DNA of 64,000 nt from Nymphaea colorata (lineage: Eukaryota > Streptophyta > Magnoliopsida > Nymphaeales > Nymphaeaceae): the NCBI RefSeq assembly GCF_008831285.2, contig NC_045150.1, forward strand, positions 11,701,868 through 11,765,867, read 5' to 3'. The notes below the pieces were generated by a model. The model was not told where the DNA came from. It saw nothing but the letters and a program-made list of their open reading frames with translations, and did not search any database. A program made the translations under genes and the position numbers. This document shows, in pieces, positions 1 to 64,000 of the stretch (positions are counted from its first letter, which is position 1; each line of letters opens with the position of its first letter).

Positions 1-2062
1 TTACAACTATTTGCTCATTTGAGGTTTACGACTAACATAGAACTGCTTTTTTGTTGTATTACGTACTTTTATTCATTTTACTGTTGTTAAATATCAGCTT
101 CAAGGGAATTTGTATTGGATGGACTCTATATCAATTGGGGTTGATATTCGTTAGGGTACCAAGCATCCGAAGAAAGAAAATTTGAGGAATTACTTTCTTT
201 ATTCTTTTACATTAAACTTTTAGATGAGGTTAGGCTGGCCTAAAGTCGTAAATGGTGGTGATGGTTGAGTTCATGTCTGCTGCAGTTCTCTTAGTCTGCA
301 ATATTTAGTTGACAATTATTGCCTTTCTTGCATATTGTGGTTAATCTTGAGTAATTACAACGACTCATTCATTGTTCTTTGTCTCTGGCTTCTTTGATTG
401 ATGCCAAGTTAGGTTTCACTAGAGCAACCTTTAGATTGAAATTCTGGATCGAATTGCTGAACCAGTGACAACCGTGTGGAGAAGTTGGGCTGTGTATTTC
501 ATGGTACTTTACATAGTATTAGTTACCTAACTTGGTACTTGAACTTCAATCCTGTCTATCGTTCATTCTATAATAAAACTCAACTTGCTATCCTAGTTTA
601 GTCTGTGAACGACTGCAGCTATTGTAACATTTCTAGCGTAAAGCACACATAACAGCTCCACTGAAGACGATAGATTTGTGGTGACCTGTTGTCTGGCTAG
701 GAGTAAGAATTTCTTTTTATCAAGGTCCCTCTGAGGCTGTTGATTCTGGTATCAATCCAATTCCATCCTTCAAGGCTACCGAAGCTAGATATTCAACTTT
801 TTTTTATTTTTGTTTTGAATGAATTCAACGGAAGACCAGATTTGAAACTTCTTGAGACTACTGGGAAAGCGGGTTATTGAGTCATGAGTTTCTGCATGAC
901 TGCCAAAGCTTGCCTCACTATACCATTCTTTAGTAATTCATAGTAGCGTGCTCTAGCAGATCTGTTACAGGATCAATTCGGATTGGCTTTGGTCTGCTTG
1001 GAAAATGTGGTTTGGTGAACTATATGTGGAGCAATTTGGCATAAATTTATACCTGTTTCAAAATGTAATGTTGGTTCGTTGAAGCCATATAAACCCATAC
1101 CTAAAACTCCCATTAAGATAAAAATGGAACCTTCTGCAGTGTATAAAATGAACTTTGTAGCTGAGTACAGACGTTTCTTTCGTCCTCACATGGTTTCAAT
1201 GCCAATGAAGACTTCATGTACTAATTTTTCTCTTCAGCAGAGAAACTGTATCTAGTGAATCACTGTCGAGAAATTCATCTATGATCTCTGTAATTGTTGG
1301 TGTTTTCATTGTGGACAACATCAATTCATTTGGTTGGCTTACCTGAAATTGTGCATTTTAATCCTTAGAAGCACTTGCGATTTGATTCTTTACCTCCTCC
1401 TTTTAGAGGGCAGGGACAGGAAACAAGAGTTGTTTTAGTTACATCACCAACAACCGAGTAACTTGTGCAAAAACAGTCAGTGAACTGCTGTCCTTTCTGT
1501 TGCTACTGGTTTTGGGTAGTTTTTTTCTTCTCTAATACAAATTAGCTCTACAATTTTAGGTGAACTAAATTTCCTTCCCATGTTTTTGTAACGGTGGCCT
1601 TACTGATGGTTGGTCTGCTGTATTGGGTGATTTGTTATTGGGTGATTTGTTAAAAACTTAAAATGTCACTGATAGTCCAAGTCTGTTACCAAGTTACAGT
1701 AGGCGTCGTCAAGACTGCTAAAAGTGTTTACTGAGTACAAAGTGCAGCACTATCACTCTGGTTGTAGTATTGACGGCTCCCATGTGCATCACCCCTGTTA
1801 GTTGTGTTCGTTCTCTTGGTCACATGTTTGTGTTGTTTCATCTTGTTGCAGTTTCCTCGGTTTTGTTGGATGGTAGCTGATGCCGTTCGGCACTTTTGAA
1901 GAGGCTGCTTGCCTGATGTGGACTGTACAGTGCTTTAGAATAAAAGAAGGGAATAAAGTGGAATAAGTCGATGCCGTTGGCCGTCCTGAAGGACCGTGAA
2001 CCTCTTTTAGGTTTTGGCATAAATTTGTACATCTTTTAACTGATATTCACTATAATAAATCT

Positions 2063-2066
<4 letters not shown>
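1..2066 (+). other. T-rich non-coding stretch, possibly intron and 3' UTR of an upstream gene
   Basis: No convincing reading frame is present on either strand. The plus strand is T-rich, as in plant introns and UTRs. A good 3' splice site (ttgttgcag) ends at about 1852, followed by a short open stretch that stops at about 1900. AATAAA-type signals follow at about 1939, 1951 and 2053. This would suit the last exon and 3' UTR of a plus-strand gene starting before the window, but that is only an inference. A perfect 15-bp tandem duplication lies at 1622-1651. Confidence 0.25.

Positions 2067-2100
<34 letters not shown>
2067..2100. repeat. (CT)17 microsatellite
   Basis: Uninterrupted CT dinucleotide run just after the AATAAA-like signals of the preceding stretch. 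Confidence 0.95.
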
Positions 2101-2103
<3 letters not shown>

Positions 2104-2539
2104 GTAAATTCAGAAGAGCTAGTTATTTACAACTGTCTTTGTGGGCAAAAAAGAATGGTGGGTAGGCTCACCGGTGGTGTTCCGTTCCATATGGATTTTT
2201 TCTGTCTACTGCTGCAACATTCTGTGGAGGCCCAAAAGAGGGGGAAAAGAGATGGGTTGAAGGACGCCCGCTTTTCTTTGGGGCTAAAGTTATGTTGGCA
2301 AATGAGCTACATATATCAGTAAAGGGATTGGCTTTTATGAAGTAGAAAAAGAAAAATAGACTAATAGCATTGTTATTAACTTTTATTTCAACCCGGGATT
2401 TTTGCCAGATCATTGCCAGTTTATCGAAAGATTTAAAACACAAAAAAGCCATAAAAATAAAAAGATTCAGACTACCCGATTATTTGTTTACCTTAATCAG
2501 ACTGTGTACAGGATCATGAACTGGCAATTTAAATTAGTT
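2101..2539. other. Unassigned stretch before the F-box relic
   Basis: Short overlapping frames occur on both strands, but none resembles a known protein. I see no feature here beyond a modest local rise in GC. Confidence 0.4.
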
Positions 2540-3551
2540 GCTCAAGAGCAGGTCGTCGCGACCAAGGCGGCCGGAAGGGAAGAAGTAGAAGAAATTACAA
2601 TTCCTTTTGATGTGGCGGACGAGTTTATATTACCGAGGACGAGTTTATATTACCGAGTGTGGCCGGTAGGGACTTGGTGAGGTTCAGGTCGATGGGCTGC
2701 CGATCAAGAACGTCCTCCTTTCTTTACGAGCATAAAAAATCACCACCATGTCCATCAAGTTATCATCTACAGTTCAGGTTGCCGGGGAATGCGACTGACA
2801 GAACCCCAAGGCTTATATTGCATGGACATAACATGTGAGGATACTAACGGCCGCATCAAAGACAACGGTAAGCCTATCAAGATATTGGGAATTTGGGATT
2901 GGAATATTGCCTCCAAGACGCAGTGTTCAACATGTTACCACCGTGTAAGGGTTTGGTCTTCGTTTGAGAATAAGAGTGCTCCCTTGTACCTGTGCAACCC
3001 TGTCACAGGTGAGTCTACCAGCCTGCCTCAGTCCAGTACTGCAGAACTGAGATTGCATGGCTTTGGTTTCGATGATCACAGCAAGGAGTTCATGGTACTT
3101 CATGTATGAGATGTTCAAGCATGTCGGAAAGCTTCCATTAGAGGTCGAGTACATGATGTTGAAGATGAGGTTTACTACCATGAGATACTAAGCGTAGGCA
3201 AAGATTGTTCTTGGAGGGAGCTGGGTCGATTGCCGTTTCGCAGAAGAATACGTGAGCCATAGTGATTGCAATAGTGAATGCTTTCCAGATCATAATCCAA
3301 GGATACTGATTATGGGAGAGCATGAAATCTTGCTCCGTTTCATCGGGGAAGCTCCGATGCTTCTCCATGATTTGGAGCTCTATGATTTGGAGGTGAAAAC
3401 GTTTCGAAAGTTTGTTGTTGATGGGGATGAGAACATTTTTTTGTCACAACGGCCTCCCACCTACATTTATGAACAACATCCTGGGTCTGTCTATTTCGTT
3501 TCTGCACTCCGCAGTTGGTCTAGAATGATCTCCTTGATAGTGGGGCAATAA
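2540..3551 (+). pseudogene. F-box / F-box-associated (FBA) domain protein, broken
   Basis: Intact relatives are substrate-recognition subunits of SCF ubiquitin ligases: an N-terminal F-box binds SKP1 and a C-terminal FBA domain binds the target. Here an F-box-like segment (IPFDVADE, then GRDLVRFRSMG after a shift) lies at about 2600-2710. FBA-type motifs follow: LYLCNPVTGE and LHGFGFDD (about 2985-3075), VYYHEILSVGKDCSWREL (about 3170-3225) and LELYDLEVKTFRKFVV (about 3375-3420). The frame is lost at least three times: a perfect 20-bp tandem duplication (2618-2637/2638-2657) inside the F-box, a stop at 3107, and a frame change at about 3237-3252. The 3' end abuts the B3-like array at 3546. 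I am confident in the family; an active product is very unlikely. Confidence 0.75.
2618..2657 (+). repeat. Perfect 20-bp tandem duplication inside the F-box
   Basis: The 20-mer gacgagtttatattaccgag occurs twice back to back. Twenty is not a multiple of three, so the duplication shifts the frame. Ignoring one copy joins DVADEFILP in frame to the downstream GRDLVRFRS, which marks it as a disabling lesion. Confidence 0.9.
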
Positions 3552-3942
3552 CTTTACCTTTTATATTGTCCATCCTTGATGCAATTTCAAATCCATTACC
3601 GTGTACTTGTTCTTGTTGTTGGATAGTTAAATTTATAGTCACCCTTTTATACGTTGCTTGCACAAAGGCGAAGTGAAAATGAACATCAAATTGATGTTCT
3701 CCACATTTAAATTTGGACAATTCTTCATATTAAGTGGGATAGGAGGCAAATAATTTGTTTGTCTATTTTTATGTCTCTGTCAGTGTCTTTGCTAGACAAA
3801 AGGAAGAAAACAAAGAATATAAGCAAATAAAAAAAAAACGAAAGGCACACAGAAAACAAAGACAAAAAAAATAAATAAAAGAGAGCTCATCTATTTATAA
3901 TGAAACTACTCAAGAATTCATATTGTTTATGTAAAGAGCACT
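3546..3942 (-). pseudogene. B3-like array unit 1 (truncated)
   Basis: The B3-like exon is cut off at its C-terminal side at the junction with the F-box relic, right after the KVIV segment. A single-base loss in the leader before LPPIP and a deletion that removes the FLFTKKLT segment break the frame. The exon-1 start codon reads ATA and the donor GT is changed to AT. The antisense frame runs over the junction into F-box sequence, giving a meaningless fusion. Confidence 0.7.
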
Positions 3943-3994
3943 TAAATCAAACAATTACCAAAGCAATACTGGTTTTAATATATACGTAGAATTG

Positions 3995-4608
3995 ACAAAA
4001 AAAGTATTATTTTTAACTGCATCAAAATCAAAACAATCACATCATGATATTGAAGAAAATGTTTGTCACTGTCTTTTCTATAAAACCACCATCACTTAAT
4101 TTAATTGTCCTCTAAATCATCAAAATAAGGTTTCTGCATGGTATGTAGAATGCTAACGGTATCTCGAGACTTCTTCTTTATCACAATAACTTTACTTTTC
4201 ATGTTTTTCATCCTCAATGCAATTTCAAATCCATTGCCGTGCACTTGTTCTTGTTGTTGGAAAATTAAATTTACAATCAGCCTTCTATACGCTACTTGCA
4301 CAAAAGCGTAGTGAAAACAAACATCAGATTGACTCAGTCGTAAATAAAAACATGTTCTCCACATTTAAATGTAGACAATTCTCTAGATTAAGCGAGATAG
4401 GAGGTAGATAATCTGTCTGCCTACTTTTCATGTCACTTTTAGTGTTTTCTGCTAGCCAAAATAAATAGATAAAAGTAAGAAAAAAAAACACACAAAGCAA
4501 AAACAAAAAAAAAAATGAAGAGCACACATAAGACGAAGACAAAAAAAAAACTAAAAGAGAACTCACCTATTTATAATGAAACCAGTCAAAAGATTTGTAT
4601 TGTTCAAG
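3995..4608 (-). pseudogene. B3-like array unit 2
   Basis: The donor and acceptor are preserved. The exon-1 start codon reads TTG, one extra base follows the acceptor, and deletions after VENM shift the frame before the LSQSDV core. The core then runs open over RRLIVNL and KKKSRDTV but stops early after DDLEDN, before the WWWFYR motif. Confidence 0.65.
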
Positions 4609-4664
4609 GAAAAAGCACTTAAATCAAACATTTACAAAAGCGATACTACTTTTGACAAATACGT

Positions 4665-5232
4665 AGAATTCACAAAAAAATATTGTTTTTAACTGCATTA
4701 AAATCAAAACAATCAGATGTTGATATTGAAGGCAAAGATCGCCAGGTTTCTATACAATTATGACCACTTAATTTGGTTTCATCTAATTCATCTGAATAAT
4801 TTTTCCAAAAGATACATGGAATGGAAACAATAACTTGAGACTTCTTCTTCACCTCAATAATTTCAACTTTTATATTGTCCATCATCATTGCAATTTCAAA
4901 CTCATTGCCGTGGACTTATTCTTATTGTTGGGGAGTTAAATTTACAGTCAGTCTTCTATACGCTGCTTGTATAAAAACAAAGTGGAAACAATCATTGAAT
5001 TGAGTCAATTTTTCGTAAATAAAAACTGCATGTTTTCCACATTTAAATCTAGAAAATTCTCTGGATTAAGAGAGATAAGAGGTGGACTTTATACATGTCT
5101 ATTTTTCATGTCTCCTTTAGTGTCTTTGCTAGTCGTAGAAACATAAAAAAGTAAGAAAACAAAAAAAATGAAACAATAGACAAAGCAAAGACAGAACGCA
5201 GGGCACATAGAAGACAAAGAACTCACCTATTT
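4665..5232 (-). pseudogene. B3-like array unit 3
   Basis: The acceptor CTAG is present. Exon 2 reaches a stop shortly after the leader because the segment before LPPIP has suffered deletions. The C-terminal B3-like part (IEVKKKSQVIVS, NYSDELDE) remains recognisable. The usual exon 1 is missing and replaced by unrelated sequence at 5239-5395. Confidence 0.6.
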
Positions 5233-5238
5233 ATGTAG

Positions 5239-5395
5239 GACACCAGTAACAACATATGCGTTATTAAGTGTTGTTGGATCACAATTTTGAACATTCCGCG
5301 ATCAACCTCGACAAGCTCAGAACCTCACCAAAGGAGGAGCTCTTGGTTCCTACTTGCCTATAGATGAGTTGAAAAATTAACAAAAATAAGAGAGG
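5239..5395. other. Foreign insert replacing exon 1 between units 3 and 4
   Basis: Between two array units about 150 bp does not match the repeat consensus, and this is why the local period rises to about 794 bp. It has no clear terminal repeats and I do not recognise it. The repeat resumes at the acttcaatcaaacaattac segment. Confidence 0.5.
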
Positions 5396-5464
5396 GAGAA
5401 AGAGTACTTCAATCAAACAATTACAAAAGCGATACTGTTTCTGACAAATACGTAGAGTTCACAA

Positions 5465-6083
5465 AAAAAATATTGTTTTTAATTGCGCTAAAATCAAAAC
5501 AATCATATGATGATATTGAAGGAAAGGCTCCACACTGTCTTTTCTATAAAACCATCATCACTTAATTTGGTTTTCCTCTAATTCATCAGAATAAGACTTC
5601 CAGATAGTACGAGGAACGATAACAGTATTTCAAGACTTCTTTCCTCACCACAATAACTTTACCTTTTATGTTGTCCATCTTTAATGCAATTTTAAATATA
5701 TTGTCGTGCACTTATTATTTTTGTTAAGGAGTTAAATTTACAACTAGTCTTTTATACACTGCTTGCACAAAGGCAAAGTAAAAATTAACATCGGAATGAG
5801 TCAGGTTCTTCGTAAATAAAAAATGCATGTTCTTCACATTTGAATCTAAATTATTCTCCGAGTTAAGTGGGATAGGAGGCAGATAGTCTGTCTGCCTATT
5901 TTCCATGTCTTTTTCAGTGTCTTTGCTAGCCAAAAGAAACTGATAAAAGTAAGAAAATAAAAAAAATACAACAACACACAAAGCATAAAAAAATAAAGAG
6001 CACGTAGAAAACAAAGACCAAAAAAATTGAAAGAGAACTCACTTATTTATAATGGAACCAATCAAGAGATTTATATTGTTCAT
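5465..6083 (-). pseudogene. B3-like array unit 4 (intact start and splice sites, premature stop)
   Basis: The best-preserved 5' half of the array. The start ATG, donor (GTGAGT) and acceptor (GGCTAG) are intact, and splicing joins exon 1 in frame to KDTEKDMENRQTDYLPPIP and on through LTHSDVNFYFAFVQ and KRLVVNL. A TAA then replaces the first Gln codon of the QQQEQ segment, so the product would end near residue 95, before the second half of the domain. Confidence 0.65.
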
Positions 6084-6144
6084 GCAAAGAACTCTTAAAT
6101 CAAATAGTTACAAAAGCGATACTGGTTTTGAGAGATACGTAGAA

Positions 6145-6750
6145 TTCACAAAAAAGTACTGTTTTTAACTACATTAAAATCAATACAATCATATGATGTT
6201 ATTGAAGGCAAGACTTGCCACTGTCAATTCTATAAGACAACCACCACTTAATTTGGTTTTCTTTTAATTCATTAAAATAAGGCTTTCAGGTGGTACGTGG
6301 AATGGTAACAGTATCTCGAGACTTCTTCTTCACCACAATAACTTTTTTTTTTACGTAGTCCATTTTCAATGCACTTTTAAATATATTGTCGTGCAGTTGC
6401 TCTTATTGCCATGGAGTTAAAATTTATAGCCAGCTATATAAGCTGGTTACACAAAGGCTTAGTGGAAACCAACATCGGATTGAGTCAGCTACTTCGAAAA
6501 TAAAAACTGAATGTTCTTCACATTTAAATCTAAAAAATTCTCGAGATGAAGCAAGATAGAGGCAGATAATCTATCTACCTATCTTTCATGTCTCTGCTAG
6601 CTATAAGAAACATATAAAAGTAAGAAAATAAAACAACACACAAAACAAAGGAAAAAATGAAAGGCAACAAACAAAGACAAAAAAAATTGAAAAATAAAAG
6701 AAAGCTCACCTATTTATAATGGAACCACTCATGACATTGTTATTATTCAT
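6145..6750 (-). pseudogene. B3-like array unit 5
   Basis: Exon 1 is intact (ATG, MNNNNVMSGSIINR, GTGAG donor). Exon 2 hits a TAG about eight codons after the acceptor, and a further stop replaces a Lys codon before the LTQSDV-equivalent core. In this copy the sequence before exon 1 is also open, unlike most other units. Confidence 0.6.
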
Positions 6751-6799
6751 GCAAATAGTACTTAAATCAAACGGTGGCAAAAGTGAAACTGATTTTGAC

Positions 6800-7444
6800 A
6801 TATACATACAATTCACAAAAAAAAATATATATATTTTTTTTACTGCATTAAAATCAAAACAATCACATGATTGATTTAAGACAAGGCTCACCGCTGTCGT
6901 TTCTATAAAACCACCACCACTTAATTTTGTTTTCATCTAATTCATTAGAATAATGCTTTTAGGTTGTATGTGAAATAATAACAATATCTCGAGACTTCTT
7001 CTTCACCACAATAACTTTATTTTTTATGTTGTTCATATTCAATGCAATTTCAAATTCATTGTCGTGCACTTATTCTTGTTGTTGGGGAGTTAAATTTACA
7101 GCCAACCTTTTATACGATGCTTGCACAAAGGCAAAGTGGAAACGAATATTGGATTGAAACAGCTTCTTCATAAATAAAAACTATATGTTCTCCTCATTTA
7201 AATATGGATAATTGTCCAGATTAAGTGGAATTAGAGGTTGATGCTATGTCTGCCTATTGTTTATATCCCTTTCAATATCTCAGCTAACTATAAGAAACAT
7301 ATAAAAGTAAGAAAACAAAGAAAATAAAACAACACACAAAGCAAAAAAAAAAGGAATGAAAGGCACACAGAAAACAAATACAAAAAAATTAAATAGAGGT
7401 TACATATTTATAATGGAACCATTCATGATGTTAGTATTATTCAT
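6800..7444 (-). pseudogene. B3-like array unit 6
   Basis: The start ATG is present and the donor is changed to a weaker AATAT/GTAAC. Exon 2 begins with an in-frame TGA directly after the acceptor. It is very like unit 7, pointing to a late duplication of already diverged units. Confidence 0.6.
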
Positions 7445-7504
7445 GCAAATAGTACTTAAATCAAACAGTTACAAAAGTGAAATTGATTTTGACATATATA
7501 TACA

Positions 7505-8134
7505 ATTCACAAAAAAAAATATTTTTTTTACTGCATTAAAATTAAAACAATCACATGATGATATTGAAGACAAGGCTCGCCACTGTCGTTTCTATAAAAC
7601 CACCACCACTTAATTTGGTTTTCATCTAATTTATTAGAATAATGCGTTTAGGTTGTGCGTGGAATAATAACAGTATCTCGAGACTTCTTCTTCACCACAA
7701 TAACTTTATCTTTTATGTTGTTCATATTCAATGCAATTTCAAATTCATTGTCCTATACTTGTTCTTGTTGTTGGGGAGTTAAATTTACAACCAACCTTTT
7801 ATATGATGCTTGCACAAAGGCGAAGTGGAAACGAATATTGGATTGAGGCAACTTCTTCACAAATAAAAACTATATGTTCTCCTCATTTAAATATGGATAA
7901 TTGATCAGATTAAGTGGAATAGGAGGTTGATGCTATGTCTGTCTATTATTTATATCTCTTTCAGTATCTCATCTAGCAATAAGAAGCAGATAAAAGTAAG
8001 AAAACAAAGAAAATAAAATAACACACAAAGCAAAAAAAAAAAAAGAATGAAGGGCACATAGAAACCAAATACAAAAAAATTAAATAGAGGTTACATATTT
8101 ATAATGGAACCATTCAAGATGTTCATATTATTCA
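7505..8134 (-). pseudogene. B3-like array unit 7
   Basis: Exon 1 has its ATG and the same weak GTAAC donor as unit 6. Exon 2 has an early in-frame stop. Units 6 and 7 share the intron, donor and leader changes, so they are sister copies. Confidence 0.6.
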
Positions 8135-8194
8135 TGCAAAGAACACTTAAATCAAACGGTTGCAAAAGCGATATTGGTTTTGACAGATACATAC

Positions 8195-8552
8195 AGTCCA
8201 CAAAAAAAGTATTGTTTTTAACTACATAAAAATCAAAACAATCACATGATGATATTGAAGGCAAGAGTCGCCATTGTATTTTCTACAAAACCACCATCAC
8301 TTAATTTGGTTTTCCTTTAATTCATTAGAATAAGGCTTTAAGGTGATACGTGGACTGATAACAGTGTGTCGAGACTTCTTCTTCACCACAATAACCTTAT
8401 CTTTTATATTGTTCATCCTCAATGCAATTTCAATTTTATTGTTGACCACTCGGATTGAGTCAGTTCTTGGTGAATAAAAATTGTATGTTCTACACATTTA
8501 AATTTAGATAATTCTCTAGATTAAGTGGGATAGGAGGCAAATAGTCTATCTC
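8195..8552 (-). pseudogene. B3-like array unit 8 (internally deleted)
   Basis: About 110 bp is missing from the centre of the domain (near 8440), and the 5' half is fused at about 8552 to the 3' end of unit 9. The C-terminal KVIVVKKKSRHTV segment remains readable. The result is a half-length unit, which breaks the array period. Confidence 0.6.
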
Positions 8553-9124
8553 GAGACTTAATTTGTTTTTGAAGGCAAGGCCCACCACTGTCTTTTCTAT
8601 AAAAGCACCACCACTTAATTTGTTTTTCCTTTAATTCATCAGAATAATGTTTCCAGGTGGTACGTAGAATGATAACAGTATCTCGAGACTTTTTCTTCAT
8701 CACAATAACATTAACTTTTATGTTGTCCATCCTCAATGCAATGTCAAATCTATTGTTGTGCACTTGTTCTTGTTGTTTAAGAATTAAATGTACAATCAGC
8801 CTTCTATACACTACTTGCATGCAAAATGTAAACGTGCATCAGATTAACACAGCTTCTTTGTAAATAAAAACAACAAGTTCTCCACATCTAAATCTGGATA
8901 ATTTTATGGATCAAGCGGGATAGGAGGCAGATAATTTGTCTCACTACTTTTGATGTTTTTTTCATTGTTTTTGCTAGCCAAAAGAAACAATAAAAGTAAG
9001 AAGACAAAGAAAATAAAACAACACACAAAACAAAAATAAAAAATGAAGAGCACAAATAAAACCAACATTAAAAGAGAACTTACCTATTTATAATGGAACT
9101 ACTCAAGAGATTTGTATTATTCAT
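8553..9124 (-). pseudogene. B3-like array unit 9
   Basis: Start ATG, a strong donor (GTAAGT) and the GGCTAG acceptor are intact. Exon 2 runs in frame past LPPIPL and then meets a TAA in place of the usual Glu codon. The downstream core (RRLIVHL, KKKSRDTVIIL, YSDELKEKQIKWW) is otherwise open. Confidence 0.65.
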
Positions 9125-9203
9125 GCAAAGAGCACTTAAATCAAACAGTTACAAAAGCGATATTGGTTTTGATAGATACGTAGAATTCACAAAAAGGGAT
9201 TGT

Positions 9204-9797
9204 TCATAACTCCATTAAAATCAAAACAGTCACATTTTGATATTGAAGGCAAAAATTGCCACTATCGTTTCTATGAAATGACGACCACTTAATTTGGTTT
9301 TCCTCTAATTCATTAGAATAAGGCTTACAAGTGATACGTGGAATGGTAATAGTATCTAGAGACTTCTTCTTCACTACAATAACTTTATTTTTTATGTCGT
9401 CCTTACTCAATGCAATTTGAAATCCATTGTCGTGCACTTGTTCTTGCTGTTGGCAAGTTAAATTTACAATCAGCCTTTTATATGTTGTTTGCATAAAGGC
9501 AAAGTAGAAATGAACATCAAATTGAGTCAGCTTTTTCGTAAATAAAAACTGCATGTTCTCCACATTTAAATATAGATAATTCTCTGGATTGAGTGGGATA
9601 TGAAGCGGATAATCTATTTGCATGTTTTTCATGTCTCTACTAACCATAAGAAACATATAAAAGTAAGAATACAAAGAAAATAAAAAAACACACAAAGCAA
9701 AAAATAAAGGGCACATAGAAAACAATGACAAAAAAATTGAAAGAAAAGTCACCTATTTATCATAGAACCACTCAAGGGATTCTTATTATTTAAGCAT
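9204..9797 (-). CDS. B3-like array unit 10, the only copy with an open domain
   Basis: Exon 2 (9204-9639) is open from the acceptor to its stop: SRDMKNMQIDYPLHIPLNPENY, then FLFTKKLTQFDV, KRLIVNL, QQEQVHDNGFQIAL, KVIVVKKKSLDT, YSDELEE-like YSNELEENQIKW and a short hydrophobic end. Intron donor and acceptor lie at 9752/9751 and 9641/9640 (113 bp), in the same phase as the other units. The usual exon-1 ATG reads TTA, but a later ATG in exon 1 (MIN) or those early in exon 2 could start translation. The product would be about 145-150 residues with one B3-like domain and no visible targeting signal. The next unit's ATG lies only 80 bp beyond the stop. Expression is unproven and it may be a recent pseudogene. 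Confidence 0.45.
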
Positions 9798-9879
9798 AGA
9801 ACACTTAAATCAACAAAAAAAAAGCATTGTTCTTAATTGCATTAAAATCAAAGCAATCACATGATGATACTGGTTGGAT

Positions 9880-12045
9880 AGAGAGCCATTTTTTAAACAC
9901 TTATTTATGTATTTATATGGTCATGTAAAGCTTGGAGAGAAGGGCCTTTCAAATACCAAAAATCTTCACTTGGGCAAGCATGGTTGGTGCTAATCCGCTT
10001 CCCAATAGCCACCTATACGGATGGTAGCGCCTATTTGTTCTTATCATAAGACGGTCAAAACTTGGACAATCTTTTGTTATTTAAAATTCGACAAAACATT
10101 TAATCCACAATTTCTTTATGATATATTTCCCGAAACTCATCTATTTATCTCTTCCTTTCTCTGATTGCATTTATAGGGCTAAACGCTGAACTAGTTCTGC
10201 ATTTGTGTATGCGCGTTTATATATGCTTTTATGGCTTTCTGAAATCGCAACCCAAGTCTTCCTTACTTTAAAATTTTAATATCTAAGCTATGATCAATGT
10301 GCCATGTTCTTGGTTTGATTTCAGATCTGCCGGATATAGAGCTAGGCACATTATATCTGGATATACTTATTTTCGATGCAATCCTGCGAGGGAGGGAGGT
10401 CCTCTTAACCTTTGTATTCATAACAAAAATTGAGTTGTACACAAAACCATCACCAATACCATCATAGTGCTACCAAGAATAAGCACTCAATACAAGGAGC
10501 TCTGCCAAACCCTAAGTACTCAATACAAGCATGGAAATCTAATTTCAAATTATGAAAGTTGCATACCAATTATTTTTCTATCTTTTATATTTCCATCGTT
10601 GTTGTTTTTATATCTATTCGATAGAAGCTGGCAGGAGTAATTGGCCAAAGTACCGTGGCTTGATTACAAGGGAAACAAAAATAACAATCTAACTAGTTAG
10701 TAATATGATCTGTTTTGTCCTTTACAAGATCCAACTAACAGGACTAACTGGGATTTAGGTTGGCAACTTTGTCCATGATCACATGAAATTGTATATTTAG
10801 TCTGACCATCTAGAATGAAGAATAGGCATTGGCTTAGCAAAGTGAGGGGCTAAGAATGCCAAAATCAGTTCAACATTAATCTATATATGCGTACCACATC
10901 ACTTCAGTTTGGGGACGAATTATGCAAACGATGGGAAGAATATTCTCGTGTCCACTGTATTAAACTACTGGGGTGCGTACATCTGTATAAACAAAAAAAT
11001 CATTACTGAACATTGTAAAAGAGGTTGCAGCTAGAACACAGACAGAAGAGAAGGGAATTTAAGGAAATAGCAAACAAACTTGGCACCATACTGTCAGGAA
11101 ACGAGCAATAAATGTCACCAATAGGTTAATTTGATGATGAGTCAAGAGTATGATCAAGCATGCAGAGCCAATCAAATGTCCTAAATTCCTAATTGAATCT
11201 CAACAAAGTTTTACCGAGGAAAAAATATTTGGCTCCCCCACTCTTTCTTTCTCTCTCGAATATAATGAATCTCTAACGAAAGAAACTGTCCCTGTTTCTT
11301 TAACATATATAACGAGAGATCTGGAGATAAAAGGGATACGTTATATTATACTGCTTAGGCTTTGAAGAACAACAAAGTTTCACGTTAACATTTCAAAGTT
11401 GGACAGGCATAAGAGCAGTCTTTGCAAGTTGGCAGAGGCCCATTGTTTCTCTTTCTATGAGTTTTTTTCGAAAAACCCAGCGTCTGGCACATGCCATCGC
11501 TTCACCACCTTTTTTTCACTGTGCATGAGCTTTTCAAAAGAAACGCAACGTTTGAGGCGCGCAATCGAGTGCATGGCATCATTGCCTTTACCTCTGTGCC
11601 TCGTTCATGAGCTTTTCAAAAACCCATCGTTCACCGCCTTTTTTCTTTGTGCTTCGTTTCATGACCTATTGGTATCTCAGAGAATTTCTTTTGTTTCTTC
11701 TGAAATAATCGACGGAAAAATCCTACCCGTGGTCCCTATAACAGATTAGATTGGAATACGGTGGATCAGCATTGGATCAACACTTGGGTCACTCGGAGCT
11801 CTCTTTCAGTTCTGAATAGATCCAGATTTGATCCTAATGCATTAATGTTCAATGTTTACTTTGGCAAACGAGAGGAAGATAACACTTGCAACTGTTAGCG
11901 CGGAAGGCATGGGAGATATGGGATTTTGCTTGCCCGATGTTCATTGTTTTTGAAAGCAAGGAAGCTGAAGAGAGTAGGAAAGAAGCTATCTATCTAGCTA
12001 GATGGGGTAAAATTGGAGATGTGCAGCAATATCTTCTGTCACCAA
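9880..12045. other. Intergenic stretch between B3-like array and copia remnant
   Basis: No recognisable gene. Two plus-strand open frames (11150-11365 and 11399-11749) match nothing I know. The second contains diverged internal repeats of a segment around catgagcttttcaaaa, so it looks like repeat-derived chance coding. Confidence 0.4.
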
Positions 12046-12049
12046 ATTA

Positions 12050-13720
12050 CATGTTTATCATTTGACTTAACAGAAGTTTACTTATGAGCTATATTAACAA
12101 ATTTATGAAAAATGTCCTTCTTTTTGCGGGGTTCATAAAAACTACATCTATGTTTCTGACAAGTTCTTCTCAATATCATCATGACGTGTCTTTGCTTTCA
12201 AATTAGATATTTTTATCTTTTGGAACATGCATAAACACTTTGTCTCCAAAAACATGTAAATGGCCGTATTTCATTTTCTTACTAGACTAAATTCTATCGG
12301 ATATATCACCATCTAAATATACATGAGGTAATAGATGTATAACATATGTAGTAGTACATAGAGCTTCGCCCCAAAAAGAATTAGACAATTGTGCTTCAGT
12401 CAACTGACTCTTTTACTAAGGGTTTTATTAATCTTTTCAGCCACATCATTCAACTGATGAGTCTTAGAAGGTATCTTTTGATCTCTTATGTCATGCATCC
12501 ACTAATACTCTTTAGATGTATTTACCTACATTTCATTACGTTTAAATGTCAACTTTCTTTGCTTATGTCTGTCTCTTAATAAGAACATGAAATTATTTGA
12601 ATAATTCAAACACTTGGTCTTTCCTTTTCAAAGTATAGGTTTACAACTTTCCTGAATAATTATCAATGAAAGAGGCAAAATAAAGTGTACCACGATCAAT
12701 AAACCACAACATCTGAGTGCCCTAACAATTTCTTCTTCTTTGAAGATAGATAATTTTTAAATGAAACTATCATTTGCTTTTGACTAAGCAATGATACATC
12801 TTTCTAGCTTTTCTTTCTTCATCTCAAGAAGTATATTCTTTTTAATTAAACAATCAAGATCATTTTCACCCATATGACTCAACCTCTTATACCACAATTT
12901 AGATTTTTCATTCTCTGTCACATGCATTACTTATTTGAAAATTAATGTATGCACAATACATGTTTTACATCCTCGAGCTTCAATACAATCCCATTGTTGG
13001 TTTGTAAATGCACATCATCAACACCAACACTAATAACCTATGACAAACCATCATTACCATTTCAAAACTCAATAATCACTAGAAATATAGGTCATAAATA
13101 TTCTTGATTTGAAGTGACATAGGAAGATGGACCATTATCAATCACACAACTCAAATCATGACTTGTTAAGTTCATGACGTCTTTAGCCTAAACAATAACC
13201 AAGTCATTATGTATAGTTTTGGTGATGTGATTACCATTATTTTCATAATTAATTCTTGGTTTGCATTACTTTTATTTTCTCTCTTCAACTGAAACCAATA
13301 TTTATTGATATGCCCCTTCTCACTTGGTTTGCATTATTCACATTGATTTGCTTCGATTTTTGTCTTTACCTTTCTCACAGTGAATATGCTTCTCCCCCCT
13401 TCTCAGTGACAAACACCTTTGATTGTAACCATGCGCTTTTATTCTTATCTCTTTATTTAAAAGCTCTAACTTTAAGAAGCTTAATAAAGACACCACTATT
13501 TAGAACATAGTTAGTGAGCGAAACATTAAATGTCTCATATGAATTGGACAGAGTAGCAAGCATTTATAACCCTACAACTTCACCCTCAAATTAATACTCA
13601 TGTCAGACAATTTATTAATAAGTCATTGAAAGTCATTCAAGTGATTGACGATAAAATTTCCTTCCTTATACTTAAGTTGCATCATCTATCTGAGGAAAAA
13701 TAATTTGTTGTTGCCGGTTT
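12050..13720 (-). mobile_element. Degenerate Ty1/copia retrotransposon (gag-protease-integrase part)
   Basis: Reading the minus strand from high to low coordinates gives a copia polyprotein in the usual order. There is a gag fragment (HLNDFQ, LINKLSDM; 13480-13650). A decayed zinc knuckle follows (EKGHINKYWFQLKRENK, about 13280-13330). The protease region has DNGP where DSGA/DTGA is expected (about 13130), then NGDDGLS-like NGNDGLS. A GAG-pre-integrase motif LWYKRLSHMGEN lies at about 12865-12905. Integrase pieces include SFIDNYSGK, KDQVFELFK, SFWGEAL, LDGD and YGHLHVFGDKVFMHVPKD (12200-12690). The closest family known to me is Tnt1-like copia. Many stops and shifts are present, and no reverse transcriptase part follows, so the element is truncated and dead. 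Confidence 0.8.
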
Positions 13721-13743
13721 TGAAACATATAAATTTTCATGTT

Positions 13744-14240
13744 TGGACCACAATATGTTTGTGTAGGTTTAATGTTGAATATGATTATAAACATTTTATC
13801 AACAAATTATTGAATGAAACAGCATACTCGCTCATGCTCAAGCTATCATATTTCATCACTCTTACATTCGACCTTTTGAGTAGCAAATACAGAAAGATAC
13901 ATAGCCTTTAGAAATAAGAGGCACTTTATTTTGTTCTATCAAAAATTATAATTTGTGTCATTTAAATTAATCTTATAATTTGTACTCAAATTCATTCTTC
14001 AACCATGAGCTCTCATGATACTTATGTGAGAAATATTAAATATGATCATAAACATTTTCATCAAGAAATTATTGAATTAAACCATATACTTGCTCATGCT
14101 CAAACTCTCATCTTTCATCTCTCATAGATTTGGGCTTTTGAGTATTGTAAATATGGGAAGATACATATCATCTAGAAATAAGAGTTTTTTTATTTTGTTC
14201 TTCCATAAATTATATTTACACAAACACATTGTGGTCAAAA
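13744..14240. repeat. Two diverged direct copies (~255 bp) with short inverted ends, next to the copia remnant
   Basis: The segment beginning aatatgattataaacatttt (about 13778) recurs at about 14037 and continues through gctcatgctcaa, gaaataagag and ttttattttgttct. Outer segments at 13744-13765 and 14219-14240 are inverted relative to each other (tggaccacaatatgtttgtg and its complement). On the minus strand the stretch at 14011-14026 reads CACATAAGTATCATGAGAGC, which loosely resembles an LTR end followed by a primer-binding site for initiator tRNA-Met. Confidence 0.6.
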
Positions 14241-14254
14241 AATGAAATTTTGAT

Positions 14255-16450
14255 ATAGATAAGAGTAAAAAAACAATGAAATAATAACTTCAACATGATT
14301 AGAGAGAACAATTTTAACATGAAAACTCCTTTCAAAATAAAAAGAAAAAACATGAGATTGAAAGCAACTCAAGAACAATCCACTATATATATGGACATCG
14401 CTGCAAGAAGACAAGGCAGAATGTCTCCGTACTGATTAGTATGGAATTAGAGCACTGCAAAAGCCTACAAACCATCACGAGAGAGAGTGTGTGATGGTCT
14501 TTCCATAACAAAATTTGTCTTTCTATTACCCCAATCTTTACTGAACAAGAAGAAAAAAAAAACCTCAAACAATAAATAAAAGCCTTCACTCTTTCAGTAT
14601 CACTTTCTTTCTCTGACAATCCATCTTGTTGCTTCAAATGAGTGAAGAATAAGACTCTCCCAACCGTTATCTCTTTCTTTCTTCAAGAAGAACTCACCAA
14701 GAAAAAGAAACCCTCAAAGCTCATGAGTTCAAAAAAATCATCCGGCTCTCCTTTTCTTTCTCTTATAAATATGTTAATACACAAGATTGCAAAAAAAAGG
14801 GAAAAAAAAAGAAAAGAAAAACCCTCAAGCAAAATAAGAGAACATGGAAAATCATCTCAAAATGAATGGTCAAAACCATGGGGTTGAAAGCAATCTAATA
14901 ACAATCAATTATGTAGTATGAGAATGACTATAATAAGGTAATATACAATGCCTCTACTTCAAAAGCCCATAAACCTCCTTAAGAGAGATACAATAAAGCA
15001 AACCGAGAGTGAAGGGTGAGAGAATATCATCTAATCAAGAGTAATGTATAACGAAATTACTCTTTTTATTGCCTCAATCTTCACAAAACATGAAAAAAAG
15101 AACAAAAGGAAGCCCCAAACAATAAACAAAAGCTTTCTCTCTCTCAATCTCTCACTTTCTCTCTCTCTAACATTCTCTCTTGTCACTTTAAATGAGTGAG
15201 GAATGATACTTTCCCAATCTTTGTATTTTTCTCTTTTCAAGAAAAACTCACCAAAAAGAACAAGAAACCCTCAAAAATCAAGGGTCCAAAAAAAATTCAT
15301 CAGGATCCCCTTTTTTCTCTCTCTTGTATATGTTTAATGCACAAAGTGTAACATGCAACAAAATAATAATTTGAAACAAGATAACTGAGGTATTAATTTT
15401 AACATGAAAATCATCTCAAAATGAAAGGTAAAGTCCACAGTGTTGAGAACAGCCCAATAAAAATCTACTATGCAATATGAAAATGACTACAAGAAGACAC
15501 TATACAATGTCTACACTCCAAGAAACCACAAACCAACACAAGAGAGATACAATAAAGTAAATGAAAAGTAAGGATTGAGAAAATATCACATAATCAACAG
15601 TGCCAGCTTTTTGACAACAAAATCTTTTTTCTTTTAATTTTTTTGATATTCACAAAACAAGGAGAAAAGAACAAGACAAAGCCCCAATCAATAAATAGAA
15701 GCATTCTCTCTCTCTCAATCTTTTACTTTATCTCTCCAAATTGTTGCTTCAAATGAGTGGAGAACAAGACTCTCCCTTTCTTTATCTCTTTTTCTTCTCA
15801 AGAAAACTCATGAAGAAAAAGAAGATACCCTCAAACTCAATGGCTCAAAAAAATCATCTGAATCTTATTTTCTCTATTTTATATATTTTTCAAGCACAAG
15901 AATGCAACAAGCAATGAAATACTAGCCTCAAGTATGATAAGGGAGACACTAATTTTAACATAGAAAATCCTCTTCAAATGAAAGGTAAAAACCATGGAGT
16001 TGAGAGCAACACAATAACAATCTATTATGCAACATGGGAATTGACTATGAAAACGCAATATACAATGTATATACTCCAAAAGCCCACAAACCACCACAAG
16101 AAAGATACAATAAAACAAAGAAAGAGTAAAGAGTGAAAAAATATCATTTAATCAAGAGTGATGGTCTTTTCACAACAAATCATTCCTTTTACTCCCACAA
16201 ACTTCACAAAATAAGAGAAAATGACAAGAGAAAACTTTAATTAATAAATAGAAGCTTTCTTTCTCTCAATCTCTTATTTTCACTCTCTAGAAATCTCTCT
16301 TGTTGCTTCAAATGAGGGGACAACAAGACTCTCCCCCTCTTGATCTCTTTCTCCTCAAGATGCACTCACCAAGAAGAAGAAGAAACCTCAAATTTCAAGA
16401 GCTCAAAAAAATCATTTGGCTCCCTCTTTCATTATCTTTTCTTTTGAAAA
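14255..16450. repeat. Four-unit tandem array, ~530-560 bp period
   Basis: A landmark (aaaatcatctcaaaatgaa and variants) recurs at about 14321, 14849, 15407 and 15965. Each unit contains in order a caacacaataacaat-like stretch, an agagagatacaataaa stretch, a ctctctctcaatctct tract, ttgcttcaaatgag, an actcaccaagaagaa stretch and a TATA-like AT-rich part. The units are diverged and carry no long reading frame. The position just upstream (minus sense) of the copia gag suggests an amplified LTR or leader, but this is inference. Confidence 0.8.
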
Positions 16451-16639
16451 AAATTCAACTTTAGTTCATAACATTCCCTGAAATTGCTTCTTTTCATGAC
16501 CCACATTCAAGTCAGGGCAACTCTTTCCCTTCTTTTTCAATTTTTATTTGAACTTGGATTCTCTATGTGGACAGGATCCAACCCAACATAAGTGTGTTAA
16601 GTATACCCTCAATCAGGCAACAATTCTTTTTGAATGGTG

Positions 16640-16920
16640 CACAAGGTAGGGTAGACAATGTGCTAAGCAACTCGAGCACGGTTCGTTAAAGCTCGGCCCA
16701 AGATCAAGTTGGATCCGGCTGTTTTAGTGAATGAGTCAAGCTCGAGCTCATTTTTCAACACCTTTTTTTTTGTCAAGCCAGTTTCGATCCGGCTGTTTTA
16801 GTAAAATAGTCGAGCTTGAGATCGTTTTTCAACTTGTTTTTTTGTTTTTTTTTATGGAGCCAGGTTCGAGTTCACTAAACTCTATTTTTTAAGCTTGATT
16901 GAGCTCGAGCAAAAATGAAT
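16640..16920. repeat. GCTCGAGC-rich diverged repeat
   Basis: Variants of a ccggctgttttagt/gctcgagctcatttttcaac block occur twice (about 16712-16760 and 16788-16835), with further cgagctcgagc-like words. It looks like an old non-coding dispersed repeat; I cannot assign a family. Confidence 0.4.
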
Positions 16921-17129
16921 AGCTAACTGTTGTTACTATTTATTTCATTTTCTTCGGGTTTTAAGTTTCATTTCATCACGCGCGTTCTCTCTCATCACTT
17001 TCTTCATATGCATAATGCAATGCTTCATCCAAATGGGAGGCCGACAGCATCGCACTGACGACAGATGAGCAGTGAAGCTGTAGATCCCTTCTTCTGCCAT
17101 AGATTAGCCAATTTACCTCTCTTTCTCTC

Positions 17130-17600
17130 CGTGAAACTCTACAAAAACCCTGGTTCAATCGAGCAGGGCTTCAGAAAACCCTCACTCAAGCAAGGCTTGG
17201 GTTTCTCCTTTAGAAACCCTCACCGGTGAGGGTTGAGTGAAACCCTCTCTGCTCGACCTCACTGGAACGAGGGTTTCAGTCCCCTTACTCGAGCAAGCAA
17301 GGGTTTCAGATTTCTCATTTCTAAAACCCTCTCTCGCTCGTTCGCTCGCTAGGGCTTTTCCATTTCAAAAACCCCTCGTTGTAGCGAGCAAGGGTTTCTA
17401 TAAATGCTCATTCGGCAATGATTTCTCGTTTCAGAACTCTCTCGATCAAGTCAAGGGTTTGGAAACTATTATCTCCCTCCATAGCATTAGCAAGCATAAG
17501 GCTCGCTGCCATCTCCCTCCATAGCTGCGGCACTGCAACACACCTAAACGAGTTAAACGAGGTTGAGGTCTGACACACTTGATCAAACCAAATTCGAGCT
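17130..17600. repeat. Degenerate short repeats around gagcaagggtttc / aaaccctc
   Basis: At least ten copies of an agggtttc or gaaaccct core, mostly flanked by gagcaag or ctcgctcg, occur in both orientations over about 450 bp. Local GC is raised. A 95-codon frame here is repeat-derived and matches nothing I know. Confidence 0.5.
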
Positions 17601-17615
17601 AACATTGTATAGCTC

Positions 17616-17632
17616 GACTCAAGCTCAGAGTT
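17616..17632. repeat. 5' target-site duplication of the LINE
   Basis: The 17-mer gactcaagctcagagtt here matches gactcaatctcagagtt at 23333-23349 with one mismatch. The element between starts with a G-rich end and closes with a 3' hairpin, as expected for target-primed insertion. Confidence 0.8.
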
Positions 17633-17763
17633 GGGACGACATCTTTTTCTTTCCTCTTTCAAGGCTTGGAATGTTTTCTCTCTCCTAGGGCTCTCGAGGT
17701 TTCATTGTGGCAGGGGCAGCAGCTGGTCGCTCTGGGCCTCAGGCCCAGCAGGGGCCTCCGATA

Positions 17764-19155
17764 ATGGGGGAATGTGAAGGGAGAGGAGAGCATATGCTCC
17801 TGGGTGACGTTGAAGATCAAGTTTGCGTGGGAGAGGCCCTACCATCACTTGCCAGTTCGAGTAAGGATAAATCATGGGCTGCTGTCGTGAATGGGGGGGG
17901 GGGGGGGGTAGCAAAGGGCGTTTGGATTACAGCTTCATTTTCACAAGCCTCCGAAGCGTATGGCCTGGAGTTGCTGACCTAAGGTTCACGTCGGTGGGGA
18001 AAGGTATGTTCCTGCTCCGCACCTCGTCTGAAGATGACCTTAAATTTATTTTGTCTCCTGGTCGATGGTATGTGGGAGGGCGACTCCTCATTGCAAACCA
18101 GTGGCAGCCAGGTATGCCAAGGCGGATAGAGAGCTCCAGTCGAGTCCGCATTTGGATTAGGCTGCCGGAGCTTCCTGTTGAATGGTGGAACCCGCGGGTT
18201 TTCACTGATATTGCTGATCTAATAAGTGGTGCTTTCGTTGAAGCAGATGAGTACACAAGGCATCTCCAGAGGTTTGGTTTTGCCCGTATTAAAATTGAGA
18301 TTCCGCTGGGTTTCTGCCAGAGATTGAGTTGGAGGTTGCAGGGGGGAAGTCTTTGTTCAATCTATTGAATATGAAACAAATGTTAAGTATTGCCAAAAGT
18401 GTGGGTCCACAGCCCACTTCGACGGCTCCTGCTCATTGATTGAGGCATCCAAGGAAGGGGAGAATGTCGCCCCTAATGCTTGGCATCTAGTCAAAGTCCC
18501 AAAAAGAAGACCTCAACCTAACAAGGTTAAAGAGAACCTGCAGTTGCAGCAGAATAAATTCGAAGCCCTTGTCGCAGCTACTTGATGAGAAAGCAGATGG
18601 GGATAGTCCTCACGACAACAGGCCAATAGGCTCCCCTGCTGAGAAGGATCAGGAGATCACCGAGTTTGTGGACACAAACAATGCTCATGCTAGTATTAAC
18701 CTAGTCAGCCACGATTTTCAGAATGGTAGAGCAGAGGGGTTGGCTCCCCATCTAGTCCCCCTGCCACCTGAATCCAAAAAAAGTAACACTCCAAAATCTG
18801 TACCTGCCACAGGGAATTACCCCAACTCGTTGGACGGGAATAACAAGGCTAAGCCGGTAGAGAAGGCCAAGAAAAGATCTCTCAAGCACAGGGAGGTAAA
18901 CGAGACCAAAAGCGAACTAGTCCACCAAAAATAAGTGTCCAATTGAAAATTGCAGGGGGGGAACAGCAAGCAGATCAAGACATCTCCATGATGGGGGCTG
19001 ATCAGGGGTCTCAGGAGGACTTCTCCTTAAATGAAATGGAAACGAGCACTGATGAAGGGCAGACTGGTTCACAGGCTTTAGCTGATGTCCAGGTTGGTGA
19101 TCTTGCAAATACCCGGCCTGCTAGCCGGGAAGGGAGGGAGCACGGCCATTCATGA
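17764..19155 (+). pseudogene. LINE ORF1: DUF4283-like domain plus CCHC zinc knuckle, frameshifted
   Basis: ORF1 proteins of plant L1 elements bind the element's RNA. The first in-frame ATG is at 17764. A DUF4283-type segment covers about 17915-18320 (SVGKGMFLLRTSSEDD, RWYVGGRLLIANQW, VRIWIRLPELPVEWW). A zinc knuckle CQKCGSTAHFDGSC (CX2CX4HX4C) follows at about 18391-18432. A charged, low-complexity tail runs to the TGA at 19153. The frame changes at the G16 run (17893-17908), near 18335, near 18570 and near 18935. The stop overlaps the ORF2 start as ATGA. Confidence 0.85.
17893..17908 (+). repeat. G16 homopolymer in LINE ORF1
   Basis: Sixteen consecutive G follow an AT within the ORF1 frame. 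The DUF4283-like reading before and after the run lies in different frames, so slippage in this tract is the likely first disabling mutation. Confidence 0.85.
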
Positions 19156-22100
19156 ATCTACTCGCATGGAATGTCCGGGGGCTGGCGGCTCTTCCAGCTC
19201 AACATGAGTTCTTACTAACTCTTCGGACCTTGAAAACCACGATTGCTTTCGCTATTGATACTAAGCTTAATTGGGAACAACTCCAGAAATTCCAATTCAG
19301 CTTCCAAATAGACAGTTAGTTAGTAACATTGAGCTCTCAGGACCTTGGGCACGTATTATTGCTGTGTGGGACCCATCGGAAGTGACTCTCCAAGACTGGT
19401 ATGCTCATTCCCATTGGATTGTATTACAGTTTCTCAATATTGAATCTGGACAAAGTTTCGTGGCTGTAGGGGTGTACTTGCATACTGACTTTTGAATTTG
19501 GAAGGACCAATTCTTAAGTCTCGGCTTAGCCTTGAATCATTGCAGTGCGCCAGTTATTTGTTTGGGCGACTTTAATGCAGTCTTAAAGAGCAACGAGAAT
19601 TCTGGCAGGGCACCGGCTCTCCAAGCTTGTCTTGCTCTTTCTAATTTTATCCAACAGTCTGCACTACATGAAGTTTCTTGCCCTGATATGAAGTTCACCT
19701 GGACCAATAACCGTTTAGGCCACAAAAATGTCATGTCCAAGATTGACAGATGCTATGTTTCCAAGGAATGGGTGGATGATCCTGACAACTTGCTGCAACT
19801 GGAGATGCTCCCGCGAACCATATCTGACCATAATCCTATTTTGCTCCGCATTTCTAAGTGTAGGTTTAGAACGTGGGGTTGTTCTCCTTTTCAACATTTT
19901 CAGTATTGGCAGGATATGGTTGGTTATGTGGATCAGGTTCGTTCAGCCTGGGCGGTCGACGTGAGGGGCTGCGCTATGATTAAACTCATTCACAAATTGG
20001 AGGCTACTAGGGACAAGCTGAAAGTTTGGTGTAAAGGTGGAGCCAATGACCTCCCTCACCAAATAATGGACATTAAGAGGAAAATCAAACACCTCCAAGT
20101 CCTCAGTGAGAGTGGCCAACTTGAAGCGATCGATGAAGAATGTTCTCTCAAACATGATCAATCCAAGCTGTTGTGGTTAGAAGAACGTATGTGGCACCAA
20201 AAATCCAGAATCAAATGGATGAGGGATGGCGATCTTAACACCAAATTCTTTCAGGGGGTTGCAAATGGGAGGAGGAGGCGGAATAAAATCGAAACCATAC
20301 ATCATGAGGGTCAGCTCCTAATTGAAACTCCAGAGATTTTTACAGCTTGCACGAACTACTTTGCCAGCCTCCTAGGGACTACTGAAGGCTCAGGGTGCTT
20401 ACCTCACTCTCTCGCATGGGGTCCGACTGTGTCGTCGGAAGAGAATGCCGATCTTTTGAAACCTGTTTCAGAATCTGAAATAAACTGGGCAGTCATGGAG
20501 GCAGATAGGGACTCCGCCCCGGGCCCGGACGGGTTTGGCAATAGTTTTTTTCAGAGCAATTGGCCCATTGTGCAGGAGGTTGTTTCAGGGGCTATTCGTG
20601 GATTTTTTGACTCTGGCAGACTGGTCAAGTTGTTAATAAGACACATATCACTCTTTTGCCTAAGGAGCTAAGTGCGAACCAAGTAGAGAAGCTTTGGCCC
20701 ATCTCCCTATGTAATAGCATGCTGAAATTCATCACGAGGATTATCGTACTGCGCATGCGGCCTATCCTTAATAGGATCATCTCCAAGAATCAAAATGTGT
20801 TTCTCCCAGGAAGATGCATCCAGGATAGTTTCCTCCTAAGCCAAGAAATAGTCCACATTTTTCAAAACAGTAAGAAGAAAACAGCATGTATTAAAATCGA
20901 TTTAAGCAAGGCCTATGACCGTGTCAATTGGGATTTCTTGAAGGCCACCCTCCGCCACCTTGGGTTTCATGAGATATGGGTCTAAAAAATTATGATTCTC
21001 GTGACCACAGTTAGATCGTCACTTCTCATAAATGGCAAAGAAGGAATGTGGTTTGTTAACAAGAGAGACTTAAGGCAGGGAGACCCGTTGTCCCCCTATC
21101 TATTTATCTCTATTATGGAAATGCTCAGTCGCAGCGTTCAAGCGTATATCAACAACAAGCAAATTAGAATCCCATCAATGGGGGCTGGCACCACTTCTCC
21201 CTTCTCCACTCTTTATGCCGATGATATCATGCTCTTCATTGAAGGTAGGCGGAAGAACCTGCGTTCTTTGAAGATGTGTTTAGATGAATTTTTCTTGTGT
21301 TCAGGCCTAGCCATGAACAACTCCAAAAGTTCCCTTTTTTCTTTTAACATGGACAGTCGTGAGCTTGATCGGATTGAACAGGAGATCGGTTGGCATCAAG
21401 GTAAGCTCCCATCTACGTATCTTGGCACTCCCCTTCAGACGAAGGAAGTAACAGAGGAACAATGTAGACACCTAATCTTGCGGTCTTCCCAAAAACTAGC
21501 ACTTTGGAAGAAAAAATGCCTCTCTGCTGCAGGCCGTCTTAGCTTAATCAAGCACGCCCTTTCGTTGCTGCCATCCTACTGGAGCTTGGTGGTTAAACTC
21601 CCTGCCACCATTTGCAATCAATTGAATAAAATGGCGGCTAAGTTTTTATGGGGTGATATGGCTGATCATAAAAGCATCCACCGCATTAAATGGTCCACCT
21701 TATGTCTCCCTCTTCTAGAGGGAGGTGTTGGTCTCAAAGATATCAAAGAAACGAATCTGGCCAACATGGCCTATCTAGTATACCGTGCGTCTCAGCAGTC
21801 CTCTCCTTGGGCGGCCCTGATTAAAGGTCGGTATTGCGAGCGAAAAGGGCTACTCGATAGCAGTGTTAAGGGTAAAAGGGTATCCCATGTCTGGCGTAGG
21901 GCGTTGCAGTCCTGGCGCAAGGTTAATGAGAACGTTGGCTGGAAGATCGGCAATGGCAATTTAGCAAAGTTTTGGACTGACCATTGTTGAGCTTATTGGC
22001 TAATGGACAAGATTCCCCCCTCACACTCATCTTATTCATGATACTATCACCTGCTCAGTTAAAGAGCTCTTGGAGGAGAATGGGGAGGCCCTAATGGACT

Positions 22101-23199
22101 TCCTGGCCAAACTCAACATCCACTTCAGTTGTCCTCTTCTTCAGGCTGATAAGCTGGATGTCATGGTCTGGAGGAATGGCGAGAATGGTGAGTTCAACCG
22201 GCATGAAATTTGGCAAAGGATCTGGAAAAAAGGCCATCATAACAAGGATTATAAGCTGGTTTGGCAAGGGAGACGGCTTCCAAGGGCCTCTTGGACTGTT
22301 TATGTAGGTGTCTCAGAGCGGCTTCCTACGGACGATTTAGTGCAACAGCAGGGATGTTCACTTGCGTCTCAGTGCTATGTCTGCAAGCAGACGACTGAAG
22401 ACGTCAAACACCTCTTCTTTGACTGCAAGGGAGCTTGGTCTCTCTGGTCTTCCATTTATGGTAAATTTGGGAGGGCCACACCATGGTGTAGGAGTCCTCC
22501 TAACCTCATGCAAGGACTTAGTGGCTGGCACAAGAAAGGTTTCCAAGACAAGTCGCTTGACAAATGCTGGAAAGATAGCTTTCACATGGCGATTTGGTTC
22601 ATTTGTAAGACTAGAAACCAATTTAAGCATAAAGGGCATACTCCAACTGATAAATTAATAAACCAGTTTTGGTCACACTCAAGCGAGTATTGTTGGAACT
22701 CTCAGTGGAATGAACCACAGACCTCGAAAATCTGCAGTTGGCTTCGATCGGGGATCCTCTGGAGCAATGGAGTCAGCTTTGAAGATAAGTGGGTTGAAAT
22801 CAGCATCACTTCTTGGTATAAGCAGGGCAGAAAAGGAGTGGCGGGCATCATTAGAGACAGCGCAGGTCAGGTTCGGTTTGGTGTTGCGTGTTGGTTTAAG
22901 CTCAGTTCTAGGTGGCCGGAGACAGAGATTCTCAGTGAATGCCTCGGGCACTTGGCGAACATTGCTGACAATATGGGGTGTATCTACCTTCTTGCAAATG
23001 ACGGTGAATGGAAGCATCATTTCCTCAGTCACATAGGTTGCAGGTCGGACATAGTGGGCAACCGGTCGTTGAGCAACAGCTTCATCGACAGGCTTACAAT
23101 CTGCAAGGGATGGCCTCTAGCTGAAGGCTCTAATCTTTTGATGAATACTCCGGAAAATGGTTTGTATACAACTTGGAATCCTCACGATACCTCGTGAGA
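19152..23199 (+). pseudogene. LINE ORF2: endonuclease, reverse transcriptase, zf-RVT, RNase H-like tail; broken
   Basis: Begins MNLLAWNVRGLAALP, the usual start of the apurinic-type endonuclease. GDFNAV (about 19563) and SDHNPIL (about 19826) are its conserved motifs; the usual ETK site reads DTK. The reverse transcriptase has APGPDGF (about 20516), KIDLSKAYDRVNWDF (about 20896), LRQGDPLSPYLF (about 21072) and the catalytic YADD (21214-21225). A zf-RVT region follows (WTVYVGVSERLPT, CYVCKQTTEDVKHLFFDC; 22290-22430). The end has a weak RNase H-like stretch (GVAGIIRDSAGQVRFG, about 22840). Breaks: frameshift near 19270, stop 19493, frameshift near 20626, stop 20983, frameshift near 21990. Confidence 0.9.
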
Positions 23200-23286
23200 T
23201 TCCTTCCCTGATAGATAGTGTCCAACTGAGGTGAGGTCCAGCGTGGACCCTTTTTTTTTTTTGTCTGTACATAATACCTCATTTTG

Positions 23287-23318
23287 TTGAAATAAAAGGA
23301 TGGGGGCCTAACCCCCAA
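23287..23318 (+). other. LINE 3' stem-loop
   Basis: Within aataaaaggatgggggcctaaccccca, five G pair with five C around a CCTAA loop, next to the 3' insertion point. Such 3' hairpins are the recognition feature by which LINE reverse transcriptases of several families find their RNA. A close copy of the sequence occurs at about 58211-58236. Confidence 0.6.
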
Positions 23319-23332
23319 GCAGCCATTGTCCG

Positions 23333-23349
23333 GACTCAATCTCAGAGTT
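23333..23349. repeat. 3' target-site duplication of the LINE
   Basis: gactcaatctcagagtt, one mismatch from the 5' copy at 17616-17632. The host sequence on both outer sides shares the gctcgactcaagctc character, consistent with one original site. Confidence 0.8.
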
Positions 23350-24290
23350 ATGCAAAATAAAAGTCGAGGCAAAATAGAAGTGGAGAGCTCAGTTCAAGCT
23401 GGTCAAGCTCTGGCTCGACTAGCACAAGGTGCTGATTGTTTCAGATACATTTGGACTATTTTGCAAAACTACAATTTAGAAGTAATGCTTCCTTCACCAT
23501 TCTTTTTCTCTTATTCAATGAAACGGTCCCATGGAGTTGTAGCATAGCTCTTCCAGCAGGCAGCATATGGGTACTATTCCTTTCGATGGTAAATGACCTA
23601 TATGAAGTCTCTCAAGTTCACTATATGCCTATATGAAGTCTCTCATGTTCACTATATATGCACTTTAAATGTAACATATTATTTCTATCATGCTTCATGT
23701 TATAAACCATTTGTGTCCCTTTCAATTAATGAAGGGTTAGAGCATTAAGGAGCACTATGTTTTTGGCACCAAAGCCAGAATTAAAAAACTATTTTAGCTC
23801 TCTCTCTCTTTTAGAAACCAGACCATTAGATCAGGGACAAAAACTAGATTGTTTAAATGTGAAGCCTCAGCCGTTTTTGTTTCTTTACCGATATGATCTT
23901 AAGAATATGTTTATACAAAACATATATTAAGTTGATCATTTTTTGGACTTTAATAGTGTTTTTATAATAAGCAAAAATGAATAGCTCTCATACCATCAAC
24001 ATTTTGATAATAAGAAGGTTTGCGCTTTTCATAAAAACAATTTGAATTAAAACATGTTTTATATCAAAATACTTTTATACATATATGAGGACTTTTATGA
24101 AAATTAAAGAGTATGGATTTTGGAGATGACCTAAGAGTATATATACATATATATATATATTCGGTGTCAGACGTACAAGTTTGAGTTGCTTCCTAGACCA
24201 TTTTCTAATCATGATTTTCTATCTGTCATGGGGAGTAAGGAATCGCAAGCCCAGAGGTTTTCACTTTGAATTACAAAGGTTTCCAACATT
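23350..24290. other. AT-rich intergenic stretch after the LINE
   Basis: No supported gene. A short (TA) run lies at about 24138-24160. Reading frames here are short and unlike known proteins. Confidence 0.4.
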
Positions 24291-24299
24291 GTTTCAGGA

Positions 24300-24790
24300 A
24301 GCATTAGCAGTGTTGTGCCACAAAGCATCAAACTCGGGTCTTTTTGGCGTTCATTGTAGGTTCCGCGCACTGTGGTTTACTAAAAGATGCAGACAATATA
24401 CTTATCTTTGGCCATGCTACCATCCACCAAATGGGTGTCACTTGTTGATTCTTAAGGTATTTCCCTTGGTATGTGGCCTCAGTGTTTAATGAAAACAAGT
24501 GCAATGTAGTCCTCTTTAATGGCGACTTACACCTGCAACATGCAGTATCAACCATCTTCGATTGCCCTTTTTCAATCTTTGGCGGTAACCTATTTCGGTC
24601 TCCCATTAACAGTAAAGAACCTCGCACGTTTAGATTGGCAACCAATGGTGGACAAAATCAAGTGTAGACTGCTTGGATGGAGAAGGAAATATTTGACAAT
24701 GGCGGGTCGATGGCATGGACGACTTCGTTCGAATTCCTTTTGTTCCTTGTTGTTAAAGCTGGAAAAGTATCACTTGGTGGAAACGTTTCC
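24300..24790 (+). mobile_element. Fragment of a second LINE reverse transcriptase
   Basis: Pieces of the RT thumb and palm occur in order but in different frames. ADNILIFGHAT (about 24390) is a mutated YADDTLIFG motif. NENKCNVVLFN (about 24487) matches the usual N..K..LFN segment. FGLPLTVKNLARLDWQPMVDKI (about 24580-24655) then CRLLGWRRKYLTMAGR match the conserved LGLPL...W.....KI...L.GW....LS..GR block. The catalytic Asp pair is lost and both flanks decay into unrecognisable sequence. The sequence differs from the 17.6-kb element, so it is another lineage. Confidence 0.7.
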
Positions 24791-24799
24791 TCACATCGC

Positions 24800-27700
24800 A
24801 TCTTCACCATCTTTGCAAGCTTCCCGCTTGCTTCTAGCTTCATTGTCGATGCCGCCCGAATTTTAGCGGCACCAATCATTGGGAAATCACTTACCTTGCC
24901 CTGAGGGATATAATCTAGCTGGTCATATGGCTAAGCAGTGAAAGGCTGGCCATCCGTTCTATTCTTGTGGATGCTACTCACTTGAACTACAAATTATGAG
25001 TGCACCAGGCTTAGTTGACGGGTGTTGTGCTTATCACCTAGGTCGAAAGCTGTTATGAACCTCGGGAGTAGTAAGAAAGGGGTAGAGGTTTCGGCCTCTT
25101 TGGGAAAGAAGCAACACAGCTGGTACAATACATTATGTTTGTGGCAATGACCTTGCCTATTGTTTTTCATAGCCCATTGATGTTCTGCAAAATCTGTTGC
25201 TGAAATATTCCAGTTCTATTAATGGATTTTACAGATCCAACTGTTTAATTAACCAACCTGACAGGGTGACAGTAGGAAGAAAGGAGTTTCGAGGGTTTTA
25301 CAATGAAATGAAAGTGGCTGAGGCCCTTTTCCTAAGCATACCTTTTTGCAATTAACCAAGCTTTCCGATATCCAAGACTGCAATCTAGAGCTTGATGCCA
25401 TTGGGATGTTTGTGAGCTTACAAGAGGTAAAAAAAGGAACTGGGGTAGATGGTGGTGTGCTCCTGCGAGGGGTTGAAGTAACCTCATATAGGAACCGATT
25501 TACAGGGATAGGTGAAACATGTTGATGAATTGGAAGGAAAATTTATTTTCATGAAAAACAATATCTTGACTCACAGTGACTTTAGAAGAGAAAAGGTTTC
25601 AGCTAATTCAACATTTGCACTAAATGTTGCGTATATCTAAAAACATATTCAGTTGACTATCGAATTGGAGTGTTGAATGGTTGTGGGAAAACATAGCAAA
25701 GAGCAGCCAAAAATTTTGTCAAGTTTATAAAGATAAGCTTCATTCTTGAAGAGCAGCCTAGCTATTAGTTAAATTGGTTGTTGTTTTGAAGGCACATTCC
25801 CATGTTCTATCTCAGTTTGGACAAGATTGGTGAGCTTTAAATTCTCAAAAATACGCTTGTGCTTCTGCTCAATACACTTGCTTTATTCATGTATATGGGG
25901 CTATGTCATTCAACGGTCCTTATTACACTTTCAAATGTTCAGTCGTGTGTCTTGAATCTCCACACCACCAATCACTTTGTAAGGCTTCAATTCATCTTTA
26001 AGGTTCTTGTCAACAAGTTCCAAAAAAAGTTGTAAGTCTTCAAATTTTTGATGTTTTAATTTCAGATAATATAAGCAAAACAAGTATAGAAGTCCACAAA
26101 ACTAGTCTATTTGAGCTTCGTGGCTGTGTTTCAGGTAGAGGCATAGATAGGTGAAGTCTTTATGGGGTGTACGCCCCACTATAAAACCTTATTTTCAATG
26201 ATTGGATCCAGTTGGATTTGGGTGTAGTTATATGGTTCAACTCTACAAGATTCGAGTCACTGCCTCAAGGCCAATTGAAATTTGTTAACCATATATTTTG
26301 TGTTTCATGAAAAAAAAAAAAAACTAGCTCTGGCCCTGCTCTTAAGTATCGACCAAGAGTATATCAAGAGGTCCATCAACCATATATGAAATTGTGTGAG
26401 ATGGTATAATGCAATATTCTCACCCTTTTGACATGCTTCAAGCATCCGCACATGACCATTATTCATGAATGAAAGTTGAACTTTGTTCAAGGCATGTTGT
26501 ACCGCTATGAAGTATACATGATATGCTCAGAGTCCATATGCCAAATACCACCACCATCCTCTTAGTCAGAAGCTAGCAGTGTGAGAGCCTTTGGAGAAGG
26601 GTAATCCTTTTGAAAGCTGAACGTTTGCAGAAACCATTACAACGAAAAGGGCTTTTATCCACAGCCTAAACCATGGCCAATAGAGCCCAACCGTGGCAGA
26701 AATTATTTTCGCCTTGGTCTGCCTTGTGGCTGTTAATAAAGTGACCGCAGCATTAGCTCATGTGGCTATTGACGTTTTGCAAATGGCTTTGCCTATGGTT
26801 GTTGCATCCACCAGCTACGGCCATGGCGGTTACCTGTAATAGCTACATCTACTTATATATTAGTCAAATTTTCTCAGTAGGCACGTGACCCTTAGGAGTA
26901 AGACCTATAACGAATCATCTTGATTGATGTTTACAAGATGGATAGCTGATAGAAAATTGAGTAAAAGGAGATAGAATATTTTAGTCATTTAAAGTTAACA
27001 ACTTTTTCTCTTTAATTTTTTTTCAGTCATTTACTTTAAAATTTTCAACTACTAAGATGATTTCCGAATCTGAAGGTATATATATATATATATAACAAAA
27101 AATTTTGTTGTAAAAGAAATTATTTACACTTCAAAATGATAAAAAAAATTACGTAAAAAAAAAATTACGAAGTGAGAGCAATATTTGAAAACACTTGTAA
27201 ACTCCCTTCTAGATATGAAGGACGTGATCTCATTGTCTCTAAGGCTGATGGTGCCATCTAACCCACTAAACGCGAGTTGACTTGTCTACCTTCAACACGA
27301 TGTCCAGCTCTACTTTAAATTATTAGCTCGGTGGTCAAAGGAGATTGAAATGGGTCAAGGTGCAACTAGATGTATGGATGCATCAACGCTATCGTCATCA
27401 TCATGCTATTTTATGGTTAAAAGCTAAGAATAGTAAATTATGAAATCAGAGGGTACTCTTTTAAAACATGTTGGACCAGCCAACAGGCTCATGATCTAAA
27501 TGATACTAAAATTGGTCCAGGTGCAATTAAATATAGGATGGGAATCCAAACATTGTCACAAAAAATAACTAGATTTTTATCGAAAGTTTTCTTCCGTGTA
27601 TTGGTCTTGAAATTTGTGTTACTTTGAGAGAATCTTGGTAAATTCAAAGAAATTAAATAGTACAAAAATATAATAAAAGAAACCTCAAAAAAATTTGTAA

Positions 27701-27857
27701 GAAAGAAAAAAGTGCAATATTTTTATTTTTCATGTTTTTTCCTTCAAAATATCACAATTTTTTTCACATTTCCCCATTTTTTCCCCCTGAAAGAACACCG
27801 ATATTTGTGACAATGGTCCGTGCATATCCTCCCGTGGGCTCAAAATCTGGTGTGGAC

Positions 27858-27900
<43 letters not shown>

Positions 27901-29276
27901 GATCAATAATTGCTGCTTCAATCTTCAATGAAGTTGGTGGTTGGGATCTTGGGTCATTTTCAGGGATGAGCATCAGATGATTAGGTGGATCTCTTTATTG
28001 AGTGGGCAGGGCAGGACCTGTGGGGATCGAGCACCTTGGCATTAGGTCTCATGGAGTATGGACCAAAACCTTTAATGAGTCCAGTCCCCATCCAGCCTTT
28101 ATTTCCCTGATCTTCTGCCTTCTTTGGAAATGGCAATCCGCTGGTTAGCCTCTGATCTCTCTTCCTTTCGTTTTGCCCTTTTCTTGTTTTTCTTTCAAAG
28201 AAGTGTGCCTACCATTAAATGCGTTCTTTATTATGCTTACTTTATTGAAGCTCCTCTTTTGTTCTTTTCTGAGTAAAATATTTCGGATGCAGTGAGATCT
28301 TATTTCAGATGTTGAATTTCTTCTACGACGCAGTTCAAGAATTTATGTGTTTTGTCCAAACCATGTCCACTGTTTACTTGTCTCTTACACATCGTAGAGT
28401 AAATGGGGATATATTGCACTTGCACTACATGGGTTTTGATCAAGCGGTTTGAACTTTACGTGAAAATACATTTCTCAAAGTTCATCTGCCATCAGTAGCA
28501 TAAAAAGCTTTGATGATGACCCAAAAAAGTTTCTTTATTTATACTTCGCAGAGCCTACGAGTTTATCATGTCAACTAGTCCGATCGATGTAGCTACGGTT
28601 TGCTACTCTGAATATCAACCTTAACTGCTGCAATTTGATAATGAAAATAGGACCTGAATATGAGTTTGTATTTCATAAAAACAATCTTGTGAAGTTTTGC
28701 AACCAAATGGTTTAATCCAAATTCAACCAAAATCTGAATTTTTTTCTCATGAAAAATTGATCCACCATTCTTATGTATGTGAATTATACATATATATATG
28801 AGAGAGAGAGAGATTGAAGAAACTTGTTCAATTACATAAAGGAAAAGACGTCCAAACACCAATTAAGATATTGTACAAGAAGCATGTTACCCTCCGACAT
28901 ACCCTAACAGCAACAAATTGGTACAAGCTAGACACCATGGACGTACACAAACACCTTATTTTTACATTGGCTTGGCAAAATTTAGTGTCGAATACCTATA
29001 TAAATAAAAAACACTAAACAACTCTTAAATACCCAACTTCATATTATAGGCAGGCTTTGGGCCTGAGCCCACATTGCTCTTATTGAGCTCTGAGTTCTAT
29101 TTTTAACTCAAACTTTGGATCAGCCCAGAAGGGCTTAGCTGAACCCCATAAACTTCACGTGGTTCCATTAGCATCAAGGAAATCCCCCTTGAAAACATCT
29201 TTTTGTGGTTTTACAATTGCTGTCAGTTTCTTGCTTTTCCTTGAGTTTGTGAGTTAGCAACAAAGACTGTTGGCAA
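24800..29276. other. Long intergenic stretch downstream of the receptor-kinase gene
   Basis: No supported gene. It contains a (TC)18 microsatellite at 27861-27898, short TA runs near 27078 and 28791, and a GA run at 28801-28813. All open frames are short or created by the dinucleotide run (ERERER or SLSLSL proteins). Confidence 0.5.
27861..27898. repeat. (TC)n microsatellite
   Basis: About 18 uninterrupted TC repeats. Confidence 0.95.
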
Positions 29277-32200
29277 TCAATGGGTGGTCCTCTTTGTGGG
29301 GAACTCTGATAGCATCTGCACCACTTCTCTCATTGTGGGCCTCTCAACACTGTGCTCTTGGAGGCATAGCATGGCAATGAAGAACATGTGCATGGCTTCC
29401 TCCTGGGGCATCTGCCCAAGCCTAGCATCAATTATGTCCATCACTTGCTCTTTGGTGCAGTTCGTTGCCATCTTCGCCCACTGGACAATGTCCACTCCAT
29501 CACCAAAGTCCCCCAATGGACGCCGCCCCGTGATCAGCTCCAGAAGGACAACACCAAAGCTGTACACATCGCTCTTCTCGTCGACCTTCAAAGTATATGC
29601 GTACTCTGCACCAAGAAAAGCAAGAACCGTCAAACAACTTAGATAGTACCAACTTCATAAAATACATACAGATAGATAGATGTGTGTGTATGTTTTCTGA
29701 AATAATAAGTTTTAAATCTGTAAAGGGGAATATCAAGGCGTTTTAAGGATCAGGACATCTAAAGAGAAAAGGCACATCTAATAAATTCTTTTCTAGACAT
29801 AAAGATAAAGTGATCTTCACAGAGACCCAGAAAACACACCCTAATTTTCAAATCATTGAAGCGGAGTTCACGCTTTTCTATAAGCAAGTTAGTGACAGAA
29901 CTTTGTGCGTCAGATTCCTGATGACACAGGATTCTGCTGAGCTGGATCCTTTATGGAGCCTAATGCTCTGATAGAACAAAATTGGCCATCTTTTGCTTTT
30001 ACTGAGATAACTCAACACGTCAAGGGAGGCCTGTCACTACGTTGTGAGGAACAGGAAGGGTGGTACAGAGCAAAATACAGTATGCCCAAAAGAAACATTC
30101 AATGCAATGCCTGAATCAGGAAGGAAACCTGCAGCCTTTAATGCAACCAGTGGCTAAATTGTTACCTTTGCTTCTTGTAACTGATCAGCTCATGCATTAA
30201 AAGAAAATTGTTAAAAATATATACATATATACATTTCACATGGAGGAAAAATTAAGGTCCGACCGGATTTGAAGTTTCATCATTAGGACATTGACTTGCA
30301 TTATCATGTCAAGAAAAGGATGAATATAAGATCTTTATCTTAATGCACTCAAAGGCACTTTCTGCAGTCACTTGGAGGGTGACCAATGCCAAAATCTTTA
30401 ATGATCCTGATTTAGAAGTGTTACCTAGATGTGATTGCCAGACTTAGGAACTCCCAAGCTTCTATTAAAGGCAAACATAAAGTACTAGGGGTCTACTCTT
30501 GCTGATAGAGAACCGCAGAGTTCATGAACTTTAGTTACGTTTTGATGAAAGAAGATGGAAATAGCAAGGTTATGCTGACAGCAGAAGCACCTCTTTATGC
30601 CAACCCAGGATGCAAGAAATTCATAAAACTATCCAGTGACAAAAAGGAGAGATAAAGATTTTACCTGGTGCAATGTAGCCGTATGAGCCAACTACCGCAG
30701 ACATACTCTCCAGTGTGCCACCATCGTACAGAAACTTTGCTAAACCGAAATCTGCTACATGGGCTTCAAAATTTGAGTCCAAGAGTATGTTATTGGACTT
30801 CACGTCTCTGTGGATGATAAGCGGTGAGCAGTCATGGTGCAAATAGCACAACCCTTGAGCCGATTCAACAGCAATCTTGTATCTCAAATCCCATCCCAGA
30901 AAAGCACCTCTCTTCCCGTGTAACATTTCACCCAGGCTCCCATTCCCCATGTACTCGTAAACTAGAAGATTACTCTCTTTGTTGGAGCAGAATGCTAGCA
31001 GTCTTACTATGTTTCTGTGCCTGATGTTCCCCAAGGTTTGAACCTCAGCGGCAAAGCCGTGGTCATTATGATTCCCAATCCCCATTAGTCTTTTCACTGC
31101 AATATCTTCACCATTGGGCATTGTACCATGATAGACAGTTCCGGCTCCTCCCCTCCCTATCACATTTGAGTCTTTTAGGCACTCTAATATGTTGTCCATG
31201 CTGAAATCAAGCTTCTGAAATGCAGTGAGCCTCCATTTATGGGCATTGCTTCTTCTAATGGCTCTAGCTCTGACAACGGCACCCGCAGCAAAGACAATAG
31301 AGCAGATCAGCAGGCCAAGTGCCACCACTAATTTGAAATCCCTGGCAACATGACTTGTTCCATCGGAAATTTTTGTGAAATTACATGGGTTGAGCACCGA
31401 TCCGCATAGCAGCGGATTTCCAGCAAATGAAGTCGCGTTGAAATAGGCAAATTGGCCTGACTCTGGCACTCTACCAGAGAAATTATTGAAGGAAAAATCA
31501 GCAACAGTGAGACTTCTCATGGACCCAATTAATTTTGGAATGGACTGGCTAAGGTGATTACGGGAGACATTTAGGTAGTTGAGGATTGGAATTCTGCAAA
31601 TGTCTGTAGGAATTGGGCCTGTCAGCTGATTCTGACTCAGGTCTAGATAGTTAAGCATGGAACAGTTGCCAATATCAGATGGTATCATGCCTGAAAAGGA
31701 GTTCCTACTAAAATCAAGCTTTGTTACCTGCTTTAGCTGACCTATTTCCCCTGGGATCTCCCCTGAAAAGCGATTGCTGCTTATGAGTAGCATTTGCAGA
31801 TCAGAGAAATTTGCAATGGAGGACGGCAGGCTTCCTGAGAGGCAGTTGTTGGAGAGATTCAGCTGCCCCAGTTTAGCAGGCTTCGTCGCCGTGGTGCTAT
31901 TGCTGTTCTCAGAAATAACTCCAGAGAGATAGTTGTTCTGCAACTCCACCAGAGTTAGCTCAGGCAAGTAAAGGAAACCTTGAGGTATGCTCCCATTCAA
32001 GTAATTTTCTCCCATCCTCACTCTGCTAAGGCTTAAGCACCTACCAAGACTCTCAGGGATTGGGCCAAAAAGGAAGTTGTTCAACAGAATCAGTATTCTC
32101 AGCTGATTACCAGAGCAGAGGCTTTCAGGTATCAAACCAGTGAGCTTATTGGTGGACAGGTCCAGTATTTGAAGCCTCCCATTCTGGCCCAATTTCTCTG

Positions 32201-33251
32201 GGATAACCCCCGTGAAGTTGTTCTCCCACAGGCCTAGAGTTTCCAAATTGGGCAGCTCGGCAATGAAGTCCGGTATCGATCCATGCAATCTATTCATGAA
32301 GAGATTGAGCAGACTAAGCTCCCTGAGCTCATTAAACTCATCTGGGATCTCGCCGGCAAGCGCATTGTTCGAAAGGTCGAAGTTCACTAACCTTGTCAAG
32401 TTTCCTAAGCTACAAGGAATTGAACCGGAGAGGAGATTGGTGTGCAGAAACATTGTGTCAAGCAATTTCAGGTTCCCCAATTGCTCAGGGATCTCCCCAT
32501 CCAGCCCACAGCTAGATATGTCAAGATGGACAAGATTGATCAGACCCCCAAGCTCTTTGGGTATCCCACCTTCAAAATCATTGAAGTAACCCAAGTAGAG
32601 TTGCTTGAGGTTTGTCAAGTTTCCCAACTCACCCGGTATTTTCCCACGCAGATCATTCCCTGCTAGCGAGAGGTACTCCAATTCGGCGAAGCCGCCATAG
32701 CTTGAAGGAATGCTTCCATGGAAATAATTTCCTCCGAGGTCCAGGTACCTCAAGTTTGAACACTTTGAGATTTCCAGAGGAAGAAGACCAGTGAGGTTGT
32801 TGTTGTAAGCGTCAAGAACTTCCAGCCTCTTCAATTTGGAGAAGTCCCACTTAATGGTGCCATTGAACGCGTTGTTGGATACGTTCAATGACCGGAGTGC
32901 AGTCAGCGAGTCGATCTCAGCAGGAACCTCGCCTAACAAACTGTTCCCAGCAAGCGAGAGGTTGGTCAGACGATCTAAGCCGGATATCTTCGACGAGACG
33001 GAGCCTGAGAGGTTGTAATTTGATATGTCAAGAGAAACCACCCGACCAAATTCGCATTGAACGCCGACCCACGAACAGAACGAACCAGTATTCGATTCGT
33101 CCCAGCTGTTCAACGCCGGGTAGGGGTAGAGGAACTCGCGCTTCAGAGCCAGCAGCACAGCGGCATCGCTTGAATATGAGGGCAATGAACTTGACGCAAA
33201 AGAAGAAGAGACAAGGAAAGGAATGAATGCCAGAGCAAGAACGGAGGCCAT
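29277..33251 (-). CDS. BAM3: BAM3-like (CLAVATA1-clade) LRR receptor kinase, two exons
   Basis: Plasma-membrane receptor kinase. Its Arabidopsis counterpart BAM3 perceives CLE45-type peptides in root protophloem. Exon 1 is 30665-33251 and exon 2 29277-29605, joined by a 1059-bp phase-1 intron with GT (30664/30663) and AG (29607/29606) ends. The spliced product is 971 residues, close to Arabidopsis BAM3 (about 990). Residues: signal peptide 1-26; Cys pair CSWVGVQC 59-66; about 21 LRRs to about 600, including [15 protein letters not shown] typical of the BAM/CLV1 clade; Cys pair 616-623; transmembrane segment about 640-660; kinase with glycine-rich loop from about 698, Lys720, HRD 814-816 and DFG 834-836. 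The intron falls inside IAPEYAYTL of the activation segment. Exon 2 carries [18 protein letters not shown] and ends after [12 protein letters not shown]. All catalytic residues are present, so it should be active. BAM3 rather than BAM1/2 rests on recalled similarity. Confidence 0.93.
29606..30664 (-). other. Intron of the BAM3-like gene
   Basis: GT-AG intron in the kinase activation segment: donor CACCAG/GTAAAA and acceptor GGTGCAG/AGTAC, with the Glu codon of the APE motif split as G/AG. An intron at this point is a known trait of CLV1/BAM-type kinases. Nothing else is visible inside. Confidence 0.85.
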
Positions 33252-33379
33252 GATTCCTTTTGTTTCTTTTGTTTTCTCTCTTCTTTTTCACTGCTCAGAT
33301 GGAAATGGGCAACATTGATTTGGTGGGCACCAAGGAAATTGAAGGGAAATGAAGCCTAAATGCAAGATCAAGAGAGGAG

Positions 33380-33388
33380 TTATATAAA
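33380..33388 (-). promoter_or_regulatory. Probable TATA box of the BAM3-like gene
   Basis: On the minus strand TTTATATAA lies about 130 bp before the ATG at 33251. A start site about 30 bp downstream would give a 5' leader of roughly 100 nt. A GAA/CT-rich tract farther upstream (33509-33549) is typical of plant core-promoter surroundings. Confidence 0.5.
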
Positions 33389-33508
33389 GAGGCGCAGAAA
33401 AGAGATGGGAATCTGTGAAACTTCAATGGAGGGTGTTCTTTACGGGAGACCAACATCTTTAGGGAGTCTTGATATTCAAGGAAGACCACCCTTTTCTTTT
33501 GTTCTAGG

Positions 33509-33549
33509 AAGAAGAAGAAGAAGAAGGCTCTCTCTCTCTCTCTCTCTCT
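33509..33549. repeat. (GAA)n followed by (CT)n tract
   Basis: About six GAA units run into about eleven CT units, 260-300 bp upstream of the BAM3-like ATG. Confidence 0.85.
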
Positions 33550-33559
33550 TCACTACCCT

Positions 33560-36060
33560 TTCTTCTTTTCTTTCTTGTGCTTTCAAAGAAGAAAAGGAAA
33601 ACCAGAGATGGGCATTGTGGATTTGCGAGTGCGATTTTATTTATTTATTTCTTGAGACTAAACAAAAGAGAGAGTGAGAGGAGAGGCAAAAGCAGGTGCT
33701 TTGGAGCAAAAAAAGCCGTTGAGTAACAGAATTTTAAAGTGGAAATTAAGAAAGTTAAAAGCAGGCGCCCCTCATCTTTCTCTCTCAGTGACAAAAGTGC
33801 CCCTCTGCCATTCAAACAATGACAAGCAGCGGCTAGACCCCCCTCCACTTGAGAATGTGATTTTTTTGCATTAAAATATAGAATGTGGAGAACCAGAAAT
33901 TTAAATAAAATAAATGAAATACATAAAAGGAAAAGTAAAACCTGGATCAGTTTTTAGGGTATGACTGCAGCTAAAGGGACCTTGGTCAAGGTCCAAAAGC
34001 TGGACCAAGCCGTTGCCTACTCCCAAAGCAGACCATTCACTTGACCAAGGAGCCTATCTTAAACGGGTCGGACTCAGTTTCCTGTCTATTGATCCGAATC
34101 AGAGGTGACTTTGGTAAAGAAGATGTGAACTGATTTGAAATTGGATTTGCGATAGACGTGCGATTTTGCTGAAAAATCCGAATCGGAGACGTTAGTATCT
34201 TAGACATCTTTCATTAGATTGATTCACTTAGTCCAGACTGATTGATTAATGCCTCAAACGGACCGACGGTCTGATTGTGTGGGTCCAGCTGAGCCAATTC
34301 AAGCGCACACTAATTTCCATTGATTAATTGGGTAGCTCTTAGAAGCCTACTTAGCTTTCTAGAGATGAGAAGAACATTATGTTTTTGCAACACATATCTC
34401 TAAAACATATATTGAAGATGAAACGTTCTTATTTTAAAAAATATAGTATAATTATGCGTATTATCTGTATATCTAGATGTTAAACGTAATATCATAATTC
34501 ATGGAACAAGAATATATATATATATATATATATATAAGGTTTTTCGTAAATCAAGACTCTCAAAGAATTAAAACATTAAGTGCGTATCTAATTTTCTAGA
34601 CTCTAAGAGGAAACCATATGGAAGAGCTCCAGGTGTCGAGATGAGTGAAAGGAAAAGAAGCAAACATTTTAAGATAAATGTGTTGCTAGTATGATGGAAA
34701 TCAAGAAAGCAATATAAAGTAAAAAAGCAAAAGCAAAGGGGAGAAAAGAACCACGCTCCTTCTTTAACAAATGGATAGAGAACTTATGGTGCCAACCCAT
34801 TTCATATGGCCATATCTTATATCACCGGCACCTATGAGAGTAACTTTTGGGGTCTCGGCTTGGGTTGAGGGGTTGAGGGGTTGGTAAGCGGCCAGTATTC
34901 ATTTGGTTCGCCCAAGTAAAACTTGAAGTACTATGAAAGTGACACCGAAAATATTGAAAACAGCCTTTGTATATTATAAAAACAATGGGTTAAGTCAGCA
35001 CTCTCATGAATAGAGTACTAACCAGTTGTTCTCCCCTGCTTACCCGAAAAGCAAGATCTGAGAGCAGGGTTACATAAGCTCTTGCCTGTAAATCATAAAA
35101 AAATGACTTGCGATCCAATTTTTTGGGTATTCAATCTTAAAGAACACATCCACAAGAGTTTTAACTTCAGAACCAATTTTTTTTATTAGGTGTATGGAAT
35201 TTTTTAATATGTTATTTAATCATACTTTACCATATTAACACCACCAAAAAAAACTAAAAAAGAGAGAAAAGAAAATGAAGTCAATGTGTTACACTTGTCA
35301 AGTGGGTGTTTGAGAGTCATGTCGTGTCACCTCGATACTGGACCCCAAATTGCTCTGTCCCTATGACATAGGGGTCAATGTGTTCCACTGTACCATTCTC
35401 ATTCATTATTTGCCTACTAATAGTTCCTATGTTTTATATATATATCTCTATATATATATAATATACATAAACCCTTAAATGACTCAAACAGTACAAATGA
35501 AGTGTTTTTCAAGTAAGTTCCTTGAAGTTGAAGAATGATGGTAGATCTCCCAACATGATGACATGATATACAAATATGTTTTTCTATGCATGCATCCGTA
35601 TATGCCATGAAGGTGGCTTGCAAGGACGCAGACAGAGAAGCCGTAGCCACTCAGAGCGAGCAAAGCACAGAGCTTTTGGTAGTTGCCATGAACATGGCAC
35701 CATGACATGACATGTCCCGGCCATCATCAAGAATCTAAAGGATGGTAGACAAGAGGACATAAAGGTGCCCATGCATGGGAAGAGAATCATCTCATGCTTT
35801 TCATTTTTTTTCTTTCTCTCTCTCTCCTCTCTTTCTCTCTCTGTGTGAGAACTTTATTCTATCTGTTTCCCTCTTCTTTCGCCTTCCCACTGTGAATGGG
35901 ACCATGAGAGTGTGGTTCATGTATACCTTAAGAGAATAGTTTAGAGTAGGGAGAGGCTGAAAAGTAAAGCTAAGTAGTGTGCTATGGATCTTTCCACTTT
36001 GAAAAAAATCTATGCCCCCTTCTCACATGGGAAAGTGTGCTCTTGTATATATGGTCCTAT
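33560..36060. other. Intergenic stretch upstream of the BAM3-like gene
   Basis: No supported gene. It holds a (TA)12 run at 34512-34536, a TA-rich patch at 35436-35465 and CT-rich tracts at 35814-35845. A moderately GC-rich block at 35580-35790 contains a perfect 14-bp palindrome gccatgaacatggc (35686-35699), the palindrome cccatgcatggg (35768-35779, containing an RY-type CATGCATG) and a miR172*-like word (see findings). Confidence 0.4.
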
Positions 36061-36061
36061 G

Positions 36062-36092
36062 GACCTCTCTCTCTCTCTCTCTCTCTCTCTCT
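36062..36092. repeat. (CT)n microsatellite
   Basis: About 15 CT repeats. Confidence 0.9.
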
Positions 36093-36211
36093 AGCAACTT
36101 ATGGATAGCTCTTGGTCAGCCTTTGTGGCTTAAGTTATCTTGGCAAATTATTCATTTGTATTATATTTGTTTAAATGAGCTCGTGTAATTTATCTAGTAG
36201 GAAGCCCCCCT

Positions 36212-36320
<109 letters not shown>

Positions 36321-36408
36321 GCGTGCGCGCGCAATGGGTAGCTCTCAATCTATCTTTATCACCCATTCTAAACTAATTCTATTCTGAAAATATACATTAT
36401 TAAAACCT

Positions 36409-36431
36409 CTCTCTCTCTCTCTCTCTCTCTA
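36409..36431. repeat. (CT)n microsatellite
   Basis: About 11 CT repeats, 90 bp after the compound tract. Confidence 0.9.
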
Positions 36432-36779
36432 ATACCTTGCCTCTTTTTAGTCCATTTTGTTATTCTCATTTACTTTTGTTACCAAGCTGCTTTTGTAGTT
36501 CCATGGCTCTCTGTCATGCTCTTTGGCTCTCTGGCTCTTCACCTCGTACCATGGTTTTTGTCTGATTCCTTCTTACTTGGTACGGTTTTTGTCTGATTCC
36601 TTTTTATTGATCACATCAACAAATTAGATCATTTCTAACGTCTTGATCCATCTAGCTAACCAGGATCTTTTTTGTCTGGCCTTCCCTCCCTTATACATTC
36701 CCTTGTCTTTGAAGGAGCTTCTTCTTTTTTCGTTTTCACCTTCGGTCAACAATAATTGACATTTTACCTTGCGGTTTTA

Positions 36780-37150
36780 GCACATTTGCTGTTAGCAGGT
36801 TTTGGAAGAGTGCAACAATCGCATGTTTAGGGACACAACAGTAGTGTCATTTTATTGGATGTATCGTGAAGGCAAATGTTCACCTTGCCCTTCACATTGG
36901 TCGCAAGATAACTTTGACCTTTCACTAGTTCATTCAGTCCCTCCTCCTTTTCTTCTGTTCATGCCCAGATTTTTTGCTTCTTCATGTTTTGTGGTCTTAC
37001 TTTCTTTGCTATTTTTCTTTTGTTGTTTTTACTTTTCTCTTTTATTACTGTTGCCTAATAAGAATTGTTACTGTTTGTTTTTTATCTTTAATGAATTGTC
37101 ATTTTGTCGGCTCTCTCTCCTTCTTTCTCTTTGTCTGGTAGGCGGCTCCT
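36780..37150 (+). mobile_element. Possible 3'-end fragment of a LINE
   Basis: The frame starting at about 36800 reads EECNNRMFRDTTVV, which resembles the WKERNNRIF segment that follows the zf-RVT region of plant LINE proteins. It then passes into the hydrophobic, Phe/Leu-rich end often seen at LINE termini. No catalytic motifs are present. This is a weak, partial match. Confidence 0.3.
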
Positions 37151-39610
37151 AGTAAGTCTTATCACCTCACTCATATTATAAATGAATTTCAGTCGGCAAA
37201 ATGCTCATCTATTTGTTTAATCCGACTTTGTGCTTTCTGTAATTGTTCTAGCTGAAGACTCCACATTTTGCATGAAGTAAAGTAGTAAACTTTGAAATGT
37301 TTAGATGGTCATCGAGAAGGGAACATCCATATGTTGCTAAAACCCGATCACATAGAAAACTTCTTTAACGCAATTTATTATGCACGAATCTTAGTTCTTG
37401 GCAGTCGAATCAAACAACCATAAGCGCATTGATTTTCTTACATGGAACAATCTTTTGTGACAGCGTTTGGAACTGTTTAGGACGACAACGATGCACGAGG
37501 CACTCTAGAACATGAAACTTCTTGAGCAGTGTGACCTAAATATTCTCCTGTTTCTCGATATCTCAAGCCCGAGATGACATATATATATAAAAGAGATTGG
37601 TGACACTGCTACAGCGTGCTGCGTGCCTGTTGAGTTAGAGAGACGAGGAATGAACAGGGGCGGACGGCCATCGCTGGCACTGTCTGGTGTCGCTTGGACA
37701 TGCGATGGCCTCGGCCATCGAAACCGAGGTCGGCCCTTTGCCCCCGCCGGCCGCCTCGTCTTCCTCCTCCTCCTCCTCCTCCCTGCGCTTGTCTCTCAGC
37801 TGCGTCAGTCGTGCCCCCCACAGGCAACACAGAACAGGCTGCCCACTGTCGCCCTCCTGCAACTGCTGTGCCGCCACCCAGTTGTGCTCCTTTTCTCTTC
37901 CCGCGCGCTCACCAACAATGATAATCTTTCGGATTACAGGACATCCTGTTTCACAATCATCATGGCTGCCAAAAATAATGATTATCAATGATTCACACAC
38001 TCTTGCAAACGATTTTTCGTAATTATACCTCGCCCTTTTATCATTAGATGATAAAATATTTAAAAGCTGTTGCCAATAACACTTTTATCAATTTTAATCT
38101 TTAGCCGTATGGCAATGTCTGGTCACCAGCAGACTTCCAATTTTTGCATATATGCTGTGAAGCTGCCATCTTCCAGTCATTTTGATTCTTAAGCTCCGTC
38201 CAATTACCGTTGTTTCGTGTAATACATGAGGTAGTATGCTGTCAACATATATATATATATATAAAGGAAATTTAGATAGTGATTTTGTTTTTTAAATCAT
38301 TCAACCATCTAATCAGAATCAGAGTACCAACATTATAGATATTTAACAGAAAAACAAAAAAAAAATGATGAGTATTTTCATCATGCATTTTTTTTTTCTT
38401 TCAACCATCCTGACGTTTTTTGTTAAATTGTGGTAGACCCGTTAAAAACGATGTTGGCTATTTGAGATGTCCAGAAAAAAAAGTGACATAAAAGTTATGA
38501 ATAAATATTAAATCACTAAAATGGTCATCTTATTCTTTTTTTTTCCAAACTGTCCACGTAAACTAAGTCAAGAACCAAGGTTGTTTGTGATAAATCTAGC
38601 ACAAAATGGTATGACAACAACTCAAACATAAAACTAATTCAGTTTGAAATTGATTTCTTCCATCTTTCTTCTTTTTCTTTTTAATATTTCACAAGCATGA
38701 TTCCCATCTTAAAATTGATGGAACTTAAAATGAAATTAGAACTTGAAAAAAGCAGTCAGAATATATACATAACGTGCGGGCTAATGCCTGCGCTAACTCC
38801 TCTACTAGTTGTGGTTGGTCTATCATCAAATGGCAATTGGTCGAGCACTAATGAATGTAAAGTGAGGTCTTTAGGATTGGGTGCATGTAAAGCTACACGA
38901 CACTAGTGTGAGTCTGGTGTGGGCACCTCATATTGTTAGGCATGAGTCGAATACATGATAATAAAACTTTTATAAAGGTTTACATAAGCTGGGTTGGGCA
39001 CTTGCCACTCCAGCGCCATGGTAACTCCGTTATTCCATGGTGCTTAAGAGCAAATAGATTGAATAAAGAGGTTTTTACGCTCGCCGCTGGCAAGCTTTTG
39101 ATGCTTCGTAGCTTTTGGGAAAGGGGCTTTGGAGCTAAGAGGAACTTTCTCTTCCCATCTTTCATATACTCTTGAAATCATAACAAAGATCATGTTATTT
39201 TTTTAATGAGTTAAAACCCCCAAAAAAATGGATTAACATTTTAACTATGTGGGTTTTAAGAGATCATTCTTAATCATCTAAAAATAATTGGGAGTTTTAT
39301 AAAGGAAAATAAAAAAAATTATAAGATCAAAAGCTGAGTTGCTCTCTCTCTCCTCTTTCTTGCCAAAAAAAGGCAGTGCTGGTGAGGCTAGGTGACATGT
39401 AATGACCACATCCCTTGTTTGATGCCTAAACAGTTGTTTCTGTTTTAAAAATTAAGATAGATTCATAAAATATGTTTTAAAACTTTTTATGAACCTTCTC
39501 CAATTTTTTTAGGTAAATCTATAAAATAACAACATCTTATTACTGTTGCTGCTATCTTTATGTCATTAAAAGATGTTGGTCTCAAGTTGAAAAGTATTTA
39601 ATGCGGTTTT
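37150..39610. other. Intergenic stretch with an isolated GC-rich block
   Basis: No supported gene. 37620-37920 is markedly GC-rich (cctcctcctcct, gccggccgcc) and open in several frames on both strands; none resembles a known protein. The rest is AT-rich, with a (TA)9 run near 38249. Confidence 0.4.
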
Positions 39611-39614
39611 AATG

Positions 39615-42340
<2,726 letters not shown>

Positions 42341-42347
42341 ACATACT

Positions 42348-42381
42348 CTCTCTCTCTCTCTCTCTTTCTCTCTTTGACTTT

Positions 42382-42456
<75 letters not shown>
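42348..42456. repeat. Compound microsatellite (CT)n ... (AT)36
   Basis: An interrupted CT tract to about 42374, then after about 10 bp a run of about 36 AT repeats (42384-42456). Confidence 0.95.
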
Positions 42457-42459
<3 letters not shown>

Positions 42460-42465
<6 letters not shown>

Positions 42466-43480
42466 CAATCCCTTAAATTTCTAAAAAATCCAACTAGAGA
42501 GGCATGACCAGAATTGTTGTTTGATCAATAGGCATTGGCGTACAGTTGTGAGCCTTGCAGATGATAAAAAAAAGTGGAAGGAAAAGTGTATCAGAATTTC
42601 CTGTCCCCATAAAAGATATATTCCTTCAAAGATTACATGATCTAGAAGTTATCCTTCAAATACTCAACCACAGTAAGGTGCATAAAGCAGGCTTGTCAGA
42701 AATGGTCAAAATAACATGAACTCATGGGGCACTAGGTTGATACACTATATAATATACGTATATATATATGACGTGGACCCTGAATTTTTTTATGATACAG
42801 GTTGCAATTAACTTATTATATGTTTCTCATCATAAAAAAAAATATATATTAACAATTGATGTAAATATAAAACCATTTTATAAATTGGAAATGGGACACA
42901 TCTTGTCAAACATTGAGCCCTAAAATTCATGTTGATTGAGATAGAAAAAGGGGGGGAAAATAGTAAGTACAAAAAGGGGGAAAAGAGAATTGAAGTAGAG
43001 GGATGGTGGCTGACAGGAATGTGTACTGGTGTCTGTCTCTAGTCCCTTAAGTGGGAGGAGTCCCCCAAATGGACAACTGAATAATAAGTAACTGGCCATT
43101 AATGATTGTTTTTTGGTAGGGGAATGGAGTTCTCCACGTGTGAGCAACTACTTATCTTGCAGGGCTGGGCTGCCAGTGGCCAGCAACACCTACTCCTCCT
43201 CCCCTTCCCCTTTGGTTTTAGGTCACCCAAATGGGTTGCTTGTTGCAGGCTGTAAAAAGAAAAGGGCAAAGAGTAGGTGTCTCACTAGTGCGACGGAATG
43301 AAGGTAGTTCTAGGCAATGAAGGGGGAGATACCCTTCTTCATCTGGGTCGGTTTAGGGTTTGAAAACTGTAGCTATCACAGTTTAGTTTGTAGTCCAGTA
43401 GAGCAGCTTTCATGAGAACCGAAAAATGACTAGATTTATACCAGTCCATCAGCTCGACTAACTATGCTACATCCCAGAAA
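42460..43480. other. Intergenic stretch
   Basis: No supported gene, apart from a short TA run near 42760. The frames present are short and unlike known proteins. Confidence 0.4.
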
Positions 43481-43486
43481 ATTTTT

Positions 43487-43640
43487 CATGAAGGGCGAAT
43501 TAAAGTTCCTAAATTTTGACATGAGTCAAAATATCATTTTTCAAAATTTTTATGTAAGACAAGTGATTTTTTCTAAAATTTACATATATATATTTTTTTA
43601 ATTTTCTTGAGGTGGGGTCAGGGCCCATGCCTCACCATGT
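43487..43640. repeat. Dispersed repeat, copy A (pair with 49347-49510)
   Basis: gaattaaagtt.ctaaatttt, aaaatatcatttttcaaa, acaagtga and gtgggg.caggg words occur in the same order and spacing as at 49347-49510. It is an AT-rich non-coding element of unknown class. Confidence 0.65.
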
Positions 43641-43769
43641 TGTACCCCTTAAGGAGGGAATAAATGAAGGGAACTCGCTCTCCCAATTGGGCAGCCAATA
43701 ACTCGGAAGAAAGAGCTCCCCCAGCTGGTCTGGTTCAACTTAAAAGACCTTCTCCAGTTTGGCGTCCCT

Positions 43770-43930
43770 ACAATTGGTTGGTTGGTTAGTGATTGGTAGA
43801 CAGCGAGTCATTGGTTCAAATATGAGTGGCACCTTTGCCAAAGCAATTATGGGTCAGGACTCTCATTGGGGATTGTATTCTACGAGCATAGTTAGAATTT
43901 TTATCTTAAGAGGTTGAAAGAAAAAGAGTG
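43770..43930 (+). mobile_element. Possible tRNA-derived SINE, family 2 copy A
   Basis: A stretch around attggtagacagcgagtcattggttcaaat, followed by gagtggcacctttgcc, aligns with ttggtaggtggcctgtcgctgattcaaac and gagaggcacctgacc at about 51910-51960. The GGTTCAAAT word resembles an RNA polymerase III B box. No clear ends or flanking duplications were seen. Confidence 0.35.
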
Positions 43931-44020
43931 TATGTGTGCATGTGTGATTAAGGGTGGGCAAGGGCCGAGCTCCGGCCACTAAAATAGTTTCTCGCATGAT
44001 AATTTTTTATTAATTTCAAA

Positions 44021-44024
<4 letters not shown>

Positions 44025-44092
<68 letters not shown>
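44025..44092. repeat. (TA)34 microsatellite
   Basis: Long uninterrupted TA run. Confidence 0.95.
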
Positions 44093-44093
<1 letters not shown>

Positions 44094-44099
44094 CATTTT

Positions 44100-46950
44100 T
44101 TAATATAAACAACACCAGGCCGCCCCCACCTTTATTTGTAATCGTTTTCATATCAAGACCTCTTACTTTCTTTTTTATCAAGTGGGAATTAGAATTAGTC
44201 CTTTTCACTCTCTCTAATACATGTAAAGAGGAAAGAAACATCTGCAGTCGGTTCATTTGGTATAGTGCAGGAGGTTCCATTTTTCTTTTATAGGTTGATA
44301 TGGCTCCAATAAACCAACATAAAGTTTTGAAGATGAATATTCCTGTTCTTTGCATATTCCTGTTCATTTCAATGAACCAACAGTAACTTTTAAACACCCC
44401 ACAATTCAAATCAAATTGGTATATTGACTCAATCTAGGATATTTTTGTCATTTAACTACTATTTTTGCGTTCACTCATTCTTGGGATATGATTTCACAAC
44501 TTCATGGAAAATATGATCTTTGTCAAAAATTTAGAAATCTTAAAATTATATATATATATATAATTTGTATGCATAATATAAATTTGGTCGAATATGAGCA
44601 CAACCAACTTTATGCAGTGCACTAATTTCAAATCAATTTTGTGAAAAAAAAATTGATCTTTTCTACTGTCAAGTTCTTGATGTTATAACAGTCCCTCATT
44701 TTTCAATTATTAAAAGAATATTATTAAAGTACAAAAAAAATGGCTACTTTAATATATGTTCTCATAAAATTATTCTTAAGATCATGTCTATTGAAAAAAT
44801 ATTTTAATAATATATTCAAATAATTAATTTTAACAGATATGGTTTTTGTTTCTTAGTAAAGTGGTCTGGTTCATATATATATATATATATAAGGTCATCA
44901 TATTAACATGTCGGTATGAATAAAATTGGACAGGTTTAAAGTGTTTTACGAATAATCGGCAAATCATATTCTTTAGTTGACAGACATTTACTTTTCCCCT
45001 TTTGTGTTGGCAGCTATGATAACCTTATGATCAAACTTGTTCCGACGGCTAGTCAGCCCCGGATTAGTGTATACGTTTAAGATTGTGTCACTTGATCTAC
45101 ATATTTTTTTTTCTTTAAATAAAAATGAAATATCACAAAAAGAGTATTAAAATTTATCAAAAATTACCAACATGCTCCTGAAAATTAACAAACAAGGAAG
45201 ACGAGCTGAGTCAAGCTTGTGTATATAAACTTGAGCTACGACTCATTTACAACTCAAGAGCTAGAACTCGAGTTCTATTAAACGAGTTGAGCTGGATTTG
45301 ATCTTATATATATATCTAAACGAGTTCAAGAATAACTGCATGAGGTAGCTTCGGATCGGATCCGAATCCAGATCCAACGGCTTACAAGCAACAAAAACAC
45401 GCGCAGCGCATGATTGTATAAAGAAAAAGACAAAAAGCAAAAGGGTTCAAAGATAAAAGCAAAGAAAGCACACTTGCCACTCCATGGAGAAAGAGGAGAG
45501 AGGAATGAAAAATAAAAGAGAAGAAGAAGCACGCAACGTTCTTTATTAATTTTCTATCTCCATGAAAGACACGGTTTGGGATCCCGATGACCAACAGAGA
45601 AAGAAAGGGGAAAAAAATATAAACTTGTATATCGAGGACCAAGAAGGGATTGAGTGGGCTTTCTCTTTGGAATTTGCAGACTGTTCCCCTAACACTTGCA
45701 GTGGCCGAAGTGGCCTCTGCCTTTCATTAAAATATCCTTCCCCCTAAAGCATTCAAATTTCATCATGAATTTTAATAATTGCACGTCTCCCTAGTATGAT
45801 GGTGCTTGTGTTGCAGTCCACCTCCTGCCATCTCTCCAACATTATTATATATATTTATATATTATATTATATACAAATGTTCACATGCTTACTTACTATT
45901 ATATGCATATGTTATATATATAATAATCACACGCCTCTCTTATATATTGAATTTCTCGGTTTAGGTTCACATGAAGAAATCGTCTGGTCGCTCGCTCATA
46001 ACACACTGTCTTATGCATTGTATCAAGCGGTTATAATTAGACATAGCCCTAAATGATAGGAGGTTTTCAACTCTTATATATGCATTTGATGGTGAAAGGC
46101 ACACGATAAAGCTTTTTGTACTCATGTCAACTTTTTGGTCGGTCATGATGAACATTTGAGAGAACAACAAAAACAAAAAAGTGATGGTTATTTCCATCAT
46201 TTAATATCAATTCATATATATTTAATATCAATTCATATATATTTTTCTCTCAATCATCTACTAAAATAGATCAAACTAACTACTTATGTATGAACTGAAT
46301 AATTCTGAATACACAAAGTCACAATTCAATTATATGTGTATAGCTCTCAAAGGAACTATACTACCTTAGGTGAGATACTTTTGTCTGGCAACGAGAAACT
46401 TCAATGGTAGTGCTACTTTCTCATAGCTTATGCCTACTTAGGCCTATACAAGAAGAAGTTGATGTCTAAGAAAATTGAACCGCCATTTGCCTTTCTACTA
46501 ACCACTGGCCTAACTAGCTGTGCGAAGAAGTTAGAAGATTTTCACAATTTAAACTCATAAATATTTTTGAAGGGTACTGACTTAATACGAAAATGTGACG
46601 AATCTTTTTTAATGGTAGATTTACTTTTTAATTACAAGGAATATGAATTTCATGATTTTAATTATGCAAGACTAATGGATTTAAAACACTACCTATTTCG
46701 GAAGTAGAACAGTTGATAATTTAGATTTAAAAAAACGTTAATATTAAGACATGTCGTGTGCTAATTTAGTAATCATAAACATGTCGGTTAGATGAGAAAG
46801 AAATGCTTATTGCAGTCATGTTTGTGAAAGAAACTTAGCAATAGTAGGTCAATTTTGGTTTGGCTTGCTTCTTATCATCTTAATGTTCAATTTAACGTTT
46901 ACCATGTCATGTACTTAGAATGATAGTCAATATAATTCTCACTAAGTCTA
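44100..46950. other. Intergenic stretch
   Basis: No supported gene. It holds TA runs near 44551, 44875 and 45309. A cluster of gagct/actcgag words lies at 45200-45320. A 22-bp tandem duplication (ttaatatcaattcatatatatt) lies at about 46201-46245. Confidence 0.4.
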
Positions 46951-46953
46951 TTT

Positions 46954-46957
<4 letters not shown>

Positions 46958-46991
<34 letters not shown>

Positions 46992-46996
46992 AAGGA

Positions 46997-47079
<83 letters not shown>
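46958..47079. repeat. Compound microsatellite (GT)8(TA)10 ... (AG)41
   Basis: GT passes into TA and, after about eight bases, into about 41 AG repeats (46999-47079), one of the longest dinucleotide runs here. Confidence 0.95.
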
Positions 47080-47082
<3 letters not shown>

Positions 47083-47889
47083 TGGTTGCTATTAGACCCT
47101 TAAATGCAAGACTTGTAAGGAATCAACTTGGTTGTTAATCTTTTCAAGATGTATAACTGAAAGAAAATCAATTTGAAAAAAGACATATATATTTTGGACG
47201 GCTAATATTCATGAATCACATTTTCTCATTGATTTTATTTCAATCATCCATCTTAAAAAAAATCAATGGGCAAGCTGATTCCTTACATGTCTCGCACAAG
47301 ATAACACAAAAATTTAATGAACACTTCCAAGTAGTTACAAGTTTCAATTGTTTGCATTTACTTTCTTTCCTATTAATGGAGGATTTTCCTTACTAAAGTT
47401 CCCAAGCAAGCAGTAAAAGAAGAAAAAGTTTTTTGTCCGCACTACTGGCAAAAGAAACGGGTTTCGTGTTCTTTTTCCGATTTCCAATGCCATTCCGTCA
47501 AAAAGGAAAACGAGCTTAGACGATTTACATTGGGATGTGGAAGCATATTGGATTCATTTTGATCATGTCCAAAATCAAGATCCAAACCGGTATGGTCATC
47601 GGAATTTGTATATGAACGCGCATGCCAGGCAAAAATTCAGACCTTTATGGATATGTACCCACAGAAATGGGTCCCCGTTTCTTTTTCCCAAAGATTGGTT
47701 GTTCTTGTAAAGAAGTTTGTTTCGGTAACTGGTACTTCAATTCAATGCCTCAAGCTCATTGAGGGGTCCATGTGAGAGAGCAGGTGCAGCATAGGGTCGT
47801 CACAAATGGGTCGGATCTGATGGTAAGACTTTTCTGCATGTATCAATAGTTGGGACACGTTGGTTACTCAGACTCAGACTCCGATCAGC

Positions 47890-48385
47890 AGATGACCCGG
47901 TCATCGGGTCAGCAAGTTGACTCATCGACTCGATCATGTTTTAAAATAACCTGAATCAAGCAAGTTAGGTCGAGTCAGGAGCAAGTCAGGGGTGAGTCGG
48001 ACTAATCTTGATTTGCGGTCTGGTTTTTTAGCGATCCGAGCTAACTCAAGCATTTTTTGAGCCAACCCGACGAGTCTGCCAACTGTGGTGGTATGTGGTA
48101 TGATCAGTTAACACTCATATTTTCGGCTCATAATGTTTTAAAACACCCAGTCACTAGGTAAGCAAGTTGATTCATCGACTCGGTTGAATTTTAAAATAAC
48201 CTGAATCAGGCAAGTTAGGTCGAGTCAGGGGCAAGTCGGACTAACCTTGATTTGTGGTCTGGTTTTTTAGTGATCGAGCTGACTCATACAATTCCTGAGC
48301 CAACTCGACGAGTTTGCCAACTGTGGTGACATGATCAGCTAGCACTCATCTTTTCGGCCCAAAATGTCTTGAAACGCCTAGTTAT
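47890..48385. repeat. Diverged tandem dimer, ~250-bp units
   Basis: agcaagttga occurs at 47911 and 48161, exactly 250 bp apart. The following words (actcg, aataacctgaatca, gcaagttaggtcgagtcagg, ggtctggttttttag, cgacgagt.tgccaactgtggtg, gatcag.ta.cactcat) occur in the same order in both units. Several percent divergence points to an older duplication of a gagtca-rich non-coding repeat. Confidence 0.85.
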
Positions 48386-48389
48386 GTGG

Positions 48390-49340
48390 GTTATCTTAGT
48401 TTCTTTTGAGTGAGCAGGTGATCAACAACCCGCTACACGAAGAAGACCTGAAGGCCTCCCATTTCTCTTGTTTCAGAGGGTCCTGAACTACGTTGGGACT
48501 TGGGTAAGGTACGATACACCGTTTAACTTAAGTGTCTTATGGAGTCTTTAAGATAGCAGAGCCCAGAATTTTTGGCTAAGGAAGGGGCACTAGTGTTTTA
48601 AATGTTCAACTTAAAGAGGCATTCTTGTATAAATAAAAGATAATTTATGTGTGGGCTGATGTGGGCAATGACTCATACCAGCTCAAGCTTGGCTCTACCA
48701 CTGTTGTGTGCATAGAACATATAAATGTTTATATATCACACATTCTTCACCAAGGAAACAGAATCTTAGGACATCCAGCGTTCGAATATTGATTTTAAAA
48801 CTTAAATAACATTCATATTTCACACATGCTTACTGGAAAAATAATGTAATTTTATTGAAGCATGTATTCACAAAACACAATGTTCTTCTTATCAAATACT
48901 TTAAAAAGATTAAAAGGAAAAAAAAAAGGTTACAAGTATAACACTCAAAACATGCACCCTTTGTATAAAGCTAATTATAAACCAAGAAAATTAGCTACCA
49001 ATACTCGAAATTTTTTCATCCAAAGAGACAACAATAACAGGGCACGTAAACATGCTTTTAATCCTAAGACTGTGGGTGAGTTTGACAACAAGAAACTTTT
49101 CTCAAATATACTTTTTAGAAAAGCTTAGGTTTTCCCAATCAAACAGTGAAGATGGTCTTTTGAAACCTTCCACCATTTGGCAATGTAAATAGTATAGATG
49201 ACGTTGTGAGAGGTGAACGAAACCACCATTCCCTTTCTCCCTACCTCTAGAGTCCAGGGAAGTTGTTTTGGCATCTGGGTAATCATATGGTACACCATTC
49301 TACTTAAGTATTACCAGGGACAGGGACAGAGCCAAAAAAA
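48390..49340. other. Intergenic stretch
   Basis: No supported gene. An 88-codon plus-strand frame (48862-49128) is lysine/asparagine-rich and matches nothing I know. Confidence 0.4.
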
Positions 49341-49346
49341 TTTTAT

Positions 49347-49510
49347 GGGAATGGCAGAATTAAAGTTTCTAAATTTTAACTAGGGACAAAATATCATTTT
49401 TCAAATTTTTTATATAAAACAAGTGAATTTTTTTAAAATTTACATGTAAATTTTTTTAAAACAAATTGAAGTGGGGCCAAGGCCATTTTGAGCGCTACTT
49501 TGGCTCCACC
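49347..49510. repeat. Dispersed repeat, copy B (pair with 43487-43640)
   Basis: Same ordered words as copy A, ending in gaagtggggccaaggcc and a ctccacccct stretch. The outer gggacagggacagagcc / ctccacccctgag words are weakly complementary, as in a small non-autonomous element. Confidence 0.6.
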
Positions 49511-49519
49511 CCTGAGTAT

Positions 49520-51590
49520 CATGCATGCCAACTATATAGATGAGTAGTGCACATGAAAACTATGCTGAGGGCATGGAGTCAGAGCGACATTCAAGCCCAC
49601 CAGCTATAAGTCGCCAATCTCAACAATGTAAATTGTACAGCTATTGCAATAATTCCAATGCGAAGTTTAATGTAGGTCTTCTTTTCTGCATCTTTTTGAG
49701 CCTGCAGCCTAAACATGTTGGTTAGAAAGGAATTTTTTGTTGCATCACTCTGTGGAAAGCCTAAATACAAAGCGTAGAAATATGCTTTATGGACGGACAT
49801 ATTCCTTCAGACCAGTTGTGATTTTTCTTTTCATTTGTTTATGTAAGTACCACGTTTATGCATGTTCTTGTGCTATGGTAATTGGTAAAGCTTAATGCGA
49901 TTCTTTATGCACATGTATGGCACGAAAGCAATAGACTCTAATTTATTGATGCCTCACAACCGCTTGCATTGGTTCCTAAAGCTTTCTTTTTGTATGTAGG
50001 ACGTCATGCATGCAGTTGAAACCCAACCCATGATCTTCAAATGCATGAGATTTTCACATTGAATTGCATGCTTGTTGCAGTGTCATATATACACTTGTGC
50101 AACATGTTTTCTCTTTTGCTGTCCTTTTTTTCTTTTGCAAAGTTAGAGAGAGAGAGAGATGCAAAGAGAATATTTTTTTCTAATTATTTTTAGTATTGCT
50201 TTTGAGATAGCATGAAGAATCATGTTGAAATTCTTTGTTCAATTTGGTCTTTCAGTATCAAGGTCCATTGATGTTTTCTTTTTTTCCCTTTTTGGGAGAT
50301 AAAAGGGAGAGAGAAAGAAGTAAAGACATGCAGAATCATGTTGAGGTTCCTTGTTGAATTCTTTCTCACATTCTCACTACTTTCACAATGTTTTTGTTTT
50401 TTGTTTTTACTGGAGATACCTCAAAGAGGCTGAAGCCCTTCTTTCTTTCCTTTGCTTCGAGATACAAAGCTAGTTCAGGACCTGGTTGAGGAGTAAGACA
50501 CCCTTCAACTAGAGTATCGTGCATCCGCTGCTTGCAATCCAAATGAATAGCATCCATAAGAATCGAGGTAACAACTCGACTTTTACCAGCTTGCCAATTC
50601 AACCAGTTATTTTATACCCCTTGGTGCTCCACCTAGAAGAAGAGACACTTTCAATGCATAAAGAACTAGTTAAAGTTCTTTGTTGAATTGTTCTTCACTA
50701 GCGCCACAATCTTTTGCTATTGTTTTTGGAATTCTTCTTGTTAGAGAGAGAGATAGAGAGAGAGGATATTTCATATTTGTTTTCTGCAGACAAAGGCACT
50801 AAGCATTTCCTTTCATGGGGTAAAGTGTATTCACATTGATTATGAAACCCACAAAAAAGAGATGAATGATGAGAACATGGGCATCTGATCACCTTGAATC
50901 CTTTGATACGCATTTGGGTTGCCTTTCCCTTGGGGCCCCTTCTCCTACCACACCACTCACTCTCTCTCTCTCTCTCTCTTAGTGGATATCCAAGTCACAG
51001 CATGTGTCATTGTCATGTGAAAGTTGACCCACTTCACACCCACCCGCTTGAGGGTCATTTGCCTCTCAAACAATTATTACATTACTATATATGCTTCATG
51101 CCATGCAACATACTATGACAGTTAGATGCCCAAGAACAGAAAAAATGTGTCCTCCATTTCTATATACATATTATATCCCTTGTTTGAAAACTTCTTCAGA
51201 GCGGCTTCATTTTCTATACAACGTCGTATTTTTTTTAAAAATCTTTTAGTGGGAAAGTCTTGGCAATAATGCTTCCTGTCTGGATCAAGTTTTTGGAATT
51301 GAAAGCAAACAGAATTGTCTTTTCATTTTTTCTATTTTTGCTTTTGGGAACGAAAAGATTTAAATTGGTGCTATATGCCACTCTTTTAATAAACAAAGAA
51401 GGAAAAGAAGCCAACAAAGGAATAATATTATTTTATCCATAAGTGAAGACAGAATCAATCTTTGATAATTTGTGGATAGGACTTTGAAGTGAGAGGAATC
51501 GTTTGCCTTTCGGTTGTCACTATATTGCAAATGTTCATTAGACAAGATGCACAGAGAGAGGCATTTAGGCTAGGCTCCACTTGTTCGTGT
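49520..51590. other. Intergenic stretch
   Basis: No supported gene. Short GA or CT runs lie near 50148, 50745 and 50960. Frames are short and unlike known proteins. Confidence 0.4.
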
Positions 51591-51592
51591 GC

Positions 51593-51676
<84 letters not shown>
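51593..51676. repeat. Compound microsatellite (CT)24(AT)17
   Basis: An uninterrupted CT run passes without spacer into AT. Confidence 0.95.
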
Positions 51677-51700
51677 CATAAAGGATAAAGCATTTCAGTT

Positions 51701-51828
51701 AAAGTAATTGTGTTTACACAGCAAATTATCATTTTTAAACCCTAAAACAATGTAAATAAACCACAAAGTAATTGTGTTTACACAGCAAATTATCATTTTT
51801 AAACCCTAAAACAATGTAAATAAACCAC
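51701..51828. repeat. Perfect 64-bp tandem duplication
   Basis: 51701-51764 and 51765-51828 read identically (aaagtaattgtgtttacaca ... aaataaaccac). No difference between copies means a very recent duplication, next to a compound microsatellite. Confidence 0.95.
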
Positions 51829-51894
51829 TTGAAGTTTCTTTTAATAATGCAATTCAAATTCAGTACTTTTTTCTTTTTGTTTGTTTTTTTTTTT

Positions 51895-52015
51895 ATTTCG
51901 GCAAGCAGTTGGTAGGTGGCCTGTCGCTGATTCAAACATTGAGAGGCACCTGACCTTGCATAAGTCGATGCATGCAAGGACAATGGGAGTGGGAGAATGA
52001 CCTTGAGAGTTTTAT
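51895..52015 (+). mobile_element. Possible tRNA-derived SINE, family 2 copy B
   Basis: Aligns with 43770-43930 over the presumed tRNA-like head (ttggtag ... gattcaaac ... gaggcacct). The weak B-box-like word gctgattcaaac is present. Boundaries are unclear. Confidence 0.35.
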
Positions 52016-52019
52016 GTTT

Positions 52020-53980
52020 TTGGTGAGCGATAAATTCTCCGAGTCCAGAGCAGTTTCTGTTCGGACCCTTTTTGTTCTGACCCTTGGATAAAAAAAATCA
52101 TTTTCTTCATTAAAAACATACAGGATCAGTCATGGTCATACAAACTCTAAAGCTCGTATAGACGAATCGGCTACATCCAAATGTATAAAAAAGATCACAG
52201 TCACGCTTAAAGAGCCGTGTACTCTCTCATTTAGTCAGCAACCCAGATAAGGATTTCAAATCTCTCAAACAATGAATTCATTGTTTTTCAATGCGTACAT
52301 AACTAATTGATCTTAATTAACACCATAAGCAGTGACAGAACCAGGATTTTTTACTTGAAGAGCACTTGAGTTACCAGCACAGGACTGCAATGGCCATCTC
52401 ATGTATTTCTGAATCGTTACATTGTAATTTTAAGTCTTCCAATGAATATATATATATATATATGCTCGGCTATCTAGGCTGGCCAGTGAGCTAGATTTGC
52501 GAATAAGACATGTCAGCTCATGCAATGCAGAAATGCAGCTAATTCCATTGGTACAGATTGACAAGTACTGAAAGCAGATGGTGTGTGAACATGTGAAATA
52601 TTGGGAGACAATTGTGCTTTTGAGAGGATTCCATCAGGCACCTACAAGAAAAAGCTGCCCACTACTTTTGTGATCTGTAAAGCAGCAGCAGCAGCAGCAG
52701 CAGCATGATCTTATCTTACTCTGTCAACATTTGTGTATTTTTTCCAAAAGACTATTTTGCATGGGGTTCCAAGTAGGTGAAAATTTCAAATTTCAATTTA
52801 GCTAGATCATTAAACCATGGTAACTTGCCAGTGATCAAACAACTAATATTCCATGAATTTTATTTACATCTTTTAAAAAGGGTTTGCTGATCCAGATGGT
52901 AGATAGATGACATATGCTAGCTGCTTAAGATGCAATTCATATATTTTCATACTTAAATATTTTTTGTATTTTACGTATTTTCTCAATAATTTAGTCGCTT
53001 GGTGAATTAAATTAATTATCAATTACCTCCTCTTGTTTTCATGTACAAATTGGATCATGAAAGAAAAGAAAAACTGTTACTAATGGCTTCATTTCTTTCT
53101 TCAAAAGGTATGCGCAATGACTCCATAACTAGTATTCCCACTTCCTGGGGCCTATGCCTGCTTTTAGTCGACTTATAAGTGGGTGCAAAAGGAAGCTGCT
53201 GGTCATAGGCAGGGCCGCAGCTACAAATTTCTAGCTAAGAATATACCAGTAAAAAAAAATTAAATTTTAATGAAGAGGCGTAGAAAAAATTGCCCGGAAA
53301 TGTCTACATAAAAATAAATATTTTTTTAGGTCTGTGTGGGCAATTGCCCACAACTGCCTTCGTCCCTGGCCGTATGAATCAAACGCCAAATGCACTGGTG
53401 GGGATCTAATTTTCTTTCTTTGAAGGATGCATCATAGGCATGCCAGAACAAGAAACAACAAAATCTGTAAAGAACCAGTGCCTTTAATTTGTCACATTAT
53501 CTCTTAGGACGAAGTTTTCTGAGTGGGGCATAAAGTTTAAGCAACTTTATTTTATTTTACAGAAAGAAGGCTCCGAAAGTTCCTCCCACGTATCAATCTT
53601 TTTCGATTTCAAAGCTGCCCATGTTTCAACTTTAGTAGAAGTGTGAGGATTTAAATTGTATGTCAGCTATTTAAATGCAAACAGAAACAACAAAAAGGTA
53701 CAAGAATAGTATTTTGACACATTGGCTGTCGGTAGGACCTATAAAAGGAGTGTGTGTGTGTGTGTGAGGACTCTATACTGTTATATGCGGGATGTTGCCA
53801 AATGATTAAAAATAAAAGCAGACGTTGTCAAATGATTTAAAGAAAATATATCACTGCAAGCAATAATGGCGTTTATGAAGCAACAACCGTTTATAGTATT
53901 TCTAATAATAATTCATAATGTTTTTAACAACTGTTTTAAAACTTTTAATCATACGACAACAACTAGGGCATGATTGCATA
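52020..53980. other. Intergenic stretch
   Basis: No supported gene. It holds a TA run near 52448-52462, a (GT)8 run near 53751 and an (AGC)n tract at 52680-52705. The part around 52640-52725 resembles 55045-55110. Confidence 0.4.
52680..52705. repeat. (AGC)n trinucleotide run
   Basis: About eight AGC repeats inside a segment (cttttgtgatctgtaaagca ... atcttatctta) whose relative at 55066-55100 has only two AGC-like units. The run therefore expanded in this copy. Confidence 0.85.
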
Positions 53981-53981
53981 G

Positions 53982-54089
<108 letters not shown>

Positions 54090-55600
54090 TTGAAAAAGAG
54101 CAGCCCTTTCTTTATCGTTGTCTGTAAATGGTGAATGTTGTACCTTAATTCCTATAGTTGTATTCCTCTTCCTACATAGGCACACATACTCAGGCACGCA
54201 CATGCATGTACAGTGCATGCACTATTATATCTGGTAAGTAAATGGTTTTCGTTATTAAATCTTACGATAATGAAACTTGATGGTGAAATATTTATGTGCA
54301 ACCATAATCATATACTGTGTATATATAGTGGAGATGCAGTCAGAGACTTAGGTGTGTTGGTTCCTAAGTGAATGAGCTCAGACCATACACTGAGCTGAAG
54401 CTCGAGTAGATCAATTCGAAGCAAAGGTGATCTTAACTCTCAAGCAACTTGGCTGCCTAATTGGCTCATTTAGCCACGGAATAAAGACCCGATCAATCTG
54501 CTAACCTCAAATCAAATCGGTTTAGCCATATATAGGCAAATAATCTTTTATCTGATTAATAAGTGGATTCAGATTCGAAATGCAGTTTCATAACCAAATC
54601 TGAATTTCAAGTCTATCTGACCGGAAGCATATAATGACCGGATCGACCCAGTTACTATGACTGTTGATTTTTTTGCTGGGTAGATTTGAATTCCATCCTG
54701 AAAAATAGGATCGAATTGATTTGAATTCGATTAGTCGAAATTCAGTACAGATCAACCATCTACCTGCAACTTGCACGTTTCGAGTCCATGCACACTCCAC
54801 AGGATCAAGTGAATGAATGGTAACTCTTGCTGTCACCCCAAAGCATTCACAAGAAATATTTAATATATTGTAATGAACAATTGAGAAAGAAAATATGAAT
54901 TAATATTACACAACAAACATACCCATCATTTTTTTTTTCATTTTTTTTATTTTAATGGTTTGCTTATATATATATATATAAAATACAGACTGACAACATG
55001 AAAAAGGGGTACGATGGTGCTGGAGAGGGTCTCGAATCAAAATCACCCACAACAAAAGCTGGCCGCTTTTGTGATGTGTAAAGCAGCAATGGCATCTTAT
55101 CTTAAGTACACGTCCTTCTACGCTTTTGTGAAAGAAAAAAACAGTGGATCCTGTCTGGGTGCACTCAATAATAGGTCATTCAGTCTATATTAGACCATAT
55201 TAATTCAAACAGTAAAAAAGTAGAATTTTTGTTCAAATTAATTATATAAGCTACATCTTGCAAGCCATCTCGTGTGTTTTGTAGAAATGTCGTCTTCTCA
55301 AAATTAATCAAGTTTTCTTGGATTTTGATTTCTTATGAGTGAGAGTTTTCAAATCCAAGTGTCTCACAAAAGAATTCAAAATATATCCCCTCTCACACGC
55401 ATAAGAGATTAAGTCTCTGAAAGGCTGATATAAGGTGTCCCTCCTGATTCCCGTGGATATGTTTTGTTAAAAAATGGATTAAGTGTCGCAAGCACGCAGT
55501 CACTTGTTTGCCCCCACTCTAAGCACAAGTGAAAAGAAAGACCTCAACCTACTCTCCGTCCAGCCAAACAGACACACCTGCAAATAAATGATCTCTAAAC
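54090..55600. other. Intergenic stretch
   Basis: No supported gene. A gagctc/ctcgag-containing patch lies at 54360-54420, a (TA)8 run near 54965, and a relative of the 52.6-kb repeat at 55045-55110. Confidence 0.4.
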
Positions 55601-55604
55601 ATAA

Positions 55605-55736
55605 CCTCGAGGGGTGGTAGCGTACTAGGTGACAAGGTGGTTCGGCTCTTTTAAAGGCTCATATCGAATCTTGGAGTAGTTACATCACATTCCAGTGTGT
55701 TCTACCTTCTGAACCATAAAAGATCTCAAAAGCATG
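55605..55736 (+). mobile_element. tRNA-derived SINE-like element, family 1 copy A
   Basis: Aligns along its whole 132 bp with 59693-59823, sharing cctcgaggggtggtagc, ctcttttaa, gaaccataaaag and the end agcatg. TAGCGTACTAGG fits the Pol III A-box consensus at 11 of 12 positions. About 33 bp later TATCGAATCTT loosely fits the B box. This spacing is tRNA-like. No flanking duplication was identified. Confidence 0.5.
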
Positions 55737-56128
55737 TTCTGTAAACTCAAGAGCGCGCATATTACCTTTTTCTATTAATGTTACCGGCAACATTTTTAAA
55801 AGGTAGTTTCATTTATTCCAAATCAGGTGATTAAAATACCCTTCATGAGAAAAAAAACCCAATTGCCATCTGTGAAAGGATAAAAACGAAAAATTTTAAA
55901 AATAAAAATATCCTTTATACGTGATTGCATGTAAATAGTTGAAAAGAGCACCAGTTGTTCATCCCCAATTGACTCCCATAAAAGCAAACTGTCTCTTATA
56001 AAGATGAAAATGAAAAAGAGAAAAAAAAAAAAAGGTTTCAAGAAGATGAAAATACCCAGCACACATTCGTCTCGTGATAACTTGTAAGGGATCCAAAAGC
56101 CCTCTCTGGTTTTTTTAGACTTTGATTT

Positions 56129-56621
56129 CTATGGGGTGTTAAGTATGTAAACTAAATATTGGTATATGGGGTGTTAAGTATGTAAATTGTAAACTAAATA
56201 TTATACCAACTGACATATATTGGATTTATTGAAGGAGCCCCCGACCATAAGAATGGAAGGATAGAGGATAGGGCTTCGCCCGCGTGTCTAGATAGTGGGT
56301 GCATCCTTCCGCCCACCCAAAAATTTAGGTCCGCAAAGACCAGTCTTAAGCTCAGGCTCAGCTAGCCAATCTCAATATTAAGCTATGGGGTGTTAAGTAT
56401 GTAAACTAAATATTGGTATATGGGGTGTTAAGTATGTAAACTAAATATTATACCAACTGACATATATTGGATTTATTGAAGCAGCCCCCGACCATAAGAA
56501 TGGAAGGATAGAGGATAGGGCTTCGCCCGCGTGTCTAGATAGTGGGTGCATCCTTCCGCCCACCCAAAAATTTAGGTCCGCAAAGACCAGTCTTAAGCTC
56601 AGGCTCAGCTAGCCAATCTCA
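56129..56621. repeat. Near-perfect tandem duplication, 254-bp unit
   Basis: Copy 1 is 56129-56382 and copy 2 is 56383-56621. They differ by one 7-bp indel (in the aaattgtaaactaaa part), a G/C change (gaaggagcc versus gaagcagcc) and the end. Each copy contains a shorter internal direct repeat of tatggggtgttaagtatgta. No coding content. The near-identity implies a recent event. Confidence 0.95.
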
Positions 56622-56639
56622 GGCAGAGTCGTTGGGTTT

Positions 56640-57230
56640 CCTGTGGTCCAGAGATCAGGAATATGTAGTGGACAATTCATTTGTAAGCGTGGGGGGCAAC
56701 TGAGTGTGCCACGGCCAGATTTGGAGCTGACCCTCTCGCACAGCTAGAGCTAGTTCTTGACTAGACAAGTTGTAGGCCGTATGGATTAGACCGGTCTCGC
56801 GCCCAGTTGGTCTGACCCTGTCACCCTCGAACCATTCACATCAACCTTTACCTTTTTTGCATATGATTGTAAGGAACGGCAGGAAGGGTGGGATTGAAAG
56901 TCGAGATCAAACCAAAAGAAAGATACCCGCATATATGCACACACGTACAACCATCCACATGCATGTTAATTTGAAAGGACGTAAATGATTATGATTCCAA
57001 TTTGTATATGGATTCAACTTAGTAGGATTCAAATTTGGATCCAGACTCAGATCCAAACCCTATTTCTTACACAAAGAAAAACCCAGAATCTGATGGGTAT
57101 AAGATCTGACATTTATATGTAATCGGATTCAATATTTTTATTGAATGTCAGTTCAATACTATGCTCGAATTTGGGTGCAGTCAAAAGGACTTGTGTTTTA
57201 AAGTTTTGCTAGGAATATTTTCATAAATGA
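56640..57230. other. Intergenic stretch
   Basis: No supported gene or clear repeat. Confidence 0.4.
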
Positions 57231-57231
57231 G

Positions 57232-57251
57232 CCTCTCTCTCTCTCTCTTTA

Positions 57252-57305
<54 letters not shown>
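57232..57305. repeat. Compound microsatellite (CT)9 ... (AT)24
   Basis: A CT run, an 8-bp spacer, then about 24 AT repeats. Confidence 0.95.
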
Positions 57306-57311
<6 letters not shown>

Positions 57312-57549
57312 GTTATCGGATGGCTCAAACTTAAAAGATTTGTAGCTAAAAGGACCATAAATCATAAAGTTAATGCCACCATAAACTATCGTCGCATATT
57401 AAACAATAGCTAATGCCAATCTAGTGGCTGTTTTTTAATTTTGAGTTTGTCATCAGGCATTCGGATAATTTAACTTCTAAGTTTAAGCCGATTTTTCTCC
57501 CCGTCGTACAGATTGACAGAGAGTAGCACATCTTGGAATATAAACACGA

Positions 57550-58236
57550 GAGATGCGAATCTTCTTCCTAAAAACAGTTCCATTCTTGAACATATACAAG
57601 GCACTAAAGCACTTCAGAACCAAGTCCGTTGGTGCAATCTTCACATGTTTCCTTGGTAATGTAATGATATTGTGGAACCAAAGTGGTGATCACAGGAAGA
57701 AATCTTGGAAGAATTTGGCGCAGACAAGCTCATATAAAATGATTTAGAGCCATTGAATCTTGTGTTGCTTACGTTCTAATAAGGGAAACATCTTCTGTTG
57801 CAGAGAAGCCGATGCCCTGCACTTGATCAAGAATCGTGAAGGAGCATAACGAGGCCTTCTCATGACAAAGGGAAGCTGCCCATGAAAACAGTATGGGAGC
57901 CCTGATCTTGAAGGCCGAATCACCTTCTTATCAGCTTTCAAACATCTGGTGTAACCTCCTTTCTTTTTTATTATGTATTCTCTGCTACATTTCAAGAGAA
58001 ATTCCGCCTCTCTTAATAAACACTGCCAGCCTGATGATAGACGTAGACTTGTCTTAAGCTGAATCTCAATAAAGAGAGGGAGAGAGATAGAGAGAGAGTG
58101 AAGGTTCGTCCTCTGCATGGTATGCAAAGCTTTCTTGGCATACATCACTGTGAAGATCAACATTTTGTAGTTTCTGTTGATCTTTTCCCATTGTGCTGAT
58201 CGATTTTGATTAATAAAAGTAAAGGGCCTAACCCCC
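57550..58236 (+). mobile_element. Possible 5'-truncated LINE fragment with 3' stem-loop tail
   Basis: The last 30 bp (attaataaaagtaaagggcctaaccccca) closely match the 3' end of the 17.6-kb LINE (aataaaaggatgggggcctaaccccca), including the CCTAA loop. A 171-codon frame on the opposite strand (57744-58259) and a 64-codon plus-strand frame (57553-57747) resemble nothing I can name. The LINE assignment rests on the tail only, and the left boundary is uncertain. Confidence 0.35.
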
Positions 58237-58239
58237 AAC

Positions 58240-59690
58240 AAACTGTTACTGCAACTCACTCATTTTTTCGTCTATGATGATAAGCACTCCGAATGGAATC
58301 TAGAGCATCGCATTCTGCTCATTTTGCGTTCAACAAGCCTTTATTGGATCAAATCATAAGTATGAACCTAATTCTAGGTTTATTTGTGGAAACTACTTGG
58401 CAGAGACACTTGGTTGCTTGCCCTAGGCATAAACTTCCCAAGAACATTCCCCTACTGGCTGTATGTGCAGCAAAAGATACACACCTCTTAGATTTGAACC
58501 AGCAACTGGCTGCCTAACAGCTGCCCACACAACCAGATGCCTATGACATCTCCGAACAAATTTTTTCATAGGACACTAAATATATATAGCTAACAATAAA
58601 GTCTACCTAATTTTATGGGGCAGTGACTGTGGAGTCCGCCCTGGTTTTGTGCATATCAGAATGAATGTGTTCCTTGCAACTTGGAAGTGCTCTACATCTA
58701 ACGAGGCTCATTACAGTTCACATATGAAATATGCAACTTCAAGTGTCCATCCAGACAGGGGACAAGGTAGGTATGGGCAATTGCCCACACGTGCCCACAA
58801 AACAGTGTTTGTTTTTATATTGAAATTTCATTGTAGTTTTTCTCATTTACACATAGGTACCCCGTAAAAGTTTTATAATTGCTTCTCCTTAGACAAAATT
58901 TTTTTGCTCTGCCCCTACATCCAAGTCCACTTTGAGAGTCCTGTTGTCACAGAAGTATGAGAAGTACTGCACTAATGTGCTCTGAACTCGAACTTGAGAA
59001 CCCGTTACATCGAATTTATATGGTGGATTTTTACAGTACGTGTAATTTGTATGCAATAGGATTAGACTAACATGGCTATGTTCCGTGGCAGGAGGGAGTA
59101 GTACCTGAGTACTCGACCCGAGTGCTTGATCTCTTTTCAAGAATGGGACATGAATCTGAGATTCATTGGAACAATGATATTAGAAATTTCTTCCTTCTTC
59201 GAGATTAATTTGATCTGTTTTTCTTATGGTCGATGCATTCCTTATGGTCGATGCATTCAAGTTTTTCTAAGTACTTCAGGTTCTACAATCTGATTTTATT
59301 CACACTTCAGTTGGGCCCATTTTCGTTGCAATCCCTGCATCCATATCAGAGCCAATGATAGGTAGAACCAGGCCACAGTATTGGCCTAAATGAATCAGGC
59401 CGAATCAAAACTTACTTCTAGTGAGAAAGTTTGCAAAACCCGCATCAGCATGCCTTATTTCTTTGAGGGGCCAATAAGCCATGTACTGCACTGACAATAT
59501 TTATTGCAATTATAATTTGTGTTAACTATCTAGGGAAAGACCCCGAGGGGCGTAGCACTCCTGGGCAGGCCAGTGGTTGGCAAGCAACCAGCGGTGGTTT
59601 CCAAAAATTAAAGTAGTTTTGAAAAAATGGGTAAGTATCTGGTGCATGGCCGGTTCAAATTATTAGATTCATTGTCAACAACTCGGATAT
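58240..59690. other. Intergenic stretch
   Basis: No supported gene. A perfect 18-bp tandem duplication (cttatggtcgatgcattc) lies at 59223-59258. ggcaattgcccac words at about 58776 and 53339 mark another dispersed non-coding repeat. Confidence 0.4.
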
Positions 59691-59692
59691 TA

Positions 59693-59823
59693 CCTCAAGG
59701 GGTGGTAGCATACTACGCGGCAAAGTAATTCACCTCTTTTAAGGATTCAAGTTTGAGTCTTAGATTGGTCACTATCATGTCCAAGTGTACTCACCTTTAA
59801 ACCATAAAAGGTTCCGTAGCATG
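59693..59823 (+). mobile_element. tRNA-derived SINE-like element, family 1 copy B
   Basis: Relative of 55605-55736. TAGCATACTACG fits the A box at about 10 of 12 positions, and AGTTTGAGTCT fits the B box more closely than copy A does. The shared 3' end is accataaaag ... agcatg. Confidence 0.5.
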
Positions 59824-59829
59824 GAGGGA

Positions 59830-60500
59830 CGAAGGGAGGGGGGGCCGCTTAGGTCGTCGCCCACCCTAGCTAACTAAAAAAAAAATACATTAAAAATTTT
59901 GGAAATCTTTAGTCGTCTAATGTATTTTTTGTATTATGATTTAGTTTGGCCCTACCTGAATAAATTGGTTGGACCGTTTGACCCAGTCAAACGATCGTTT
60001 GGTGCACTCTTGAAAAATATCCTGGCTCTGCTCCTGGTAGCATGTTATGTGAAAACCTGAGGGGTAGTGGAATGAACCACTCCCCATTACAAAAAAAAAA
60101 ACCGAACATTTTCCAAATGGACTAAGCCCCAAATATATGGGGTATGTTCTGGATATCACTTTGGAGTTTGACTTCTTGTTATTCCCTGATTTAAGTTATT
60201 AAAGCAAGATTTTAGTGTGCACCCAAATGATGTTTGGTTCTTTAGTTCATATCCTTATCCATAGTTTAAGTTGACCTGATTTAAATATGAATCAAAATGT
60301 AACCCCGAACCCGAATGCAATTTATAGGCAATAAGTACGCTTTAAACTATTTTTGTATTCAATGATTGAATGCTCAAAACATATATTCAAATTTGAATTC
60401 AACTCCATTTTAGGAGATCTGGATTTGGATTTAGGTTTGTATGACCATCATAGAGAGAGTTTTGCGTCAGCTACAGATATATGATCAGTTGCATCCCGTA
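59830..60500. other. Intergenic stretch
   Basis: No supported gene. It begins with a G-rich patch (gagggggggcc) and continues AT-rich. Confidence 0.4.
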
Positions 60501-60509
60501 ACCGCAGCA

Positions 60510-60750
60510 CAGGGCTGGTCCAACTGAAGCCCGAGGCCCGGCACTAAGAATAAAATGTATTTTTAACATACTTTAACATGCAAATATATTAATTACAACA
60601 AAATATATAATTATGTGATATTTAAACATATTAAAAATTGAGTTATTAAATCGACTCAATGTGCAATTTTAGGGCTCGGGCTCGGGCTCAGGCTCAAGTC
60701 GGGCTACATACCGAGTACCTGTCAAGAACTTGGCCCCATGCCAACCCTTA
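60510..60750. repeat. MITE-like element with GC-rich arms and AT-rich core, copy A
   Basis: Arms rich in gggctcgggctc, gcccgaggcccgg and cgagtacctgtcaagaact words surround an AT-rich core (tatattaattac). The same design recurs at 61055-61380 and 61925-62250. No transposase is visible and I cannot name the family. Confidence 0.45.
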
Positions 60751-61054
60751 ATTGAAAAGAGTGGTGAAAACTTTTCACAAGTGCTTCAGGTGTCAAATTG
60801 AGGAGTGCAAACATTCAAGTAGAATGTGGAGGCTGGTAATAGAGGATGGGACTGAGGTCGTGCTTGTTCCAGCTAATTTCACATCAAGATTCGCCATTTT
60901 CATAGGAAAGTTGTTTTTTCTCCCATCTTAACAAACAGAAAACATGAGATGTTCTACGGGTCCATCCAAATTTGGTGAAACCTCAACAAAAAAAAAAAAA
61001 AGTTTCTAAGATTCTTATTAAGTCTTAACCTTTCATCCGCTCTGATTTAAGCAA

Positions 61055-61380
61055 GTCTAGGTGTTGGGTCGGGTACCTGGTACCCAGCCCGCTCAGGCCT
61101 GAGCTCGAACCAGAAAAAAAAAAAAAAAAAAAACTGAGCTGGCCCAATAAGTTATTGGGGCAGTTCGGGTGGACTCGACTAAACCCTATTCGGCCCGATA
61201 ATTTTTTTTTAATTTATTAATATATATATATATATATATGTATATAATTATAATGATTAATTATGATTAATTATACTTATATATTAATTTATATTAAAAA
61301 TATGTTTTTAACTTTAATAGGCCGGGCTCGGGTATTAGGTGTTGGACTGGGCCGAGCCTAGGTTTCGGGTATGAGATTTG
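61055..61380. repeat. MITE-like element, copy B (opposite orientation)
   Basis: Left arm gggtcgggtacctggtaccc and caggcctgagctcgaacc, core with (TA)n and taattatgattaatta, right arm gccgggctcgggtattaggt. Read on the other strand its left arm resembles the right arm of copy A. Confidence 0.45.
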
Positions 61381-61389
61381 AGATCCCCT

Positions 61390-61920
61390 TGTGCACACAC
61401 ATTATGTTTCTAACTCACAAGTTGCTTCTTTTCCTTGCAAATTGAGTAGAAGTTATACAATCAACCATCTTTCTCACTTGAAACAGACGTTCCTTCTAAA
61501 TTTTGATGGGAAAACTGTTTCTTGGAACTCTAGCTTCCCCTTGGATTATCATTTTCCTACCAAAACTTTCTCCCCTCCCTTAGCTCTAAAAACTCCATTC
61601 TTTTCCATCTGGGAAGTTTAGCCGGGACTGAAAGCCATGTGCCATGCATTAACTAATTTTTAGTAGATTTAAACTTTTCGTTTTTGTTTTTTTTTTTTTT
61701 ATATATGTTTTCATTTTAATAACAGTGGTATAGTCCATGACACTGAGACCATGTAGATAAAAAAATAAAGCGGCAAACTTAGCATAGTTCAAAGCATAAT
61801 ACAATGAAGCGTAAATAACAATGTGAATTTTCTCCTTAATCTGGTTTCAATTAGATTTTGAACATTCAAGTAGTAAGTTGGCAGTTTCTTGTGAACAGGA
61901 GAGACCACATAACACCCCCT
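61390..61920. other. Stretch between MITE-like copies
   Basis: Only a 76-codon plus-strand frame (61391-61621), unlike any known protein, and a T-rich run near 61690. Nothing supported. Confidence 0.35.
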
Positions 61921-61924
61921 TCAT

Positions 61925-62250
61925 TAGGTTTGGGCATCGGGCCAGCCCAGTCCGATAAGAGTCTGGCTCGGGCCAGGCTACAACTCATAATTGCAGTCCA
62001 AGTTCGGCCCAACACTCTAAACCTCAGCTTGCTTGGTTAAAATGACAAATATATATTTTAAATATAAAATAATACATAAATATAATTAATTATAATAATA
62101 TATACCATTATACAAATAAAAATAATATAAACAAATATATTCGGGTCCCGTCGGGCCAATTCGGTTCACCTCGATAAGCTATCGAGGCTGGCTCAAGCCC
62201 AAACTCGAGTCCTATCGGACAGAACACCAAGTACTTGTCAGGTACTCAAC
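61925..62250. repeat. MITE-like element, copy C
   Basis: Left arm gggcatcgggccagcccag and ggctcgggccaggct, AT-rich core (aatataattaattataataa), right arm gtcgggccaattcgg and caagtacttgtcaggtact, which parallels cgagtacctgtcaagaact in copy A. Confidence 0.45.
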
Positions 62251-62784
62251 ATGATACTCAGTCAAAATATAATTAATTGTAATAATATATATCAATCGGA
62301 TTCACCTGACCAGCAATGAACTGCCCATTAAAGAAGGCAAGTTGGCACCTCAATGAAAAATAAGTGAAGTTGCACATAATGATGAATATGATAATGGTGG
62401 ATTGTTCACGGGGAAAGCTTAGCTGTTGTTACAGAAAAAAAAAAATTCAAATCTGAATCGGAGCCCAGTTTACATAGATTCTGAATGAGTTCAATTTGAT
62501 GAAAGATCAGACCCAAGGAAGAACCTATCATTCGTATCCCTGTAGAAGTTTTCATTGTAGGAGCAAGTATGGATTCTATTCTTAAAACCCATAGATCCAA
62601 CAAGAATTGGATCTATCCTAGAGACCGTACTGGATCCTATTCATTGAAGTCCCTACATCGCAATATCGTGCCAATATGAAGGGTATATTCAACAAAAGAT
62701 CCTTCTTCGTCATCTCCTGGACGCTCACTCGCCTTCGTTGCCCTCCTCTTGCTCCTGCGCAAGAACTCAAGCGGAAGAAACACA

Positions 62785-62785
<1 letters not shown>
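62251..62785. other. Upstream region of the plastid-protein gene
   Basis: No gene. This should contain the promoter of the gene starting at 62844, but no clear TATA box stands out at the right spacing. A ggtatatt word lies near 62680. Confidence 0.4.

Positions 62786-62786
<1 letters not shown>

Positions 62787-62816
<30 letters not shown>
62787..62816 (+). repeat. (CT)15 tract in the presumed 5' UTR
   Basis: A CT run immediately followed by gtgtctgtgcttccctctttg and then the ATG at 62844. CT-rich leaders are common in plant genes for plastid proteins, and the tract may lie in the transcribed leader. Confidence 0.8.
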
Positions 62817-62820
<4 letters not shown>

Positions 62821-62843
62821 CTGTGCTTCCCTCTTTGGTATAA

Positions 62844-63057
62844 ATGGAAAATTTTGCTCTATCTTCGAGCAGTCTTCCCCTCATCTCCTCCATAAACCCT
62901 AAAACAGGGGTTTTTCGATCTCCATACACGCCCTTCCTGCTTCGGCGGCCCTACCTCTTCTCCGCGAACGGGAAGCGAGGGAGGAATCTACCTCGCCGAT
63001 CGGTTATAGCTGCCGCTGCCGGGAATGGCGGTTCCTCTCGCATTTCCTGCGAAAATG
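62844..63057 (+). CDS. First exon of a nuclear gene for a probable plastid-targeted protein (partial)
   Basis: 71 codons plus one base, then a strong donor (AATG/GTGAGT). The peptide begins MENFALSSSSLPLISS. It is rich in Ser, Arg, Pro and Ala with almost no acidic residues in its first 60, and passes through RRPYLFSANGKRGRN and RRSVIAAAAGNGG. That is the typical composition of a chloroplast transit peptide with a likely processing site around VIAAAA. Only the end of the exon (SSRISCEN) may belong to the mature part, so the function cannot be told. The open frame running on past the donor (to 63398) is intron sequence, T-rich and Leu/Phe-rich in translation. Confidence 0.65.
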
Positions 63058-64000
63058 GTGAGTGGTCTAATCTCCTAGTTAGGCTAATGCCTCTTTTTTT
63101 GCGTAATTTTAATGAAAATTCGTGGGCGAAATCTAGTAAAGTTGCTTGCTCTGGGCTGTTGACGCTTCGTATAGGTGCTTGCTACTCTATTAGCTCTCTT
63201 CTTGTTCTTCCGCACTCTACGTTGTGTTTTTTTTTTTCACGAGGTCCGTTAGCTGCATGCTTCGAAGTAGGCTTGTTAGAGAATTCATATTGCTTAAAAG
63301 TTCGACTAATCTTAATTGTTTGTTTTCTGCCGTTGTTCATGCTGCTGCGTCTTCTTCTGCTTCTTTTGTTGTTCCTCTTGCTGCTAGTATTACTATGACT
63401 ACTAGTCTATTACCTCGTACCACCACCAACAACGTTGTTGCTGCTGTTGCTACGCTACTATTAGTTACTGCTGTAAACCGGCTTCCCTTGACGGAAATTA
63501 TGTTCTGTGACATTAGAAATTCGATCCTTTGAGAGCCTTTCCCCTTCATGTGAAGTTATTGGAAGCTTCTAAAAACCTTCCCATCTTTCTTCAAGCAAAG
63601 ACTACAGCTTCTCCCACTTTTTCTGAAACTTTTGAGGTGGTAAACTCCCAAGCAATGGAAATTTGGTCCTTTTCTCGATATGAAATGTAACCTCATGAGT
63701 CTTGGAGACATACTTTCTCTCTTTTAAGATTAAATTTTTAGTATAACATTACATTTGGTACTAAAAGTCCTCTGAACACAGGAGCCTAGAAGGTATTGCA
63801 GGGTTATCATTTGTCAATCAAGTACATGCTTCTCAAATCACCAAGGATTTCCGGAACTATTTTTTGCTTTCATAACTAAAAATGTCTGTTCTGTTCCTTT
63901 AGCGATTCAACGCCATGAAGTTTAAAATTGATTATCTTAAGCAAAAAGAAAAACTTAGACCTGAATTTGCACTAGTGCTAGGATGTCATATTTTTTTTTT
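63058..64000 (+). other. Start of intron 1 of the plastid-protein gene
   Basis: Begins GTGAGT and is T-rich throughout. No convincing second exon appears before the window ends. Frames inside (such as 63224-63532) are low-complexity and not protein-like. Confidence 0.5.

What the first reader, a model, noticed from the sequence alone, without database searches (positions are those of the whole stretch)
3546..9875. Head-to-tail array of about ten miniature two-exon genes with a B3-like domain
About ten units of 640-690 bp repeat the same gene structure on the minus strand, with splice sites and intron phase largely preserved. The encoded ~150-residue protein has a B3-like pattern (LTQSDV ... 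EQVHDNGFEI ... KVIVVKKKSRDTV ... NQIKWWWFYR). Single-domain B3 genes amplified at this density would be unusual. The family could be a lineage-specific REM/DUF313-type expansion or something not yet described.
Basis: partly seen in the sequence, partly recalled or inferred. Interest (0 to 1): 0.7.

Follow-up and report, generated by a model that had tools for sequence, protein, structure and literature searches.

The report
Decayed tandem B3-like gene array
A stretch of plant chromosome holds about nine head-to-tail copies of a small gene, probably descended from a plant DNA-binding (B3-type) gene, but nearly all copies are broken, so it is most likely a graveyard of pseudogenes rather than a cluster of working genes.

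Summary
The array is real: window 3546-9890, minus strand, eight more or less whole units of about 670 bp plus a partial unit at each end, whole units 75-82% identical, one pair 92%. The consensus looks coding and the two-exon layout is largely kept. But only unit 9097-9766 has an open domain; the other 8 of 9 with domain sequence are broken, and divergence looks neutral. So these are mostly pseudogenes. Pfam finds no B3 in units or consensuses. Yet the consensus aligns end-to-end with At2g31720-like (DUF313) B3 domains better than 945 of 945 decoy segments, so descent from such a gene is probable, not proven. The genome has at least four more degenerate arrays, on contigs C1 (two), C12 and C13; one is a 197-bp repeat, 16 copies, of the domain's C-terminal part. 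Repeated amplification is inferred. No intact parent was found, but the protein-level genome search did not complete. Interest is modest.

The parts
3546..3904 (-). u1: truncated unit; frame lost through a 1-nt and a 28-nt deletion; splice donor GT lost
3905..4582 (-). u2: pseudogene copy; several frameshifting indels and 2 stops in register
4583..5224 (-). u3: pseudogene copy; 4 deletions in the coding part and 4 stops in register
5225..6058 (-). u4: pseudogene copy with an insertion of over 100 bp at its exon-1 end; 6 stops in register and 1 frameshift
6059..6723 (-). u5: pseudogene copy; 8 stops in register (one shared with the consensus) and several indels
6724..7419 (-). u6: pseudogene copy; 6 stops in register and indels; 92% identical to u7 (youngest duplication)
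7420..8110 (-). u7: pseudogene copy; no coding indels but 6 stops in register
8111..9096 (-). u8: pseudogene copy with an internal partial extra copy (offset 314 bp); stops and frameshifts in both parts
9097..9766 (-). u9: the one unit whose domain frame is open; stop only at consensus codon 149
9204..9639 (-). u9 putative exon 2 (acceptor AG at 9641-9640); 144 codons from 9638 plus stop
   Evidence: acceptor place read from the sequence
9640..9752 (-). u9 putative intron, GT...AG, pyrimidine-rich
   Evidence: read from the sequence
9753..9763 (-). u9 putative exon-1 end; the consensus start codon is lost in u10, a later in-frame ATG lies at 9763-9761
9767..9890 (-). u10: array edge, fragment (end of domain exon plus exon 1); no stop in the part it keeps
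2360..3551 (+). Broken neighbouring gene, F-box/KIB1-4-like by my reading (Pfam KIB1-4 only E 0.014, 15.3 bits against a cut-off of 27.4), tail-to-tail with the array; fragments of it recur beside three of the four other arrays

Best explanation
This is a tandem array of pseudogenes. A small two-exon gene, probably a diverged single-domain B3 gene of the At2g31720-like (DUF313) type, was multiplied head-to-tail, most likely by unequal crossing-over (inferred). Copies of the locus, with a broken F-box/KIB-like neighbour, were spread to other places, most likely by segmental duplication (inferred). The copies then decayed in a way that fits no selection (tested within this array); an excess of C-to-T change at CG and CHG sites suggests that the array was methylated (suggestive only). 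It most likely makes no protein of importance today (inferred, no RNA data); one copy is still open, which neutral simulation does not make surprising.
For: Array anatomy. Consensus open while copies are broken. Neutral pattern: substitutions per codon position 181/1428, 166/1421, 188/1423; intron 100/976; after the frame 110/792; pN/pS 0.74 against neutral simulations of 0.71 (sd 0.07) or 0.84 (sd 0.08), by mutation spectrum. At least one stop-free copy among 7 long units in 10-20% of the same simulations, which ignore indels and demand all 154 codons, more than u9 has. Star-like unit tree, 1 of 6 inner branches well supported. B3 descent: consensus against three recalled DUF313 sequences, which Pfam recognises as PF03754, scores 32.5, 0 of 300 and 0 of 150 shuffles as high, 0 of 945 decoy segments as high, best decoy 8.8. 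Against two real PF03754 genes of the same genome it scores 27.0, 1 of 500 shuffles as high, 0 of 945 decoys, best decoy 18.5. A five-locus profile aligns over 104 columns with the recalled set (score 24.4; 100 shuffles, maximum 14.0) and over 16 columns with the real pair (21.4; maximum 12.1). Dispersal: five places in the genome, pieces of the broken neighbour beside arrays at C12, C1:1.05 Mb and C1:38.16 Mb. Methylation-like decay: C-to-T/G-to-A at CG+CHG 99 of 476, at CHH 229 of 1633, Fisher p 0.0005.
Against: Pfam gives no B3 or PF03754 hit for any of 6 array ORFs, 15 unit pieces or 7 consensus sequences; the family search of the genome did not list the window array. PDB searches gave no B3 chain. 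Both AlphaFold models are unusable, and no B3 is among the 50 of 81 Foldseek rows shown. hhalign probabilities are low (5.5-12.6%). The TEM1 alignment agrees only at its N-terminal end. Neutrality is a fit, not a proof: with the non-coding spectrum 9% of simulations fall as low as 0.74. u9 remains open. Consensus-to-consensus dN/dS between this array and C13:4.92 Mb is 0.41, which hints at former constraint, though its codon positions differ nearly evenly (0.213, 0.222, 0.246); and the C12, C1:1.05 Mb and C13:4.92 Mb consensuses carry 5, 3 and 4 stops, so part of the amplification may have followed inactivation.
Confidence: 0.77

Rival explanations
1. The decayed units come from a gene family unrelated to B3, possibly undescribed; the B3-like pattern is chance resemblance of a few motifs (FLFTKKLTQSDV, NQIKWWWFYR).
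For: No B3 match in Pfam or PDB for units or consensus; low hhalign probability; no usable structure.
Against: End-to-end alignment with DUF313 beyond 945 of 945 decoys and beyond all or all but one of the shuffles; with the recalled set the signal grows to full length when all five arrays are pooled, though not with the real pair.
Confidence: 0.17
2. A working, lineage-specific expansion of about ten miniature B3 genes.
For: Kept splice sites in most units, one open unit (u9), consensus coding.
Against: 8 of 9 units with domain sequence are disabled; neutral-looking codon pattern; in the consensus only 62 bp lie between the stop codon and the next putative ATG; u9 lacks the consensus start codon.
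Confidence: 0.03
3. A non-coding satellite or transposon-derived tandem repeat that never coded.
For: Arrays at five places, one with a 197-bp period.
Against: Consensus open over 145-192 codons (145 reached by 8 of 4000 shuffles, 192 by none); splice signals in phase; no transposase match in Pfam for 6 array ORFs; no framing repeat evident in the window self-comparison or in the 25 of 45 inverted pairs shown.
Confidence: 0.03

Closest known systems
At2g31720-like B3 proteins (Pfam PF03754, formerly DUF313; placed with REM-type B3 by PMC9391945)
   Same: Colinear domain: LF-K-LT-SDV start, LT-QQ/EE stretch, G-(E/I)-(I/V), K-rich strands, T/G-W, L-E-x-x-I-x-x-W-x-F-x-R end
   Different: Below Pfam's cut-off; the consensus lacks the RLS-P, K-R/L-W and EGD positions; copies are broken and very short (about 150-170 residues, against stop-to-stop frames of 359 and 456 residues for the own-genome genes L001 and L002)
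Tandemly duplicated REM/B3 genes of Arabidopsis, poplar, rice and citrus (PMC2688026 and PMC7161213, passages read)
   Same: REM genes are known to multiply in tandem; citrus tandem pairs average Ka/Ks 0.52 and two pairs are near 1; possible pseudogenes are mentioned there
   Different: Here the unit is a single short domain gene at about 670-bp spacing, nearly all copies broken, and arrays recur at five loci
Plant pseudogenes in general (PMC7935947, abstract start in a search listing only)
   Same: Duplicated, disabled, neutrally drifting gene copies (general knowledge)
   Different: The density and the second-level 197-bp array from a gene piece are less usual (my judgement, not tested against a survey)

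Membership tests
At2g31720-like B3 (PF03754) | Score over the curated profile cut-off (24.4 bits) | tested here: not met
   No hit for 6 ORFs, 15 unit pieces and 7 consensus sequences; positive controls did hit: 3 of 3 recalled, 2 of 2 real
At2g31720-like B3 (PF03754) | End-to-end colinear sequence similarity to known members | tested here: met
   Template-global score above 945 of 945 decoys for recalled and for real members; weak in absolute terms, 1 of 500 shuffles higher with the real pair
B3 superfamily (PF02362) | Score over the profile cut-off | tested here: not met
B3 superfamily (PF02362) | Seven-stranded open barrel with two short helices | tested here: inconclusive
   AlphaFold mean pLDDT 39.3 and 41.2; the second model has strands and one helix in a B3-compatible order by my reading, but no B3 is among the 50 of 81 Foldseek rows shown
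B3 superfamily (PF02362) | DNA binding, nuclear localisation | not testable with these tools
   needs protein
Pseudogene array | Disabling mutations and neutral divergence | tested here: met
Pseudogene array | No expression | not testable with these tools
   no RNA data here
High-copy transposon | Many dispersed copies with terminal structure or transposase | tested here: not met
   44 matches at 5 places, a lower bound; no transposase hit for 6 array ORFs; no framing repeats evident

The most novel reading that the evidence does not exclude
A small B3-derived gene has repeatedly turned into tandem repeats in one plant genome: one amplification behind the window, C12 and C1:1.05 Mb arrays, one separate at C13:4.92 Mb, and a third, 197-bp sub-exon amplification at C1:38.16 Mb. 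Something in this sequence or its chromatin favours recurrent amplification, and the methylated arrays may act in trans, through small RNAs, on surviving B3 genes.
Probability: 0.12. Interest if true: 0.5.

Novelty: new member of a known kind. Interest (0 to 1): 0.25.

Why it matters
It is mainly a caution: an array with preserved splice sites and an open consensus can look like a burst of new transcription-factor genes while being dead. The five arrays, at different divergence and unit lengths, give a small natural series of how a plant gene turns into a tandem repeat.

Tried and rejected
Pfam, NCBIfam and PDB sequence searches with single units, read-through units and consensus proteins gave only weak, scattered, mutually inconsistent hits, all below the curated cut-offs where these were shown (YueH, MCM4_WHD, Pterin_4a, CBAH, DUF5655 and others; the strongest was Pox_A8, E 0.00056, 19.5 bits against a cut-off of 25, for the C1:38.16 Mb consensus), rejected as chance. 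Two AlphaFold jobs were unusable, and a Foldseek search of the second model had no match at E 0.001 or better. A profile-HMM scan of the window with the recalled DUF313 set ranked two array ORFs first and second, but only at E 0.61 and 3. Alignment A4 took L003 on the wrong strand and was not used; the test used L001 and L002 only, of three genes found. A local-score version of the profile test was weak for the pooled unit profile (17 of 300 shuffles as high), and recalled sequences d1 and d2 singly gave z 2.9 and 3.7. That all units are exons of one multi-domain gene was considered: the consensus frame ends after the domain and I saw no clear onward donor, so it was set aside by inspection only. 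Searches returned nothing because the locus files were looked for under wrong names; repeated properly.
Full report
What is there. The window lies in a plant-type genome held as G000 (contig C13, 11,701,868-11,765,867; 407.8 Mb, 783 contigs). 'Plant' is my inference from the LRR receptor kinase and plant-type B3 genes. Between 3546 and 9890, on the minus strand, a unit of about 670 bp is repeated head-to-tail: a truncated u1, eight more or less whole units u2-u9, and a fragment u10. Identity between u2-u9 is 75-82%, but u6/u7 are 92% alike. u4 has an insertion and u8 an internal partial copy.

Gene structure. The majority consensus has an open run of 145 codons, or 192 when codon 108 is read TGG, a close call between the units (alignment). 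Of these, 38 codons lie in the putative intron, so the exonic part is 107 or 154 codons. In 4000 dinucleotide shuffles the longest run reached 107 in 170, 145 in 8, 154 in 5 and 192 in none (one search gave 94 and 3 of 2000 for 107 and 154). A GT...AG intron of about 110 bp precedes the domain exon; the donor GT is kept in 8 of 9 and the acceptor AG in 9 of 9 junctions. The putative exon-1 ATG is in phase and is kept in 5 of 9 rows. So the unit most likely descends from a coding, two-exon gene of about 150-170 codons. No RNA evidence was available.

Decay. In-register stops and indels were listed for all units: u1-u8 are each disabled. Only u9 is open through the domain, ending at codon 149; the fragment u10 holds too little to judge. 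Among the aligned pieces of all five arrays found, the next longest open stretches are 84 codons or less. Substitutions against the consensus are spread evenly over codon positions (0.127, 0.117, 0.132), and non-coding parts diverge similarly (0.102 and 0.139). pN/pS is 0.74 against 0.71 (sd 0.07) or 0.84 (sd 0.08) in neutral simulations; with the second spectrum 9% of simulations are as low. u9 is not exceptional (0.80). A stop-free unit among seven appears in 10-20% of simulations, which ignore indels and demand all 154 codons. C-to-T changes are commoner at CG and CHG (99 of 476) than at CHH (229 of 1633; p 0.0005), as methylation would give, though CHH is also high. The consensus is a majority call, so these rates are approximate.

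Is it B3? Direct tests fail: no Pfam B3 or PF03754 hit for 6 ORFs, 15 unit pieces or 7 consensus proteins, and no PDB B3 chain. Intact family members do hit, so the search works for them. A profile alignment that must span the whole domain does separate the consensus from chance. Against three recalled DUF313 sequences it scored 32.5 (shuffle maxima 8.3 of 300 and 16.3 of 150), and none of 945 translated segments of the rest of the window came near (maximum 8.8). Against two real PF03754 genes of this genome it scored 27.0 (1 of 500 shuffles higher, at 34.0; 0 of 945 decoys, maximum 18.5). One real B3 domain, TEM1, gave z 3.4, 0 of 150 shuffles as high, but that alignment agrees only at its N-terminal end. 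Pooling 88 aligned pieces of the five arrays, hhalign aligned 104 columns with the recalled set at score 24.4 (100 shuffles, maximum 14.0; probability only 12.6%), and only 16 columns with the real pair at 21.4 (maximum 12.1; probability 5.5%). I read this as probable descent from an At2g31720-like B3 gene that had already lost several hallmark residues. It is not a member by the curated criterion.

The rest of the genome. A DNA search with u9 found 44 matches at five places, a lower bound: this array (11 matches), C12:22.966-22.973 Mb (15), C1:1.050-1.052 Mb (5), C1:38.162-38.165 Mb (6) and C13:4.922-4.926 Mb (7). In the fetched stretches no unit with the whole domain open was seen. The C1:38 Mb array is a 197-bp repeat, 16 copies, of the domain's C-terminal part. 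In a tree of 27 units, rooted at the midpoint, the seven C13:4.92 Mb units form their own group (100/100); the single C1:38 Mb unit falls outside a nearly unresolved star of window, C12 and C1:1.05 Mb units, but with weak support (89/69). I infer at least three amplifications: the shared one, the C13:4.92 Mb one, and the 197-bp one; gene conversion within C13:4.92 Mb could mimic the second. Pieces of the broken gene next to the window array (2360-3551) lie beside the C12 and both C1 arrays, and C12 and C1:1.05 Mb share a further 455-bp flank at 84%, as expected if a block was duplicated; none was seen at C13:4.92 Mb, where only about 2 kb was fetched beyond either edge. Between the window and C13:4.92 Mb consensuses dN/dS is 0.41 over 78 synonymous sites, no interval computed; this hints at former constraint, but codon positions differ nearly evenly (0.213, 0.222, 0.246). 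The C12, C1:1.05 Mb and C13:4.92 Mb consensuses carry 5, 3 and 4 stops, so some spreading may have followed inactivation.

Known context. PMC2688026 and PMC7161213 (passages read) report tandem duplication of REM/B3 genes, with some tandem citrus pairs near neutral. PMC9391945 (part 1 of 2 of the text read) describes PF03754 as a flowering-plant, little-studied family close to REM. Seven answered searches of the open library, on B3 with DUF313, At2g31720, REM/B3 with tandem and pseudogene, and satellites from gene pieces, listed no paper whose title or abstract start describes an array like this; full texts were not screened beyond the passages named.

Verdict. The ordinary explanation, a decayed tandem array of a probable B3-type gene, fits best. 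Mild interest remains in its apparently repeated amplification and in the step from gene to 197-bp repeat.

Noticed in passing
window 13771-16438: A second diverged tandem array, period about 543 bp (14505-15860 against 15048-16418, 73% identity), and a shorter one (13771-13953 against 14032-14217, 81%). No open frame of 100 aa or more there; looks non-coding.
   Followed up: partly
L027 3643-6747 (C1:38.16 Mb): 197-bp tandem repeat, 16 copies, derived from the C-terminal part of the same B3-like unit.
   Followed up: partly
window 2360-3551: Broken F-box/KIB-like gene (my reading) on the plus strand whose end abuts the array; fragments recur next to the C12, C1:1.05 Mb and C1:38.16 Mb arrays.
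   Followed up: partly
window 17871-23197: LINE-type retrotransposon relic: DUF4283, endonuclease, reverse transcriptase and zf-RVT matches in separate frames.
   Followed up: no
window 30621-33287: LRR receptor kinase gene with a long open frame.
   Followed up: no
L001 and L002 (C1:24.52 Mb): Two neighbouring PF03754/B3 exons about 3.8 kb apart in open frames of 359 and 456 residues; L002 has a Pro/Gln-rich internal repeat.
   Followed up: partly
window 1-147 and 11597-12141: Stretches that also match around the C1:38.16 Mb array (L027), 77-92% identity; possibly dispersed repeats or remains of a duplicated block.
   Followed up: no
window 56129-56621: Two-copy 247-bp tandem duplication, 96% matches.
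   Followed up: no
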